Positions 1 to 64,000 of a stretch of DNA of 64,000 nucleotides are shown here, in pieces (position 1 is the stretch's first letter; every line of letters begins with the position of its first letter). The notes beneath the pieces are model-generated. The model saw only the letters and a program-made list of their open reading frames with translations, searched no databases and was not told the origin of the DNA. Both the position numbers and the translations under genes were made by a program. The stretch is from Pararhodobacter aggregans (GTDB taxonomy: Bacteria; Pseudomonadota; Alphaproteobacteria; Rhodobacterales; Rhodobacteraceae), in the NCBI RefSeq assembly GCF_003075525.1, contig NZ_QDDR01000014.1, positions 1 to 64,000 of the forward strand, in the 5' to 3' direction.

Positions 1-125
1 GCGATCTCGTCGAAGGGGTTCATCGACATCTTCACGTTCGCAAGGTCAACACCAGACCCGTCCGCCTTCACGCGAACCTTCACGTTGTAGTCGATAACCC
101 GCTTCACGGGCACCAGGATTTTCAT
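1..125 (-). CDS. etfB: Electron transfer flavoprotein beta subunit (N-terminal part)
   Basis: Only the first 41 codons lie in the window; the gene runs off the left edge. The N-terminus reads [19 protein letters not shown] and is followed by a segment ending NPFDEIA, the conserved start of bacterial EtfB. EtfB pairs with EtfA to carry electrons from acyl-CoA and related flavin dehydrogenases to ETF-ubiquinone oxidoreductase. The start is an ATG at 125-123, with an AAGGAGAG ribosome-binding site about 7 bases upstream. EtfA would be expected just outside the window. The identification rests on the N-terminus alone, but that segment is distinctive. Confidence 0.93.
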
Positions 126-199
126 GGACAGCTCTCCTTTGCGTCAGGGCGGTTCCCCGGTTCGGGTCATAAACCGGCCATGGCGCAATGTCTATTGGT

Positions 200-222
200 A
201 GTACCTATAAACCTATAGAGTG
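200..222 (-). promoter_or_regulatory. Possible etfB promoter with tandem TATAGG
   Basis: In the otherwise GC-rich 145-base gap upstream of etfB, the minus strand carries two TATAGG hexamers (217-212 and 209-204) about 80 bases before the start codon. They form a short AT-rich island and either could serve as a -10 element. I see no convincing -35 box. This is a weak assignment based on composition and position only. Confidence 0.22.
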
Positions 223-270
223 CCGCGCATTTCGCCTGCTTCCTGGCTTGTCGTGAAGGGCAGTCACGAA

Positions 271-302
271 AACGGGCCGTCCCTTTGCCGGGGCGGCCCG
301 TT
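271..302 (-). terminator. Intrinsic terminator downstream of the small membrane peptide gene
   Basis: Perfect 9-base arms AACGGGCCG (271-279) and CGGCCCGTT (294-302), extended by an inner CCC/GGG pairing, are followed on the minus strand by a TTTT run. The hairpin lies 29 bases past the stop of the minus-strand peptide gene at 331-471, so it would end that transcript before etfB. Confidence 0.6.
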
Positions 303-330
303 CGCTTTGGGAGTGCTGCTTACGAGGTCG

Positions 331-471
331 TCAGGTCAGAAGGGCGAAGAGGCCGACCCAGATGAGGCCGCCCAGGATCACGGCGAGCAGGATTCCGGCG
401 CCCGCTGGCAACGCGCCTGAGCGCGGGGGGGATGCCAGGAGCGCAATATCGGTCTCTGCCCGTGTGTTCAT
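331..471 (-). CDS. Small single-pass membrane peptide, 46 aa
   Basis: I do not recognise a named family. The predicted peptide begins MNTRAETDIALLASPPRSG and ends in a hydrophobic helix (about residues 24-45, rich in Ala, Ile, Leu, Val and Gly) at the extreme C-terminus, so it looks tail-anchored. The start at 471 is chosen over the upstream ATG at 513 because a GGAAGGA ribosome-binding site lies about 8 bases before it. A hairpin terminator follows at 271-302, which supports a short independent transcription unit. It could be a subunit or modulator of a membrane complex, but nothing in the sequence says which. Confidence 0.5.
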   Translation of the reverse strand: MNTRAETDIALLASPPRSGALPAGAGILLAVILGGLIWVGLFALLT

Positions 472-570
472 CGCCAAATCCTTCCGAATGGACCCAGAAT
501 GATCCTGATCCATGAAGGAACTCTTAACGGGGGCGAAAATATGGCGGCCTCGGGGCGATTCCGAGAGCGG

Positions 571-1439
571 TCAGCGCGTGAGCAGCGCCTCGACCTCGGC
601 CCGCTCGGGCATGGCGGCGGCGGCACCGGGCCGGGTCACCTGCAGCGCGGCGGCTGCGGCGGCATAGCGCATCGCGGCTTCAACCGCCTCGCCCCGGTCC
701 AGCGCCGCGGCCAGCGAGCCCGCGAAGCAATCCCCTGCGCCGGTGGTGTCGACGGGCGTGACACGCAGCGACGGCACGAAAAGCGGCTCTCTGCCTGCGG
801 AAATCCACTCCGCCCCCTCGGCGCCGCGGGTGACGATCACCGCCTCGACCGGCTGGTCGGCCAGCGGAGTGCCGGTGGCCTCGACCAGCGCCCGCGCCTC
901 GCCTGCATTGACCAGCAGATGCGTGACATGGGGCAGCACCGCCAGCAATGGCGCCAGCGCGAAAGGCGCGGCGGAATAGAAGACGCGCATCCCCCGGGCC
1001 CGGGCCAGCGCCGCGGCCTCGACCTGATGCGAGGTCTCGTTCTGCAGCAGCAGGATATCATCGGGCCGGGCGCCCGAAAGCGTGGCCTCGATCAGGGCCG
1101 GATCCTGCGCCTGATTGGCGCCGGAATAGATGATGATCTGGTTCTCGCCCCGGTCATCGACGGCAACGATGGCGTGGCCGGTCGGCTCGGCCACGGCGCG
1201 GATGCTGTCCATGCCGATGCCATGCCCGGCCAGCGCGGCGGCGATCCAGCCATCGCCTTGCCCAACCGCGCCGATATGCACGACCCGCGCCCCGGCCCGG
1301 AGCGCGGCGATCGACTGGTTGATGCCCTTGCCCCCCAGACCCGGCTGATAGGCCCGGGCCGAGGCCGTCTCACCGGCCAGCGGCAGGGCCGGCAGCCGGT
1401 AGACGTGATCGATGTTGATCGAGCCCAGGCAATAGACGC

Positions 1440-1443
<4 letters not shown>
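571..1443 (-). CDS. PfkB-family sugar kinase, ribokinase-like
   Basis: A 290-residue protein of the PfkB carbohydrate kinase family, close to ribokinase. It has the N-terminal substrate motif GLGGKGINQS (about residues 35-44) and the C-terminal DTTGAGDCFAG motif, which contains the anion hole and the catalytic Asp. The expected reaction is ATP-dependent phosphorylation of ribose or a related sugar or nucleoside. The start (ATG at 1443) overlaps the maeB stop as ATGA, so translation is probably coupled to maeB. The open frame continues upstream into maeB, but the family start MSVYCLGSIN is clear. No sugar transporter gene is nearby, so the exact substrate is open. A weak hairpin (CTCGG/CCGAG) lies just past the stop. 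Confidence 0.85.
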
Positions 1444-3710
<2,267 letters not shown>

Positions 3711-3827
3711 GGGGCCTCCTCCGTTGCGCCTTGTCTAGCGCCTCGGATGGCGCCGAACAACGCGGGAATCGGGGTTTTCCCGGGGTTAGCGGTTTTGTAG
3801 GGTCGCGCGAAAATCAAGGAGCAGGAT

Positions 3828-6479
3828 GTGAGCGAGGCGGCTGCCGGCGTCACGCCGATGATGGCGCAATATCTGGAAATCAAGGGCCGGCACGCTGATG
3901 CGCTGCTGTTCTACCGGATGGGCGATTTCTACGAGATGTTCTTTGACGACGCGGTTGCGGCGGCGGCGGCGCTGGATATCGCGCTGACCAAGCGCGGGCT
4001 GCATCTGGGCGAGGAAATCCCGATGTGCGGCGTGCCGGTCCATGCCGCCGAGGGCTATCTGCTGACGCTGATCCGCAAGGGCTTTCGCGTCGCCATCGCC
4101 GAACAGATGGAGGACCCGGCCGAGGCCAAGAAGCGCGGCTCCAAATCGGTGGTGAAGCGCGACGTGGTGCGGCTGGTCACGCCCGGCACGCTGACCGAGG
4201 ACGCGCTGCTGGAGCCCCGGCGGCACAATTACCTGGCCTGCTGGGCCGATATCCGCGGCGAGGCGGCGCTGGCCTGGGCCGATATCTCGACCGGGGAGCT
4301 GAGGGTCATGTCCTGCACCGGCGCCCGTCTGGCGCCGGAACTGGCCCGGCTGGGCGCGCGCGAGATGGTGGTGCCCGAGGATCTGGCCGAGGGGCTGCGC
4401 GACCTCGCCGCCGACATGGGGCTGGCCTTGGCCGAGCGCGGTCGGGGATCCTTCGACAGCGCCGCCGGGGGCAAGCGGCTCTGTGCGCTTTTCGGGGTGC
4501 AGACGCTGGACGGGTTCGGCACCTTCGGCCGGGCCGAGGTTTCGGCGCTGGGCGCGCTGGTCGATTATCTGGACCTGACGCAGAAGGGCCGGATGCCGCT
4601 GCTGCGCCCGCCAGTGCGCGAAAGCGCGGGCGCGGCGATGCAGATCGACGGGGCAACCCGGCGCAATCTGGAACTGACAGCGGCGCTGGCCGGCGGGCGC
4701 GAGGGTTCGCTGCTGGCCGCCATCGACATGAGCGTGACCTCGGGCGGCGCGCGGCTGCTGGAACGGCGGATCGCGGCCCCCTCCTGCGATCTGGCGGTGA
4801 TCCGGGCGCGGCTCGAGGCGGTGGCGGCGCTGGTCGGCGACGACCTGCTGCGCGGCGATCTGCGGGCGGCGCTGCGGGTGGTGCCGGACATCGACCGGGC
4901 GCTGTCGCGGCTGGCGCTGGACCGGGGCGGGCCGCGCGATCTGGCGATGCTGCGGGCGGGGCTGGCGCAGGCCGGGGTTCTGGCCGGGCTCATGGCCGAC
5001 GATTTGCCCGAGGCGCTGGTCACGGCCCGCCGGGCGCTGGTCGGTCATGACGAGATCGCCGGGCTGCTGTCGGGTGCTTTGGTCGAGGAGCCGCCCTTAC
5101 TGGCCCGCGACGGCGGCTTCATCGCCAAGGGCGTGGACCCGGATCTGGACGCGGCGCGGGAGTTGCGGGACGAGGGGCGCGGGGTCATCGCCCGGATGCA
5201 GGCCGAGTATATCGCCGAAACCGGCATCCCCTCGCTGAAGATCAAGCATAACAACGTCTTGGGTTATTTCATCGAGACGACGGCGACCCATGCCGAGAAG
5301 ATGCTCTCGGCCCCGTTCAACGAGGTCTTCAAGCACCGGCAGACGACGGCCAATCAGGTGCGCTTCACCACCGTGCCCCTGTCCGAGATGGAGACGAAGA
5401 TCCTGAACGCGGGCGCCCGGGCGCTGGAGATCGAACTGCGGATCTTCGGTGAACTGAAGGCCGCGGTGCTCGACTCCGCCGCCGCGATCCACGGCGCGGC
5501 GCGGGCGCTGGCCGAGGTCGATGTGACCGCCGGTTTCGCCGAACTGGCCCGGGTGCGGGACTGGGCGCGGCCGCTGGTCGATGCCAGCCGGGTGTTCGAG
5601 GTCGAGGCCGGGCGGCATCCGGTGGTGGAGGCGGCGCTGGCCCGGGCCGGTCAACCCTTCGTCGCCAATTCGCTGGATCTGGAACCGGGCGACAAGGGCG
5701 CGGCGATCTGGCTGGTCACGGGGCCGAACATGGCCGGTAAGTCGACCTTCCTCAGGCAGAACGCGCTGATCGCCATCCTGGCGCAGGCGGGAGGCTATGT
5801 CCCGGCGCGCTCCGCCCGGATCGGGCTGGTGGAACAGGTGTTCAGCCGGGTCGGCGCCTCGGACGATCTGGCGCGGGGACGCTCGACCTTCATGGTCGAG
5901 ATGGTGGAAACCGCGGCCATCGTCAATCAGGCGGGGCCGCGGGCCTTTGTCATCCTCGACGAGATCGGGCGCGGGACCGCGACCTATGACGGCCTGTCCA
6001 TCGCCTGGGCGGTGCTGGAGCATCTGCACAGCGTGAACCGCTGCCGGGCGCTGTTCGCCACGCATTACCACGAGATGGTGGGGCTGGCCGACAAGCTGGA
6101 AGGGGTGGAGAACGCCACGGTGGCCGTCCGCGAATGGGAGGGCGAGGTGGTCTTCCTGCACGAGGTCATCAAGGGCGCGGCGGATCGGTCCTATGGCGTG
6201 CAGGTGGCGCGGCTGGCCGGTCTGCCGGAGGCGGTGATCGCCCGGGCGCGCGAGGTGCTGGGACTTCTGGAACAGGGCGACAGCGGGCAGAAGGGCGCCA
6301 AGGCGCTGATCGACGACCTGCCGCTTTTCGCCATGGCCCCCCCTGCCCCGGTGCGGCGGGTCGAGGCGCCGAAAGCCTCGGCGGTGGAGGAGAAGCTGCG
6401 CGGCGTGCATCCCGACGCGCTGACCCCGCGCGAGGCGCTGACGCTGCTCTATGAACTGCGGGATATGCTGGAGCCGTGA
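3828..6479 (+). CDS. mutS: DNA mismatch repair protein MutS
   Basis: An 883-residue full-length MutS. The mismatch-wedging Phe-x-Glu motif lies in GDFYEMF (residues 32-38, F34 and E36). The ATPase has Walker [10 protein letters not shown] at 632-640, Walker B DEIGRGT starting at D711 and the ATHYHEM switch His. It recognises mispairs and recruits MutL. The start is a GTG at 3828 preceded by AAGGAG, and the N-terminus [19 protein letters not shown] fits the family. mutL is not in the window. A cluster of REP-like palindromes begins 9 bases after the stop. Confidence 0.98.
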
Positions 6480-6487
6480 TGTCGGAT

Positions 6488-6601
6488 GGTGCGTGCGAGC
6501 ACGCACCCTACGGGGCGCGTCGGGCCCGGGCATGAAAAAGGGTGGGGTGAAACCCCACCCTACAGGGTATCTGGCGCTGTAGGGTGGGATTTCATCCCAC
6601 C
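6488..6601. repeat. Cluster of three REP-like palindromes
   Basis: Three units fill the mutS-grpE gap. Unit 1 (6488-6511) is GGTGCGTGC-GA-GCACGCACC followed by CTAC. Unit 2 (6541-6563) is GGTGGGGT-GAA-ACCCCACC followed by CTAC. Unit 3 (6579-6601), in inverse orientation, is GTAG then GGTGGGAT-TTC-ATCCCACC. Each is a near-perfect stem with a 2-3 base loop. Related units recur at 43706-43854 and 53378-53401. Between convergent mutS and grpE they may also act as a bidirectional terminator. Confidence 0.8.
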
Positions 6602-6610
6602 GTTCCGCAA

Positions 6611-7156
6611 TCAACCGGGCGTCGAGCTGACGCCGACCTGCGCCGGACGCAGCAGATGCTCGTGCAGGCGGAAGCCTTCCGAGATCACCTGGATGATCTG
6701 ACCGGCCTTGGTGCCGGGCACCGGGGCCTCGAACATCGCCTCGTGGAAATGCGGGTCGAATTGCTCGCCGACCTGCGGCGCGACCAGCTCGATCCCGTGC
6801 CGCTGGAAGATGTTGCCCAGATCGCGCAGCGTCAGGTCCAGCCCTTCGGCCAGACCCTTCTGCTGCTCGCGCAGGCTGTCGTCCATCAGCGCCAGCGCCC
6901 GGTTCAGGTTGTCATAGACCGAGAGCATGTCGCGGGCGAGCTTCTGCCCGCCATAGATCGCCGCCTCGCGCCGGTCCTTCTCGGCCCGTTTGCGGATATT
7001 CTCCAGATCCGCCAGCGAGCGCATCAGCCGGTCGCGCATCTCGGCGCGCTCGACCTCGAAGGCCGCGTGGATCGCGTCCAGATCGGGGGTGGGGTCGCCC
7101 TGCTCGTTCGGGGCGGCGGTCGTTTCGTCGACCGGCTTTTCCTGGGGTTCAGCCAT
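6611..7156 (-). CDS. grpE: Heat-shock nucleotide exchange factor GrpE
   Basis: A 181-residue GrpE. A low-complexity acidic N-terminus (about 1-35) is followed by the long coiled-coil dimerisation helix (about 35-85, including [14 protein letters not shown]) and the beta-wing domain with [11 protein letters not shown] and the closing [21 protein letters not shown]. It exchanges ADP for ATP on DnaK. It lies 12 bases downstream of hrcA on the same strand, the usual heat-shock pair. dnaK and dnaJ are not in the window. Confidence 0.97.
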
Positions 7157-7168
7157 AGAATCCTCGTC

Positions 7169-8236
7169 TCAATCGGAACCCAGATCGGTCAGCATGCGGC
7201 CGACGAGCTGGGCGGTGTAATCCACGATCGGGACGATGCGGCCGTAATTGAGCCGGGTCGGGCCAATCACCCCGACCGCACCGACGATCTTGCTGTCGGC
7301 GTTCATATATGGAGAAACCACCAGAGTGGAACCCGTCAAAGAAAAGAGTTTGTTCTCCGCGCCGATGAAAATGCGCACCCCCTCGCCGCGTTCGGTGTGT
7401 TCCAGCACCTCGGCGATGTCGCGCTTGCGTTCGAGGTCGTCGAAAAGCTCGCGGATCCGTTGCAGGCTGTCGGCGTCGGCCTGTTCCAGCAGGTTCGCCC
7501 TGCCCCGCACGATCAGGCGTTCATGCCGCTCGCCCTCGTTCTCCCACAGCGCCATGCCGCGGGTGATGAGGTCGGTGGCCAGCGAGTCGATCTCCTGCCG
7601 GCGGGCGGTGATCTCGGTCCTCAGGCGGCCGCGGAGACCGGTGAGGGTGAGACCGGCGGCGAAGGCATTGATGAAATTGACCGCCTCGCGCAGCGCCGCG
7701 GGCATCAGGCCGGGCGGCGGGGTGAAGACGCGGTTCTCGACATGGCCATCGGCAAAGACCAGCACCACCAGCGCCCGGTCGTTCGAGATGGGGACGAATT
7801 CGATATGCTTGATCGCCGCCTCGTGCTTCGGCGCCAGTACCAGCGAGGCGCCGCGGGTGATCCCGGAGAGCGCATTGCCGACCCGGTCCAGCATCGCCGT
7901 CACATCGCGGTCGTTCGACTGGCGCGTGGCCTCCAGCCTCTCGCGGTCGGTGGCGGTGACGGGATCGACCTCAAGGAGCGCATCGACGAAAAGCCGCAGC
8001 CCCTGCTGGGTCGGCACCCGCCCGGCCGAGACATGCGGGCTTTCCAGAAGGCCCATGTATTCCAGATCCTGCATCACGTTGCGGATCGTCGCCGGGGACA
8101 GGCGTTCGTGGAAATCGCGGGTGATGGTCCGCGAGCCGACCGGGGCCCCGGTATGGAGGTAGCTGTCGACCACACGGCGGAAGACCTCGCGCGCGCGGTC
8201 GTTCAGATCGTTGAAGGCTTTGTTTTCTGCGCTCAT
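7169..8236 (-). CDS. hrcA: Heat-inducible transcription repressor HrcA
   Basis: A 355-residue HrcA. The N-terminal winged helix contains the conserved GAPVGSRTI and [14 protein letters not shown] segments (about residues 29-60) and then SAGRVPT. The remainder is the GAF-like and dimerisation part, ending near [15 protein letters not shown]. HrcA represses groESL and dnaK-type operons by binding CIRCE inverted repeats. No CIRCE element is visible in this window, so its targets lie elsewhere. The start ATG at 8236 is preferred to an upstream in-frame ATG at 8338 because [19 protein letters not shown] matches the family start. It diverges from rph across 105 bases. Confidence 0.96.
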
Positions 8237-8341
8237 GTCGGTCAGGTTTCGGCAGGTCCAGGGGCGCGGCAGCCCGTCAATCCGGTTGCAAGGCGGGGCG
8301 CCCGCCCGTATCTGAGAGCCGCAGCAGGAAAGGATCATGTC

Positions 8342-9052
8342 ATGCGCCCATCGGGTAGGAAACTAGATGAAATGCGGGTGGTTTCAATCGAAACCGGCGT
8401 GATGCGGCATGCCGAGGGCTCGTGCCTGATCAAGGTGGGCAACACGCATGTGCTGTGCACCGCCTCGGTCGAGGATCGCACGCCGCCTTTCCTGAAGAAC
8501 ACCGGGCTGGGTTGGGTCACCGCCGAATACGGCATGCTGCCCCGCGCCACCAACACCCGCAACCGGCGCGAGGCCGCAACCGGCAAGCAAGGCGGAAGAA
8601 CTGTTGAGATTCAACGGCTTATCGGTCGGGCCCTGCGCGCAGGCGTCGATCGCTCGGCGCTGGGCGAACGGCAGATCGTCATCGATTGCGACGTGATCCA
8701 GGCCGATGGCGGCACGCGCTGCGCCTCGATCACCGGCGCCTGGGTGGCGCTGCGTCTGGCGGTGGACAAGCTGATGAAGGCCGGGCAGATCGTCTCGGAC
8801 CCGATGATCGGCCATGTGGCGGCGGTGTCCTGTGGCATTTATGCCGGTCAGCCGGTGCTGGACCTCGACTACGACGAGGACAGCGCGGCCGGGGTTGATG
8901 GCAATTTCGTCATGCTGGGCGACGGTCGGCTGATCGAGGTGCAGATGTCGGGCGAAGGCACGGTCTTTGCCCGGTCGCAGATGGATCAGCTGCTGACCCT
9001 GGCCGAGAAGGGCGTGGGCGAGCTGGTCGCGGCGCAGAAGGCGGCGCTGTGA
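8342..9052 (+). CDS. rph: Ribonuclease PH
   Basis: A 236-residue phosphorolytic exoribonuclease that trims tRNA 3' ends. It has [12 protein letters not shown] at the N-terminus, the conserved [13 protein letters not shown] segment, [18 protein letters not shown] and the [11 protein letters not shown] motif. The length matches the family. A GGAAAGGA site precedes the ATG. The open frame extends far upstream through the antisense of hrcA, which is coincidental. The last four bases overlap the rdgB start as GTGA. Confidence 0.97.
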
Positions 9053-9651
9053 CCGGCGGGCTGGGCGAGGTTCTGCTCTTTGCCACGCATAACGCGGGCA
9101 AGGTCGAGGAGATGCAGCAGATGCTGGCGCCCTATGGGGTGCGCGTGGTCTCGGCCAAGGAGCTGACCCTGCCCGAGCCCGAGGAGACCGAGGACACCTT
9201 CGTCGGCAATGCCCGGATCAAGGCGCATGCGGCCGCGAAGGCGACCGGGTTGGTGGCTTTGGCCGACGATTCCGGCCTCTGCGTCGACGCTTTGGGCGGC
9301 GATCCGGGCGTTCGGACCGCCGATTGGGCCGAAGGCCCGGGCGGCCGGGATTTCCTGCGCGCCATGGAGCGGACCCGCGCCGCTTTGGGCGATGCACCGC
9401 AGCCCTGGGGGGCGGAGTTCCGCTCGACCCTGGTGCTGGCCTGGCCGGATGGTCGGGATGAGGTCTATGACGGCGCGGTCCGCGGACATCTGGTCTGGCC
9501 GATCCGGGGCGCGCTCGGCCATGGCTACGATCCCATGTTCGTGCCGGAGGGCGAAACGCGGACCTTCGCCGAAATGACGGCGGAGGAGAAGAATGCGCTG
9601 TCGCACCGGTCGCGGGCATTGGCGGCGCTCGTCAAGGCTCGTTTCACGTGA
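9049..9651 (+). CDS. rdgB: dITP/XTP pyrophosphatase (Ham1/RdgB)
   Basis: A 200-residue Ham1-family enzyme that removes non-canonical purine nucleotides (dITP, ITP, XTP). Motifs are [12 protein letters not shown] near the N-terminus, the metal-binding [22 protein letters not shown] and the C-terminal SHRSRAL. The GTG start overlaps the rph stop. The stop codon lies inside a parS palindrome (9640-9655) that also supplies the hemW start codon. It belongs to the rph-rdgB-hemW operon. Confidence 0.96.
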
Positions 9652-9655
9652 AACA
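9640..9655. promoter_or_regulatory. parS centromere-like site 1
   Basis: CGTTTCACGTGAAACA matches the chromosomal parS consensus TGTTTCACGTGAAACA at 15 of 16 positions, with a perfect 14-base palindromic core (9641-9654). It lies about 1.2 kb from the end of parB. It spans the end of rdgB and the GTG start of hemW, so the ParB site is built into coding sequence. Confidence 0.9.
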
Positions 9656-10811
9656 TTCCGGGCCCGAGGATTGGCGGAACGGCGGCTTCGCGCTTTACGT
9701 GCATTGGCCGTTCTGCGCCTCCAAATGCCCCTATTGCGACTTCAACAGCCATGTGTCGCAGAGCATTTCGCACGAGGATTGGCGCCGGGCCTATGTGTCC
9801 GAGATCAAGCGCTGGGCCGAGCGAACCCCGGGGCGCGTGCTGACCTCGATCTTCTTCGGCGGTGGCACACCCTCGCTGATGGAGCCGGAAACGGTGGCGG
9901 CGGTGATCGACACCGCGCGCAGTGTCTGGCTGCCGTCCAACGACATCGAGATCACGCTGGAGGCTAACCCGACCTCGGTAGAACGCGCGAAGTTTCAGGC
10001 GTTTGCCGATGCCGGGGTCAACCGCGTGTCCCTGGGCGTTCAATCGCTGGACGACGAAGCGCTGCGGCTTCTGGGACGGCGCCACAGCGCCGCCGAAGCG
10101 CTGAGGGCCTGGGATGTCGCCAATGCGGTCTTCGCGCGGACCAGTCTGGATCTGATCTATGCCCGGCAGTTCCAGACGCAGGAACACTGGCGCAAGGAAC
10201 TGACCGAGGCGCTGGCGCTGAGCCCCCGCCATCTGTCGCTCTACCAGCTGACGATCGAGGAAGGCACCGCCTTTGGGGATCGCTATTCGCTGGGCAAACT
10301 GCCCGGCCTGCCCAGCGAGGACCGCGGCGCCGACCTCTGGTCGATGACGCAAACGCTGTGCGAAGACGCCGGGCTTCCAGCCTATGAGGTCTCTAACCAT
10401 GCTGAAACAGGCATGGAATCGCGCCATAATCAGGTCTATTGGCGCTATGGCGATTATGTCGGCATCGGACCGGGCGCGCATGGCCGCGTGACCGAAGGTG
10501 GCGTCAGGCGCGCCACCGAGGCCCTGCGGGCCCCTGCCCCCTGGCTGAGGTCAGTCACGCAAGGCATTCCTTCGGTCACCGAGGAGACCCTCAGCGGAAC
10601 CGACGCCTCGGCCGAGATGCTGATGATGGGGATGCGGCTGCGAGAAGGCATAGATCTGGCGCGCTACACCGCCTTGGCAGGCAGCCCCCTGCCGGAGACT
10701 GCCCTGCGCGATCTGCGCGATCTGGACCTGATCTGGCAAGCCGAGGGTCGAATCGGCACCACCGACGCCGGCCGTCCGCTGCTCAACAGCGTGCTGCGCG
10801 CGCTGCTCTGA
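9648..10811 (+). CDS. hemW: HemW-type radical SAM protein (oxygen-independent coproporphyrinogen oxidase-like)
   Basis: A 387-residue radical SAM protein. The 4Fe-4S cluster motif CX3CX2C is C23, C27, C30 within HWPFCASKCPYCDFN. FFGGGTPSLM, the TLEANPTS segment and the NRVSLGVQS strand follow. The short N-terminus before the cluster fits HemW, a heme chaperone, rather than true HemN, though many annotations call it HemN-like. The GTG start lies within a parS palindrome and overlaps the rdgB stop. It ends 3 bases before the end of the oppositely oriented parB, with no room for a separate terminator. Confidence 0.93.
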   Translation: MKHSGPEDWRNGGFALYVHWPFCASKCPYCDFNSHVSQSISHEDWRRAYVSEIKRWAERTPGRVLTSIFFGGGTPSLMEPETVAAVIDTARSVWLPSNDIEITLEANPTSVERAKFQAFADAGVNRVSLGVQSLDDEALRLLGRRHSAAEALRAWDVANAVFARTSLDLIYARQFQTQEHWRKELTEALALSPRHLSLYQLTIEEGTAFGDRYSLGKLPGLPSEDRGADLWSMTQTLCEDAGLPAYEVSNHAETGMESRHNQVYWRYGDYVGIGPGAHGRVTEGGVRRATEALRAPAPWLRSVTQGIPSVTEETLSGTDASAEMLMMGMRLREGIDLARYTALAGSPLPETALRDLRDLDLIWQAEGRIGTTDAGRPLLNSVLRALL

Positions 10812-10814
10812 GCC

Positions 10815-11717
10815 TCAGCGAACCGAGGACAGCAGCTGGCAGAGTTGATCCAGTTGGTCGAGCGACTGATAGCGGATCGTCACCTGCCCCTCGCCGCCCG
10901 CACGATGGTCGATGACCACGCTCATGCCCAGATTGGCCGAAAGATCCTCTTCCAAGGCCCGGGTATCGGCGTCCTTCTGGCGGGCGGCACGGGCAGCGCC
11001 CGGCATTGGCTTGGTCGAAACGCGGCGCGCCAGATCTTCCGTTTCGCGCACCGAGAGCCCTTCGCCTGCGACCTTCAGCGCCAAGGCGACCGGATCCTCG
11101 GCCGTCACCAGCGCCCGGGCGTGACCCGCGCTGATGGTTCCGGCGACGACCATGTTCTGCACATCCTGCGGCAGGTTCAGCAACCGCAACAGGTTGGCGA
11201 TATGGCTGCGGCTCTTGCCGAGCGCTTCGGCAACCTTCTCCTGCGTGTGGCCGAACTTGTCGATCAGCGCACGGTAGCCCGCGGCCTCTTCGATGGCGTT
11301 AAGGCCTTCCCGCTGGATATTCTCGATGATCGCGACTTCCAGGACTTCCTGATCGTCGAAATCCCGAACCAGGACCGGTACGCTGGCAAGCTGCGCCAGT
11401 TGCGCCGCCCGCCACCGGCGTTCCCCGGCGACAATCTCATACGTTCCCGCCTCGGCGAGCGGCCGCACCACCAGCGGCTGCACGATTCCCTTGGTTCGGA
11501 TCGATTCCGCCAGTTCATTCAGCGCGCGCTCATCAAATTTGCGGCGAGGCTGGTCGGGATTGGCGCGAATCGCCTCGATCGGCAATAGCTCCAGGCCGTT
11601 GCGGCGGGGGTCCGGCGTGGCGACGGGATCGTTGACACCGGCATCGACACCAATATCCGCCATCAGGGCCGACAGGCCGCGACCCAGGCCACGACGTTCG
11701 GGCTTTCGTTCGCTCAT
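10815..11717 (-). CDS. parB: Chromosome partitioning protein ParB
   Basis: A 300-residue ParB/Spo0J. The N-terminal ParA-contacting box is RRGLGRGLSALMADIG. The ParB/Srx CTPase fold carries NPDQPRRKFD and GERRWRAAQLA. A helix-turn-helix follows (EKVAEALGKSRSHIANLLRLL), then a short C-terminal dimerisation region. It binds parS and slides as a CTP clamp to form the segregation complex. The start at 11717 lies one base past the parA stop. An in-frame upstream start would extend into parA and is less likely. Three parS sites lie within about 4 kb. Confidence 0.97.
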   Translation of the reverse strand: MSERKPERRGLGRGLSALMADIGVDAGVNDPVATPDPRRNGLELLPIEAIRANPDQPRRKFDERALNELAESIRTKGIVQPLVVRPLAEAGTYEIVAGERRWRAAQLAQLASVPVLVRDFDDQEVLEVAIIENIQREGLNAIEEAAGYRALIDKFGHTQEKVAEALGKSRSHIANLLRLLNLPQDVQNMVVAGTISAGHARALVTAEDPVALALKVAGEGLSVRETEDLARRVSTKPMPGAARAARQKDADTRALEEDLSANLGMSVVIDHRAGGEGQVTIRYQSLDQLDQLCQLLSSVR

Positions 11718-11718
11718 C

Positions 11719-12507
11719 TCAGGCATCCTCACGCAGATCGTTGTTATTCTTCAGAAACTCGCGCGAAAAGGCGCGATAGGCCTGCGATCCTTTGGACGTC
11801 GGATCATAGGCCAGGACCGGGACCGCGAAGGACGGCGCCTCACTGAGGCGGACGTTGCGCGGGATGACGGTCTGATAGACCAGCGCCCCCAGGGTTTCGC
11901 GCGCGTCGCGCTCCACCTGCTGTGACAGGTTGTTGCGCTGGTCGTGCATGGTCAGAAGCACGCCCTCGACCCTGAGCGCCGGATTGGCGGTCTGGCGAAT
12001 CTCGCGAATCGTCAGCATCAGTTGCGACAGACCTTCGAGGGCGAAGAACTCGCTCTGCAACGGAATCAGCACGGAATGCGCGGCGACCAGCGCGTTCACC
12101 GTCAAGAGGTTCAGCGAGGGCGGGCAATCGATCAGCACATAATCGAAACCCAGGTCCGCCAGTGACGGGCTCGCCAAGGCATCCCGCAGCAGGAAACTGC
12201 GCTTGTTGACGTTGTAAAGCTGCACGTCCGACGACGACAGCTCGGTCGTTGACGGGATCAGGCGAACATTCTCCGTTCCCGTATCCATCACGACAGCGCG
12301 CGGGTCGGCATCCCCCAGCAGCAGATCATAGACCGTCAGCCGTCGTTGTTCGAGCCCGACACCGAAGCCGGTCGAGGCATTGCCCTGCGGATCCATGTCC
12401 ACAACAAGTACCTTGCGGCCAAGTTCGGCAAGGCTGGCGGCAAGGTTGATGGCCGTCGTCGTTTTGGCGACGCCGCCCTTCTGGTTGGCGATAGCGATGG
12501 TTTTCAT
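11719..12507 (-). CDS. parA: Chromosome partitioning ATPase ParA/Soj
   Basis: A 262-residue MinD/ParA ATPase. The deviant Walker A KGGVAKTTT spans residues 10-18, with the signature Lys10. Walker A' VDMDPQGNAS and the conserved DYVLIDCPPSLNLLTVNAL follow. It forms a nucleoid-bound gradient that moves ParB-parS complexes. The start overlaps the rsmG stop by four bases (ATGA), and the stop is adjacent to the parB start, so all three are probably translated from one message. Confidence 0.97.
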   Translation of the reverse strand: MKTIAIANQKGGVAKTTTAINLAASLAELGRKVLVVDMDPQGNASTGFGVGLEQRRLTVYDLLLGDADPRAVVMDTGTENVRLIPSTTELSSSDVQLYNVNKRSFLLRDALASPSLADLGFDYVLIDCPPSLNLLTVNALVAAHSVLIPLQSEFFALEGLSQLMLTIREIRQTANPALRVEGVLLTMHDQRNNLSQQVERDARETLGALVYQTVIPRNVRLSEAPSFAVPVLAYDPTSKGSQAYRAFSREFLKNNNDLREDA

Positions 12508-13145
12508 CGGGTTCCGTCCAAGGGCCGCAGGTTACGAAGGACCAGGATCGCGCCGTCAGGATCGGCGCGGCTGGGCGATATCTCCAGATCGAAGTGCCAC
12601 GATTGCCGGGCATCTTCAACCTCCTGCGCGGCATTTCGACCCTTTGGCAGCAGGGCCGTCCCTTCTGGATCGAGATGCCGATGGGCGTAAGTCAGAAGCA
12701 ATGGCAAGGCGGCAAGAGCCCGGGCAGAGAGGATGTCGGCGCCCAGCGGTGGGGTCTTCTCGATCCTCTCGCGCAGCACCTTGACGTTCAGGTCCAGTTG
12801 ACGCCCGGTCGTTGCAAGGAAGGCGGCCTTGCGGGCGTCCGATTCTACCAGCGTGACCAGCGCGGCGGGGTTTTCCTCGGCTGCCAGGCAGGCGATAACC
12901 AGACCGGGCAGGCCGCCCCCTGCCCCAAGGTCGGTCCAATGCCTGAAATCAGCATGGGCCAGAGGATAGAGCTGCGCCGAGTCGAGGATGTGGCGTGACC
13001 AGCTCTCGGCATAGGTGGCCTTGGCGATCAGATTGATCGCGCTCGACCACTTGAGCAGCGCGGCGTCAAAGGCCTCCAGCCTCTCCAGTGTTTCACGTGA
13101 AACACTCCGGCCGAGGATGCGCTCCAAGTCAGCCGATCGCGACAC
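12504..13145 (-). CDS. rsmG: 16S rRNA (guanine-N7) methyltransferase RsmG
   Basis: A 213-residue RsmG (GidB), which methylates G527 of 16S rRNA. The SAM-binding motif [14 protein letters not shown] lies mid-protein, and the downstream [11 protein letters not shown] and [10 protein letters not shown] segments are typical. The first ATG at 13145 gives [13 protein letters not shown] and overlaps the 3' end of mnmG by 17 bases. Codons for residues VSRET encode a complete parS palindrome (13089-13104). It sits in the rho-to-parB operon. Confidence 0.95.
13089..13104. promoter_or_regulatory. parS centromere-like site 2
   Basis: TGTTTCACGTGAAACA is a perfect 16 of 16 match to the parS consensus and a perfect palindrome. 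It lies within the rsmG coding sequence, where it is read as Val-Ser-Arg-Glu-Thr. It is about 0.6 kb from the parA start. Confidence 0.95.
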
Positions 13146-15000
13146 GCGCGGCCTGCTGCAAGACTTTGAGATGCGCGAGAATTGCCGTCAAGGCAGCGGG
13201 TGTCATCCCTTCGATGCTCCCGGCCTCAGCCAGCGTCGCTGGCCGCGAGGCGGCCAGCTTGAGGCGCAACTCGCTGGAAAGAGACGAAATTTTCGAGAAG
13301 TCGAGCCCCGTTGGGATCACTACACCGCCTTCACGCCTAAGCTGCTCTGCTTCGCGCGCCTGCCGCGCCACATAGGGTTCGTAGAAGGTTTCGCGAGCAA
13401 CCTGAACCACATCATCATCCCGCAAGTCCGGAAATCGAGACCCGACGCCCTCCGAATTGCCGTGCAGCCCAAGAAGATGCCCGGCAACGAAGCGCCAGCT
13501 GCGCCGCTGCCCGTCTTTCGGAACAGAGATCCCGAGCTTGTCCAGTTCCGATGGCGTCGCGGGTTCAGCCTCCAGTGCCTGGGCGGTTGCTGCCAGCCGC
13601 CCGATCTTGTCCTCAAACGCCACCTTCCGGTGATCGGAAACCAGACCAAGCGACGCACCAATCTGCGTCAAACGCTGGTCGGCGTTATCGGCGCGCAGCG
13701 TCAGGCGATACTCGGCCCGCGAGGTGAACATCCGGTAGGGTTCGCTCACTCCCCGGGTCACCAGATCGTCGATCATCACGCCGATATAGCTGTCAAACCG
13801 CGACAGCGTCAGCGGCTCCATGTCCAGCGCGGCAGCCGCCGCGTTCGCGCCGGCCAGCAGGCCCTGCGCCCCGGCCTCCTCATATCCGGTGGTTCCGTTG
13901 ATTTGACCGGCGAGGAACAGGCCAGGCATCGCCTGGACCTCCAGGCTCCGCGTCAGACCCCGAGGGTCGAGATAGTCGTATTCGATGGCATAGCCGAAAT
14001 GCAGGATCCCGACAGTCTCGAGCCCGACGATGGACCGCAGAAACGCCTCCTGCACCTCGCGCGGCAGCGAGGTCGAGATCCCGTTCGGATAGATCGTGTC
14101 GTCGTCCAGACCCTCGGGCTCCAGAAACACGTTATGCGAGGTCTTATCGGCGAACCGGGTCACCTTGTCCTCGACCGAGGGGCAATAACGGGGCCCGACC
14201 CCGGTGATATTGCCGGAACGCATGGCCGAGAGATGCAGGTTCCGCTCGATGATCTCATGGGTCCGCGGGTTCGTCTCGGTCACCCCGCAGGCAATCTGTC
14301 GCGCCTCGGGCCGACGATTCAGGAAAGACATCATCACCGGATCAGCGTCGCCCTCCTGCCGGTCAACCCTGTCCCAGTCGATGGTTCGCCCGTCCAGCCT
14401 CGCCGGAGTCCCGGTCTTCAAACGCCCGATCCCGGTCGCCATCTCGCGCAGCCGTGCGCCCAGGCGATCCGCCGCCTCGGCGCCCCGGCGACCCGCCGAC
14501 AGCCGTTCGGTGCCGATATGGATCTCGCCCCGCAGGAAGGTGCCCGTGGTCAGGACAACCGCCCGCGCCGACAGCACCATGCCGTCCGCCAGAACCACCC
14601 CGGCAACCCGCGCGCTGTCCATGTGGAAATCGACGACCTCGCCCTCCAGGACGGTCAACCGCTCCTGACCCGCAACATGGCGCTGCGCGAAATCGGCATA
14701 GCGGCGCCGGTCGGCCTGAACCCTCGGCCCCTGCACTGCGGGGCCGCGCGATCTGTTGAGCAGTCGGTACTGGATCCCGGCGTGGTCCGCCGCCAAACCC
14801 ATCATCCCGTCCAGCGCATCAATCTCGCGTACCAGATGACCCTTGCCGATGCCCCCGATCGCCGGGTTGCATGACATCACGCCCAGATCGCTGCGCCGGA
14901 ACGTCACCAGCGCCGTCTCAGCACCCCGCCGAGCCGCGGCCAGCGCTGCCTCAAGCCCGGCGTGCCCGCCGCCCACCACGATAACGTCGAAATGTTTCAC
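13129..15000 (-). CDS. mnmG: tRNA uridine-5-carboxymethylaminomethyl modification enzyme MnmG
   Basis: A 623-residue MnmG (GidA), the FAD subunit that works with MnmE to modify U34 of tRNAs. The N-terminal FAD motif is [19 protein letters not shown]. The conserved [33 protein letters not shown] and [18 protein letters not shown] segments follow. The start codon is a GTG at 15000-14998 that forms the centre of a parS palindrome, giving MKHFDV. It lies 12 bases downstream of mnmE. Confidence 0.97.
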
Positions 15001-15008
15001 GTGAAACG
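14993..15008. promoter_or_regulatory. parS centromere-like site 3
   Basis: TGTTTCACGTGAAACG differs from the parS consensus only at the last base. The 14-base core 14994-15007 is perfectly palindromic. It spans the mnmG start, and its central GTG (minus strand) is the mnmG initiation codon. Confidence 0.9.
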
Positions 15009-15012
15009 AGCC

Positions 15013-16290
15013 TCATTTCCCGATGCAGAAGGACGAAAAGATTCGCCCAAGCACATCTTCTACATCGACCCGCCCGATGATGCCATCCAGAGCGCGGATC
15101 GCCGCCTTCACATCTTCCCCGACCAGGTCCCAGCCGACTCCACCCGAGAGCCCCGCCAGCGCGGCGTCGACTCCCTCCGCCGCGCGCGCCAGCTTGTCGA
15201 AATGCCGCTCGCGGTTGAAGACCGAGGAATGGGCGATCCGTTGCTGCAATACCCCGGCGATCCGGCCGATCAACGCGCCGATCCCCTCCCCGGTCGCCGC
15301 CGAGATCCCCGGCTGCCCCCAAAGATCCGCCTTCGACAGCACGACGATATCCTCGGGCTCGACCCCCTCGGCCACCTCGCCCGGGGCGCCCAGCAGATAG
15401 ACCCGCAGGTCCGCCGCTGCCGCCCGGGCGCGCCCTCGCTCGATGCCCAGCCGCTCGATCTCGTCCTCGGCCTCGCGCAGCCCGGCGGTGTCGATCAGCG
15501 TCACGGCCAGCCCGGCGATCTCCATCCGCACCTCGATCACATCGCGGGTGGTCCCGGCACGGGACGAGGTAATCGCCGCTTCCCGACCTGCCAAAGCATT
15601 GAGAAGCGAGGATTTTCCGGCATTCACCGGCCCGACGATCGCCACGTCGAAGCCGCTGCGCACCGCTTCCGAGGCCTTGCGACCGGCGATCTGCGCACCC
15701 AGGCTGTCGCGAACCCGCAGCAGCGGCGCCATCACATGCCCGGTCAGATCCGGCGGCAATTCCTCATCGGCGAAATCGAGCGCCGCTTCCAGCATGGCCA
15801 GCGACTGCAGCAGATCCTCGCGCCAGCCCTCGATCACCCGCGCTGCCGATCCCTCCATCACCGTCAGGGCCTGGCGCCGCTGCACCTCGGTCTCGGCGTC
15901 GATCAGATCGGCCAGCGCTTCGACCTCGGTCAGGTCCATGCGCCCGCCCAGAAAGGCCCGCCGGGTGAATTCCCCGGCCTCGGCCGCCCGCACGCCCTCG
16001 CAGGCAAGGCAGGCGCGCAGCAGGGCTCCCACCACGGCAATACTGCCATGCACCTGAAATTCGCAGATCTTCTCGCCGGTGAAACTCGCACCCTCGGCGA
16101 AGCACAGCACCAGCCCGCTGTCGATCAGCCCGCCCGAGGCATCGCGCAACCGGGCCAGCCGCGCCTCGCGCACCGGCGGCACGAAGCCCGCGAGCGCCTC
16201 GCAGACCGCCCAGGCGCAGGGGCCCGAGACCCGGACGATGGCGACACCGGCGCGCCCCTGCGCCGAGGCCAGGGCGACGATCGTGTCCAT
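15013..16290 (-). CDS. mnmE: tRNA modification GTPase MnmE
   Basis: A 425-residue MnmE (TrmE). An N-terminal folate-binding domain (about 1-118) is followed by helical segments and an inserted G domain with P-loop GPVNAGKSS, the GTTRDV switch, DTAGLRE and the SKAD base-recognition motif. The invariant C-terminal FCIGK with its Cys ends the protein. It partners with MnmG to modify wobble uridines. It is slightly shorter than the E. coli enzyme, as is usual in this family of bacteria. Ten bases separate it from rho. Confidence 0.97.
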   Translation of the reverse strand: MDTIVALASAQGRAGVAIVRVSGPCAWAVCEALAGFVPPVREARLARLRDASGGLIDSGLVLCFAEGASFTGEKICEFQVHGSIAVVGALLRACLACEGVRAAEAGEFTRRAFLGGRMDLTEVEALADLIDAETEVQRRQALTVMEGSAARVIEGWREDLLQSLAMLEAALDFADEELPPDLTGHVMAPLLRVRDSLGAQIAGRKASEAVRSGFDVAIVGPVNAGKSSLLNALAGREAAITSSRAGTTRDVIEVRMEIAGLAVTLIDTAGLREAEDEIERLGIERGRARAAAADLRVYLLGAPGEVAEGVEPEDIVVLSKADLWGQPGISAATGEGIGALIGRIAGVLQQRIAHSSVFNRERHFDKLARAAEGVDAALAGLSGGVGWDLVGEDVKAAIRALDGIIGRVDVEDVLGRIFSSFCIGK

Positions 16291-16300
16291 CGCCCGGACC

Positions 16301-17572
16301 TTACGAGTTCATCGATTCGAAGAATTCGCCGTTGGTCTTGGTCTGTTTCAGCTTGGAAATCAGGAACTCGATGGCATCCGTGGTCCCCATCGGGTTCAAG
16401 ATGCGGCGCAGCACGAAGGTCTTCTGCAGGTTGTTGCGGTCGACCAGCAGCTCTTCCTTCCGGGTCCCGGACTTGAGGATGTCCATCGCCGGGAAGACCC
16501 GCTTGTCGGCCACCTTGCGGTCCAGCACGATCTCGCTGTTACCCGTGCCCTTGAATTCCTCGAAGATCACCTCGTCCATGCGCGAGCCGGTGTCGATCAG
16601 GGCGGTGGCGATGATGGTCAGCGAGCCGCCCTCTTCGATGTTGCGCGCCGCACCGAAGAAGCGTTTCGGCCGCTGCAGGGCGTTGGCATCCACACCGCCG
16701 GTCAGCACCTTGCCGGACGACGGCACCACGGTGTTGAAGGCCCGGCCCAGGCGGGTGATCGAATCAAGCAGGATCACCACGTCGCGCTTATGCTCGACCA
16801 GCCGCTTGGCTTTCTCGATCACCATCTCGGCCACCGCCACGTGCCGCGTCGCCGGTTCGTCGAAGGTCGAGGACACGACCTCACCCTTCACCGAGCGCTG
16901 CATGTCGGTCACTTCCTCGGGCCGTTCGTCGATCAAGAGGACGATCAGATAGCATTCCGGGTGATTGGACGCGATGGAATGCGCGATGTTCTGCATCAGC
17001 ACGGTCTTACCCGTGCGGGGCGGGGCGACGATCAGCGCCCGCTGACCCTTGCCCAGCGGCGCCACGATGTCGATGATCCGGGCCGAGCGATCCTTGATCG
17101 TCGGATCCTCGATTTCCATTTTCAGCCGCTCGTCGGGATAGAGCGGCGTCAGGTTGTCGAAATGGACCTTGTGGCGGGCGCGCTCGGGGTCGTCGAAGTT
17201 GATGCGCGTCACCCGGGTCAGCGCGAAATACTTCTCGTTCTCGCCGGGGGCGACGATGACGCCCTCGATGGTGTCGCCGGTCCGCAGGCTGAACTGGCGG
17301 ATCATCTCGGGCGAGACATAGATATCGTCGGGACCCGGCAGATAGTTGGCCTCGGTCGAGCGCAGGAAGCCGAAACCATCCTGCAGCACCTCCAGCACGC
17401 CGTCGCCGCCGATTTCCCAGCCGTCCTCGGCGCGTTCCTTCAGGATCGAGAACATCATCTCGCCCTTGCGCATCGAGGGGGCGTTTTCGATCTCCAGCTC
17501 CTCGGCCAGCGCCAGCAGCGCGGCAGGGGTCTGCGCTTTGAGATCGGACAGGTTCAGACGGTCTTCGGCCAT
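16301..17572 (-). CDS. rho: Transcription termination factor Rho
   Basis: A 423-residue hexameric RNA helicase. The N-terminal RNA-binding domain includes [13 protein letters not shown], with the primary RNA-site aromatics. The motor has Walker A APPRTGKT, Walker [11 protein letters not shown], the Q-loop region and a C-terminal [20 protein letters not shown]. The start at 17572 ([12 protein letters not shown]) is chosen over in-frame upstream codons because GGAGGG lies 6-7 bases before it. It heads the minus-strand operon and faces the candidate origin gap. Confidence 0.97.
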
Positions 17573-17699
17573 GGTCAGCCCTCCAGGAGGCCCCCCGCAT
17601 TCGGGCTCGGCATCCATTCTTCGCAAATGTCATCGGGAAACACGGGTACCGGACGGCCCCGCTTCGACCCCGGATCTAGGCGAAATCGCCGGTCAAGTC

Positions 17700-18077
17700 A
17701 ATCAGGCGGGGTCTGGTGGGGCAAGCCGGTGCCACGGGGCCATTTAAATTAAAGAAAGAATGTAAGAAGGATGATGATGTAGTAAGGGCTGGGGATAAGC
17801 GGAATTCCTCATTTGCCCCCGAAATCATCCACAGGCGAGGGACAGTGCGGCAGCGCGGCGTCATGGACGCAAGTCTCTGATTCAAAGCCAGAAAACCGGA
17901 TTTCCCGCCCGACCCTCTACCCCGTGTCACAAACCGTTCACACCCTGTGCACCGGACTTCTCCCGTGTGGAGAACCGGCCCCGGCGCCTTGACACGGACG
18001 GGGGTAACCGGCGATCACACCGCCAACGCCCGTCTTACCCCCGTTTCGCCCCCGGCCGCCGCACAGACTTATCCCCA
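17700..18077. other. oriC: Candidate chromosomal replication origin (oriC)
   Basis: The 504-base gap between divergent rho and maf has no credible gene. An AT-rich stretch at 17741-17786 (CATTTAAATTAAAGAAAG and onward) could be the unwinding element. Four 9-mers differ by one base from the DnaA box TTATCCACA: TGGGGATAA (17790-17798, reverse), TCATCCACA (17825-17833), TGTGGAGAA (17966-17974, reverse) and TTATCCCCA (18069-18077, touching the maf ATG). Genes on both sides are transcribed outward, parS sites lie 3-8 kb away, and alphaproteobacterial origins are known in this gene neighbourhood. The origin call is inference; the boxes and the AT-rich tract are seen directly. Confidence 0.6.
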
Positions 18078-18673
18078 TGTCTATCCTCACCCTCGCGTCC
18101 GCATCGACGATCCGCGCCACGCTTTTGCGGGGCGCCGGACTGGAGATCGAGGTCCGTCCGGCCCGAATCGATGAGGAAAATCTGCGCGAGTCGCTGCTGG
18201 CCGAGGGGGCGAGTGCGCACGACCTTGCCGATGCGCTGGCCGAGCATAAGGCGTTGAAGATCGCCGCCCGCGATCCTGCCGCGCTGGTGCTGGGCTGTGA
18301 CCAGATCCTTGAATGCGAGGGGCAGCTCTATGCCAAGCCCGCCTCGCCCGACGACGCCATCGCCCAGCTGACCCGCCTGCGCGGCAAGACCCACCGCCTG
18401 CACACCGCCGCCGTCCTCTATGCAGGGGGCGAGCCGGTCTGGCGCCATGTGGCGACCCCCCGGCTGACCATGCGTGACTTCTCCGATACCTACCGCGACG
18501 CCTATGTCGCCCGGCATTGGGACGAGATCCGCCATTGCGTCGGCTGCTATCAGATCGAGGGGCCGGGCATCCGGCTGTTCCAGCGGATCGAGGGCGATCT
18601 GTTCAGCGTTCAGGGCCTGCCGCTGCTGGAACTCCTCACCATCCTCACCCAGCGCAAGGAGATCGACGGATGA
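18077..18673 (+). CDS. maf: Maf/YceF-like nucleoside triphosphate pyrophosphatase
   Basis: A 198-residue Maf protein. It starts with LASASTIRATLLRGAG, has LGCDQILE with the catalytic-region Asp, and ends after IEGDLFSVQGLPLLELL. Maf enzymes hydrolyse modified or canonical NTPs. The Maf-1 versus YceF substrate class cannot be set confidently from sequence. The ATG overlaps the last base of a DnaA-box-like 9-mer. The stop overlaps the aroE start as ATGA. It is first in a five-gene overlapping operon. Confidence 0.93.
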   Translation: MSILTLASASTIRATLLRGAGLEIEVRPARIDEENLRESLLAEGASAHDLADALAEHKALKIAARDPAALVLGCDQILECEGQLYAKPASPDDAIAQLTRLRGKTHRLHTAAVLYAGGEPVWRHVATPRLTMRDFSDTYRDAYVARHWDEIRHCVGCYQIEGPGIRLFQRIEGDLFSVQGLPLLELLTILTQRKEIDG

Positions 18674-19491
18674 AGGCGCCCCTTCGCCTGGCCGGGGTCA
18701 TCGGCGATCCCATCGCGCACAGCCGCTCGCCCCGCCTGCACGGCCATTGGCTGGCCCGCTACGGGATCGAGGGGCATTACATCCCGCTGCATGTCCGGCC
18801 CGAAGATCTGCGCGAGACGCTGCGCCTGCTGCCGAAGCTGGGGTTCGTCGGCCTCAACGTCACCATTCCGCACAAGCATGACGCGCTGGCGCTGGCCGAC
18901 CGGGTGACGCCCCTTGCCGACCGGATCGGCGCGGCGAATACCCTCCTCTTTACCGAGAACGGGATCGAGGCCGACAACACCGACGCCTATGGTTTCACCC
19001 AGAACATCCTCGATGCGCAGCCCGGTTGGGTGCCGAAGACGGCGGCGCTGATCGGGGCGGGCGGGGCCTCGCGGGCGGTGATCGTGGCGCTGATGGACCA
19101 GGGCGCGACCGAGATCCGGCTGACCAACCGCACGCAGGCAAGGGCCGAAGAGCTGACCGGCGATTTCGGCGATATCCTGAGGGTGGTCGACTGGCAGGAC
19201 CGCGCCGCCATGCTGGACGGTTGCGACACCCTTATCAACGGCACCGCCATGGGCATGACCGGCAACCCGCCGCTGGACCTGCCGCTGGACGCGCTGCCGC
19301 AGGGGGCCATCGTCACCGATCTGGTCTATGCGCCGCTGGAGACGCCCCTGCTGGCCGCCGCCCGCGCCCGGGGCAATCCCTGCATCGACGGGCTGGGCAT
19401 GCTGCTGCATCAGGCCGCGCCCGGGTTCGAGCGCTGGTTCGGCACCCGGCCCGAGGTGGACGCGGATCTGCGCCGGGCGGTTCTGGGATGA
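18670..19491 (+). CDS. aroE: Shikimate dehydrogenase
   Basis: A 273-residue NADP-dependent shikimate dehydrogenase of the aromatic amino acid pathway. The substrate-binding motif is HSRSPRLHGHWL, the catalytic Lys lies in LNVTIPHKHDAL, and the NADP loop is GAGGASRAV followed by NRTQAR. The C-terminal GLGMLLHQAAPGFERWFG is typical. It overlaps maf and coaE by four bases each. Confidence 0.96.
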   Translation: MKAPLRLAGVIGDPIAHSRSPRLHGHWLARYGIEGHYIPLHVRPEDLRETLRLLPKLGFVGLNVTIPHKHDALALADRVTPLADRIGAANTLLFTENGIEADNTDAYGFTQNILDAQPGWVPKTAALIGAGGASRAVIVALMDQGATEIRLTNRTQARAEELTGDFGDILRVVDWQDRAAMLDGCDTLINGTAMGMTGNPPLDLPLDALPQGAIVTDLVYAPLETPLLAAARARGNPCIDGLGMLLHQAAPGFERWFGTRPEVDADLRRAVLG

Positions 19492-20084
19492 GCCTGATCC
19501 TCGGCCTCACCGGCTCCATCGGCATGGGCAAATCCACCACCACCGACTTTTTCCGCGAGGCTGGCGTGCCGGTCTGGGATGCCGATGCCGCGGTGCATGC
19601 GCTCTACGCCCCGGGTGGCGCGGCCGTCGCGCCGATTGCCGCGCTGCATCCCGCGGCGGTCAGGGACGGGGCCATCGACCGTGCCGCCTTGCGCGACTGG
19701 ATCGCCGCCGACGCCAGCGCGCTCAAGCGGATCGAGGGCGTGGTTCACCCCCTCGTCGGCCAGTCCCGGGCCGATTTCATCGCCGCGCATGCGGACAGGC
19801 CCCTGGTCGTGGTCGATGTGCCGCTGCTGTTCGAAACCGGCGGCGAGCGCTATGTCGACCGCACTCTCGTCGTCTCGGCCCCGGCCGAGGTTCAGCGCGC
19901 CCGGGTCCTCGCCCGCCCCGGCATGACTGAGGCGCATTTCCAGACCATCCTGTCCAAGCAGATGCCGGATGCCGAGAAACGCGCCCGCGCCGATCATGTC
20001 ATCGAGACACTGACCCTCGACCAGACCCGCGCCGCGGTGCAAGGTCTGATTGCCGAGCTGACCGGAGGCAGAAACGATGCGTGA
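19488..20084 (+). CDS. coaE: Dephospho-CoA kinase
   Basis: A 198-residue P-loop kinase for the last step of coenzyme A synthesis. It has GLTGSIGMGKST at the N-terminus, VWDADAAVHALY with the substrate-contacting Asp and VVDVPLLFETGGE. The ATG overlaps the aroE stop, and the 3' end overlaps dnaQ by eight bases. The open frame extends upstream through aroE in another reading, which is not used. Confidence 0.96.
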   Translation: MSLILGLTGSIGMGKSTTTDFFREAGVPVWDADAAVHALYAPGGAAVAPIAALHPAAVRDGAIDRAALRDWIAADASALKRIEGVVHPLVGQSRADFIAAHADRPLVVVDVPLLFETGGERYVDRTLVVSAPAEVQRARVLARPGMTEAHFQTILSKQMPDAEKRARADHVIETLTLDQTRAAVQGLIAELTGGRNDA

Positions 20085-20769
20085 AATCGTCCTCGACACC
20101 GAAACCACGGGCTTTGAGCCCTCCGAGGGCCACCGTCTGGTCGAGATCGGCGGGGTCGAGCTGTTCAACCACATGCCGACCGGCCGGAACTATCACCAAT
20201 ACATCAACCCCGAGCGCGACATGCCCGAAGAGGCGTTCAACGTTCACGGCCTGTCCGAGGATTTCCTGCGGCCGCAGCCGAAATTCGCCGAGGTGGCGCG
20301 GGCTTTCGTCGAGTTCGTCGATGGCGCGACGCTGGTGATCCACAACGCCGCCTTCGACATGAAATTCCTGAATTTCGAGCTGGAGCGCGCGGGCCTTCCC
20401 CGGCTGAAGGTGCAGGTGGTCGATACGCTGGCCATCGCCCGGCGCAAATACCCCGGCTCTCCCGCCTCGCTCGATGCGCTTTGCCGCCGGTTCGGGATCG
20501 ACAATTCGGCCCGGACCAAGCACGGCGCGCTCCTCGACTCCGAGATCCTGGCCGAGGTCTATCTGGAGCTGATGGGCGGCCGCCAGCCCGATTTCGGCCT
20601 GGCCAGCAGCGGCGGCGGACGCAATGCGGGGCCGGTGGACACCGCCTGGCGGGCCCGGCCGCGGCCGACCCCCCTGCCCTCGCGCCTGACCGAGGCCGAG
20701 GCCGCCGCCCATGCCGCTTTCGTGGCCGGGATGGGCGAGGCGGCGATCTGGAAACGGTATGACTCCTGA
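20077..20769 (+). CDS. dnaQ: DNA polymerase III epsilon subunit (3'-5' exonuclease)
   Basis: A 230-residue DEDDh exonuclease that proofreads for Pol III. ExoI is LDTETTG (D7, E9), ExoII is IHNAAFDMKF and ExoIII is KHGALLDSEIL with the HX4D arrangement. The C-terminal 50 residues are Pro/Arg rich and would link to the alpha subunit. The maf-aroE-coaE-dnaQ order is the common alphaproteobacterial arrangement. It overlaps the next gene by 11 bases. Confidence 0.95.
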   Translation: MREIVLDTETTGFEPSEGHRLVEIGGVELFNHMPTGRNYHQYINPERDMPEEAFNVHGLSEDFLRPQPKFAEVARAFVEFVDGATLVIHNAAFDMKFLNFELERAGLPRLKVQVVDTLAIARRKYPGSPASLDALCRRFGIDNSARTKHGALLDSEILAEVYLELMGGRQPDFGLASSGGGRNAGPVDTAWRARPRPTPLPSRLTEAEAAAHAAFVAGMGEAAIWKRYDS

Positions 20770-21916
20770 CGCGCTGGTCATCGGCGCCGGTCCCGCCGGG
20801 CTGATGGCCGCCGACCGTTTGCTGTCTGCCGGATGCTCCGTGCTGCTGGCCGAGGCCAAGCCCTCACCCGCGCGAAAGCTGCTGATGGCGGGCAAGTCGG
20901 GCCTCAACATCACCAGGGACGAGGGGTTCGCAACCTTCCTCGCCGCCTATGCCGAGGCCGCCGACTGGCTGCGCCCGATGCTCGCGGCCTTCGGTCCCGC
21001 CGAGGTGCAGGATTGGATGCGTGGCTACGGGCAGGAGGTCTTCACCGGCTCCACCGGTCGGGTCTTTCCCAAGGCGATGAAGGCCTCGCCCCTGCTGCGC
21101 GCCTGGCTGATGGATCTGGGCGCCCGGGGCCTCGACCTCAGGACCCGCTGGCGCTGGACCGGCGCCGGGTTCGACACGCCCGAGGGGCCGGTTGTGGTGA
21201 CGCCCAAGGCGACCGTCCTGGCGCTGGGCGGTGCCAGCTGGGCGCGGCTGGGCTCGGACGGGGCTTGGGCGCCTTTGTTGGCCGCGCAGGGGGTGGCGCT
21301 GGCCCCGTTCCAGCCGGCGAACATGGGGTTCCGGGTCGACTGGTCCCCGCATATGGCCAAACACTTCGGCCAGCCCCTGAAGAACATCGCCCTGATCGCC
21401 GGCGCGCAGCGGGTCCGGGGCGAGGCGGTGATCTCGGCCCGGGGCTTGGAGGGCGGCGGGATCTATGCCGTCAGCCGTGCCCTGCGCGAAGGGGCGGCGC
21501 TGCGCATCGACCTCTTCCCCGACCTCGAGGCGGGCGCGCTGGCAGAGCGGTTGGCGAAACGGCCGAAGGGCGAGACGTCGGCCAATACCCTGCGAAAGCT
21601 GGGCCTGACCGATGCCCGCCTCGCGCTGGTGCAGGAATTCGTCCGACCGCTTCCCCCCGACCCCGCCGCGCTGCTGAAAGCCCTGCCGGTGCCGCTGCAG
21701 GGCTCCCGCCCGATGGACGAGGCGATCTCGACCGCGGGCGGCATTCCCCGGGCGGAACTGACCGAAGACCTGATGCTGAAACGCCTGCCCGGCTGGTTCG
21801 CGGCCGGTGAGATGCTGGATTGGGAGGCGCCGACCGGGGGCTATCTGCTGACCGCCTGTCTGGCGACCGGACGCTGGGCCGGGGATGCCGCGGCGCGGTT
21901 CATCCAATCCCGGTGA
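20759..21916 (+). CDS. NAD(P)/FAD-dependent oxidoreductase of the HI0933/YhiN family
   Basis: A 385-residue flavoprotein. The N-terminal dinucleotide-binding motif is ALVIGAGPAGLMAADRLL, followed by the family hallmark ARKLLMAGKSGLNIT and a C-terminal GEMLDWEAPTGGYLLTACLATGR FAD-contacting block. The physiological substrate of this family is unknown. The start at 20759 is chosen for MTPDALVIGAG. It ends the maf operon and its last 17 bases overlap the convergent PPTase gene. Confidence 0.9.
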   Translation: MTPDALVIGAGPAGLMAADRLLSAGCSVLLAEAKPSPARKLLMAGKSGLNITRDEGFATFLAAYAEAADWLRPMLAAFGPAEVQDWMRGYGQEVFTGSTGRVFPKAMKASPLLRAWLMDLGARGLDLRTRWRWTGAGFDTPEGPVVVTPKATVLALGGASWARLGSDGAWAPLLAAQGVALAPFQPANMGFRVDWSPHMAKHFGQPLKNIALIAGAQRVRGEAVISARGLEGGGIYAVSRALREGAALRIDLFPDLEAGALAERLAKRPKGETSANTLRKLGLTDARLALVQEFVRPLPPDPAALLKALPVPLQGSRPMDEAISTAGGIPRAELTEDLMLKRLPGWFAAGEMLDWEAPTGGYLLTACLATGRWAGDAAARFIQSR

Positions 21917-22520
21917 GGATGAAGCCCGCGCCGATGGCAAACCGCCCCTCCAGCGCCTGCCCGGCGCGGAACGGGCCGACATCGCGCTGCCAGACGGCGC
22001 GGAACACGCCCTCGCCCAGTTCCACGGCGAAGGTCTCGAAGCCGAAAAGCTGTTTCGTGACAGGATATTGCGCCTTGTAGGCGCATTCCTTGGCGCTGAA
22101 GATCAGCCGCGCTGTCCGTCCATCGGCGCCGCGTTCGCCGGGCAACAGCACCGTTTCCCGCACCTCCTCCGGCAGGTCCTGATCCAGCTCCAGATCAATC
22201 CCGACCAGCCCCGGGCCGGTCACCGCCAAAGCCCAGCCGCCCGCATGGGTGATCGACCCCCGGACCCCCGGCGGCCAGACTGGCGCCCGGTCCGGCCCCA
22301 TCGGCAGCGCCACGTCCCGGCCCAAGGCCGTCCGCGCCGCCGCCCGTCCGGCCGAGAACTCGGCCCGCCGCGCCGGGACCGCGCCAGAAAGCGCGGCCTC
22401 TTCCTCTGGTTTCAGCGAAACACCGTCGACCGGCGCGATCCCAACCGGCAGCCCCGGAAACACCGACGCCGCCAGCCCGAGAAGCTGGCGGCGCAGGAAG
22501 GGATCGCCGGGCGCGCTCAC
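21900..22520 (-). CDS. 4'-phosphopantetheinyl transferase (EntD/Sfp type)
   Basis: A 206-residue PPTase. It has the RAAARTALGR segment, the VRGSITHAGG core, the magnesium-binding GIDLELD, and IFSAKECAYKAQYP with the catalytic Glu and Lys. The architecture matches EntD-like enzymes. It would convert apo carrier proteins to the holo form using CoA. The GTG start overlaps the NRPS stop as GTGA, so it is probably co-translated and dedicated to the PKS and NRPS carrier domains upstream (PKS Ser1776, NRPS Ser1424). Its 3' end overlaps the convergent flavoprotein gene. Confidence 0.92.
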   Translation of the reverse strand: MSAPGDPFLRRQLLGLAASVFPGLPVGIAPVDGVSLKPEEEAALSGAVPARRAEFSAGRAAARTALGRDVALPMGPDRAPVWPPGVRGSITHAGGWALAVTGPGLVGIDLELDQDLPEEVRETVLLPGERGADGRTARLIFSAKECAYKAQYPVTKQLFGFETFAVELGEGVFRAVWQRDVGPFRAGQALEGRFAIGAGFILTGIG

Positions 22521-25500
22521 CCCAGCTTGCTCAGCCGTTCCGCCCGCATCGCCCGGCGCTTGGACATCGCGTCCAGCCGCCCGCGCGCAGCCTCGGCCTC
22601 GACCGCGGGTTCGGCCACCGGGGCGGCCCCCGAGGTGGCCCCCGAGGCGGCGGTCACCGGCTTCAGCTTGCCGTCGATATGGCCCGCCAGCGCCGAGAGG
22701 ACCGGGAAGCGGAACACATCGGTGATCGAGAGACCCGGCAGGGCAAGCCCCTCGCGGATCTCGCGATGCGCCTGCACGGCCAGAAGCGAATGGCCGCCCA
22801 GCTGGAAGAAATTGTCCGAAGGCTTGACCTCGGCCACGCCCAGCACCTTCTGCCAGATCGCCGCGATCCGCGCCTGCGTATCCCCCGCATTGGCCGCCAC
22901 CGGCGCTGCGACGGGTGCCGCGCGGACCACAGCCTGCGGGGCGGGCAGCGCCTTGCGGTCGATCTTCTTGTTCGGCGTCAGCGGGAAGCTCTCCAGCCGG
23001 ACCACGGCCGAGGGCACCATATGCGCGGGCAGCACCGAGGCCAGCTGCGCCTTCAGCCCGGCGGTATCGGCATGGCCCAGCACATAGGCCACCAGCCGCA
23101 CGTCGCCCGGCTGATCCTCGCGCGCCATGACCACCGATTGCGTGACCCCGGGCAGCGCATCCAGCTGCGTCTCGATCTCGCCCAGTTCGATCCGGTAGCC
23201 GCGGATCTTCACCTGATGGTCGGCCCGGCCGAGGAAATCGACCCCGCCATCAGCGCGCAGCCGCACCAGATCCCCGGTGCGATAGAGCCGCTCGCCGCCG
23301 ATCTCCACGAACCGCTCAGCGGTTAGCGCCTCGCGCCGCCAGTAACCGCGCGTGACGCCAGAGCCGCCGATCCACAGCTCGCCCTCCTGCCCCAGCGGCA
23401 CCGGGCGCTGGTCGTCGTCCAGCACATGCAGCGTGGTGTTGGCGATGGGCGTGCCGATGCCGACCACCCCCTCGCCGCCTTTCGACAGCGCGGTCGTGGA
23501 CCAGATCGTCGTCTCGGTCGGGCCGTACATGTTCTGCACCGGCCCGCCGATGATCCCGGCCAGATCGGCGGCCAGCGCGCCCGGCAGCGCCTCGCCCCCG
23601 ACCATCAGCTGTTTCACCTGCGACAGGGCCGCGCGGGCCTCATCATTGCCGGTCAGCATGCGCGCCATCGACGGGGTGCATTGCAGATGCGTCACGCCAT
23701 GGCGCTGGATCTGCGCCGCCAGCGAGAAATCGTCCGCCGCCAGCTGCGCCGGCGCGTTCGAGCGTTTCAGCACCTCGGCCAGCGGCCAGAGCCCTTCCAG
23801 CACCTGCGAGGTGGGGATGCCGTAATCGATCAGGCAACCGATCTCGCCCACGCCGATCCGCTTCAACTGCTCGACGCGGCGCAGGCAATCCTCGACCGTG
23901 CCGAACAGGCCCGAATCCTCGAAATAGCGGTTGAACGCATAATCCAGGATCCCGTCCACCTCGTCCTGGCTGAGCGTGCCGAGGTCGATCTCCATCGGGT
24001 TGGTGGTGCCCTTCGGTTTCTTGAAGGCCGGGAAGGCCCAGGCGTATTGCTTGAGCAGCGCCGCCGCCGACATCAGGTAGCTTTTCATCGGCCCGCGCGC
24101 GGTTTCGCGGGCCAGATCACGGGTGCGCGCCACATAGGTGTGCAGCATCATCGTGACGATATGGTCCTTCGGATCGCGGCCGACCTCGCGCAGGGCCTCG
24201 TGATAGATGGCGATCTTTTCCGCCACCTCGTCGATGGACTGGCCCAGCAGGTGGGTCAGCACGTTGGCGCCGATCCGCCCCGCCTCGCGCCAGGTTTCGG
24301 GGTTGCCGGCGGTGGTCAGCCAGATCGGCAATTCCTTGGACACCGGGCGCGGCAGCGATTGCAGGCTGCGGGTCTCGCCGTTGTGGTCGAAGTCCACCGC
24401 CTCGCCTCGCCAGAGCGCGCGCACCTTCTCGATCGTGTCGAGCATCGCCGCCTTGTTGTTCGGCACCGAGTTTTCCGGTCTCAGCACAAAGTCGACCGGA
24501 TGCCAGCCCGAGGCCATGCCGATCCCGGCCCGCCCGTTGGTCAGATTGTCGATGACCGCCCATTCCTCGGCGATCCTCAGCGGATGGTGCAGGGGCGCCA
24601 CGCAGGAGCCGCCGCGCACGCCGATATTCTTCGTGACCGCCGCCACGGCCGCGCCGGTGACAGAGGGGTTCGGATAGGGGCCGCCGAAGGCGTGGAAATG
24701 GCGTTCCGGGGTCCAGACGGCGCTGAACCCGTGGGTATCGGCGAATTTGGCGCCTTCGAGCAGCAATTCGTATTTCTGGGGCCCCGGGCCGTCGTCATTG
24801 CCCCAGTAGAACAGGCTGAAATCCATCTTCTGGTCGAGGATCGGCAGCGAGCCGCCCGAGACCATCATCCGGTCCTCGTCCGAGGTCAGCACCAGCTTGA
24901 ACCCGCGGGACAGCGTCCAGAAGAGCTCCAGCACCGAGATGTCGAAGGACAGCGAGGTCACGGCCAGCCAGACCCCCGGCGGGTCATGGCGGATGCGGTC
25001 ATCCATCCCGGCGAAGAAATTGGCGACGTTGCGGTGTTCGACCATCACCCCCTTGGGCAGGCCGGTCGAGCCCGAGGTATAGATCAGATAGGCGAGGTTT
25101 TCGGGCGCGGCGCCGGTTTCCGGGTTGGTTTCCGGGGCCGAGGCAAGGCGGGTGTCGGTGTCCAGTACCAGCAGCTCCGCCGCATGCGCGGGCAGCGCGT
25201 CGATCAGCCCCGATTGCGTGACGATCACCGGCGCGCCGCTGTCGGTCAGGAAATGCTGCAAGCGGTCGGCGGGATAGGACGGGTCCATCGGCACATAGGC
25301 GCCGCCCGCCTTGAGGATGCCCAGCGCGCCGATCAGCAGATCGGGCGAGCGGCGGGTACAGAGGGCGACCGGCGTATCCGGCGCGATGCCGAGGCCCTGC
25401 AGCACATGCGCCACCTTGTTGGCGCGGGCGTTGAGCTGGGCATAGGTCAGGCTCACCCCTTCAAAGACCAGCGCCACGGCATCCGGCGTGCGGGCGACCT

Positions 25501-27058
25501 GCGCCTCGAACAGGCGGCTGATGGTCTGGTTGTCGAAATTGCGGGCGGTAGCGTTCAGGCGGTCCATGACCGCGCGCTCCGGGGCGCCGATCCGGTCGAG
25601 GTCGGCGAGCGGCGCATCGCCCGCCCCCGCCAGATGCGCGATCCGCGCGGCGAACAGGTCCAGCGTCGCCTCGTCCAGTTTCGACAGATCGGCCGACAGG
25701 CTCAGCCCCTCGGGTCCGGCCACCAGACACAGCGCCGTGCCCTCGATCCGCTGGCCGGTCTCCGACAGGCCCAGCGCAGGCAGGGCCAGCGGCATCAGGG
25801 CCGGGTCACGGCCGATCAGGTCGCGCGCATAGGCCGGGTGTTGCGCCGCCCTCGCCATCAAATCCGAAATCGAGGCCTCTATGGCGCCAAGGCTTTCGCC
25901 TTTGGGCGCCATCGGCAGCCAGCCCGCGATATAGGCGGGCGCCGCGGCCTGGGCCGCCGCCGTCGCCTGACCGCGATAGGCCCAGCCGCCCGGGGCATAG
26001 GCAGCGATGATCGCCGCCGCGCGGGCCGCCGAAACGCCGGTCAGCGCGCGGGTGGTGATGCCCTGCCCCTGTGCCCGGGCCGACACTTCCGCCGGGGCGA
26101 AGCCCTGCAGCGCCTTGCGCCAGCCCGCCTCGCCCGGGGCCAGTGGTGCCATCGCCTCGGTCAGCGCGGGGTCGGGCAGGGGCAGAACCTCACCCACCGC
26201 AACCACATCGCTTTCGGGCAGTCCGCCCAGACAGGTGATCCCGCCCAGTCGCACCGCGCCACTGCCGCAGGCGATGACCGGCTCGTCACCGGCCTCCAGC
26301 ACCTTGCCCGGGGCACCCTGACCCTCCATCACCTCGGCCGAGGTCACGGCGAAGATGCCCTTTGCCGTCTCGATCTTCGGCAGCGCCAACGGGTTCCAAT
26401 AGCCGCCGTGATCCAGCGCGCGGACCAGCTGCGCCAGCTCCTCGGCCGGACGGGCGAAATCGAGCCGCGCCGCCGTCGCCGGCCGGTCGTCGCGCTTGCA
26501 AAGCGTGCGCTGGCTCAGATCCTGTGCGCGACGGCCGGGGATCCCGGCCTCCAGCGCGCCGACCACGAAGGGGAAACTCTCGATGGCGGCGGCATAGCAG
26601 CGCGCGTTCAGCGAAAAAGCCGTGTCGTCCGGGGCGATGTCGAACAGCGCCTGCTCGACGATATCGCCCTCGTCCACCCCGCCCTCGATCAGATGCCAGG
26701 TGATCCCGTGCCGTGCCTCGCCCTGCATCAGCGCCCAGACCGGCGCGTTGAGCCCGGCGTAGCGCGGCAGCGGGCCGTCGTGGAAATTGACCGCGCCCTT
26801 GGCGGCACGCGACAGCAGCGCTTCGGGCAGGACAGAGAGGTTGGCGATGGACAACAGCCAGTCGAAATCCGCCGTGATCCTGTCCTCGATCCCCTTGCCG
26901 GGCGCCACCACCGGGATGCCCGCGCCGGTGGCCCAGGCGATGACCTCGGAATTGCGGCTGGCGACGGTGACGATCCGGTGTCCGCGGCCGGTCAGCACCT
27001 TGGCGCATTGCACCAGAAGGGATTCGTTGCCCACCAGGACACATGAAAACGGCGTCAT
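22517..27058 (-). CDS. NRPS initiation-like module: formyltransferase, adenylation with inserted luciferase-like monooxygenase, carrier protein
   Basis: A 1513-residue single NRPS module. Residues 1 to about 290 resemble methionyl-tRNA formyltransferase and keep N91, H93 and D129 in the expected spacing. About 300-490 looks like a remnant of a condensation domain without a visible HHxxxDG. The adenylation domain starts near 505 (TSGSTGLPKG at about 660) and is split after the A4 motif (SFDISVLELFW). A flavin luciferase-like monooxygenase of the MupA/Atu3671 type is inserted at about 745-1095. MYGPTETT, the YRTGDLVRL block and NKKIDRKALP follow. The carrier domain has LGGHSLLAV with Ser1424. 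No thioesterase is present. The start at 27058 follows an AGGAGAG site. It lies one base after the GT2 stop and overlaps the PPTase start. Substrate and product are unknown. Confidence 0.9.
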   Translation of the reverse strand: MTPFSCVLVGNESLLVQCAKVLTGRGHRIVTVASRNSEVIAWATGAGIPVVAPGKGIEDRITADFDWLLSIANLSVLPEALLSRAAKGAVNFHDGPLPRYAGLNAPVWALMQGEARHGITWHLIEGGVDEGDIVEQALFDIAPDDTAFSLNARCYAAAIESFPFVVGALEAGIPGRRAQDLSQRTLCKRDDRPATAARLDFARPAEELAQLVRALDHGGYWNPLALPKIETAKGIFAVTSAEVMEGQGAPGKVLEAGDEPVIACGSGAVRLGGITCLGGLPESDVVAVGEVLPLPDPALTEAMAPLAPGEAGWRKALQGFAPAEVSARAQGQGITTRALTGVSAARAAAIIAAYAPGGWAYRGQATAAAQAAAPAYIAGWLPMAPKGESLGAIEASISDLMARAAQHPAYARDLIGRDPALMPLALPALGLSETGQRIEGTALCLVAGPEGLSLSADLSKLDEATLDLFAARIAHLAGAGDAPLADLDRIGAPERAVMDRLNATARNFDNQTISRLFEAQVARTPDAVALVFEGVSLTYAQLNARANKVAHVLQGLGIAPDTPVALCTRRSPDLLIGALGILKAGGAYVPMDPSYPADRLQHFLTDSGAPVIVTQSGLIDALPAHAAELLVLDTDTRLASAPETNPETGAAPENLAYLIYTSGSTGLPKGVMVEHRNVANFFAGMDDRIRHDPPGVWLAVTSLSFDISVLELFWTLSRGFKLVLTSDEDRMMVSGGSLPILDQKMDFSLFYWGNDDGPGPQKYELLLEGAKFADTHGFSAVWTPERHFHAFGGPYPNPSVTGAAVAAVTKNIGVRGGSCVAPLHHPLRIAEEWAVIDNLTNGRAGIGMASGWHPVDFVLRPENSVPNNKAAMLDTIEKVRALWRGEAVDFDHNGETRSLQSLPRPVSKELPIWLTTAGNPETWREAGRIGANVLTHLLGQSIDEVAEKIAIYHEALREVGRDPKDHIVTMMLHTYVARTRDLARETARGPMKSYLMSAAALLKQYAWAFPAFKKPKGTTNPMEIDLGTLSQDEVDGILDYAFNRYFEDSGLFGTVEDCLRRVEQLKRIGVGEIGCLIDYGIPTSQVLEGLWPLAEVLKRSNAPAQLAADDFSLAAQIQRHGVTHLQCTPSMARMLTGNDEARAALSQVKQLMVGGEALPGALAADLAGIIGGPVQNMYGPTETTIWSTTALSKGGEGVVGIGTPIANTTLHVLDDDQRPVPLGQEGELWIGGSGVTRGYWRREALTAERFVEIGGERLYRTGDLVRLRADGGVDFLGRADHQVKIRGYRIELGEIETQLDALPGVTQSVVMAREDQPGDVRLVAYVLGHADTAGLKAQLASVLPAHMVPSAVVRLESFPLTPNKKIDRKALPAPQAVVRAAPVAAPVAANAGDTQARIAAIWQKVLGVAEVKPSDNFFQLGGHSLLAVQAHREIREGLALPGLSITDVFRFPVLSALAGHIDGKLKPVTAASGATSGAAPVAEPAVEAEAARGRLDAMSKRRAMRAERLSKLG

Positions 27059-27059
27059 C

Positions 27060-28016
27060 TCAACTCTCCTGCACAAGCCTTTTCGCGGGGCGCGATCCGA
27101 AGCTGTGTTTCAGAAGATCGCGGAGAAAATATGGCGGATTAACCTTTGGTTTCCTTTGAACCAGGACCCGGGCCCCATAGATGCCCAGCCCCGCCACATG
27201 CGCCAGCGTCGCCGCCATGGCGTAAAGCGCCCCGTGGTTCTTTTCGAAATAGTACCGGCGCGAGCGGAACCAATAGTCCGGCACCCGCCGCCATTCCTTC
27301 ATGCCGGTCGAGACCGAGCCCAGATGCATGACCCGGCTTTCGACCACATAGACCGTGGGCCAACTGGCCATGGCAGCGCGGCGGCAGAGGTCGGTTTCCT
27401 CGAAATAGAGGAAGAACGTCTCGTCGAAGAGGCCGATTTGGTCCAGCACGGCCTGCCGCATCAGGACCGAAGCCCCCGCCAGCCAATCCACCCGCGTTGT
27501 CTGTGTCGGCAGCGGCGGCGCGACAATCGCGTTCTTCAACAGCTTCGACACCGGCCCGGTCTTCGCCGCCCCCTCGAATTCGCTGGCGATGGAGGGGAAG
27601 CGGAACGCCGTGGTATGCGGTTCGCCATCCTCGCCATGGATGTGGCTGCCGGCGAAGCCGACCTCGGGATGGGTGTCGAGGTAATCGACCAGCGCCCGGA
27701 TCGCATCGGGCGCGGGGAAGGCGTCCGAGTTCAGGATATAGACGTAATCGGGGCTCGTGCCGTCCGGCAACCCTGCCCGGATGCCGACATTGTTGCCCGC
27801 GCCGTAGCCGCCGTTGCGCCCCGACTGGATCACCCGCACCCGGGGCCAGTCTTTCGCGGCCTCGGTCATCGCCTCGAAACTGCCGTCCTGACTGTCGTTG
27901 TCGACGATGGTGATGGCGCCGGGAATACCCTCCATCGCCACCAGCGCGGCTTCGGTGGCTTTCAGCGTCATCTCCGCCGTTCGCCAATTCAGGATCACGC
28001 AAAGCACGCTGTTCAT
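27060..28016 (-). CDS. Family 2 glycosyltransferase (rhamnosyltransferase-like)
   Basis: A 318-residue GT2 of the GT-A fold. It begins VLCVILNWRTAEMTL and has IVDNDSQDGS, the acceptor-side GGYGAGNNVGIR and the nucleotide-sugar/metal region YILNSDAFP. DETFFLYFEETDLCRRA is the ED-type catalytic block seen in WbbL-like rhamnosyltransferases. A hydrophobic stretch near residues 255-280 suggests membrane association. It is wedged between the PKS (4-base overlap) and the NRPS gene (1-base gap), so it probably glycosylates their product or a carrier-linked intermediate. The donor sugar is not determined. Confidence 0.9.
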   Translation of the reverse strand: MNSVLCVILNWRTAEMTLKATEAALVAMEGIPGAITIVDNDSQDGSFEAMTEAAKDWPRVRVIQSGRNGGYGAGNNVGIRAGLPDGTSPDYVYILNSDAFPAPDAIRALVDYLDTHPEVGFAGSHIHGEDGEPHTTAFRFPSIASEFEGAAKTGPVSKLLKNAIVAPPLPTQTTRVDWLAGASVLMRQAVLDQIGLFDETFFLYFEETDLCRRAAMASWPTVYVVESRVMHLGSVSTGMKEWRRVPDYWFRSRRYYFEKNHGALYAMAATLAHVAGLGIYGARVLVQRKPKVNPPYFLRDLLKHSFGSRPAKRLVQES

Positions 28017-31000
28017 GCCTCGGCCTCCGCGATCAGGGCTTTCAGTTTCGCCGCCATCACCCGCACATTCGGCTCCAGCACCATGCTGTCATGGTCGCCC
28101 GGCACCTCGTGGACCGAGAGCTTCGGCATGAACCGCGACCAGTCGTTGTCGTCAAAGACGTATTCCTTGGCCCGGCTGACCCAGCGCCCGCCCGTCACCT
28201 TCCAGTGACGGTCCAAGGGCGGCCGGAACAGCGCAACCGGCGCATCATAGCGGTCGAGCGCGACGAAGGGCAAAGCCTCGCGGAAGGCGGTTTCGATGGC
28301 GCGGTTGTGGAAGCCACTGTCGGCCTCGCCCGCGGCCTCGTCGGCCATGCGCGCCTGTTCCTCCTGCCAGCGTTTCCGGTCAGCCAGCCATTCGCCCAGA
28401 TAGGCGGGGCCCTTGCGGCGGAATTCGGCCAGCTTGATCGCCGCCTTGTCAGCACGGCTCAGCCACGGCCGTTCCGGCAGCGGCGTGTCGAGCAGCGTCA
28501 GCAGCCGGACCTCCTCGCCCGCCGCCCTGAGCTGCTTGGCCATCTCCAGCGCCGTCAGCCCCCCGCCCGAGAAGCCGCCCAGCAGATAGGGGCCATGCGG
28601 CTGCACCTGCCGCACCTCGGCCAGGTAATCGCGCGCCGCCTCGTCCAGCCGCCGGTGCGGTTCGGCCCCGCCCAGCAAGCCCCGGGCCTGCAAGCCATAG
28701 AAGGGCCGGTCCTTGCCCAGCAGCTGCGCCAGATGCCGCAGGTTCAGCACGTTGCCGAACATGCCGGCGACCAGGAAGAACGGCGTCTTCTCCCCGCCCT
28801 CGCCCTCGTGCATCGGCACCAGGAATTCGTAGCGCTTGACGGGCGCCGCGACGGCCGGGGCCTCGCCGGTGTCGCTGATCCCGGCGATGTCGGCGACGCG
28901 GGCGGCGATCTTTTCCACCGTCGGGGCCTCGAACAGGACGGAGATGGGGAAATCCACGCTCCATGTCTTCTTGACCCGCGCAAACAGCCGCACCGCGATC
29001 AGCGAATGCCCGCCCAGATCGAAGAAGCTGTCCTCGACGCCGACGCCCTCGACCCCAAGCAATTCTTCCCACATGGCGACCAGCATCCGCTCCACGTCAT
29101 TGCGCGGCGCGACATAGGCGCTGTCGAGGTTGGGACGCTCGAATTTCTGCCCGTCGCCGGTCTCGGCCTCCAAGGGCTGCGCGGCCTCGGCGATCAATTC
29201 CGGCAGTGTTAGAGACGAAATCACCACCTGCGATCGCCCGGTCCCCAGCGCCCGCAGGAAGGCCTCGCTCCCCTCCATGGGCGTGATGCCCTGCGCCAGA
29301 TTGCGGGCCAGACGCGCCTCGCCGGGGCTGAGCGCGCGGTCGGCACCGGCGTCGGTGAACTCGACCTCCGAGGGCAACAGCGGCGCGGGCGCGCCAAAGC
29401 CGCCTTCCAGCCGCTTGATGGTAAAGCGCCGGATCTCGGCGCAGACGCGGCCCTCGGGCGTCGCCAGCGTCACGTCGAAACTGGCGAAACCGGGTTCGGC
29501 GGGGGCGATGCGGATATGGCTGACGATCTGCGCGGGCAGGGCGGAATAGACCCTGACATTGCCATAACTGACCGGCACCCAGAGCGCGCGGCCCTGATAG
29601 CCGGGGATCAGCTCCATCGCCCAGCCGGTCGCCAGATCCATCAGCGCCGGGTGCAGGACATAGCCCTGATCCAGATCGCCGCGGAAGGCTTCGGGCAGGG
29701 ACAGCCGGGCGATCCCCTCGCCCGCGCCATAGGCCACGCGGTTCAGCACCCGCCAGCGGGGGCCGAAGTTGAGGTGATGCTCCTGCCCGGTGGCGATGCC
29801 GCCCGCGTCCTCGCGAATGCCGGTCAGGCAGCGCGCCTCGGTTCCGGCCACATCCAGCCCAGCGGCGGGGGCAATCGCCCCCATGTTGACCCTGGCCGAG
29901 GCGTTCAGCACGAACCCCTGCCGCCCGCGCAGGCTGACCTCGGAGCGCAGCGCGAAATCGTAGCCCGCGTCCGAGCGGGTCAGCACCACCTCCACCGCCT
30001 TCGGCTGGTCCACCTCCAGCGCGCGGAAGAAGGTCAGGTCGGCGATCTCGAAAGGCTCGACCTCGCCCTGGCCGTGCAGCGATTGCACGGCGATTTCCAG
30101 GATGCCGGTGCCGGGGACCAGCGCCTTGCCGTCCTTGGTCCGGTGTTCGTCCAAGAGCCACATGTCGGTGGAATAGGTCGCTGTGAAGCGCCGGTTCATC
30201 GAGGCGTCGAAACCCACCCGGTCCAGCAAAGGGACCGTTGCGGGTGCGTCGGGCAAAGCGGGGGCCTTGCCGCTGCGGGCGGCCATCGCCTCGGCCGCCA
30301 TGCCGACCTCGGCCCAGATGCCCCAGTCGATGGCGGTGACTTTCGTCTTGCCGCTGCGGGCCTTGGCCCAGGCGTTCAGGTATTCGTTCGCCGCGACGTA
30401 ATCGACCTGCCCGGCGGGCGCGGTGAGCGTCGAGGTCGAGGAGAAGACGACGATCCGCTCCACCGCGCCGTCGGGCAACAGCGCGTCGAGGACCCGCGTG
30501 CCGTGGACCTTGGGCGCGAAAACCGATTCCACGCTGCCGACGGTCTTGGCGGCGAGCGGCGCGTCGTCGATGGCGCCGGCCGCGTGGATCACGCCGTGGA
30601 CCGCGCCGAAGCGGGCTTTCGCGGCATCGAACGCGCGGCGCATGTCGTCGATGTTGCAGACGTCGGCGGCGGCCACCATCACCTCGGCGCCGAGCGATTC
30701 CAGTCTCTCGACCTGCAGAATCCGGCGCAAGGCGGGCCCGCCCTGGGCCTTCACCGCCTCCCATTCCGCGCGGGGCGGCAGGGCGGTGCGGGCCAGCAGT
30801 ACGATCTTCGCCTTGGAGCGCTGGATCAGCGCCTCGCCCACCGTCTGGCCGATCCCGCCGAAGCCGCCGGTGATGACCCAGACCCCGCCTTGCGGCAGGT
30901 CGGGCAGCGCGTCCAGCCCCTGCGGGCGCAGGCGTTGTTCATAGCGTTTTCCGTCCCGCAGCGCGGCGACCGCGGTCGAGGGCGCGGCCAGCAGTTCCTC

Positions 31001-34000
31001 CAGCAGAGCCGCGGTCTGATCCGGGCCGCGCTTGCGGGTCCGGGGCTCGATATCCAGCGTTGAAACCGTGATCCCCGGCATTTCATGCGGCATGACCCGG
31101 GCGGGCCCGGCGATCAGCGCCTTTTCCGGCCAGCGCAAAGCCTCATCGCGGACCTGTGCCGCGCCGGCTGTGATCACAAAGCTATGGATCGGGCCGGCCA
31201 GTCCCTCGGCGGCGATGGCCTGGCCGAGGAACAGCAGCGAATAGAAGCCCTGCTCGACATGCGCCTGAAACGCGCTGGAACCGGGGCGGAAATGCTCCTC
31301 GCCGCTCGCCAGCCAGAAATGGGCGATGCGGGTCGGGATCGTGCCACGATGCACCAGATCTTGCATCAGCTGGTCATAGCCCTCGCGCCCGCGTTCGGGC
31401 GGCAGGGTATAGGCGCTGTCGCCCCGGCGGCGGAAGGTGTCGCCGGCCTGAACCTCGATCACCTTCTGCCCCCCGGCGCGCAACCGGGCGAGGATCGGCG
31501 CGGCGATGCCGTCCTGATCGGCGAAGATGAGCCAGGTCTCGGCCATCGAGGCGAGCGCGGCATCCATATCCGCCTCGACCTCGGCCGAGCGGGCGACCCA
31601 GGCGAGCCTTGTGCCCATCTGCGTCACGTCCTCGATCCGGGCGGGCAGCGCGACGGCGGTTTCGGCCACGGGCTTGGCGGGGGCGATGAAGTATTCGCGG
31701 CGTTCGAACGGGTAGGTCGGCAGCGGCAGCTTCACCCGCCGCGCCTCGCCCCAGATCTGGCTCCAGTCGAAGGACCCGCCCAGCGCCCAGATCCGGCCCA
31801 GCAGGCCCATGTGATAGAGGTCGTCGGCGATGGCTTCCTCAGGATGGCGCAGGACGGCCAGAACCTGCTGGCCGGGGACCGCGCCATGCATCCGGGTCAG
31901 CGAGGACAGCGCCTTGCCCGGCCCCACCTCGATCCAGATGCGATTGGGATTTTCGGCAAGGTTAGAGACACATTCGGCAAAGAGAACCGTGTTCCGCAGG
32001 TGCTGCGTCCAATAGTCCGGGCTGGTCGCCTGTTCGGCGGTCAGCGGCTGGCCGGTGCGGTTCGAGATGATCGGCAGGCGCGGCGCCTGCAGCGGGATGG
32101 AGGCGAGGAAGGCGCGGAACTGGCCGAGGATCGGCTCCAGCATCCGGGAATGCGCGGCGATGTCGATGGCGATGCGCTGGGTGTCGATGCCGTCAGCCGA
32201 GAGGCGCGCGGCCAGATCGACCAGCGCCGCATCGGGGCCGGAGACGACGGTCAGTTCCGGCGCGTTGACGGAGGCAATGTCCAGATCGCCCAGATAGGGG
32301 GTCAGTGCCGCGACCGACAGCGGCACCGAGAGCATCCCGCCCGCGGGCACCGTGTCGAAGAGCGAGCCGCGCAGATGCACCAGCGCGATGCAATCCTCAA
32401 ACGACAGCACCCCGGCAAGACAGGCGGCGGTATTCTCGCCCATCGAATGACCGACCAGCGCAGCCGGTTGCACGCCCCAGGCCATCAGCATCTGCGCCAG
32501 CGCGTATTCGGTGATCATGATGAGCGGCAGCTGGACGGAGGGTTTTTTCAGTGCCTCGTCGGCCGCGGCCTCGGCCCCCTTTTCGGGCAGCCACAGGGCG
32601 CGGATGTCGTAGGAAAGGCGCGGTTGCAGGATCTCCAGCCCCCGGTCCATCCATTCGGCGAAGACCGGCTCGGTCTCGTAGAGGTCGCGCGCCATGCCGG
32701 CGTATTGCGCGCCGCCGCCGGGGAAGAGGAACACCACATCGGGGTTGTCCAGCGCGGTATGGGTGAAGACCCGGCGCGGGTTGTCGGATTCGAGCAGGTC
32801 GGCGGCTTCCTCGGCCGTTTCCGCGACGACCACGCGGCGCTTGTCAAAGGCGCGGCGGCCCTTGTGCAGCGTCCAGGCGGTATCGGCGAGGTCGATGCCG
32901 GGATTGGCGCGCAGATGCGCGGCGAGCCCCTTGGCCTGCGCGTCGAGTGTGGATTTCGACCGGGCGGAGAGGGTGAACAGCTGGAACGGCCAGTCCGATT
33001 CCTCGGACGGCGCGCGGGCGGGCGCTTCCTCCAGGATCGCATGGGCATTGGTGCCGCCGACGCCCAGCGAGTTGATGCCGGCGCGGCGGGGATGGCCGCG
33101 CTGCTCCCAGGGGGTCAGCGCGGCGTTGACGGCGAAGGGGGAGGTGGCGAAGTCGATGGTCGGGTTCGGCGCCTCATAGCCCAGGGACGGCGGGATTTCC
33201 CGGTGATGCAGCGAGAGCGCGACCTTGATGAGGCTGGCCACCCCGGCGGCGGTGTCCAGATGCCCGATGTTGGTCTTGACTGAGCCGATCTTGCAGAATT
33301 GCACGGCGTCGGTCTGGTCGCGGAAAGCCTGGGTCATGGCGGCGACCTCGATGGGGTCGCCCAGATAGGTGCCAGTGCCGTGGCATTCGATGTAATCGAC
33401 CGTCTCGGCGGGCACATCGGCCACCGCCTGCGCCTCGGCCACGCAGCGCGCCTGCCCCTCGACAGAGGGCGCGAGATACCCCGCCTTCTGCGCCCCGTCG
33501 TTGTTGATGGCGGAGCCCTTCAGCACGGCCCAGATATGGTCGCCATCCCGCACGGCATCGGCCAGCCGCTTCAGCACCACGCAACCGGCGCCCGAGCCGA
33601 AGACGGTGCCCTGCGCCCGGTGGTCGAAGGCGTGGCATTCGCCATCGGGGCTGAGGATCTCGTTTTCCTTGTAGAGATAGCCGTGCATCTGCGGCAGTTC
33701 GATGGTCACGCCACCGGCCAGCGCCAAGTCGCATTCGCCCGACAGCAGCGCCTGCGCCGCGTAATGCAGCGCGACCAGCGAGGTGGAGCAGGCGGTCTGC
33801 ACGTTCACCGAGGGGCCGCGCAGGTCGAAGATGTGGCTGACGCGGGTGGACAGGAAATCCTTGTCGTTGCCGGTGTGGCGCAAAAGGAAGGCGCCGACAT
33901 CGCGCACCAGATCGCGGTTCGAGTTGATGTTGACCCAGTAATAGGTCCCCTGCCCGCAGCCGGCGTAGACGCCGATATTGCCCTCGAAAGCCTCGGGCAC

Positions 34001-34330
34001 GGTGCCGGAATCCTCCAAAGCCTCCCACGCGACCTCAAGGAACTGGCGGTGCTGGGGGTCGAGGATCGCGGCCTCTTTCGGCGAGAAGCCGAAGAACTCC
34101 GCGTCGAATTCGGCGAAGCCGTTCAGCGGCGCGGCGAAGGGGACGTAGTTCGGCAGGCGCATGACGGAGGAGTCTTCGCCCGCGGCCAGAAGCTCGTCCT
34201 CCGACAGACGGCGGATCGCCCGCAGCCCGCCGCGCAGCATCGTCCAATACTCGCGGACCGATCCTGCCCCCGGCAGATGCGCGGCCATGCCGGTGATGGC
34301 GATATCGGTATCGGAGATTTCAACGGACAT
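28013..34330 (-). CDS. Type I polyketide synthase, KS-AT-KR-DH-ACP-TE
   Basis: A 2105-residue single-module PKS. KS spans about 8-430 with Cys181 in TACSTS, then ECHGTG and KTNIGH. AT is about 525-830 with Ser629 in GHSMGE. KR is about 1145-1340 with VITGGFGGIG and Tyr1311 in VDYVAANEY. DH is about 1375-1660 with His1396 and Asp1565. ACP has Ser1776 in LGGHSLIAV. A thioesterase follows (about 1825-2100) with Ser1921 in GGFSGGG and His2080 in PGDHDSM. There is no enoylreductase, so an unsaturated extension unit is expected. All catalytic residues inspected are present. The odd feature is the domain order, with KR before DH. There is no loading domain, so the adjacent NRPS module may provide the starter. 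The product is unknown. Confidence 0.95.
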   Translation of the reverse strand: MSVEISDTDIAITGMAAHLPGAGSVREYWTMLRGGLRAIRRLSEDELLAAGEDSSVMRLPNYVPFAAPLNGFAEFDAEFFGFSPKEAAILDPQHRQFLEVAWEALEDSGTVPEAFEGNIGVYAGCGQGTYYWVNINSNRDLVRDVGAFLLRHTGNDKDFLSTRVSHIFDLRGPSVNVQTACSTSLVALHYAAQALLSGECDLALAGGVTIELPQMHGYLYKENEILSPDGECHAFDHRAQGTVFGSGAGCVVLKRLADAVRDGDHIWAVLKGSAINNDGAQKAGYLAPSVEGQARCVAEAQAVADVPAETVDYIECHGTGTYLGDPIEVAAMTQAFRDQTDAVQFCKIGSVKTNIGHLDTAAGVASLIKVALSLHHREIPPSLGYEAPNPTIDFATSPFAVNAALTPWEQRGHPRRAGINSLGVGGTNAHAILEEAPARAPSEESDWPFQLFTLSARSKSTLDAQAKGLAAHLRANPGIDLADTAWTLHKGRRAFDKRRVVVAETAEEAADLLESDNPRRVFTHTALDNPDVVFLFPGGGAQYAGMARDLYETEPVFAEWMDRGLEILQPRLSYDIRALWLPEKGAEAAADEALKKPSVQLPLIMITEYALAQMLMAWGVQPAALVGHSMGENTAACLAGVLSFEDCIALVHLRGSLFDTVPAGGMLSVPLSVAALTPYLGDLDIASVNAPELTVVSGPDAALVDLAARLSADGIDTQRIAIDIAAHSRMLEPILGQFRAFLASIPLQAPRLPIISNRTGQPLTAEQATSPDYWTQHLRNTVLFAECVSNLAENPNRIWIEVGPGKALSSLTRMHGAVPGQQVLAVLRHPEEAIADDLYHMGLLGRIWALGGSFDWSQIWGEARRVKLPLPTYPFERREYFIAPAKPVAETAVALPARIEDVTQMGTRLAWVARSAEVEADMDAALASMAETWLIFADQDGIAAPILARLRAGGQKVIEVQAGDTFRRRGDSAYTLPPERGREGYDQLMQDLVHRGTIPTRIAHFWLASGEEHFRPGSSAFQAHVEQGFYSLLFLGQAIAAEGLAGPIHSFVITAGAAQVRDEALRWPEKALIAGPARVMPHEMPGITVSTLDIEPRTRKRGPDQTAALLEELLAAPSTAVAALRDGKRYEQRLRPQGLDALPDLPQGGVWVITGGFGGIGQTVGEALIQRSKAKIVLLARTALPPRAEWEAVKAQGGPALRRILQVERLESLGAEVMVAAADVCNIDDMRRAFDAAKARFGAVHGVIHAAGAIDDAPLAAKTVGSVESVFAPKVHGTRVLDALLPDGAVERIVVFSSTSTLTAPAGQVDYVAANEYLNAWAKARSGKTKVTAIDWGIWAEVGMAAEAMAARSGKAPALPDAPATVPLLDRVGFDASMNRRFTATYSTDMWLLDEHRTKDGKALVPGTGILEIAVQSLHGQGEVEPFEIADLTFFRALEVDQPKAVEVVLTRSDAGYDFALRSEVSLRGRQGFVLNASARVNMGAIAPAAGLDVAGTEARCLTGIREDAGGIATGQEHHLNFGPRWRVLNRVAYGAGEGIARLSLPEAFRGDLDQGYVLHPALMDLATGWAMELIPGYQGRALWVPVSYGNVRVYSALPAQIVSHIRIAPAEPGFASFDVTLATPEGRVCAEIRRFTIKRLEGGFGAPAPLLPSEVEFTDAGADRALSPGEARLARNLAQGITPMEGSEAFLRALGTGRSQVVISSLTLPELIAEAAQPLEAETGDGQKFERPNLDSAYVAPRNDVERMLVAMWEELLGVEGVGVEDSFFDLGGHSLIAVRLFARVKKTWSVDFPISVLFEAPTVEKIAARVADIAGISDTGEAPAVAAPVKRYEFLVPMHEGEGGEKTPFFLVAGMFGNVLNLRHLAQLLGKDRPFYGLQARGLLGGAEPHRRLDEAARDYLAEVRQVQPHGPYLLGGFSGGGLTALEMAKQLRAAGEEVRLLTLLDTPLPERPWLSRADKAAIKLAEFRRKGPAYLGEWLADRKRWQEEQARMADEAAGEADSGFHNRAIETAFREALPFVALDRYDAPVALFRPPLDRHWKVTGGRWVSRAKEYVFDDNDWSRFMPKLSVHEVPGDHDSMVLEPNVRVMAAKLKALIAEAEA

Positions 34331-34358
34331 GACAGGCCTGCGCAGGGTTATTTACCAC

Positions 34359-34374
34359 GAAACACTGGTGTTTC
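34359..34374. promoter_or_regulatory. Short palindrome upstream of the PKS gene
   Basis: GAAACAC (34359-34365), TG, GTGTTTC (34368-34374) forms a 7-base inverted repeat with a 2-base centre, 29 bases before the PKS start. The 90-base gap it occupies is the only break of this size between the Wzy-like gene and the PKS operon. It could be an operator for an operon-specific regulator. No T-run follows on either strand, so a terminator is less likely. Confidence 0.3.
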
Positions 34375-34420
34375 TTTGGGGCGAGAGTGGCCCGCCAATC
34401 GGGCCAAACGGTGGCGGGGG

Positions 34421-35932
34421 TCACAGCAGCGTCCGCGGCCCGCGGTCCTGGGCCTCGGTCGGACGCAGGCCCAGCACGATCCCGCCATGCGCCCGGCGGA
34501 GCGAGTCGCGCTGCACGGCGTCGGTGGCGCGTTTCATCGCCTCGGCATAGCCCAGAAGCGCCCCGGCGATGAGCCAGGTGAAGGGAATGAGTGTGGCATT
34601 GGGCAGCATGTCCAGCATGTTGACCGCAAGGATCAGCGCCAGTGTACTGGCTTCGATGCGCAAGGGCGCGGCGCCTTTTCGTCGCGCCTGCCAGGTCAGG
34701 GACAGCACCGGCAGCGCCATCAGGCCGAAAAGCGCCAGATAGCCCAGCCAGCCGTAATGGCCGATGGTGATGATCCACTGGCCGTCGACCACGCTCTCGC
34801 TTTCGCCGGTGGCCTGGTCATAGACCGCGAAACGGCCCCAGCCGCCCCAGCCGAACAAGGGCCTCTCGGACACGTGGTCAAGGATGCGCTGTTCGTTGGT
34901 GAAGCGGTATTCCAGCGATTCCCGCCGATCCTCGCTGACCGCCGAGACCTGGTCCAGGATGGCCCGGGTCGGCACCAGACCGGCGCCGCGCAGCAGGGGA
35001 TAGGTGACCACCAGCAAGACGATCAGGCTGGAGACCATCAGATGCAGCCGTGGCCTCATGATCAGCACCATCGGCACGAAGATCAGCGTGTACATCAGCG
35101 GCCCCATGGACTTGGTCAGCAGCACCAGTCCGAAACCGGCCAGAACCAGCAGCAGTTTCAGCCCGGCCCGGTTGTCGGCGCCCCGGGCGGCGCGGGCCCG
35201 GGCGGCGGCGGCCATGGTCACCATGAAGGCGAAGAACGCGACCCAGAGCCCGTGCGGCATGAAGACGAAGGGCCGGAAGCCGCCCTGCCGGATCGCCTGG
35301 TTGAAATCGTGCTGGAAGAAGCCGTAGAGCCTTGTGTGCAGTTGCGGCGACATCCGCACCTCGTAGAGCATCGGCAGGGTATAGATCGCCCCGGCGATGA
35401 CCAGCGCCAGCAGGATCTCGCGCAGGCCCTCGTCGGTTTTCAGCACCTCGCGCGCCAGAAAGAAGGGCAGGGCGAAGAAGATCTGCTGCACCAGTACCGA
35501 GGCGGAATCGTAGATCCTGAGCCCGGGCAGCCCCCAGGTTTCCAGCGCATTGGGATCGACCAGCCGCATGGTGCCGAAGGTGTCGATGCCGAAGCGGATC
35601 GGATCGGTGTTGGTGACGACCGTGACCACCGGGCTGATGAGGAACATGACCAGCAGCACGCGGCCGATCCAGGCCTCGGGCAGCGGCTTGGGCATCTTGC
35701 CCCAATAGGAGAGGCAGACGGCAAAGGCCATCAGGTTGGGGATGCTCTCCTTGTTCAGGGGCGGGATCAGCGGCAGGTCGATGGCGCTGATCTGCGGCAG
35801 CAGCATATAGGCGCCGAGGATCGACCAGATCAGCGCCCGGGTCTGCGGCATGACCCGGAAGAACCAGACGATGACCACCGGCCAGCCGACCAGCGCCAGC
35901 AAGGCGACGATATTGCCGATTTGGATCAACAT
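34421..35932 (-). CDS. O-antigen ligase/polymerase-like membrane protein (Wzy/ExoQ type)
   Basis: A 503-residue polytopic inner-membrane protein with roughly ten or more hydrophobic helices. A large periplasmic-type loop (about 330-390, containing RILDHVSERPLFGWGGWGRF) carries the H-x-P-x-G-W-G pattern typical of the WzyC/O-antigen ligase superfamily. It would polymerise or ligate lipid-linked oligosaccharides. The flippase and Wzz genes in the same region fit a Wzx/Wzy export route. Family assignment rests on topology and this loop, so ligase versus polymerase is unresolved. It diverges from the WecG-like gene and is 90 bases upstream of the PKS. Confidence 0.75.
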   Translation of the reverse strand: MLIQIGNIVALLALVGWPVVIVWFFRVMPQTRALIWSILGAYMLLPQISAIDLPLIPPLNKESIPNLMAFAVCLSYWGKMPKPLPEAWIGRVLLVMFLISPVVTVVTNTDPIRFGIDTFGTMRLVDPNALETWGLPGLRIYDSASVLVQQIFFALPFFLAREVLKTDEGLREILLALVIAGAIYTLPMLYEVRMSPQLHTRLYGFFQHDFNQAIRQGGFRPFVFMPHGLWVAFFAFMVTMAAAARARAARGADNRAGLKLLLVLAGFGLVLLTKSMGPLMYTLIFVPMVLIMRPRLHLMVSSLIVLLVVTYPLLRGAGLVPTRAILDQVSAVSEDRRESLEYRFTNEQRILDHVSERPLFGWGGWGRFAVYDQATGESESVVDGQWIITIGHYGWLGYLALFGLMALPVLSLTWQARRKGAAPLRIEASTLALILAVNMLDMLPNATLIPFTWLIAGALLGYAEAMKRATDAVQRDSLRRAHGGIVLGLRPTEAQDRGPRTLL

Positions 35933-36096
35933 GCCCGCATACCCGCCGGGCGTTGCCGCCCCGAACGTCCCACCATCATCTGCCCCGAGTACCGCCCCAT
36001 TCTTGCCCTCTTGCGGGGCTATTCCGGCGGTGTCGTGGTAAATATACCCGCGACAGGCCGCCCTGTCTGCCCGAACCCGGGTAATCTGGCGGTGAA

Positions 36097-36873
36097 ATGC
36101 GTCCAGACTATGGGGGTTTCGTGGAGTTTTCCTTTCCGCCCTGCACCATCGCGGTGAACATGCCCGACACGGGCACCCTTCTGTCCGAGGTCAAGAGCCG
36201 CCTGCGGGCGGGCGAAGGTTTTGCGCTGGCGACGATCAACCTTGACCATCTGGTGAAGCTGGCGAAGGATCCCGGCTTCCGCCCGGTCTATGCCGCGCAG
36301 GATCTGGTCTGCGCCGATGGCAATCCGATCGTCTGGCTGTCGAAGCTGGCCGGCCGGCCGGTTTCGCTGGTGCCCGGCTCGGATATGGTGGTGCCGCTGG
36401 CCAGCCTCGCCGCGCGCGAGGACGCGCCGATCGCGCTGATGGGGTCGACGCCCGAGGCGCTGGCCGAAGCGGCGGAGGCGCTGAAGGCGCGCGTTCCCAG
36501 CCTGCGGATCGCCGCGCAGATCGCCCCGCCGATGGGCTTCGACCCGACCGGGCCCGACGCCCGGCGGATCCTTCTGGACATCGCCGCCTCGGGCGCGCGG
36601 CTCACCTTTATCGCGCTGGGCGCCCCCAAGCAGGAGATGTTCGCCGCCTTCGGCCGCGAGGTCACGCCGCATATGGGCTTTGCCTCGATCGGGGCGGGGC
36701 TGGATTTCCTGGCCGGACGGCAGCAGCGGGCGCCGGAATGGGTGCGGGCCATCGCCATGGAATGGGCCTGGCGCATGCTGTCGAACCCGCGCAGGCTGGC
36801 GAAGCGCTATCTCGATTGCGCGCTGATCCTGCCGGGCGAGGCGGTCAGGGCCTGGCGCCTGCGCCGCTCCTGA
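36097..36873 (+). CDS. WecG/TagA/CpsF family glycosyltransferase
   Basis: A 258-residue GT26 enzyme. It shows TINLDHLVKLAKDPGF, DLVCADGNPIVWLSKLAG (the DG-P-V block), LMGSTPEALAEAAE and the C-terminal ALGAPKQEMFA and IGAGLDFLAGRQQRAPEWV motifs. Members add a sugar, often N-acetylmannosamine-type, to a polyprenyl diphosphate-linked sugar as the second committed step of surface polysaccharide synthesis. A GTG at 36121 is an alternative start. No priming sugar-phosphate transferase is seen in the window. Confidence 0.92.
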   Translation: MRPDYGGFVEFSFPPCTIAVNMPDTGTLLSEVKSRLRAGEGFALATINLDHLVKLAKDPGFRPVYAAQDLVCADGNPIVWLSKLAGRPVSLVPGSDMVVPLASLAAREDAPIALMGSTPEALAEAAEALKARVPSLRIAAQIAPPMGFDPTGPDARRILLDIAASGARLTFIALGAPKQEMFAAFGREVTPHMGFASIGAGLDFLAGRQQRAPEWVRAIAMEWAWRMLSNPRRLAKRYLDCALILPGEAVRAWRLRRS

Positions 36874-36956
36874 CCCGCCTTCTGCCCCCCGTTTGCGATT
36901 GCATCCGCGCCCCTCGCCGGGCATGGTGACGCAACTTTTTCAACCGGGAGGAAATG

Positions 36957-38065
<1,109 letters not shown>

Positions 38066-38066
<1 letters not shown>

Positions 38067-38896
38067 TGGAGCGGATCAACCGCTGGCGCGCCCAGGGCGG
38101 CTGGCAGGAAGTCTGGCGCCATGACAGCGCCGAGACGGGAACGCCGATGGAGTTCTCGATCTTCCTGCCGGATGCCGAGGGGCCGCGGCCCGTCGTCTGG
38201 TATCTGTCGGGGCTGACCTGCTCGTGGGCGAATGTCACCGAGAAGGGTGAGTTCCGCGCCGCCTGCGCGCGCCACGGGCTGATCTTCGTCGCCCCCGACA
38301 CCTCGCCCCGCGGCGAGGGCGTGCCGGACGATGCCGAAGGCGCCTATGATTTCGGTCTGGGCGCCGGGTTCTATGTCGATGCGACGGAAGAGCCCTTCGC
38401 CCGGAACTACCGGATGCGCAGCTATCTGGAGGGGGAATTGCCCCGGCTGCTGGCCGAGCATTTCCCGGTCGATCTGGCCCGGCAGGCGATCACCGGCCAT
38501 TCGATGGGTGGCCATGGCGCGCTGACGCTGGCGCTGCGCAACCCGGGGCGGTTCCGCTCGGTCTCGGCCTTCGCGCCGATCGTCGCGCCCTCGTCCTGTC
38601 CCTGGGGGCAGAAGGCGCTGGGCCTCTATCTGGGTGCGGATCCGGCCGGCTGGGCCGAGTACGACGCGGTGCGGCTGATCGAGGGCGGCGCGCGGGTGCC
38701 CGCGCTGAAGGTCGATCAGGGCGCGGCGGACGGGTTTCTGGCCGGGCAGTTGATGCCCGAGCGCCTGCTCGCCGCCTGCGAAGCCGCCGGGCAGCCGCTG
38801 GAATACGGGCTGCACGAGGGCTACGACCATTCCTATTACTTCATCTCCAGCTTCCTGAGCGGCCATCTCGACTGGCACGCGGAACATCTGGGCTGA
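38066..38896 (+). CDS. fghA: S-formylglutathione hydrolase
   Basis: A 276-residue esterase-D type alpha/beta hydrolase. It has LSGLTCSWANVTEKGEF, APDTSPRG, the nucleophile elbow GHSMGGHGA and the C-terminal HEGYDHSYYFISSF with the catalytic His. It converts S-formylglutathione to formate and glutathione, completing the route started by the adjacent dehydrogenase. It overlaps the dehydrogenase stop by one base, so the pair is a tight operon. Strong hairpins follow the stop. Confidence 0.96.
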
Positions 38897-38928
38897 GGGG
38901 TTTCGCCCTCGTTCCTCGGGCGACCAAG

Positions 38929-39020
38929 GCGGGGGGCCAGCCCCCCGCACCCCCCGCCAAAGGGGGTTTTCCACCCCCTTTGGATACCCCCGAGGATATT
39001 TTCAGAACGAAGATGACAGG
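38929..39020. terminator. Double hairpin terminator and conserved-looking tail
   Basis: Two stems lie between convergent fghA and the GT2 gene. The first is GCGGGGGGC (38929-38937) with GCCCCCCGC (38940-38948). The second is CCAAAGGGGG (38957-38966) with CCCCCTTTGG (38974-38983). An unusual tail reads ATACCCCCGAGGATATTTTC and continues AGAACGAAGATGA to about 39016. The second stem is perfect over ten pairs. The tail resembles a motif I recall recurring after terminators in Rhodobacteraceae genomes, which I could not verify here. A further small stem (39018-39033) overlaps the GT2 stop. Confidence 0.65.
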
Positions 39021-39031
39021 GGCGTCGGCCC

Positions 39032-40000
39032 CTATTTGTATTCGATGAGCCGGGCCTGACGGCGGGTCAGGCGGCGGGCGTGGTAGCGGAGCGCGCCCGC
39101 GGCTTCGGGGAATTTGCCGAGCGTGTTGAAAAAGGCGCCGGCCCAGCCGAGCCGGGGTTTCAGGCGCAGGACCTGCAGCGGGTAGACCAGCACCAAGAGC
39201 AGCGCCGCCGGATGGATCAGCGAGCCGATCAGCGCCGCCAGCGGGATCGCCACGCCCCAGAGCCAGATGCGCCGGACCTCGGCCCGCCAATGCGGCGTCT
39301 GCGGGGTCGAGAAACGCGCGGCGCCCTCGGCGAAGGCATGGCCCGCGCGTTCGCTGCGTTTCCACCATTGGCTGAAGCGGGTGATATCGGCGTCGTGCCA
39401 GGTCATCTCGGCCTCGATCCGCCAGATGGTCCAGCCCCGCGCGCGGAGCCGGAGGCAAAGCTCGGGCTCCTCGCCCGCGATCAGATCCTCGCGGTAGCCG
39501 TTCACCGCATTCACCGCCTGATACCGCATCAGCGCGTCGCCGCCGCAGGCCCGGGCCTCGCCGACAGGGGTGTCCCATTCATGGTCGATGAGCGTGTTGT
39601 AGACGCTGGCCTCCGGATGCCGTTCGCGGCGGCGGCCGCAGACCACCGCGGCGCGCAGATTGTCGGAGAGGAATTTCACCGCCCGCGGCATCCACCCCTC
39701 ACGCAATACGCAATCGCCGTCGATGAACTGGACGTAATCGGGCGGGTCGGCTTTCAGTGCCTTCAGACCGGCGTTGCGGGCCCTTGCGGCGGTGAAGGGG
39801 CGGGTGAGATCGAGGTCGATCACCGTGGCGCCCATCGCCTGCGCCTGCGCCACCGAGCCGTCGGTCGAGCCCGAATCGACATAGATCATCCGGCGCACCT
39901 GCCCCTCGAGCGACTGCAGGCAGGCCACCAGCCGGGCGCCTTCGTTGCGTCCGATCACCACCGCGTCGATTGTCGGCCCCCGTTTCGCCCGCGCCATCAT
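39032..40000 (-). CDS. Family 2 glycosyltransferase
   Basis: A 322-residue GT2. It begins IDAVVIGRNEGARLVACLQSL, has YVDSGSTDGS, the metal-binding YVQFIDGDCVL and a downstream GGDALMRYQAVNAVNGYREDL block. It also has the E-E-P-E-L-C-L-R catalytic region, and a hydrophobic C-terminal third (about 230-280) suggests membrane anchoring. Start at the tandem ATG 40000/39997. An in-frame codon further upstream would extend into the divergent promoter and is not used. It is probably one of the sugar transferases of the exopolysaccharide region, diverging from the thiolase gene. Confidence 0.85.
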   Translation of the reverse strand: MMARAKRGPTIDAVVIGRNEGARLVACLQSLEGQVRRMIYVDSGSTDGSVAQAQAMGATVIDLDLTRPFTAARARNAGLKALKADPPDYVQFIDGDCVLREGWMPRAVKFLSDNLRAAVVCGRRRERHPEASVYNTLIDHEWDTPVGEARACGGDALMRYQAVNAVNGYREDLIAGEEPELCLRLRARGWTIWRIEAEMTWHDADITRFSQWWKRSERAGHAFAEGAARFSTPQTPHWRAEVRRIWLWGVAIPLAALIGSLIHPAALLLVLVYPLQVLRLKPRLGWAGAFFNTLGKFPEAAGALRYHARRLTRRQARLIEYK

Positions 40001-40117
40001 CCTACCCCCGCACCGGGGGATTATGGGGGCGGCCCGGGCCCTGTCCAGCGTGCAGGTTTTTCTGGGCAAAGGCACCGCGATGTGTTGCATTCCTGCCTAA
40101 CCACAGGAGGAGAGACC

Positions 40118-41287
40118 ATGCCCCGCGCGCAGATCGTCGGCTGGAGCCATTCCCGTTTCGGCAAGGCCGAGGAACCCGATACCGAGAGCCTGATCACCGG
40201 CATTCTGGCGCCAGCGCTGGACCATGCCGGGATCGGCGCCGAGGAGGTGGACGGCATCTTTGTCGGTGTCTTCAACGCCGGTTTCAGCCGGCAGGACTTT
40301 CAGGCGGCGCTGGTGGCCTTGGCCGACGACAGGCTGCGCCATGTTCCGGCGATCCGTTATGAAAACGCCTGTGCCACCGGCTCGGCCGCCCTGTATGGCG
40401 CCATGGATTTCATCGAATCGGGCCGGGGGCGGATCGCGCTGGTGGTGGGGGCCGAGAAGATGACCGCGACGCCCACGGCCGAGGTGGGGGATATCCTGCT
40501 GGGCGCCTCCTATGTGAAGGAGGAGGCGGATGTGCCCGCCGGGTTTGCAGGCCTCTTCGGGCAGATCACCCAGAGCTATTTCCAGCGCTATGGCGACCAG
40601 TCCGACGCGCTGGCGATGATCGCCGCCAAGAACCATGCGAACGGGGTGCTGAACCCCTATGCCCATATGCGCAAGGATTTCGGCTTCGACTTCTGCAATA
40701 CGGTGACCGAGAAGAACCCGCATGTGGCGGGGCCCCTCCGGCGCACCGATTGCTCGCTGGTCAGCGATGGCGCCGCGATCCTGGTGCTGGCGGATGAGGA
40801 GACGGCGAAGACCCTGCGCCGCGCCATCGCCTTCCGCGCCCGGGTGCAGACCAATGATTTCCTGCCGATGTCGAAGCGCGACGTGCTGGAGATGGCGGGC
40901 GCGCGGCTGGCCTGGGCCGGGGCGCTGGAGCAGGCGGGGATGGGGCTGGACGACCTGTCCTTCGTCGAGACCCACGATTGCTTCACCGTGGCCGAGATGC
41001 TGGAATACGAGGCGATGGGTCTGGCCGAGCGCGGGCAGGGCCACCGGGTGATCCGCGACGGCGTGACGCGCAAGGACGGGCGGCTGCCGGTCAACCCCTC
41101 GGGCGGGCTGAAGTCCAAGGGCCATCCGATCGGCGCCACCGGCGTGTCGATGCATGTCATGGCGGCGATGCAATTGGCCGGGGAGGCAGGCGACATGGCG
41201 GTGAAGGACCCGCGCGTGGCCGGCGTCTTCAACATGGGCGGGGTGGCGGTGGCCAATTACTGCTCGATCCTCGAGCGGGTGAAATGA
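40118..41287 (+). CDS. Thiolase, acetyl-CoA acetyltransferase/SCP-x like
   Basis: A 389-residue thiolase-fold protein. The nucleophile is Cys85 in ENACATGSAAL, the catalytic His lies in LKSKGHPIGATG, and a late Cys lies in GVAVANYCSIL. The sequence is closer to SCP2-type thiolases than to PhaA. The ATG at 40118 has an AGGAGGAGA site. Its stop overlaps the acyl-CoA synthetase start as ATGA, so the two form an operon with the following DUF296-like gene. A role in breaking down or building an unusual acyl-CoA is likely, with substrate unknown. Confidence 0.88.
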   Translation: MPRAQIVGWSHSRFGKAEEPDTESLITGILAPALDHAGIGAEEVDGIFVGVFNAGFSRQDFQAALVALADDRLRHVPAIRYENACATGSAALYGAMDFIESGRGRIALVVGAEKMTATPTAEVGDILLGASYVKEEADVPAGFAGLFGQITQSYFQRYGDQSDALAMIAAKNHANGVLNPYAHMRKDFGFDFCNTVTEKNPHVAGPLRRTDCSLVSDGAAILVLADEETAKTLRRAIAFRARVQTNDFLPMSKRDVLEMAGARLAWAGALEQAGMGLDDLSFVETHDCFTVAEMLEYEAMGLAERGQGHRVIRDGVTRKDGRLPVNPSGGLKSKGHPIGATGVSMHVMAAMQLAGEAGDMAVKDPRVAGVFNMGGVAVANYCSILERVK

Positions 41288-42882
41288 GGCTGGATCTGTC
41301 GGCGGGGATCGCCCCGGTTTCCACCCGGGTAATGAACCTGTCGACCCTGCTGACCGAGGCGGCGCGGCGTCATCCCGCGGCGCCCGGTTTCCTCTGGGGC
41401 GAGCGGGTCTGGACCTGGGCCGAGATGGAGGCACGGGCCGCCGCCTTTGCCGAGCTGCTGATCCAGCGCTTCGGGGTGCAGAAGGGCGACCGCATCCTGG
41501 TGCAATCGGCCAACAACAACCAGATGTTCGAGGCGATGTTCGGTTGCTGGCGGGCGGGGGCGGTCTGGGTGCCGGCCAATTTCCGCCAGACGCCCGAGGA
41601 TGTGGCCTGGCTGGCCGGTTCCGCTCAGGCCAAGGGCTTGCTGGTGGGGGCCGAATTCGCCGCCCATGCCGAGGCTTGCGCCCCTCATGTCGATTTCACC
41701 ATCGCCATCGGCGAAAGTCCGTTTGCCGAGGATTACGAGGCGCTGATCGCCCCCTATCTGGGCCAGTCGCGCCCGGCCGTCGCCGTGCAGCGCGACGATC
41801 CCTGCTGGTTCTTCTTCACCTCGGGCACCACGGGGCGGCCGAAGGCGGCGGTGCTGACCCATGGACAGATGGGCTTCGTGGTAACGAACCACCTGTGCGA
41901 CCTGATGCCGGGGACCGGGCCGGACTGGGGCGGGCGCGATGCCTCGCTGGTGGTGGCGCCGCTCAGCCATGGGGCGGGGATCCATCAGCTGGCGCAGGTG
42001 GCGCATGCGGTGCCGACCATCCTGACGACCGGGGCCAAGCTGGATCCCGAGGAGGTCTGGTCGCTGGTCGAACGCTACCACGTGACCAACATGTTCACCG
42101 TGCCGACCATCGTGAAGCTGCTGGTCGAACACCCGGCGGTGGACCGGTACGATCACTCCAGCCTGCGCTATGTGATCTATGCGGGGGCGCCGATGTACCG
42201 CGCCGACCAGATCACCGCGCTGGAGAAACTCGGCCCGGTGCTGGTCCAGTATTTCGGGCTGGGCGAGGTGACCGGCAACATCACCGTCCTGCCCCCGGTG
42301 CATCACGGCATGGGCGAGATTAAGCTCGGCACCTGCGGTTTCGCGCGGACCGGGATGCAGGTCATGGTCCAGCGCGAGGACGGGACGGAATGCGATCCCC
42401 TGGAAACGGGCGAGATCTGCGCCACCGGCCCCGCCGTTTTTGCCGGCTATTTCAACAACCCCGAGGCCAATGCGAAATCCTTCCGCGACGGCTGGTTCCG
42501 TACCGGCGATCTGGGCCACAAGGATGCCGAGGGCTTCGTCTATCTGACCGGGCGCTCGTCTGACATGTATATCTCCGGCGGCTCGAACATCTACCCGAGG
42601 GAGATCGAGGAGAAGATCCTGCTGCATCCCGCCATCTCCGAGGTCGCGGTTCTGGGCGTGCCCAGCGCGAAATGGGGGGAGGTCGGGATGGCCGTCTGCG
42701 TGGCGGGCGCCGAGGTCACGGGGGCTGAACTGCTGGCCTGGCTCGGCGACAAGCTGGCGCGCTACAAGCTGCCGCAGCATGTGGTCTTCTGGGATGAGAT
42801 GCCGAAATCGGCCTATGGCAAGATCACCAAGAAGATGATCCGCGAGGAACTGGACCGCCGCGGCGAGGTGCCGCCGGCATGA
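41284..42882 (+). CDS. AMP-dependent acyl-CoA synthetase
   Basis: A 532-residue ANL-superfamily ligase. The P-loop-like motif is FFTSGTTGRPKAAVLTH, the second core is VQYFGLGEVTG, and GWFRTGDLGHKD precedes the hinge. The C-terminal catalytic Lys lies in KSAYGKITKKM. It lacks a carrier domain, so it makes acyl-CoA rather than loading a synthase. ATG at 41284 overlaps the thiolase stop. An in-frame ATG at 41332 (MNLSTLLTEAARRHP) is a plausible alternative start. Substrate is not predictable here. Confidence 0.9.
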   Translation: MRLDLSAGIAPVSTRVMNLSTLLTEAARRHPAAPGFLWGERVWTWAEMEARAAAFAELLIQRFGVQKGDRILVQSANNNQMFEAMFGCWRAGAVWVPANFRQTPEDVAWLAGSAQAKGLLVGAEFAAHAEACAPHVDFTIAIGESPFAEDYEALIAPYLGQSRPAVAVQRDDPCWFFFTSGTTGRPKAAVLTHGQMGFVVTNHLCDLMPGTGPDWGGRDASLVVAPLSHGAGIHQLAQVAHAVPTILTTGAKLDPEEVWSLVERYHVTNMFTVPTIVKLLVEHPAVDRYDHSSLRYVIYAGAPMYRADQITALEKLGPVLVQYFGLGEVTGNITVLPPVHHGMGEIKLGTCGFARTGMQVMVQREDGTECDPLETGEICATGPAVFAGYFNNPEANAKSFRDGWFRTGDLGHKDAEGFVYLTGRSSDMYISGGSNIYPREIEEKILLHPAISEVAVLGVPSAKWGEVGMAVCVAGAEVTGAELLAWLGDKLARYKLPQHVVFWDEMPKSAYGKITKKMIREELDRRGEVPPA

Positions 42883-43715
42883 TCGAGCGGCTGGTGCATC
42901 CCGGCCCTGCCCCGGCGCGGCGCTGGGCCGTGGCGCCCTGCCGGGCCGAACCGGTCGATCTGGTGCTGCCGGTGGCCGACAGGCTGGCGGATTCGGTGGC
43001 GCTGGCGCTCGCGGATTTCGATGGCGGCTGGCTGGAGATCGAGGAGGCGACCCTCGGCACGCTGGATTTCGTCATCCCGGGCGAGGATCCGACCGGCGCC
43101 CATGCCGCCTGGTACGCCGGTCCCTACCGGATGGGCGCGGGGCGGATCGTGCATCTGGGCCTGCACGCGGGGCGCAAGGAGGGCGGGCCCTGGCTGCACG
43201 GTCACGGCGCCTTTGCCGCGCCCGGCTGGGAGGGGCCGGATTTCGGCCATATCCTGCCGTTCGAGAGCCGTCTGGCGCAGCCGATCCGCGCCCGGGGTTG
43301 GGGGCTGAAAGGCGCGCGGCTTGAGGTTTCGGCAGATACAGAGACGCATTTCCCGCTGTTCCAGCCGGTGGCGCTGGGGGCCGGGGGGAATGCGGCGCTG
43401 GTGACGCTCAGGCCCAATCAGGACATCACGCTGGCGCTGGAAGCGGCGGTGGCCGAGGCGGGCATCCGGGATGGGCGGGTCTATGGCCTCGGTTCCGTGG
43501 TCCGGCCGAAGCTGGAGGGGCAACCCCGGATCGACAGTTTCGCAACGGAATTGCTGCTGACCGAGGCCGAGGTCCGGGGCGGCCGGGCGCGGCTGGGGAT
43601 CGAGGTGGTGACGCTTCAGGGCGCGCGCCATCGGGGAGTGCTGGAGCGGGGCGAGAACGGGGTCTGCATCACGGCGGAGGTGTTGGTGGTGGCGGATCGG
43701 GGCATGGTGGGGTGA
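42879..43715 (+). CDS. Uncharacterised protein with PPC/DUF296-like features
   Basis: A 278-residue protein. Residues about 100-130 (HGHGAFAAPGWEGPDFGHIL) resemble the His-rich core and G-H-L/I-L segment of PPC/DUF296 proteins, and a second similar half may follow. The assignment is tentative. The ATG overlaps the acyl-CoA synthetase stop, so it belongs to the thiolase-ligase operon and may act on the same metabolite. The final codons ATG-GTG-GGG-TGA lie within a REP-like palindrome, so the repeat supplies the C-terminus and stop. Confidence 0.6.
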   Translation: MIERLVHPGPAPARRWAVAPCRAEPVDLVLPVADRLADSVALALADFDGGWLEIEEATLGTLDFVIPGEDPTGAHAAWYAGPYRMGAGRIVHLGLHAGRKEGGPWLHGHGAFAAPGWEGPDFGHILPFESRLAQPIRARGWGLKGARLEVSADTETHFPLFQPVALGAGGNAALVTLRPNQDITLALEAAVAEAGIRDGRVYGLGSVVRPKLEGQPRIDSFATELLLTEAEVRGGRARLGIEVVTLQGARHRGVLERGENGVCITAEVLVVADRGMVG

Positions 43716-43854
43716 AACCCCACCCTACGGGGTGCGCGCTTGGTGCGTGCGAGCACGCACCCTACAGGGGCCAGCGTGTAGGGTGGGGTTTCACCCCACC
43801 GCACCCATCCACCCGGCAATGGGACCCGCCGTAGGGTGCGTGCTTGCACGCACC
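43706..43854. repeat. Cluster of four REP-like palindromes
   Basis: Four units lie between the DUF296-like gene and convergent idi. GGTGGGGT-GAA-ACCCCACC plus CTAC is at 43706-43728. GGTGCGTGC-GA-GCACGCACC plus CTAC is at 43742-43765. The inverse GTAG plus GGTGGGGT-TTC-ACCCCACC is at 43778-43800. GTAG plus GGTGCGTGC-TT-GCACGCACC is at 43831-43854. The first two and last two face each other. The same two stem types occur at 6488-6601. Confidence 0.85.
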
Positions 43855-43864
43855 GTCGCCGGGC

Positions 43865-44398
43865 TCAGAACCCCGCCAGCACCAGATCCGCATGCTCGGC
43901 CAGATAGACCCGCAGCCAGGGCGTGAAATCCTGCGGCCGGGCGGCGATTTCGGCGTGCAGCGCCTCGGTGTCGATCCAGCGGATCGCGGCGACTTCCTCG
44001 GGGTCGGGCGTGACCGCAGGCGGGGCCTCGCAGACGCCGAGGAACAGATCGACCACCTCATGCTCGATCATCCCGCCGCCCACCTCGGCCCGGTATTCGA
44101 CCACGCCCCGGTGTTCCAGCGCCACGCCCCGGATCCCCAGCTCCTGCGCCAGACGCCGGTCGGCGCAGGCCAGCGGCGTTTCGCCCCAATAGGGATGCGT
44201 GCAGCAGGTATTCGCCCAGAGGCCCGGCGTGTGGTACTTGGCCAGCGCCCGCTGCTGGATCAGCAGCTTGCCCCCGGCCACCACGAAGACCGACACCGCC
44301 GGGTGCCTGAGCCCGCGGCGGTGTACCTCCAGCTTGTCCATCGGCCGCAAGGCGCCGTCGATCCAGGCGGGAATATCCTGCGCCATGCTGACCCCCAT
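43865..44398 (-). CDS. idi: Isopentenyl-diphosphate delta-isomerase, type I (Nudix)
   Basis: A 177-residue IPP isomerase. It has the conserved WANTCCTHPYWGE with C65/C66 and H68, LAQELGI from the Nudix helix, and VVEYRAEVGGGMIEHEVVDLFLG with the metal-binding and catalytic Glu/His. It interconverts IPP and DMAPP for isoprenoid synthesis. The M1 start and M5 (MAQDIPAWIDG) are both possible. It lies 43 bases after the Wzz-like gene on the same strand. The link may be supply of polyprenyl carrier lipid, but this is inference. Confidence 0.94.
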   Translation of the reverse strand: MGVSMAQDIPAWIDGALRPMDKLEVHRRGLRHPAVSVFVVAGGKLLIQQRALAKYHTPGLWANTCCTHPYWGETPLACADRRLAQELGIRGVALEHRGVVEYRAEVGGGMIEHEVVDLFLGVCEAPPAVTPDPEEVAAIRWIDTEALHAEIAARPQDFTPWLRVYLAEHADLVLAGF

Positions 44399-44441
44399 CG
44401 TTTGCGCGCTTCTAGCGCCAAGCAGGGCCCAGGGGAAAGGG

Positions 44442-45746
44442 TCAGATGAGCCCCAGTTGCAGGGCCGACGCCAGCGCCAGACCGATCAGCACCAAACCGC
44501 CCAGTCCCCAGATCATCACCCGCCGCCGCCTTTCGCGCACGCTCATCGTGAAGGGGATCGAGATCACCGGCCTGAGTTGCAAATCGCGCTCCATCCTGGC
44601 CGAGGTGCGCATCACCGGCTGCATCCATTCCAGCCCGTAGGCCAGCATCAGCCCCAGCATCAGCCCGGCGACGATGCCCATCGCGGCCACCGTCTTGCGG
44701 CTGCGCGACACCGGGTATTCCGGCACCAGCGCGCGTTCCAGAAGCTCGAAGCGCTCGGCCTGCTGGTCATCCTCGATCCGGGCGCTCAGCTCGGCCTCGC
44801 GGCGGCGGTCGGCGGCGGCGGTCAGCTGCGCCTGCAATTGTTCCATCCGCCGGTTCATCGCCAGCACCTGCTGCTCGTAACCGGGCGACCGGGTGAGGAT
44901 GTCCTGGATCTCGGCGATGCGCGAGCGCATCTCGACCTCCTGCTGGCTCAGCTGCTCGACCGAATCGCGCAGCGTTGCCACCTGCCGCTGCACCACCGTC
45001 CGGGTCGAGCTCTGGTCCAGAGTGTCCAGCTCGCTCTGCCGGGCGCTGAGATCGGCCTGAAGGTCGCGCAGCCCGTCGATCAGCCGCGCCCGCTCGGCCC
45101 GCCGCAGGGCGACCGAATCCGACAGGAAGGCCTCGTTTTGCGAACGGAACTCGGCGATGTCGTCCTCGAGCGTGGCGATGCTGGTTTCCAGCCTCGTTTC
45201 CTCGGCGCGGAAGAAATCCAGCGCCTGCTGGGCGTTCGACTGCCGGGCATCGACCGAGCGCTGCACAAGCTGGTTGGCCAGCTCGTTGGCGATATCGGCC
45301 GCCGTCTGCGGGTCGTCGGCATCGGCCGAGACCACCAGCGCCGACAGCGAGCCGTCGCGGGCAAAGCCCTGTTGCGCGGCGGCGATCGAGGTGATGGTGA
45401 AGGCGCGCCGCATCAGCGCGACCTGTTCCGAGGGGTTCAGCGGCATTCCCTCGAACAGGCGATGGCGCTGGGCGAGGTCCAGCAGCGCATCGCGCGACAT
45501 CAATTGCTGTTCGATGACCTGCACGCGGCGGGTGACATCGGTGCTGGCGGCGCCGGTCCCGTCCTCGCTGGCGGCGACAATCACCGGATTGATGACCTGG
45601 ATCACCGCGCTGGCGGTAAAGACGCGGTCGGTGTTCACGGCCAGGATGACCCCGGCCAGGGCGCCCAGCAGCGTGGTCAGGGCCATCAACCGCCAGCGGC
45701 GGCGCAGCCAGCTGAGGATTTCGTGCAGGTTCTGGATCGGTCCCAT
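44442..45746 (-). CDS. Wzz/GumC-type polysaccharide co-polymerase
   Basis: A 434-residue chain-length-determinant family protein. An N-terminal transmembrane helix (about 20-38) is followed by a long periplasmic coiled-coil region (about 160-340, with Gln/Glu/Arg heptads). The C-terminal VPEYPVSRSRK proline motif leads into a second helix near 355-375, with a third helix at the extreme end. It lacks a fused kinase domain. It lies 12 bases downstream of the BY-kinase-like gene. It would set or permit chain length in Wzy-dependent export. Confidence 0.88.
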   Translation of the reverse strand: MGPIQNLHEILSWLRRRWRLMALTTLLGALAGVILAVNTDRVFTASAVIQVINPVIVAASEDGTGAASTDVTRRVQVIEQQLMSRDALLDLAQRHRLFEGMPLNPSEQVALMRRAFTITSIAAAQQGFARDGSLSALVVSADADDPQTAADIANELANQLVQRSVDARQSNAQQALDFFRAEETRLETSIATLEDDIAEFRSQNEAFLSDSVALRRAERARLIDGLRDLQADLSARQSELDTLDQSSTRTVVQRQVATLRDSVEQLSQQEVEMRSRIAEIQDILTRSPGYEQQVLAMNRRMEQLQAQLTAAADRRREAELSARIEDDQQAERFELLERALVPEYPVSRSRKTVAAMGIVAGLMLGLMLAYGLEWMQPVMRTSARMERDLQLRPVISIPFTMSVRERRRRVMIWGLGGLVLIGLALASALQLGLI

Positions 45747-45758
45747 GGTCGCGCTCCC

Positions 45759-46655
45759 TCAGCCCTTGCGCCGCGCCGCGCGCGCGTCGCGATCCTCGGA
45801 TTTGTTCAGGACGATTCCCAGAAGCGGCACCTGCCCTTCCAGCACGCGCTCGCATTCCAGCACGTCCTGCGCCGTGGTGCGAAGCCCGTCGGCGACCAGA
45901 ATCACCGCGTCGAGCTGCGGCAGCAGCGCCGGCAGCAGCGGGTCCTTCAGCACCGGCGGCAGGTCGTGGATCACCACATCGGGGCCGATGCAATCGATGA
46001 GGCCGCGCAGGGCCTGCACCGCCTCGGGCGCCATCATCCGTTCCGAGGCCTGCGCCATCCGCGCGTCGTTCAGCGCCAGCGCCAGGCAGGCACCGACCCG
46101 GCGCAGATGCGCCTCGGGCGGGGTCATGCCGTCCAGCACCATCTCCAGCGGGCCCGGGGCATCGAGGCCCAGCAGCGCGGCCAGGCCCGGATCGTCCAGA
46201 TCGCTGTCCACCAGCAGTACGCGCAGCGTCTCCAGCCTTGCGATGCTGGCGGCCAGACCCGCCGCGATGAAGCTGCGCCCGGCACCCCGCGTGGCCGAGG
46301 TGACGCCGATCCGGCGCCAGCCCTTTTCGGCGGTGACCCGCAGAAGCTGGCTGCGCAGCTGGTCCATTGCCGCCCCGGCGGCGGTGTCGCGGGCGATCGA
46401 GGGTGCCCGGCCCGTCACCTTCAGGCGGTTCACATCGTCCAGGATGACCGGGATCTCATCCCAGGTCTCTTCGACCTCGATCCGGCGATGGGCCCGCAGG
46501 GGGACGTTGCGGCGCCCGGGATCCTGGGCGGCGGCATCGACGCGGCCCTGCAGGATCGCCTGATGGGCGATGCGGCGCGAGGGTGGCGAGGGCGCCTCGC
46601 CCTCTTCCGCCGAGCGCCAGCCCAACCGTTGTTCAAGAATACGCGTGTTGACCAT
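45759..46655 (-). CDS. BY-kinase/CpsD-like ATPase with degenerate P-loop
   Basis: A 298-residue protein of the MinD/BY-kinase type. A Pro/Arg/Glu rich N-terminus of about 100 residues is followed by the fold: EKGWRRIGVTSATRGAGRS, LLVDSDLDDPGLAALLG (A' region), VVIHDLPPVL (B region) and GIVLNKSEDR. The Walker A position has GAGRS where active kinases have GxGKS, so the key Lys is Arg. There is no Tyr-rich C-terminal tail. It may be a nucleotide-binding or regulatory partner of the adjacent Wzz protein rather than an active kinase. Start at 46655 with AAGGG upstream is preferred to an in-frame upstream start. Confidence 0.8.
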   Translation of the reverse strand: MVNTRILEQRLGWRSAEEGEAPSPPSRRIAHQAILQGRVDAAAQDPGRRNVPLRAHRRIEVEETWDEIPVILDDVNRLKVTGRAPSIARDTAAGAAMDQLRSQLLRVTAEKGWRRIGVTSATRGAGRSFIAAGLAASIARLETLRVLLVDSDLDDPGLAALLGLDAPGPLEMVLDGMTPPEAHLRRVGACLALALNDARMAQASERMMAPEAVQALRGLIDCIGPDVVIHDLPPVLKDPLLPALLPQLDAVILVADGLRTTAQDVLECERVLEGQVPLLGIVLNKSEDRDARAARRKG

Positions 46656-46775
46656 GACTGACCCTTCGCGACGGCCTGCGGAGCGTCCGCGCCCCGCCAT
46701 TTAACCCTCTGGTGACGGGAAAGCCTGTCACAAATAGGGCAGAAGCGTGGTCATTGTCGATGAAACCGGCGCGGT

Positions 46776-48143
46776 TCAGAGCCCGAAGATCACCGACAGC
46801 TGGTCGCCATGCACCGTCAGCACCACCGTCAGCAGCACCAGCGCCACGGCGGCCATCACCGCGTCATGCAGCGCGTCCCAGGCACCGTATTTGCGCGCCA
46901 GACGCACCTGCAGCGGGTAGCTGAGCAGCGCGGTCGAGGCCATGGCGATCGGCGCGCCGGGGATGCCCAGCATCGGCACCAGAATCAGCAGCAGCGTGAC
47001 CAGCAGCGTGGCCCGCGTCGCGTTCAGCGTGAAGAAGCCGCGCGAATCGCCCGAGGCCAGCGTCACCTGGTCATAGGTCAGGCCCAGCATCTGCGGCAGC
47101 AGCGCCATCGACACCATGACCGTGACCGCGCCCGAGGCCGCATACCGCGAATCGTAGAGCAGATCGACGATATAGACCCCGCCCAGCGCCAGCGGCGCCA
47201 CGCCCGCGATCAGCAGGCCCGACAGCATGAAGCGGATGCGGCGCAGATGCAGGAAATTCTCGCGCGATTCCGACGGGGGGGACGAGCGGTAGATCGGGAT
47301 CATCAGCCGCTGTACCAGCAATTGCCCCAGCATCAGCGGGAAGCCGGCCAGGAAGAAGCCGATGTTGTAAAGGCCCAGCTGCTCCATCGACAGGAAGCCG
47401 CCGAGGATCAGCTTGTCCGATTGCAGGACCAGAAAGCCCGCGACGGTCGAGAAGAAGATCCAGCGGCCATAGTGAATGAGTTCATGCGCGCAGTCGCGGT
47501 CCAGCTGAATCCTGTTGACGATGCCGGGCAGCATGACCCAGGCCAGACCCGCACGGGCGGCGGCGGCGACCAGATTGCCGATGACCAGCGCCCAGATGGA
47601 TTGCGTGGCCCAGGCCAGGATCAGCATGGCGGTGATGCTGATGATCTGCGCCGTCACTTCCAGCAGCGTCAGGCGACCCAGCAGCATGTGGCGCGAGGCG
47701 GTCTCGGCCCGGGTCGGCTCCAGCGCGAGCAGCGGCAGGCTCAGCGCCGCGACCGGGATCAGCTGCGACAGGATCGGTTCCTCATAGAACCAGGCCACCG
47801 GCCAGGCCAGCGCGCAGGCGGCGGCGAACAGGATCCCGGCGCGGATCATGTTCAGCGTCCAGGCGGTGTTCAGGAACGCCGGATCATCGCCGCGCTTCGA
47901 GGATTGGATGGCGGGCTGGATGCCCAGATCGGACAGCATGGTCAGGCCGACCAGCAGCACCGTCACCAGCGCCATGGTGCCGAAAGCCTCGGGGAACAGC
48001 AGCCGTGCCAGCACCAGGTTCGAGCCGAAGCGGATCGCCTGCTGCAGACCGAAGCCCATGATGGTAAACATCGACGACCGCATGATGCGGTTGGTCAGGC
48101 TGTTTCCGGGCTTCTCGATCATCATGGCAGCAGCGTGCGACAC
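46776..48143 (-). CDS. Polysaccharide flippase, MOP/Wzx family
   Basis: About 455 residues with 12-14 hydrophobic helices. The opening NRIMRSSMFTIMGFGLQQAIRFGSNLVLARLL block is typical of Wzx/MOP exporters. GFLSMEQLGLYNIGFFLAGFP and the following QLLVQRLMIPIYR are also family-like. It flips lipid-linked repeat units across the inner membrane. Start: a GTG at 48143 has GGAG eight bases upstream. An earlier GTG (48152) and ATGs at 48125/48122 are possible. It is first in a minus-strand operon with the BY-kinase-like, Wzz-like and idi genes. Confidence 0.88.
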   Translation of the reverse strand: MSHAAAMMIEKPGNSLTNRIMRSSMFTIMGFGLQQAIRFGSNLVLARLLFPEAFGTMALVTVLLVGLTMLSDLGIQPAIQSSKRGDDPAFLNTAWTLNMIRAGILFAAACALAWPVAWFYEEPILSQLIPVAALSLPLLALEPTRAETASRHMLLGRLTLLEVTAQIISITAMLILAWATQSIWALVIGNLVAAAARAGLAWVMLPGIVNRIQLDRDCAHELIHYGRWIFFSTVAGFLVLQSDKLILGGFLSMEQLGLYNIGFFLAGFPLMLGQLLVQRLMIPIYRSSPPSESRENFLHLRRIRFMLSGLLIAGVAPLALGGVYIVDLLYDSRYAASGAVTVMVSMALLPQMLGLTYDQVTLASGDSRGFFTLNATRATLLVTLLLILVPMLGIPGAPIAMASTALLSYPLQVRLARKYGAWDALHDAVMAAVALVLLTVVLTVHGDQLSVIFGL

Positions 48144-48375
48144 ATCTAACACTCCGGAAATTGGGTACTTTCAGGCGGCCGCTTCAAGGGGCGCGGCCCA
48201 TATTCAACGCAATGAAGGTTAATTGGGGCGCCAGTGTGGCGCGGGCTTTTGGAATGTGGCGAAAATGGGGCGGGGGTCTTTGCGGTCCGTCGCCGCGCCA
48301 ATTCCCTCTGCTTTTCTTGAATTTGCCTGAATTGACCCCTAGCCCGGAGGCCAACCAGACAGCCAAGGTGACGGC

Positions 48376-49596
48376 GTGAAGATCGGCTACATCCTTAACA
48401 CCTACCCCTCTCCCTCGCAGAGTTTCATCCGCCGCGAGATGCGCGCGCTGGAGCGTCGCGGGGTGGCCGTGCAGCGTTTCGCCATGCGGCCGTTCGAGGG
48501 CGATCTGCCCGATCCCGCCGACCGGGATGAAAAGAAAGCGACCGAATACGTGCTGGCCCGCGGGCTGGTGGCGCTGGTCTGGGCGGTCTTCGTCATGGGG
48601 CTGCAATCGCCCGTCCGGATCTACAAGGCGCTGTTTCTGGCCCTGCAGGCCAGCCGCGGTTCCGAGGCCGGGCTGCTGAAGCATCTGATCTATTTCCTGG
48701 AGGCCGCCTATGTCGCGCGGCGGCTGGGCGAGCTGCAGATCGACCGCATGCACGCGCATTTCGGCACCAATTCGGCGACCGTGGCGATGCTGGCGGCCGA
48801 GATCAGCGGCAAGCCCTTTTCCTTCACCGTCCACGGGCCCGAGGAATTCGACAAGCCCGCCGCCATCGCCCTGCCGCTGAAGCTGCAAAAGGCCGAATTC
48901 GCGGTGGCGATCTCGTCCTTCGGGCGCAGCCAGCTGTGTCGTCTGGTCGATTACCGGGTCTGGCCGCGCATCAAGGTGGTGCATTGCGGGATCGAGCCGC
49001 AGCATTACGACGCAGCCCGGCCCATGCCGGTGAGCCGGCCCATGACCATGGTGAACATCGGCCGCTTCGTCGAGCAGAAGGGCCAGCTGATCCTGATCGA
49101 GGCGCTGGCCGAGGTCACGCGCCGCGGTGTCGACGTCAAGCTGGTGCTGGTCGGCGACGGCCCGATGCGCCGCCCGATCGAACGCGCCATCGCTCAGTCC
49201 GGTCTGGGCCACCGGGTGGAGATCACCGGCTGGCTGGACGAGGCCGGGGTCCGCCGCCAGATCGACAATGCCCATGCGCTGGTGCTGTCCTCTTTCGCCG
49301 AGGGGCTGCCGATGGTGGTGATGGAGGCCATGGTCTCGGCCCGGCCGGTCATCGCCACCTGGATCGCCGGGGTCCCGGAACTGGTGCAGGACGGCCGCAC
49401 CGGCTGGATGGTGCCCGCGGGCGATGCGCAATCGCTGGCCGAGGCGATCACCCAACTGGCCACCAGCCCCGACGACAAGCTGCGTCGCATGGGCACCACT
49501 GCGCGCGCCCGGGTCATGGTGCGCCACAACATTGATACCGAGGCCGCCAAACTGGCCGCGCATTTCTGTCAGCGGCCGCGCACCCAGCCGGTTTGA
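48376..49596 (+). CDS. Family 4 glycosyltransferase
   Basis: A 406-residue GT-B enzyme. The N-terminus is IGYILNTYPSPSQSFIRREM. Mid-protein are HAHFGTNSATVAML and FTVHGPEEFD. The C-terminal donor domain has NIGRFVEQKGQ, VLVGDGPMR and the EX7E motif in SFAEGLPMVVMEAM. It is most likely an EPS-chain transferase in the cytosol. The GTG start at 48376 is 232 bases from the divergent flippase start. Its last 28 bases overlap the convergent GT2 gene. Confidence 0.92.
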   Translation: MKIGYILNTYPSPSQSFIRREMRALERRGVAVQRFAMRPFEGDLPDPADRDEKKATEYVLARGLVALVWAVFVMGLQSPVRIYKALFLALQASRGSEAGLLKHLIYFLEAAYVARRLGELQIDRMHAHFGTNSATVAMLAAEISGKPFSFTVHGPEEFDKPAAIALPLKLQKAEFAVAISSFGRSQLCRLVDYRVWPRIKVVHCGIEPQHYDAARPMPVSRPMTMVNIGRFVEQKGQLILIEALAEVTRRGVDVKLVLVGDGPMRRPIERAIAQSGLGHRVEITGWLDEAGVRRQIDNAHALVLSSFAEGLPMVVMEAMVSARPVIATWIAGVPELVQDGRTGWMVPAGDAQSLAEAITQLATSPDDKLRRMGTTARARVMVRHNIDTEAAKLAAHFCQRPRTQPV

Positions 49597-50393
49597 GCGC
49601 CCCAGCCTGCGCGCACCGCGATCTTGACCGCGGCATAGACGCCAAAGGCGATCGGATCGGCCAGCGCCCGGCGGATCAGCCAACCCTTGCCGGGGGCGTC
49701 CTTGCCCTCGTTCGCCATCAGCCCGGGTTCCAGCGCCATCAATTCACTGACCCCCTGATCCTGCCGCCTGCGCACCTTGACCAGCCGGTCGAAGCCCTCG
49801 ACCAGCGGCCAGCGATAGGGGGCGGGGACTTTCACCCGTTCAGCGGGGGTGAACAGCACCCGGACATAGGTGTCGTCGCTGATGATGCGCGGGAAAGTGC
49901 CCCAGCGCGCCCGCCCTGCCCCGTTCACCGCGTAAAGGCCGAAGCCCGGCACGCCCTCGGCCACGAAGGGCAGCCGGGTCCAGAACCGGGCGAAGGCGCG
50001 GGTGACCCAGCTTTCCGCCGTCACCACCGGCGTGCCCGAGGCATAGACCGCCCCCGGCCCCGCAAGTGCCCCGGCGATCTGGGCCATGAGGGGCGGCGAG
50101 ACCAGCACATCGGCATCGAGGTAGACCCGCGCCGGGAAATCGGCCATCGCCTCGCCCGCGTCCAGCGCGCCCATCTTGCCCAGCGCCGGCAGGTCCATGA
50201 CCAGCAATTGCCAGCGACGCGCCGCGAAGGCTGGCGTATGGGCCAGCGCCCGGGCCACGGTGTCGTCGGTGCAGCCATTGGCGGCGACGATGACCTGCGC
50301 GCCCTCCGGCCCCGACGACGCCAGCAGCGCCGCAAGGCAGGCGTCAATATAGCCGCCCTCGTTGCAGGCGGGGATGACGATGGACAGGCTCAC
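49569..50393 (-). CDS. Family 2 glycosyltransferase
   Basis: A 274-residue GT2. It begins LSIVIPACNEGGYIDACLAALL, with VIVAANGCTDDTV, and the metal-binding VYLDADVLVS. GFGLYAVNGAGRARWG and IISDDTYVR follow, the latter an acidic catalytic block. The C-terminus is amphipathic with one possible membrane-associated helix. The GTG start overlaps the stop of the secreted hydrolase-like gene as GTGA, so the two are coupled. Its 3' end overlaps the convergent GT4 gene by 28 bases. Confidence 0.85.
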   Translation of the reverse strand: MSLSIVIPACNEGGYIDACLAALLASSGPEGAQVIVAANGCTDDTVARALAHTPAFAARRWQLLVMDLPALGKMGALDAGEAMADFPARVYLDADVLVSPPLMAQIAGALAGPGAVYASGTPVVTAESWVTRAFARFWTRLPFVAEGVPGFGLYAVNGAGRARWGTFPRIISDDTYVRVLFTPAERVKVPAPYRWPLVEGFDRLVKVRRRQDQGVSELMALEPGLMANEGKDAPGKGWLIRRALADPIAFGVYAAVKIAVRAGWGAQTGWVRGR

Positions 50394-52096
50394 GGTGCCG
50401 AGGCCTCCATCAGCGCATCCCAGCGCGGGGTGGAATCGTCGAGGTGGCGCAGATGGCCCCAGGAGCCCCAGACGCTGGGCCGCGAGACATCGTTGAAGGC
50501 GACGAAGGGCGCGGGGGTCAGAGCCTGCCAGCCACGGATCAGCTCGCGGTAGAGGTCACCCATCTGCGGCGAGTAGTTCAGCGCCTCGAAGAAGGCGATC
50601 CGTTCCTCGTCCTGATGGTCGCGCGGATGGGTCACCACATGGGTGCCGCCCTCGTACATGACCAGCGCCATGCCGTGCTCGGCCGCGACCCGCGCGTGAT
50701 GGGCCAGCGTCCGGTCCAGCAGGTCGCGCACCGAATTCTCGGCGCTGCCCGAAAGGGAGCCATCGCGCAATTCCTGCGCCGCCCAGTCGATGGCCCGGTC
50801 GAAGCGATGCGCCTCGACATACTCGCGCAGCGCCCGGGCGCTCAGGCCCTGCGCCCGGCCCTCGGTTTCCGCCGCCGCGCGGCTGTCGGCCAGCCAGCGC
50901 CGGACCAGCTCGGATTTCGATTCCGCCTGCAATTCGCCGCTGAAATAGCCGGTGACGGCAAGGGCATCGAAGAATTCGCGCGGCGGGCGGTGGGTGGCGG
51001 GATCCTCGGCCATGAAGTCGGGAGCGTCCAGCATGACGCTTTCCAGCCCCAGCCAGGCGGTGAACAGGCCCAGCACCCGCACCCGCCGCGCCGTGTCCCC
51101 CTGATAGACCCCGTCGATCAGCCGCATCACCTCGGCCGCGCGGACCGCGCCGTACTGGACCCAGGCGGAATCGACGTTCCAATGGCGACGCCCGGTCTGA
51201 TCGGCCCAATGCGCCTGATCGAACTGCCAGTTCCAGATCTCGTTGGAGAACTCGAACCAGCCGCGCAGATCGGGCCTCAGCCCGTCCCGGACCGCCTGCG
51301 CGAACTGGCGGACGTAATCGTCATCGGCCAGATGCGGCAGGGTGAACCAGGGCTCGGCGCCGGTCTGGTTGGCAAGCTGCAGCAAGATCTCCAGCGGCAC
51401 GCCCCGCCGCGACCAGGAATAATCGCTGACCTGCGGGCGGTCCTGCCATCGGCTCAGCGTCGAATGGTTGGTCAGCATCCAGTCCATGAAGCGCAGGATT
51501 TCCATATCCCCCACAAGCGCCAGCCAGTCGGGGTTGAAGACCTCGCCCCGCGCCGCGCGGTCGAGGTTGCGCTCATGCACGATCCGCAGGTTGCGCAGCG
51601 TGCCGCGGTTGAACTGGACCAGCACGCCGCCCTGCCCCGGGGTGAAGTCGAAGGTCGCGCTGTTCTCGCCGTACCGCACATTCCGCGCCGCGCCGTCGAA
51701 ACCGAGGGTGGCGCTGCCCTCCCAGCTGGCGTGCCAGGTCCCGGCGGCCGAGGTCATCCCGGCCGGCAATTCGTTCAGCACGAAGGTCGAGATGCGGCGC
51801 AGCCCGCGTGGGAAGGCCACGACCCAGCCGTCGGCGTCCAGCGCGCCCGCCGCGAACAGCGCCGGCTCGTCCATGCCGCCCCAGCCCTCGCCGGTGTGGC
51901 CGGTCCAGCGGCTGGCGCTGTGCATCACGTCGAGGAACGGCAGCTCGGTGGACCAGCCCGCGACCTCGGCCAGATTCAGGCCCAGCGCGCGGCGCCCCTC
52001 GCGCGGGGCGGTGTCGATCTGGGCCGCGGCGGGCAGCGCCAGGGCCAGAAGCAGGATCAACGCGCGAGCAAGGGCGCGGAGCGGCGAAAATGGCAT
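50390..52096 (-). CDS. Secreted glycoside-hydrolase-like protein (clan GH-A fold suspected)
   Basis: A 568-residue protein with a clear Sec signal (MPFSPLRALARALILLLALA followed by LPAAAQ; cleavage near AAA|Q). The central FEFSNEIWNWQ resembles the Asn-Glu acid/base motif of clan GH-A enzymes (N285, E286), and ALVMYEGGTHV near E482 is a candidate nucleophile strand. I do not recognise a precise GH family. It may trim or release exopolysaccharide in the periplasm. It is coupled to the downstream GT2 and diverges from the GT4-like gene at 52199. Confidence 0.68.
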   Translation of the reverse strand: MPFSPLRALARALILLLALALPAAAQIDTAPREGRRALGLNLAEVAGWSTELPFLDVMHSASRWTGHTGEGWGGMDEPALFAAGALDADGWVVAFPRGLRRISTFVLNELPAGMTSAAGTWHASWEGSATLGFDGAARNVRYGENSATFDFTPGQGGVLVQFNRGTLRNLRIVHERNLDRAARGEVFNPDWLALVGDMEILRFMDWMLTNHSTLSRWQDRPQVSDYSWSRRGVPLEILLQLANQTGAEPWFTLPHLADDDYVRQFAQAVRDGLRPDLRGWFEFSNEIWNWQFDQAHWADQTGRRHWNVDSAWVQYGAVRAAEVMRLIDGVYQGDTARRVRVLGLFTAWLGLESVMLDAPDFMAEDPATHRPPREFFDALAVTGYFSGELQAESKSELVRRWLADSRAAAETEGRAQGLSARALREYVEAHRFDRAIDWAAQELRDGSLSGSAENSVRDLLDRTLAHHARVAAEHGMALVMYEGGTHVVTHPRDHQDEERIAFFEALNYSPQMGDLYRELIRGWQALTPAPFVAFNDVSRPSVWGSWGHLRHLDDSTPRWDALMEASAP

Positions 52097-52198
52097 GGCG
52101 ATTGGGTCCCTTCGGCGGCCAGGGCCAATTTAGGATGGACTTTTCCCGACATTCCAGCCTTTTCTCCAACGCAGGAACAAAGGGATAGACGCGCCGGT

Positions 52199-53371
52199 AT
52201 GGCATCGCTGGTCATGCTCTCGCCCGCCCCGGTCGTCGAATTGCCGGGGGGCGAAGTCGTCCTCGACGTGAAATTCGTCGAGGGCATGAAATTGCACTGC
52301 CAACTCTGGCCCGGACCCGTGCGCTGCGTCATGCGCCGCGGCCCCCATCATATCGACGCGCCGATGCGCTATTCGGTGGCGCAGCTGGGCTTCGACCTGA
52401 TCGTGCTGGACCCCGACGCGCCGGTGCCGGACCTGCTGCTCGACAGCGCCAGCCTGGTCTATGTCGCCGCCGATGACATGAAGTATCTCCATCTGCCCAA
52501 GGCGATGGCGGGACGGCTGGGCAAGCTGGTCTACACGATCGAGGAGCCGCTGGGCGGGCGCATCGCCCATGCGCTGGCCGCCAGCCCCTCGATCCGGCGC
52601 AAGCTGGGCGGCGCCTGGTGGAACCTGACGCGCGAGGGCGGGCTGAAGGCCGCGCTCAGGGCGGCGGACGGGATGCATTGCGACGGCTATCCGGCGCATG
52701 ACCGCTACCACCGGCTCAATCCCCGCTCGCTGCGCTATCTCGACAACCGGATGCGCACGCCGATGATCGCCCGCCCAGCCGAACAATCCGAGCGCGCCGC
52801 GCATCTGCACCGGGGCGCGCCGCTGCGGCTGGCCTGGTTCGGCCAGGCGGATGCGATGTCGGGGGTCGAGGATCTCTTGCCCATGGCCTTCCTGCTGCGC
52901 CAGCGCGGCATCCCCTTCCGGCTGGAGATGTTCGGCACCGGCCCGCTGGCATCGCGGATCCGGAACGGGATCAGCGGGCTGGCTCTGGGCGATTGCGTCT
53001 CGCTGGCCGAACCGGGGGCCTTCGATCCGGTGCTGGTGCCGCATCTGCGCCGCGCGGCGGATCTGTTTGTCGCGCCCCTCAGCCTGTCGTCGCCGCAAAG
53101 CGCCTATGTCGAGGCTTTGGGCTGCGGCCTGCCGATCCTGGGCTATGGCAACCGGATGTGGCGGCGGATGCAGGCGGAATCGGGCGCGGGCTGGGTGGTG
53201 CGCCGGGGCAGTGTGCAGGGGCTGGTGCGCCGGATCGCGGCGCTGGACCGCGACCGGGTGGCGATCATCGAGGCCTCGCGCAAGGCGGTGGATTTCGCCC
53301 GCGCCAATGCCTTCGAGCAGGTGTTTGCCCGGCGGATGAATGATCTGCGACTGATCGCCGGGGTGGAGTGA
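52199..53371 (+). CDS. Glycosyltransferase, GT4-like
   Basis: A 390-residue protein. The C-terminal half looks like a GT-B donor domain: LRLAWFGQADAMSGVEDLLPM, then RLEMFGTGPLASR, and the SLSSPQSAYVEALGCGLPI block in the EX7E region, although the first Glu is replaced. The N-terminal half is divergent. ATG at 52199 gives MASLVMLSPAPVV. The open frame continues far upstream through the antisense of the hydrolase gene, which is coincidental. It fits the exopolysaccharide assembly set. A REP-like unit follows. Confidence 0.72.
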   Translation: MASLVMLSPAPVVELPGGEVVLDVKFVEGMKLHCQLWPGPVRCVMRRGPHHIDAPMRYSVAQLGFDLIVLDPDAPVPDLLLDSASLVYVAADDMKYLHLPKAMAGRLGKLVYTIEEPLGGRIAHALAASPSIRRKLGGAWWNLTREGGLKAALRAADGMHCDGYPAHDRYHRLNPRSLRYLDNRMRTPMIARPAEQSERAAHLHRGAPLRLAWFGQADAMSGVEDLLPMAFLLRQRGIPFRLEMFGTGPLASRIRNGISGLALGDCVSLAEPGAFDPVLVPHLRRAADLFVAPLSLSSPQSAYVEALGCGLPILGYGNRMWRRMQAESGAGWVVRRGSVQGLVRRIAALDRDRVAIIEASRKAVDFARANAFEQVFARRMNDLRLIAGVE

Positions 53372-53377
53372 CGGCCC

Positions 53378-53401
53378 GTAGGGTGGGATTTCAACCCACC
53401 C
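53378..53401. repeat. Single REP-like palindrome
   Basis: GTAGGGTGGGATTTCAACCC continues with ACCC. The arms GGGTGGG and CCCACCC flank ATTTCAA, the same family as at 6579-6601 and 43778-43800. It sits seven bases after the GT4-like stop and just before the convergent gph stop. Confidence 0.7.
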
Positions 53402-53407
53402 TGGGCG

Positions 53408-54058
53408 TTACCTCGCGATCCGCGCGGCGATGGCGGGCAGCTCGGCCCAGTCGCTGAAAGCCTCGGTATGCGGCAGCGCCTCGACGGGGTTCTTGCGATA
53501 GCCTTCGGTATAAAGCGCGAAGGGCACGCCCGCCGCCTTGGCCGTCGCCGCATCGACCTCGCTGTCGCCGACGAACAGGCACAGCCCCTCGCCCAGCTCT
53601 TCCAGCGCGGCTTCCAGCGGTTCGGGTTCGGGCTTCATCCGGGTCAGGCTGTCACCGGCGAAGACCGTCTCGAACAGGTCCTCCCAGCCGAAATGCTTCA
53701 GCACGGCGCGGGTCGGCACCATCGGCTTGTTGGTGCACAGCCCGATCCGCCAGCCCTGCGCCTTCAGCGCGGCCAGCGCCTCCTCCACGCCCGGATAGAC
53801 CTGCGTGAGACCATGCGCCTTGCGGTATTCCTCGGCGAAGACGGCGCGCATCCGCTCGGTCCGCTCGGGGATGTTGGAACCCGCCACGGCGCGCTCCAGC
53901 CGTTCGACGAAGACCCGCGCGCCGTTGCCGACGAAGCTGCGGGTCTGGGCCAGCGTCACCTCGGACAGGCCCTCGGCCCGCAGGGTGGCCGAGGCGGCGT
54001 GGTGGATGTCGGCGGCGCTGTCGATCAGCGTACCGTCCAGATCGAAGACAATTCTCAT
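53408..54058 (-). CDS. gph: Phosphoglycolate phosphatase (HAD family)
   Basis: A 216-residue HAD hydrolase. Motif I is VFDLDGTLIDS (nucleophile and acid Asp), motif II lies in LCTNKP, and motifs III and IV are in KPEPEPL and FVGDSEVDA. The cap domain and length fit Gph, which removes phosphate from 2-phosphoglycolate. The 54058 ATG is preferred since MRIVFDLDG is the usual family start. An ATG at 54070 overlaps the MFS stop and is an alternative. Other HAD phosphatases cannot be excluded. Confidence 0.85.
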   Translation of the reverse strand: MRIVFDLDGTLIDSAADIHHAASATLRAEGLSEVTLAQTRSFVGNGARVFVERLERAVAGSNIPERTERMRAVFAEEYRKAHGLTQVYPGVEEALAALKAQGWRIGLCTNKPMVPTRAVLKHFGWEDLFETVFAGDSLTRMKPEPEPLEAALEELGEGLCLFVGDSEVDAATAKAAGVPFALYTEGYRKNPVEALPHTEAFSDWAELPAIAARIAR

Positions 54059-54066
54059 CGGGGCCC

Positions 54067-55311
54067 TCATGCCGGGATCGCGTTCAGCGGGCGTTCGCGG
54101 ATCGGCAGATGCACGATGGCCGAGAAGGCGCCGACGCCGACGCCGACCCACCAGACCAGCGTGTAATCGCCATACACGTCATAAAGCGCGCCGCCCAGCC
54201 AGACCCCCAGGAAGCCGCCGATCTGGTGGCTGAGGAAGACGAAGCCATAAAGCGTGCCCATGTAGCGCAGCCCGTAGATATGCGCGACCAGACCCGAGGT
54301 CAGCGGCACCGTCGCCAGCCACAGCGCGCCCATCAGCAAGGAGAAGATCAGCACCGAGCCGGGCGTGATCGGCAGCGCGATGAACAGGCCCGCGACCACG
54401 GTCCGCGCCAGATAGATCCCCGCCAGCAGGTATTTCTTGGTCCAGCGCTTGCCAGCCCAGGCGGCCAGCAGCGTGCCGCCGATATTGGCCAGCCCGATGA
54501 CGGCGATGGCGACCGCCCCCAGTGCCGAGGTGGTGGTGATGCCGATCCCCGCCAGGAAACTGTCCGGCGCGATGGCGCCGCACATCTCGGTCACCATGGC
54601 CGGGAAATGGGCGGTGATGAACGCCAGCTGATACCCGCAGGAGAAAAAGCCGAGGAAGATCAGCGAGAAGGACGGGTCCTTGAACGCCTGGGTCAGCGCC
54701 TGACCCAGCGATTGCTCCAGCTGCGCCTTCGACGCCATGGCCGGCGAGCGCATCATCGGCAGCACCAAGAGCACGGCGAGGATGGCCACGGCGAAGATGA
54801 TGAACACGGTTTGCCACGGGTAATAGCTCAGCAGCACCTCGGCAATCGGCGCGCCGATCACCTGCCCGGCCGAGCCCGCCGCGGTGGCGACGCCCAGAGC
54901 CAGCGAGCGGTTCTCGTCCGAGGCCGCGCGGCCGACCACGGCCAGGATCACGCCGAAGCCGGTGCCCGCCACGCCGAAGCCCACCAGGATCTCCAGCAAT
55001 TGCATGGTGCCCGGGGTCATGGCGAAGGCGGTCAGCAGCAGGCCCACCGAATAGAAAAGAGCGCCGAGGATGATCGCCTTGCGGTCGCCGAAGCGTTCCG
55101 CCACGGCGCTGAACATCGGCTGGCCGATGCCCCAGGCCAGGTTCTGGATGGCGATGGCCAGCGAGAAATCGGCCCGCGGCCAGCCGAATTCCTCGGCGAT
55201 CGGGATCTGGAACACGCCGAACGAGGCGCGGATCGCGAACCCCAGCAGGATGACGATCGAGCCGCCGATCAGGACGGGCGTGAACAGCGGGGCGCTACGG
55301 GCGGTCGACAT
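54067..55311 (-). CDS. Major facilitator superfamily transporter
   Basis: A 414-residue, 12-helix MFS permease. It shows GFAIRASFGVFQIPIAEEFG, the loop 2-3 motif ERFGDRKAI, motif-C-like GVAGTGFGVILAVVGR and a final GGFLGVWLGGALYD. It resembles monocarboxylate/oxalate-type MFS transporters, but the substrate is not determined. Start at 55311 has GAGGGAT upstream. The stop overlaps an alternative gph start as ATGA. Confidence 0.85.
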   Translation of the reverse strand: MSTARSAPLFTPVLIGGSIVILLGFAIRASFGVFQIPIAEEFGWPRADFSLAIAIQNLAWGIGQPMFSAVAERFGDRKAIILGALFYSVGLLLTAFAMTPGTMQLLEILVGFGVAGTGFGVILAVVGRAASDENRSLALGVATAAGSAGQVIGAPIAEVLLSYYPWQTVFIIFAVAILAVLLVLPMMRSPAMASKAQLEQSLGQALTQAFKDPSFSLIFLGFFSCGYQLAFITAHFPAMVTEMCGAIAPDSFLAGIGITTTSALGAVAIAVIGLANIGGTLLAAWAGKRWTKKYLLAGIYLARTVVAGLFIALPITPGSVLIFSLLMGALWLATVPLTSGLVAHIYGLRYMGTLYGFVFLSHQIGGFLGVWLGGALYDVYGDYTLVWWVGVGVGAFSAIVHLPIRERPLNAIPA

Positions 55312-55382
55312 CGGGATCCCTCGGGTCAAGCGGGGTTGAGCCCGCTTAACCTGTTCAAGAACCCGTGAGCGTCAAGCCCCGA

Positions 55383-55946
55383 TCAACGGGATTGCGCATG
55401 ATATTCCGCGTTGGGTTCCATGCCGATCGCTGATGCGACGCGGTTCGACATGGCATAGAACCCGGCCACCGCGGCGATATCGAAGATATCGCGGTCGCTG
55501 AAGCCCGCGTCGCGCAGCGCCTGGCGGTCGGCCTCGACCACCTCGGAACTGGTCTTGGTGATCTTCTCGACGAAGGTCAGCATGGCGGTCTGCCGCGCGT
55601 CCAGATGCGCGAAGCGCCAGTTCATCACCATCGCCTCGCCCAGTTCCGGGGTGCCCAGCGCGCGGACTGCGGCGCCATGCGCCACCTGGCAATACCAGCA
55701 ACGGTTGATCGAGCTGACGACGACCGCGATCATCTCGCGCTCCAGCTTCGACAGGTCCGACGGGCCCAGCATCAGGTCGTTGTACATGACCGTGAAGGCG
55801 TTCAGCTTGTTGATGTCGAAGGTATAGGCCTGCAGCACGTTGGGGATCATCCCCAGCTTTTCCTGACAGATGTCGAAATAGCGCTGGGTCGCTTCGGGCA
55901 GCGGATCGACCGGCGGCAGGTTCAGGGCGGTGACGGGCTTACTCAT
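55383..55946 (-). CDS. AhpD-like peroxidase-related protein
   Basis: A 187-residue protein of the carboxymuconolactone decarboxylase/AhpD fold. The redox motif is CWYC with a downstream His (C83, C86, H90) in NRCWYCQVAHG. The helical INVLSKLEREMI-like stretch (KLEREMIAVVVSSIN) matches uncharacterised peroxidase-related proteins. It may reduce hydroperoxides using the Cys pair. The start overlaps the GNAT stop as ATGA. Confidence 0.85.
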   Translation of the reverse strand: MSKPVTALNLPPVDPLPEATQRYFDICQEKLGMIPNVLQAYTFDINKLNAFTVMYNDLMLGPSDLSKLEREMIAVVVSSINRCWYCQVAHGAAVRALGTPELGEAMVMNWRFAHLDARQTAMLTFVEKITKTSSEVVEADRQALRDAGFSDRDIFDIAAVAGFYAMSNRVASAIGMEPNAEYHAQSR

Positions 55947-56635
55947 GCTACTCTCTCCCGGTAGTGATAGGCGGATGTCTCGGTCATGCCGAGGCCGAGG
56001 TAAAGCGCCCGCGCCCCGGCATTCGCCTCGGTCACGGCCAGCGCCAGTGTATGCGCACCGTTCTGCTGTGCCCAATAAGCCATGCCGCGCATCATCCCCG
56101 CGCCGACGCCCTCGCGCCGGAAGGCGGGTTCGACATGCACGGCGTGGACCATGGCGATGCCCTGGTGGATCGCGAGGAACCCGACCCCCGCCGGTTTGTC
56201 CCGGATCCGGGCGATGAAGCTCATCTTCGGATCGACCGCGCGGGCCATCACCGCCAGCCGTTCGGGGCCGACATGGCCGTCCTCCCAGATCCGCCGCTGG
56301 ATCGCCAGAGGCGGCCAGATCGTCGGCAGCGACACCGCCTTGGGCTTGGCGGCCAGCGCGTCGACCGGGGACTCCATCAGCACGGTCGGGTCGATGATCC
56401 GGTAGCCGCGGGCGTGAAGCGCGCGGTCCAGATCCTCCTGCCCCGGGCGCAGCTGGAAGAGCGGCGCGTCCAGCGCGTCCAGCGCGGCCTCGTCGAACGG
56501 ACCTTCCAGCAGCGCCGCGCTGACCCGCTTGCCGCCGCCCGCCCCGTCGCGCAGCCGGAAGGGGCCCCGGGTCTGGCTGGCGGCCGGGGGCCACGAGGCC
56601 TCGAGCGCGTCGAAAAGCGCGTCCGTCCCGGTCAT
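55943..56635 (-). CDS. GNAT-family N-acetyltransferase
   Basis: A 230-residue protein with a C-terminal GNAT fold: AMVHAVHVEPAFRREGVGAGMMRGMAYWA has the Q/RxxGxG/A-type CoA-binding motif (RREGVGAG), and ANAGARALYLGLGM is typical of the following strand-helix. The N-terminal 90 residues are extra and not recognised. Acceptor substrate unknown. It overlaps the AhpD-like start and the CinA-like stop by four bases each. Confidence 0.82.
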   Translation of the reverse strand: MTGTDALFDALEASWPPAASQTRGPFRLRDGAGGGKRVSAALLEGPFDEAALDALDAPLFQLRPGQEDLDRALHARGYRIIDPTVLMESPVDALAAKPKAVSLPTIWPPLAIQRRIWEDGHVGPERLAVMARAVDPKMSFIARIRDKPAGVGFLAIHQGIAMVHAVHVEPAFRREGVGAGMMRGMAYWAQQNGAHTLALAVTEANAGARALYLGLGMTETSAYHYRERVA

Positions 56636-57357
56636 GCCGCCCCCGCCAGCGACGCCAGTTCCACCATTGCCGCGGCCAGCAGCCCGGCATCGGTGCCCCG
56701 CACCACCAGCTGCGTGCCATAGGCGCCGTTGCGCTGATAGGGATAGGAGCCGAAACTGAGCGCCGGATATTTCCCCGCCAGATCCTTCAGCGCCTGGGCG
56801 ATCTCGCCCTCGCCGCGCGGCACGTCGATCATCTGGCTCAGCAGCGGGTCGCCGCCGGTCAGCCCGGGCAGGACGCTGGCCACCATCGCCTCGAAGATCG
56901 CCGGGACGCCGGCCATGACATGGACATTGCCCAGCGTGAAGCCGGGCGCGGCGGAAATCGGGTTGTCGATCAGCACGGCGCCCTCGGGGATGCGCGCCAT
57001 CCTGAGCCGCATCGCGTTCAGCTCCAACCCGGTGCGCTGGTAATGCGCCTTGAGGATCTCATGCGCGTCGTCGCGCACGTCGATGCCGACGCCAAAGGCC
57101 GCGGCCACCGCATCGGCGGTGATGTCGTCATGCGTCGGCCCGATCCCGCCCGAGGTGAAGACGTGGTCATAGGCCCCGCGCAGCGCGTTCAGCGCGGCGA
57201 CGATGGCGGCGTGATCGTCGGCCACCACGCGGGCCTCGCACAGGCGGATGCCGCGGCCGGTCAGTTGCGTGGCCAGATGGTTGGTGTTGGTGTCGCGGGT
57301 GCGGCCCGACAGGATCTCGTCCCCGATGACCAGCATGGCGGCGGTAGGATTGCCCAT
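56632..57357 (-). CDS. CinA-like molybdopterin-binding domain protein
   Basis: A 241-residue single-domain protein of the MoeA/CinA N-terminal type. The start AAMLVIGDEILSGRTRDTN, FTSGGIGPTHDDITADAVA and the closing APGFTLGNVHVMAGVPAIF are diagnostic. It lacks the CinA C-terminal nicotinamide mononucleotide deamidase domain. Related stand-alone proteins include FAD pyrophosphatase/competence-damage homologues, but the reaction here is not set. It is the first gene of the CinA-GNAT-AhpD overlapping operon. Confidence 0.88.
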   Translation of the reverse strand: MGNPTAAMLVIGDEILSGRTRDTNTNHLATQLTGRGIRLCEARVVADDHAAIVAALNALRGAYDHVFTSGGIGPTHDDITADAVAAAFGVGIDVRDDAHEILKAHYQRTGLELNAMRLRMARIPEGAVLIDNPISAAPGFTLGNVHVMAGVPAIFEAMVASVLPGLTGGDPLLSQMIDVPRGEGEIAQALKDLAGKYPALSFGSYPYQRNGAYGTQLVVRGTDAGLLAAAMVELASLAGAA

Positions 57358-57426
57358 GGTGTCCTCTCTCTTCTGAGCGGACGTTAGCGCCGTTCCACGG
57401 GCTTTCCAATGCGCCTTGGACGGGGC

Positions 57427-58857
57427 TCAGCGATGGGTGACGAAGGGGATCTTCACGCCCAGCGTCAGCGTCAGCGGCGAGAAGCCGCCCGAGCTGACCG
57501 CCCTGAGCTGCCCCAGACCGGCCGACAGGCGCCAGTTCTGGCCGACGCGGTAATCGACCTCGGCGCGCAGGCCGGCGACCAGACCGCCCGCGGTGTTCAC
57601 CCCGCCGCCGCCCGCCGCGCCCAGCTGGCCCTCAAGCGACAGATGCCAGCGCTCGCCGATCGGAATCTCGTAGCCGAGGCCGAACATGCCGACCGCGAAA
57701 CCGGCCACGCCGCCGCCCACCGCCGTCGCCGCGGTGCCGGTGACGTAAAGCCGCTGGCCGACGAAATAATCGAAGCTCGAATATTGCATCGCCGTGTAGG
57801 CGGCGGTGTTGCCCGGGACGACGAAATAGCCTGCGCCGGTGCGCTGGATCTCGATCCCGCCGGTATAGGCCCAGCGCTGCCCGGCGCCGCCCGGTCCCTG
57901 CCGGTTCAGGTGATGCGTCAGCCCCAGCGACAGCCCGGCCGAGCGATACTCGCCGCTGACCGCCCCGGTGGCGACCGCGGCCAGTTCGACGTCGAGGGTG
58001 CGCGTGACCGGCACCGCCACGCCCAGCGACCCGCGCAGGATCAGGCCCGCGCCGGTATCGACCAGCCCGCCGCCCGCGAAGCCGGCCGAGCCCTCGGCAA
58101 AGAACGACAGCCGCCCGACCGAGACCCGCTGACGCAGGCCGCCGGTGATTTCCATGTAGCCCTGCGCGCCGCGCGCGGCACCGGCGCTGCCGAAGGTGAA
58201 TTGCGTGTTGGGACCGAGGTCGAAGAACACCCGCGCCCCGGCGATGCTGACATCGGCCTGCGCCCCGGCCGAGCGGTTCAGCGTGCCGCCGGGCGAGACC
58301 ATCTGCGTGACGACCGCGCCGATGGCGTCGAATTCGGGCACGCCGCCGCCCGGCGTGCCGCCGCCGCCGATCCGGTAGCGCAGGCCCAGGCCATAGGCCG
58401 GTCCGTCGATCGGGGCGCCGTCGATGCGGATCCACGAGGCGCTGGCCTGAAGATCCCACGCCGCCGTGAGCCGGTAATCGAGCGAGGCCGCGGCGCGCAG
58501 CATCAGCCCGTCGCCGACCACCTGCGAGGCCCCGCCGCCGCCGCCGATGAAACCCGCGAACGAGAGGCCGAAACGCTCGCTCAGCGGCACCCGGGCCACG
58601 CCTTCGAAGCCCCAGAAGAAGGCCCCGCCCGCATCGCCCAGCGCCGCCGAATAGACCGAGCCGCCGACGCTGACGTGGGGCGTGATGCGGCGACCGACAT
58701 AGAGGCGGTGCAGCCCCTCGATCAGGGTCGTCGGATTGCTGATCGCCTCGAGCCCGGTTTCGATGTCGAAGCCCTGAGCCTGGGCGGCGCCGCCAAGGCC
58801 AAGACCTGCGGCCAGAGCAAGCGCGGCGGGGGACAGGCGACGACTGACATACGGCAC
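57427..58857 (-). CDS. Predicted secreted beta-barrel-like outer membrane protein
   Basis: A 476-residue protein, not recognised by family. A Sec signal (MPYVSRRLSPAALALAAGLG, then LGGAAQAQ; cleavage near AQA|Q) precedes a Gly-rich, strongly beta-patterned body with many alternating hydrophobic strands and turn Gly/Asp residues. It has a C-terminal LTLGVKIPFVTHR strand. An outer-membrane porin or barrel role is the best guess. The start is a GTG at 58857 with GAGG about eight bases upstream. The open frame continues upstream through the antisense of map, which is not used. Confidence 0.6.
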   Translation of the reverse strand: MPYVSRRLSPAALALAAGLGLGGAAQAQGFDIETGLEAISNPTTLIEGLHRLYVGRRITPHVSVGGSVYSAALGDAGGAFFWGFEGVARVPLSERFGLSFAGFIGGGGGASQVVGDGLMLRAAASLDYRLTAAWDLQASASWIRIDGAPIDGPAYGLGLRYRIGGGGTPGGGVPEFDAIGAVVTQMVSPGGTLNRSAGAQADVSIAGARVFFDLGPNTQFTFGSAGAARGAQGYMEITGGLRQRVSVGRLSFFAEGSAGFAGGGLVDTGAGLILRGSLGVAVPVTRTLDVELAAVATGAVSGEYRSAGLSLGLTHHLNRQGPGGAGQRWAYTGGIEIQRTGAGYFVVPGNTAAYTAMQYSSFDYFVGQRLYVTGTAATAVGGGVAGFAVGMFGLGYEIPIGERWHLSLEGQLGAAGGGGVNTAGGLVAGLRAEVDYRVGQNWRLSAGLGQLRAVSSGGFSPLTLTLGVKIPFVTHR

Positions 58858-59073
58858 GGAGGGGACCTCGATCTTTTCTGACGGAATATGGCGCCGACAG
58901 TGACGCAGGGTCGGCGCTGGGAAAAGGTGAAAAGGGCGGGCAGGGCGCTTTCGCCGCCAATCGGCGGCCCGATGTTGCAGCAAGGCCGCGCTCTGCCGGG
59001 GCCTCGGGCCGCGGCGGGCTGGCCAAACAGGCGATTCGCGCCTATTTACGGCGTGAAACAAAGAGGTCAGCCC

Positions 59074-59883
59074 GTGTACGACAAGAAAGGTACCGTCACC
59101 CGCGAGGGGATCCGTATCCACGAACCGGCGGATTTTGCCGGGATGCTGAAGGCCGGGCAGGTCGCGGCGCAGATTCTGGACGACATCGCCCCGCATGTCT
59201 TTCCCGGCCAGACCACCGGCGAGATCGACCGCCTGATCGAGGAGATGGTCAACACCCATGGCGCCAAATCCGCGACGATCGGCTACCGCGGCTATCAGCA
59301 CGCCAGCTGTATCAGCGTCAACCATGTGGTCTGCCACGGTATTCCCGGCGACAAGCTGCTGAAGAACGGCGACATCCTGAACATCGACGTGACGGTGATC
59401 GTGGACGGCTGGTTCGGCGATACCTCGCGCATGTATGTGGCGGGCGAACTGGGCCGCAAGGCGGAACGCCTGATCCAGGTGACCCATGACGCGCTGATGC
59501 TGGGGATCGAGGCGGTGAAGCCCGGCAATACCTTCGGCGACATCGGCTATGCGATTCAAAGCTATGTCGAGGCGCAGCGCATGTCCGTGGTGCGGGATTT
59601 CTGCGGCCACGGTCTGGGCCGGGTGTTCCACGCGCCGCCGAACGTGCTGCATTACGGCCGCCCGGGCCGCGAGGCGGTGCTGGAGGAAGGCATGTTCTTC
59701 ACCATCGAGCCGATGGTCAATCTGGGCCGTCCCGAAACCAAGGTCCTGGCCGACGAATGGACGGCGGTGACCCGCGACAAGTCGCTGTCGGCGCAATTTG
59801 AGCATTCGGTGGGTGTCACATCCGACGGTTGCGAAATCTTCACGCTTTCGCCCGGCGGAAAGTTTCATCCGACCTGGGGCTGA
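59074..59883 (+). CDS. map: Methionine aminopeptidase, type I
   Basis: A 269-residue MetAP. The metal ligands are visible in INHVVCHGIPG-type and DILNIDVTVIVDGWFGDTSRMY (two Asp), FCGHGLGRVFH (His), and the Glu in FTIEPMVNLG and AQFEHSVGVT. It removes initiator Met co-translationally. The start is a GTG at 59074 with AGAGGT upstream. A GTG at 59053 is an alternative. A strong terminator follows. Confidence 0.95.
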   Translation: MYDKKGTVTREGIRIHEPADFAGMLKAGQVAAQILDDIAPHVFPGQTTGEIDRLIEEMVNTHGAKSATIGYRGYQHASCISVNHVVCHGIPGDKLLKNGDILNIDVTVIVDGWFGDTSRMYVAGELGRKAERLIQVTHDALMLGIEAVKPGNTFGDIGYAIQSYVEAQRMSVVRDFCGHGLGRVFHAPPNVLHYGRPGREAVLEEGMFFTIEPMVNLGRPETKVLADEWTAVTRDKSLSAQFEHSVGVTSDGCEIFTLSPGGKFHPTWG

Positions 59884-59901
59884 CTAAACCCCGAAGTTGA
59901 A

Positions 59902-59927
59902 AAACGGCGGCCGAGAGGCCGCCGTTT
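59902..59927 (+). terminator. Intrinsic terminator of map
   Basis: AAACGGCGGCC (59902-59912), GAGA loop, GGCCGCCGTTT (59917-59927) is a perfect 11-pair stem 18 bases after the map stop, followed by CAATTTCT. On the minus strand the stem is followed by TTCAAC, so it may also end minus-strand transcripts. Confidence 0.8.
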
Positions 59928-60029
59928 CAATTTCTGATTGCCGTCGAATTCCTCAGAGTTGAAATTCGATCTTCCGAATACCTTATTGCATCGCTGTCGC
60001 CCAAACGGAAACGGCGCCGCACCCGGGTC

Positions 60030-60341
60030 TCAGATCGCCATGTCGTCCAGGGTCTTGCCCTCGGCGAAGGCTGCCTCGACCCAGCGCGGACGACGGCCGC
60101 GGCCGGTCCAGGTCTGCGACGGGTCCGCCGGATTGGCGTATTTCGGGGCGGCGGATTTCCGCGTCCGTTTCGAGGAAAGCTCGGTCAGATCGGCGGCGGT
60201 CAGGCCACGTTCGCGGGCAAAGGCCTCGACTTCGGCCAGAGCCTTGCGGCGCTCGCGATCCTTGAATTCGGTAATCGCGGCGTCGACGTCCTTTTGCAAC
60301 TGCTTCAACTCTTTAAGCGAAAGGCTTTCGAGTTCGATCAT
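60030..60341 (-). CDS. H-NS family nucleoid protein, HvrA-like
   Basis: A 103-residue H-NS-like protein. The N-terminal half is a coiled-coil oligomerisation region (LKELKQLQKDVDAAITEFKD). The C-terminal DNA-binding core is DPSQTWTGRGRRPRWV, with the conserved TWTGRGR-P-W pattern. Rhodobacter HvrA, which modulates photosynthesis and nitrogen genes in response to light and redox, belongs to this family. AT-rich DNA is the likely target. Transcribed alone. Confidence 0.9.
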   Translation of the reverse strand: MIELESLSLKELKQLQKDVDAAITEFKDRERRKALAEVEAFARERGLTAADLTELSSKRTRKSAAPKYANPADPSQTWTGRGRRPRWVEAAFAEGKTLDDMAI

Positions 60342-60425
60342 TCGCTTCTGTCCTCACGGAGTTTGAATCAAGTGAGGCTCATTTGCACCTTTTTCGGCGG
60401 TGCGTCAATTGCAAAACGCAATACA

Positions 60426-61361
60426 TCAAAAGGTTGAGTTTCGGGTTTCACGCCAGATCATGTAAATGCCGGCGCCCAGGATCAGGCTAATGCCGATCCA
60501 CGCCACCGGATCGGGCCATTCGCCAAAGACCAGCAAGCCCCAGAAGATCGCCATAGGCATGGCGGCGTATTCCAAAGGCGCGACCAGCGCCGCCTCGCAA
60601 AGCCGGTAGGCTTGTGAAATCAACAGCCCGCCCAAAGCGGTTCCCAGCCCCGCCAGCAGGAAGAACGGCAGATCCTCGGGCCGGGGCCAGATCCAGGCGC
60701 GCAACAGGAATTCCAGCGCCGCGCCTTCGCCTTCGCCCGCCCAGCGGCCCGATCCGAAAGCCAGGCCGAAAACCACGCTGAACAGAAGAAAGGTGATCTG
60801 GATATAAAAGGCCATGGTCGGCGCCCGTTCGCCAATGCCCAGGCTGCGGGTCATGATCTGCAATCCAGCATAGCCCGTTGCCGCCAGAAGCGGCAGCAGC
60901 GCCACCAGCGAGAAGGACTCCGACCCCGGCCGGATCACCACCACCACGCCCAGCAATCCCGCGGCAATCGCCGTCCAGCGTCGGGGGCCGACCGTCTCGC
61001 CCAGAAAGATGACCGAGAAGAGCGCAATGACCAGCGGGCTGACGAAGAAGATCGCCGTGGCATCGGCAATCGGCATCGCCGCCAGCGCCACGAAGAAACA
61101 CATGTTGGAAAAGACCACGAAGGCGCCGCGGATCAGGTGTTTCCCCGGCTGCCGCGTGCGCAACAGCGCATAGCCCCCCGACAGCGGCACGATCACCGCC
61201 AGCAGCACGGCCAGCGCCACCAGCGAGCGGATCAGGATGACCTCGTGCAGCGGATAGCCGCCTGACAGCGCCTTGACCGACATGTCGTTGAGGGTGAACG
61301 CCACCGATGCCCCGACAGCGCACAGCGCGCCCTGTGTCGGGATCGACAGCGCGGCCCTCAT
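60426..61361 (-). CDS. EamA/DMT family permease
   Basis: A 311-residue protein with ten predicted helices in two EamA halves. It begins GALCAVGASVAFTLNDMSVKALSGGYPLHEV and has the RGAFVVFSNMCFFVALA and ALPMADATAIFF-like blocks of S-adenosylmethionine/DMT-type transporters. Substrate unknown. The start overlaps the YaiI-like stop as ATGA. Minus-strand order is YaiI then this permease. Confidence 0.85.
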   Translation of the reverse strand: MRAALSIPTQGALCAVGASVAFTLNDMSVKALSGGYPLHEVILIRSLVALAVLLAVIVPLSGGYALLRTRQPGKHLIRGAFVVFSNMCFFVALAAMPIADATAIFFVSPLVIALFSVIFLGETVGPRRWTAIAAGLLGVVVVIRPGSESFSLVALLPLLAATGYAGLQIMTRSLGIGERAPTMAFYIQITFLLFSVVFGLAFGSGRWAGEGEGAALEFLLRAWIWPRPEDLPFFLLAGLGTALGGLLISQAYRLCEAALVAPLEYAAMPMAIFWGLLVFGEWPDPVAWIGISLILGAGIYMIWRETRNSTF

Positions 61362-61804
61362 CGCGCGCGGGCCAGCAGGCGTTCCAGCGCCTGGGTGAAG
61401 CGCGACCGGTCCCGCGGGCCGAAGGTCTTGCCCGAGCCCTGCCGGAACGGATCGGCCGAGCGCAGATCGGCGGCAAGGTCGCGCATCGCCAGCGCCTGCC
61501 CGATGCTGGTGGCGGTCAGCACTGTCCCGTCGGGCTTGATGACCTCGGCCCCGGCATCGATGCAGCGCGCGGCCAGGGGGATGTCGGCGGTGATCGCCAC
61601 ATCGCCCGGCACGCAGGCGGCGGCGATCCATTTGTCGGCCTCGTCCGCGCCCTGATCGACATAGACCATCCGCACCAGCGGGTGATCGACCGGCCGGATC
61701 CCGCCGTTCGAGACGATCACCACCGGCACCTTGTGCCTGAGCGCCACACGCAGGGATTCCTCGCGCACGGGGCAGGCGTCGGCGTCGATATAGAGGCTGG
61801 GCAT
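61358..61804 (-). CDS. YaiI/YqxD family protein (DUF188)
   Basis: A 148-residue protein of the UPF0178 family. It begins MPSLYIDADACPVREE, with the conserved DADACPV and a later VITADIPLAARCIDAGAEV segment. The fold is nuclease-like with acidic residues, but its function is unknown. The start at 61804 is chosen over a GTG at 61810 because of the family N-terminus. It overlaps the EamA permease by four bases. Confidence 0.9.
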   Translation of the reverse strand: MPSLYIDADACPVREESLRVALRHKVPVVIVSNGGIRPVDHPLVRMVYVDQGADEADKWIAAACVPGDVAITADIPLAARCIDAGAEVIKPDGTVLTATSIGQALAMRDLAADLRSADPFRQGSGKTFGPRDRSRFTQALERLLARAR

Positions 61805-61860
61805 GGGCACCTGTTTGTTAACAGATGCATCTATGCCGAGCGCCCGCCTTTATTGCAAGC

Positions 61861-62466
61861 TCAGTGCCCCAGCATGCAGCAGCCCGACAGGCCCTGCGCC
61901 TGACCACGCCAATAGATCTGGCCCTCAAGCCCATAGAGCCGGTCGCTCATCCCGTCCGAACAGACCCCGTTGCGGATCACGGCGAAACCTTCGCGCGCGC
62001 CCTGGAACGGCAGGGTCAGCGTGGGCGGAAACTGCGTGCCGGGCAGGTGGGGCGCATCGGTGCGAACCTCGAACGACGTGTCGGGGGCCACGTATTCGGC
62101 GCGGTTGTTGGGCAGGAAGAAACGGAAGGTCCAGAAGGGCTCGGTCCCCAGGCAGGTCAGGGTTTGCTGACCGTCGCGCCAGCTGTCGCTGCGCTCGGCC
62201 TGCAGATAGCGCATCGAGGTCCAGCCGATCCCCTCGTCGATCCGCACCAGGCCCCAGCGGCGATCCTCGGACAGGCCCACAACCTCGATCCCGACCTGCG
62301 TACGCTCGAACCGGCCGACGATGGCGGCCCGGGCATTGGGTTCGGCGCGGATGTTCAGAACGTCCCCGGCCGAGACATTGACCACCCGGAACAGGGCCGG
62401 GAAATCCTGGGCGGCGGCGGTCTGGGCGAAAGCCAGAGCGATGAGCAGGGCGGCAAGGCGGAGCAT
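61861..62466 (-). CDS. Secreted protein with SH3-like domain and COG3650-type C-terminus
   Basis: A 201-residue protein. A signal peptide (MLRLAALLIALAFAQTAAAQ) is followed by a bacterial SH3-like segment (VLNIRAEPNARAAIVGRFERTQ) with a GWTSMRYL end. The second half has TCLGTEPFWTFRFFLPNN and paired cysteines (CSDGMS, GCCMLG), like the COG3650 group. It is probably periplasmic and may bind cell-wall ligands. Function is unknown. Transcribed alone on the minus strand. Confidence 0.72.
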   Translation of the reverse strand: MLRLAALLIALAFAQTAAAQDFPALFRVVNVSAGDVLNIRAEPNARAAIVGRFERTQVGIEVVGLSEDRRWGLVRIDEGIGWTSMRYLQAERSDSWRDGQQTLTCLGTEPFWTFRFFLPNNRAEYVAPDTSFEVRTDAPHLPGTQFPPTLTLPFQGAREGFAVIRNGVCSDGMSDRLYGLEGQIYWRGQAQGLSGCCMLGH

Positions 62467-62576
62467 GAAAAGACCTCGTGTCAAAAAAGCGGGCGGCAAA
62501 AGGACGTGCCGGCCCCGATCCTAGCACGGAAATTCCCGCCCGGGGATGCGAACACCGATTTGTCAGATGCCGTGGG

Positions 62577-63398
62577 TCAGGTCTTGGCGCCCCAGCTGAG
62601 CGAGGCCCGGCGGCGCGTGTAGAATTCCGCCATCAGCCCGAACAGCAGGCAGGCGGCGGTGACGGCGACCGGGTAGATCAGGCTGGTGTAATGCGGGCTG
62701 TAATTGAGAAAGGCGAAACCGCGCGCCTGGTCGATGATATGGAACAGCGGGTTCCAGGCGAAATAGGGCAGCATGATCCCGGGCAGCGCATTGGCGACGA
62801 ACATCTTGCCCGAGGCGAACATGTTCACCCGGGTATAGATCTGCTGGATCAGGCCCACGAATTTCGGCGCCCAGGGTTTGGCGGCCAGAAAGATCGTGCC
62901 GACCGCCACGCCCGAGAACCAGGCCAGCAGCATCATCAGGATGCAGCCCAGCGGATCGTGGATCACCAACGGCTGCCAGGCGGCGTGATAGATGAACAGC
63001 ACCACCGCGACCGACAGGATCTGGACATAAAGCTCGCCCAGAGCCGCGGCGCCGATGGCGACGATCGTGTTCATCGGCGCGTGTTTCATCATCGCCGAGG
63101 TCGGTCCCTCGGCCCCGAAAACGGCGCCGATGGCCTTGACGTGACTCATGTAGAGAAAGACGCCGGTCATCAGATAGAGCATGAAATCGCCCCGGATCCC
63201 GGTGGGACGCCAGCCGCCGAGCCAGTACATCATGTAGAAGACGCCAACCAGCATCAGCGTCTGGGCGATGTTGAGCAGCAGGCCGATCAGCGCATTGCCA
63301 TGCGAATTCCGCACCGAGCGGACGCCGGAATGATAGATCAGCTCGAGAATCGTGAAGGCCGAGGCGGCCCACGCTTCCTGTCTGCGGTTATTGAGCAT
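62577..63398 (-). CDS. ABC-2 type permease, capsular polysaccharide exporter KpsM-like
   Basis: A 273-residue polytopic permease with six predicted helices. It has the ABC-2/KpsM-like pattern with NSHGNALIGLL, the coupling region near MMKHAPMNTIVAIGA, and NPLFHIIDQARGFAFLNY, the last typical of polysaccharide and teichoic acid export permeases. It would need a KpsT-type ATPase, which is not in the window. It lies next to the start of cysQ, which is divergent. It may act in surface polysaccharide export, by inference. Confidence 0.8.
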   Translation of the reverse strand: MLNNRRQEAWAASAFTILELIYHSGVRSVRNSHGNALIGLLLNIAQTLMLVGVFYMMYWLGGWRPTGIRGDFMLYLMTGVFLYMSHVKAIGAVFGAEGPTSAMMKHAPMNTIVAIGAAALGELYVQILSVAVVLFIYHAAWQPLVIHDPLGCILMMLLAWFSGVAVGTIFLAAKPWAPKFVGLIQQIYTRVNMFASGKMFVANALPGIMLPYFAWNPLFHIIDQARGFAFLNYSPHYTSLIYPVAVTAACLLFGLMAEFYTRRRASLSWGAKT

Positions 63399-63512
63399 CC
63401 GCGCGATTCCCTGCCGTTGGCCCGCCGTCCGGCGCCGAACCTTGCCATCCGGGCCGGGGCAAGGATAAGGCGAAACCAGTATTCATTCAACTCACCGCCC
63501 CGAAGGACCATC

Positions 63513-64000
63513 ATGATGACCGACGCTTTCCAAAGCCTTGTCGAAACCGCCTTCCGGCGCATCGCGCTTCAGGCCGGGGCAGTCATCATGCAGGTCTATG
63601 CCCGCCCGGATTTCGAAGCCCGCGCCAAATCCGACAATTCGCCGGTGACCGAGGCGGACGAGTCCGCGGATGCGCTGATCCGCGCCGAACTGGCCAAGGT
63701 CTTTCCCGACATTCCGGTGGTGACCGAGGAACTCTCGGACAGCCACTCGATCCGGGCGGATCGGTTCATCATCGTCGATCCCCTGGACGGCACCAAGGAA
63801 TTCGTCCAGCGCCGCGGCGATTTCACCGTCAATATCGCCTTGGTGGAAAACGGCGTGCCGGTGCGGGGCGTGGTCTATGCCCCGGCCAAGGAGCGGCTCT
63901 TCTACACCCGCGCCGATGGCGCCTCGGTCGAGGAACAGGGCCCCTTCGGCGATACCCCGGGCGCGCAGGGGACGATCCGGGTCTCGCAGCCGGACAATGA
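63513..64000 (+). CDS. cysQ: 3'(2'),5'-bisphosphate nucleotidase CysQ (N-terminal part)
   Basis: The window holds the first 162 codons and the gene runs off the right edge. It starts at tandem ATG 63513/63516 with AAGGA six bases upstream. VVTEE (residues 69-73) and DPLDGTKEF (89-97) are the metal-binding motifs of the inositol monophosphatase superfamily. The DGTKEF variant and GDFTVNIALV following it fit CysQ, which hydrolyses PAP/PAPS to AMP in sulfate assimilation. Reading is open to the end. Confidence 0.92.
   Translation, partial: MMTDAFQSLVETAFRRIALQAGAVIMQVYARPDFEARAKSDNSPVTEADESADALIRAELAKVFPDIPVVTEELSDSHSIRADRFIIVDPLDGTKEFVQRRGDFTVNIALVENGVPVRGVVYAPAKERLFYTRADGASVEEQGPFGDTPGAQGTIRVSQPDN

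Follow-up and report, generated by a model that had tools for sequence, protein, structure and literature searches.

A formylating NRPS-like protein and a type I PKS linked to exopolysaccharide genes in Pararhodobacter aggregans may supply a polysaccharide acyl group

The window analysed here is the whole stretch of 64,000 nucleotides (positions 1-64,000, forward strand) of contig NZ_QDDR01000014.1 of Pararhodobacter aggregans (GCF_003075525.1). Four genes are arranged head to tail on its minus strand, encoding a type I polyketide synthase (PKS), a family 2 glycosyltransferase (GT2), an NRPS-like protein composed of formyltransferase (F), adenylation (A), and thiolation (T) domains with a monooxygenase (MOx) inside the A domain, and a phosphopantetheinyl transferase (PPTase) (Table 1). 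The gaps of -4, +1, and -4 bases given in the original prediction are all present: PKS and GT2 overlap by four bases (28013-28016), the GT2 stop codon (27062-27060) is followed by a single G and the NRPS start codon ATG at 27058, and NRPS and PPTase again overlap by four bases (22517-22520). The mechanical call places the NRPS start at TTG 27076, instead of which the ATG is used here. All four genes have coding-like GC content at the codon positions (GC3 0.82-0.88, GC2 0.47-0.54), and terminators and sigma-70-type promoters are no commoner than in shuffled sequence. A defence system was rejected, as none of the four proteins has a PADLOC match.

Table 1 Features of the four-gene set and of the surrounding polysaccharide locus
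Feature	Position	Strand	Evidence
Sfp-type PPTase, 206 aa	21900..22520	-	PF17837, PF01648 (4PPT_N, ACPS)
NRPS-like protein, F - possible remnant C - A(MOx) - T, 1513 aa from ATG	22517..27058	-	Pfam, TIGR04020
Thiolation (carrier) domain	22676..22870	-	PF00550
MupA/Atu3671-type FMN monooxygenase inside A domain, between A4 and A5	23771..24820	-	TIGR04020
Formyltransferase domain (N and C parts)	26177..27058	-	Pfam; model pLDDT 95.6
GT2, 318 aa	27060..28016	-	Glycos_transf_2, Glyco_tranf_2_3
Type I PKS, KS-AT-KR-DH-carrier(LGGHSL)-TE, 2105 aa	28013..34330	-	Pfam; conserved catalytic residues
Wzy/O-antigen-ligase-like protein, 90 bases upstream of PKS, same strand	34421..35932	-	PF04932
WecG/TagA/CpsF glycosyltransferase	36097..36873	+	PF03808
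Wzz chain-length determinant	44442..45746	-	PF02706
P-loop ATPase adjoining Wzz, probably BY-kinase-like by position	45759..46700	-	PF10609/PF01656
Wzx flippase	46776..48152	-	PF13440/PF01943
GT4 glycosyltransferase	48376..49596	+	PF00534/PF13692
Second GT2 of the locus	49569..50393	-	PF00535
568-aa protein without Pfam match	50390..52096	-	Pfam scan

The NRPS-like protein contains the Pfam domains Formyl_trans_N and C, AMP-binding, which is interrupted by Bac_luciferase, and PP-binding. The model of the F domain matches ArnA (1z7e, 2bln; VIA Z 26.6) and methionyl-tRNA formyltransferase (1fmt; 26.3), with the VIA structural rows mostly spanning residues 1-293 of the protein. The N/H/D triad of F and the serine of T are kept in all 78 aligned NRPS rows, and the F-domain motif reads HDGPLP, differing from HPSLLP, which we take to be the formyltransferase motif. 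In the PDB, the protein as a whole is closest to the initiation module of LgrA from linear gramicidin synthesis (E 4.5e-219), which shares the F, A, and T domains and the formylated starter. LgrA has no monooxygenase and starts with valine. In addition, the A stretch starts at residue 202-204 in LgrA F-A constructs but at residue 516 in the window protein, so that F and A are not adjacent, and in the window system, unlike LgrA, a separate PKS takes the next step. The fold, the triad, and the LgrA match agree with the formylating starter module proposed earlier, a function predicted from sequence.

The monooxygenase insert (residues 753-1102) lies between the A4 aspartate (residue 712) and the YGPTE motif, which starts at residue 1184. 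It scores 464.4 bits with TIGR04020, against a cut-off of 244.45, and matches PuwE (PDB 6ket, E 5.2e-101). The adenylation code of the window protein is DILQMGMIWK; across the 78 rows it reads D-I-L-Q-(M/L/F)-G-M-I-W-K with single exceptions, seven of the ten positions being invariant. Eight of ten positions equal DILQLGLIWK, presumably the code for glycine. The glycine-like code predicts glycine as the amino acid of the A domain, and by analogy alpha-hydroxylation is the likely oxidation step. The "N-formyl, possibly oxidised, aminoacyl starter" of the original prediction is thus narrowed to a probable formylglycine, likely alpha-hydroxylated.

This arrangement resembles that of MtaG and MelG (myxothiazol, melithiazol), in which, according to the passages of PMC10204066 on these modules, a glycine module carries a monooxygenase at the A4-A5 position and cleavage yields an amide plus a glyoxyl thioester. 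MtaG and MelG end the chain as an amide, whereas the window module starts it, carries F, and has its TE on a separate protein, the PKS; the chain-ending layout with a condensation domain before and a TE after is absent. In SolF module 4 (solanimycin), too, the A domain for glycine carries a flavin monooxygenase, which yields alpha-hydroxyglycine, but the insert is located between A8 and A9, and the module lies in the interior of a longer assembly line (PMC10204066, same passages).

About 210-220 residues separate F and A. Only the last ~56 profile positions of this segment match PDB chains of NRPSs (best E 9e-7), and one of 55 members matches Pfam Condensation (E 0.034), so the segment may be the remnant of a condensation domain. 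PF00668 has no match anywhere in the genome, which makes the PKS the evident acceptor of the NRPS starter and supports, at the level of domain content, its predicted place as extender after the NRPS.

The PKS contains the Pfam domains ketoacyl-synt, Acyl_transf_1, KR, PKS_DH_N/PS-DH, PP-binding, and Thioesterase. In an alignment of 74 rows (the window protein and 73 ORFs longer than 1900 aa from 79 loci), the KS C/H/H, AT S/H, KR K/S/Y/N, DH H and D, carrier S, and TE S/D/H residues are all identical in 74 of 74. Together with the 78 NRPS rows, this confirms that the catalytic residues of the domains are intact. A KR glycine is kept in 73 rows, and a DH position that is usually Q or H is G, also in 73. 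The AT extender motif is IAAH (I or V, A, A or G, and H across the rows), equal to neither HAFH nor YASH, which we assume to be the usual motifs; malonyl is the probable extender unit. Pfam detects no enoylreductase domain in the PKS, which is therefore unlikely to yield a saturated chain by itself. Iterative action of the PKS is possible.

Relatives widely encode the F-A(MOx)-T protein: of 390 genomes drawn at the level of the window's order, 159 are positive, representing 64 of 139 genera (E 1e-30, with an alignment of eight alphaproteobacterial sequences as the query). Outside the family, five positives were found in the class draw (385 genomes) and five in the phylum draw (398), one being common to both and some being partial matches. 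Among the best 80 of at least 534 loci, ranked by likeness to the F region, tblastn detects the GT2 in all 80, the PKS in 79, the PPTase in 66, and a polysaccharide gene in 65; in the 60 of these loci that are at least 20 kb long, the counts are 60, 60, 57, and 57. Since this set was chosen by F-region likeness, a sample of 20 loci was added, hand-picked at about every eighth row among the order-tally matches listed. The PKS is adjacent in 20 of them, the GT2 in 19, and the PPTase in 16, and in two of the four PPTase misses the stretch ends there. This repeated co-occurrence rules out a chance assembly of unrelated genes and strongly bears out the claim that the four genes act as a unit. Moreover, NRPS distances track PKS distances (r 0.90 over 2016 non-independent pairs, without a significance test). 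The same four genes thus recur in relatives as anticipated, but not in a fixed order: the GT2 does not separate PKS and NRPS in every locus, and the PKS is divergent from the NRPS in the Rhizobiales plasmid loci L005, L006, L008, and L114 and in L175. At E 0.01, the PPTase is the genome's only PF17837 match.

The window also holds the Wzx flippase, Wzz, and glycosyltransferases that a Wzx/Wzy-dependent exopolysaccharide locus requires. The Wzy-like protein scores 30.1 bits with PF04932 (Wzy_C), just below the cut-off of 31.7. No initiating sugar transferase (Bac_transf) is present among the 42 window ORFs scanned; the gene is found in relatives, for example L002. A homologue of the 568-aa protein in L023 has an SGNH-like N-terminal part, judging from sequences compared by eye. 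A formaldehyde link, suggested by a neighbouring Zn-alcohol dehydrogenase and esterase (36954-38896) that could tie in with formyl or formamide chemistry, was set aside, with a homologue seen only in the closest relative, L010; this is a weak test, as in L011-L014, which come next in relatedness, the flanking sequence stops short of that position.

The association with polysaccharide genes extends beyond this genome to many marine Rhodobacteraceae. With the window's own proteins as queries, polysaccharide genes were detected within the stretch in 18 of the 20 sampled loci but in just 2 of the 20 controls, which were stretches from 12 of these genomes, upholding the proposed link to exopolysaccharide genes. 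The two sampled loci with no match (L119, L122) are both shorter than 20 kb, and three of the 60 long loci (L043, L058, L074) have none. Of the 95 loci whose sequence reaches far enough, 61 have a Wzx or Wzy homologue on the PKS strand no more than 1.5 kb upstream of the PKS; the 95 are partly redundant (L118/L030 and L120/L057 recur between sets). NRPS-PKS pairs are also located in polysaccharide loci of Methylobacterium (L113) and Rhizobiales (L005, L006, L114), and a Deinococcus locus (L112) has F, A-MOx-T, and PKS inside a polysaccharide locus.

Distant loci show a different context. A supported clade (L009, L173/L184, L177/L185) encodes F-A-MOx-T and PKS, and neither Wzx, Wzy, and Wzz nor any other query protein has a match there, which shows that the pair can function in other settings. 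The PKS of L009 and that of L185 are fused to further NRPS parts. An annotated GT2 lies ~16 kb upstream and an exosortase XrtD ~14 kb downstream in L009. Among 12 stretches at more distant F-region matches, some of which end at contig ends, six (L178-L183) have no PKS, indicating that F domains occur in other NRPSs too.

We favour, with moderate confidence, the reading that the set builds a single short acyl group and passes it on for use in a Wzx/Wzy-dependent exopolysaccharide. The chemical steps, the number of extensions, the TE as transferase, and the role of the GT2 we infer as follows. The PPTase would arm both carrier domains, and the A domain would load glycine onto T. The F domain would formylate the glycine amine with formyl-tetrahydrofolate as donor, and the inserted FMN monooxygenase would hydroxylate the alpha carbon to give N-formyl-alpha-hydroxyglycyl-S-T, or, if the carbinolamide breaks, glyoxylyl-S-T and formamide. 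The KS would accept the starter and add probably one malonyl unit, followed by reduction by KR and dehydration by DH. The TE would then transfer or release the acyl group, which would become a substituent of or link in the polysaccharide repeat that the GT2 would help to build. Both fates had been proposed for the product; decoration of exopolysaccharide fits the conservation better, and a free product to which the GT2 adds a sugar ranks as the weaker option. Also in favour of decoration, 23 of 79 loci contain an SGNH-like gene, in 14 of them within 130 bases of the PPTase; the model of its protein best matches SGNH esterases, weakly (best E 2.7e-4), including carbohydrate esterases and PatB. 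Counting against decoration are the absence of this SGNH-like gene from the window, the distant clade and the loci with no polysaccharide match described above, the 34 of the 95 sufficiently long loci that have no Wzx/Wzy upstream of the PKS, another KS-bearing frame (769 aa) in the genome, and the lack of a known sugar acyltransferase among the four genes. The relevant part of PMC6519341 proposes a carrier-protein pathway (wfpC-wfpG) for a dihydroxyhexanoyl group on the Wzx/Wzy O-polysaccharide of Flavobacterium psychrophilum, which differs in using type II fatty-acid-like enzymes and a PglD-like acyltransferase, with no NRPS, formylation, or type I PKS.

The set might instead produce a small compound that diffuses away, be it a signal, a metallophore, or an antibiotic, and that the TE hydrolyses off, with the polysaccharide neighbours marking a common hot spot or a common surface-lifestyle regulon. 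The intact TE triad, the L009, L173, and L177 relatives, which have no Wzx/Wzy-type neighbours, and the free peptides begun by formylating modules elsewhere, as by LgrA, are consistent with such a product. We consider it rather unlikely, as the four genes include no transporter, receptor, or resistance gene, the polysaccharide context persists in several orders and in Deinococcota, and Wzx/Wzy genes so often precede the PKS. MFS and EamA transporters are encoded in the window, 20 kb and more from the set.

RkpA/WcbR-type capsule-linked synthases are proposed to supply an acyl chain that anchors or primes a polysaccharide. An iterative PKS could likewise build a longer chain here, with the NRPS product as head group, and the single-module KS-AT-KR-DH-TE, the GT2 in the same gene run, and PKS distances that track Wzy distances (r 0.83) would suit this; the missing enoylreductase speaks against a saturated chain, and we judge the idea improbable. 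Compatible with any of these readings is a variation in the chemistry, MtaG-like fragmentation to formamide and glyoxylyl-S-T, which would lose the formyl group and leave a two-carbon aldehyde as the starter. The A4-A5 insert and the glycine code are as in MtaG/MelG, but SolF retains alpha-hydroxyglycine (both from the cited passages of PMC10204066), and an F domain conserved in 78 of 78 rows would be wasteful, which renders this variant doubtful.

A far more speculative form of the polysaccharide reading, to which we give little credence, is that the NRPS-PKS line installs an N-formyl-carbinolamide (a masked aldehyde) or an unsaturated extension on the polymer for later unmasking and amine cross-linking, with the PKS TE as sugar acyltransferase and an SGNH protein of relatives trimming the product. 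If true, much of a marine bacterial family would make a chemically adhesive slime.

Roseobacters and related bacteria are known to colonise surfaces. If the pair, found in about four of ten genomes drawn from the order, belongs to exopolysaccharide, a "secondary metabolite" cluster would be a cell-surface part, and tallies of such clusters for the group would need rereading. Within the full-text literature searched, it would also be the first example of a modular assembly line devoted to a substituent of a polysaccharide. In line with the original prediction, that literature, which covers few subscription journals, contains no description of the four-gene system. Roseobacter NRPS and PKS genes are listed without product in genome papers (PMC4062626, PMC3910554), and the listing passages name Inhi_1972 (PKS) and Inhi_1974 (NRPS) of P. 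inhibens and Daep_00050 and Daep_00048 of P. daeponensis as secondary-metabolite genes, giving neither product nor polysaccharide link. These Phaeobacter pairs are one locus tag apart, as in the window, and the gene between them is probably a GT2.

The four genes encoding the type I PKS, GT2, NRPS-like protein and Sfp-type PPTase are separated by junctions of -4, +1 and -4 bases, and the codon-position GC is coding-like in all of them. The PPTase is the sole match to PF17837 in the genome. A Wzy/O-antigen-ligase-like gene, scoring 30.1 bits with PF04932 (cut-off 31.7), is located 90 bases upstream of the set on the same strand; beyond it lies WecG and, further out, Wzz, a P-loop ATPase, Wzx, a GT4 and a second GT2. 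The opposite flank carries an exonuclease-type RNase T, an HI0933-like FAD protein, Rho, MnmE, GidA, GidB, ParA and ParB. The set therefore lies at the edge of the polysaccharide locus, bearing out the placement made in the original prediction. Inside the polysaccharide region, a Zn-alcohol dehydrogenase is paired with a putative esterase, probably of the formaldehyde-detoxification type. In addition, a thiolase-type ORF and an AMP-ligase ORF overlap by 310 bases, and one of the two probably starts further in than called.

Coordinates of the gene set and of other features in the window and in loci of relatives (L-numbers)
Feature	Coordinates	Strand	Remark
Type I PKS, GT2, NRPS-like protein, Sfp-type PPTase	window 34330-21900	-	four genes
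Zn-alcohol dehydrogenase and putative esterase	window 36954-38896		
Thiolase-type ORF	window 39080-41287		
AMP-ligase ORF	window 40978-42882		
568-aa protein	window 50390-52096		
SGNH-like protein	L059:7380-8354		directly after PPTase, as in a number of relatives
SGNH-like part fused to 568-aa homologue	L023:16245-18770		
Separate F gene, A-MOx-T, PKS	L112:13723-26770		Deinococcus actinosclerus
Second adenylation-domain protein	L007:1-2567		Paracoccus marcusii plasmid

The NRPS-like protein is composed of a formyltransferase region (F; Formyl_trans_N and C), a segment of about 210-220 residues, an adenylation (A) domain split by a monooxygenase (MOx), and a carrier domain (T). The inserted monooxygenase belongs to the MupA/Atu3671 family of FMN enzymes (TIGR04020, 464 bits, cut-off 244) and aligns with the PuwE domain of solved structure (E 5.2e-101). 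The first 504 residues, counted from the ATG, were modeled with AlphaFold (48 sequences, mean pLDDT 95.6); the model resembles ArnA (Z 26.6 and rmsd 2.6 over 281-284 aligned residues) and methionyl-tRNA formyltransferase (Z 26.3 and rmsd 3.0 over 285), these matches covering mainly residues 1-293. The final part of the segment between F and A resembles NRPS chains at their C-A junction region (best E 9e-7). The PKS has the order KS-AT-KR-DH-carrier-TE. Across 74 rows, comprising the window plus 73 ORFs of >1900 aa out of 79 loci, all checked catalytic residues are kept save one KR glycine in one row, and the second DH motif has G in 73 of the 74, where Q or H is usual.

Read from motif anchors, the ten specificity positions of the A domain are D-I-L-Q-M-G-M-I-W-K, identical at eight of ten positions to the glycine code DILQLGLIWK. 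Across 78 rows seven positions never vary, two differ in a single row each, and another holds M, L or F in 76 rows. One report places the monooxygenases of myxothiazol and melithiazol at A4-A5 of glycine modules, with alpha-hydroxylation and then cleavage to an amide and a glyoxyl thioester; hydroxyglycine is retained in the case of SolF (PMC10204066). A search of the genome gave no condensation-domain match, so that no known domain there would form a downstream peptide bond. The genome has four ketoacyl-synthase matches (the PKS of the set, another frame of 769 aa, and frames of 402 and 425 aa), among which the set's own PKS is the evident partner of the NRPS-like protein.

Relatives of the NRPS-like protein are encoded in at least 534 stretches, as found by searching genome contigs. 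The best 80 are mostly from Rhodobacteraceae, together with seven Burkholderiales loci, including Hydrogenophaga. Four Burkholderiales rows cluster as one clade (support 1.0) amid Rhodobacteraceae rows (0.955) when 36 proteins are placed in a midpoint-rooted tree, a topology pointing to probable transfer. L027-L029 and L031, from Hydrogenophaga and another Burkholderiales locus, have the same four-gene order as the window and group with Rhodobacteraceae in the tree. With an F-region profile at E 1e-30, the protein turns up in 159 of 390 genomes sampled from the order, which the nearest named loci indicate to be Rhodobacterales, and in 64 of 139 genera, with one match per row among the matches listed. 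Thirteen of 18 genomes drawn from the genus, that of the window included, match essentially the whole profile at >500 bits; G016 matches its first third, G005 its second half at a contig start, and three have weak matches alone.

The set is closely associated with polysaccharide genes, for which the window's own proteins served as queries. The best 80 of the at least 534 loci contain GT2 in 80, PKS in 79, PPTase in 66 and a polysaccharide gene in 65, the sole locus lacking the PKS being a 3.6-kb contig (L065). For the 60 loci of at least 20 kb, the counts are 60, 60, 57 and 57, with two or more polysaccharide genes in 47. Because these 80 are the closest relatives, we added 20 positives of the order draw (about every eighth row of the matches listed; stretches of 10.6-20 kb), which contain PKS in 20, GT2 in 19, PPTase in 16, any polysaccharide gene in 18 and two or more in 17. 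The controls (20 stretches of 20 kb, 12 of the same genomes) contain none of the first three, any polysaccharide gene in two and two or more in one. Wzx or Wzy lies no more than 1.5 kb upstream of the PKS, on its strand, in 61 of 95 loci and not in 34, leaving out 15 further loci with too little sequence; the distance is within 470 bases in 55 of 60 among the matches listed. Pairwise distances of the NRPS-like protein correlate best with those of the PKS (r 0.90 over 2016 non-independent pairs, as a descriptive value), followed by Wzy (0.85), GT2 (0.73), PPTase (0.72) and Wzx (0.68). On a Paracoccus marcusii plasmid (L007), the polysaccharide locus also holds a second adenylation-domain protein, annotated beside a WecG-type gene.

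Outside Rhodobacteraceae the arrangement varies. The PKS is divergent from NRPS-PPTase, with no GT2 between, in L005, L006, L008 and L114 (Shinella, Aminobacter, Rhizobium and Neorhizobium) and in L175, and L176 has a divergent NRPS/PKS pair with no PPTase match; all six have polysaccharide-type matches nearby. NRPS and PKS are consecutive in L113 (Methylobacterium bullatum) and L172, both with GT4 and an epimerase near, the former with a Wzz-like gene just below cut-off and the latter with a DegT gene. In L112 (Deinococcus actinosclerus), a separate F gene with the motif HPGPLP precedes A-MOx-T and a PKS ending in a condensation domain at the usual place of the TE; the neighbors include genes annotated as CapK, UDP-glucose 6-dehydrogenase and sugar transferase, and a GNAT/FemAB-like gene adjoins. 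Six more distant stretches from three genomes (L178-L183), some cut by contig ends, have an F-type NRPS and no PKS match.

We lean modestly towards the reading that the set makes a dedicated acyl group for the Wzx/Wzy-dependent polysaccharide. A carrier-based acyl pathway, in which a PglD-like transferase acts together with enzymes of type II, has been proposed for such a polysaccharide in Flavobacterium psychrophilum (PMC6519341). That the set instead makes a diffusible product is unlikely given the association with polysaccharide genes, but the TE of the PKS speaks for it, as does a clade lacking Wzx/Wzy neighbors. In this clade (L009, L173/L184 and L177/L185; support 1.0), which has F-A-MOx-T and a PKS, the polysaccharide queries have no match over about 32-40 kb, a Pfam scan covering a few of the neighbors; this counts against an exclusive tie of the pair to polysaccharide. 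L009 has an annotated GT2 and exosortase further out; its PKS, like that of L185, is fused with additional NRPS parts. By eye, an alpha/beta-hydrolase-like ORF adjoins the PKS in L184 and L185.

Acyl-decorated polysaccharide is a known kind of system; the variant feature here would be an assembly line as the source of the acyl group. A full-text literature search found no description of this system; in the available parts of two reports, PKS and NRPS of Phaeobacter genomes are one locus tag apart, with no product given (PMC4062626, PMC3910554).

An SGNH-like protein of about 300 residues, absent from the window, is found in 23 of 79 loci, and its G-H-S and D-x-I-H motifs are invariant in 18 aligned rows. 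Among 16 loci with a called PPTase ORF, the gene lies within 130 bases of it in 14, seven with a 4-base overlap. The best matches of its model (pLDDT 89.3) are weak and are SGNH esterases, including carbohydrate esterases and PatB (best E 2.7e-4, TM 0.41 by query). In L023 the SGNH-like part is fused to a homologue of the window's 568-aa protein, which has no Pfam match and has tblastn matches in 12 of the 80 loci; its stretch FSNEIWNW is reminiscent of glycoside hydrolases.
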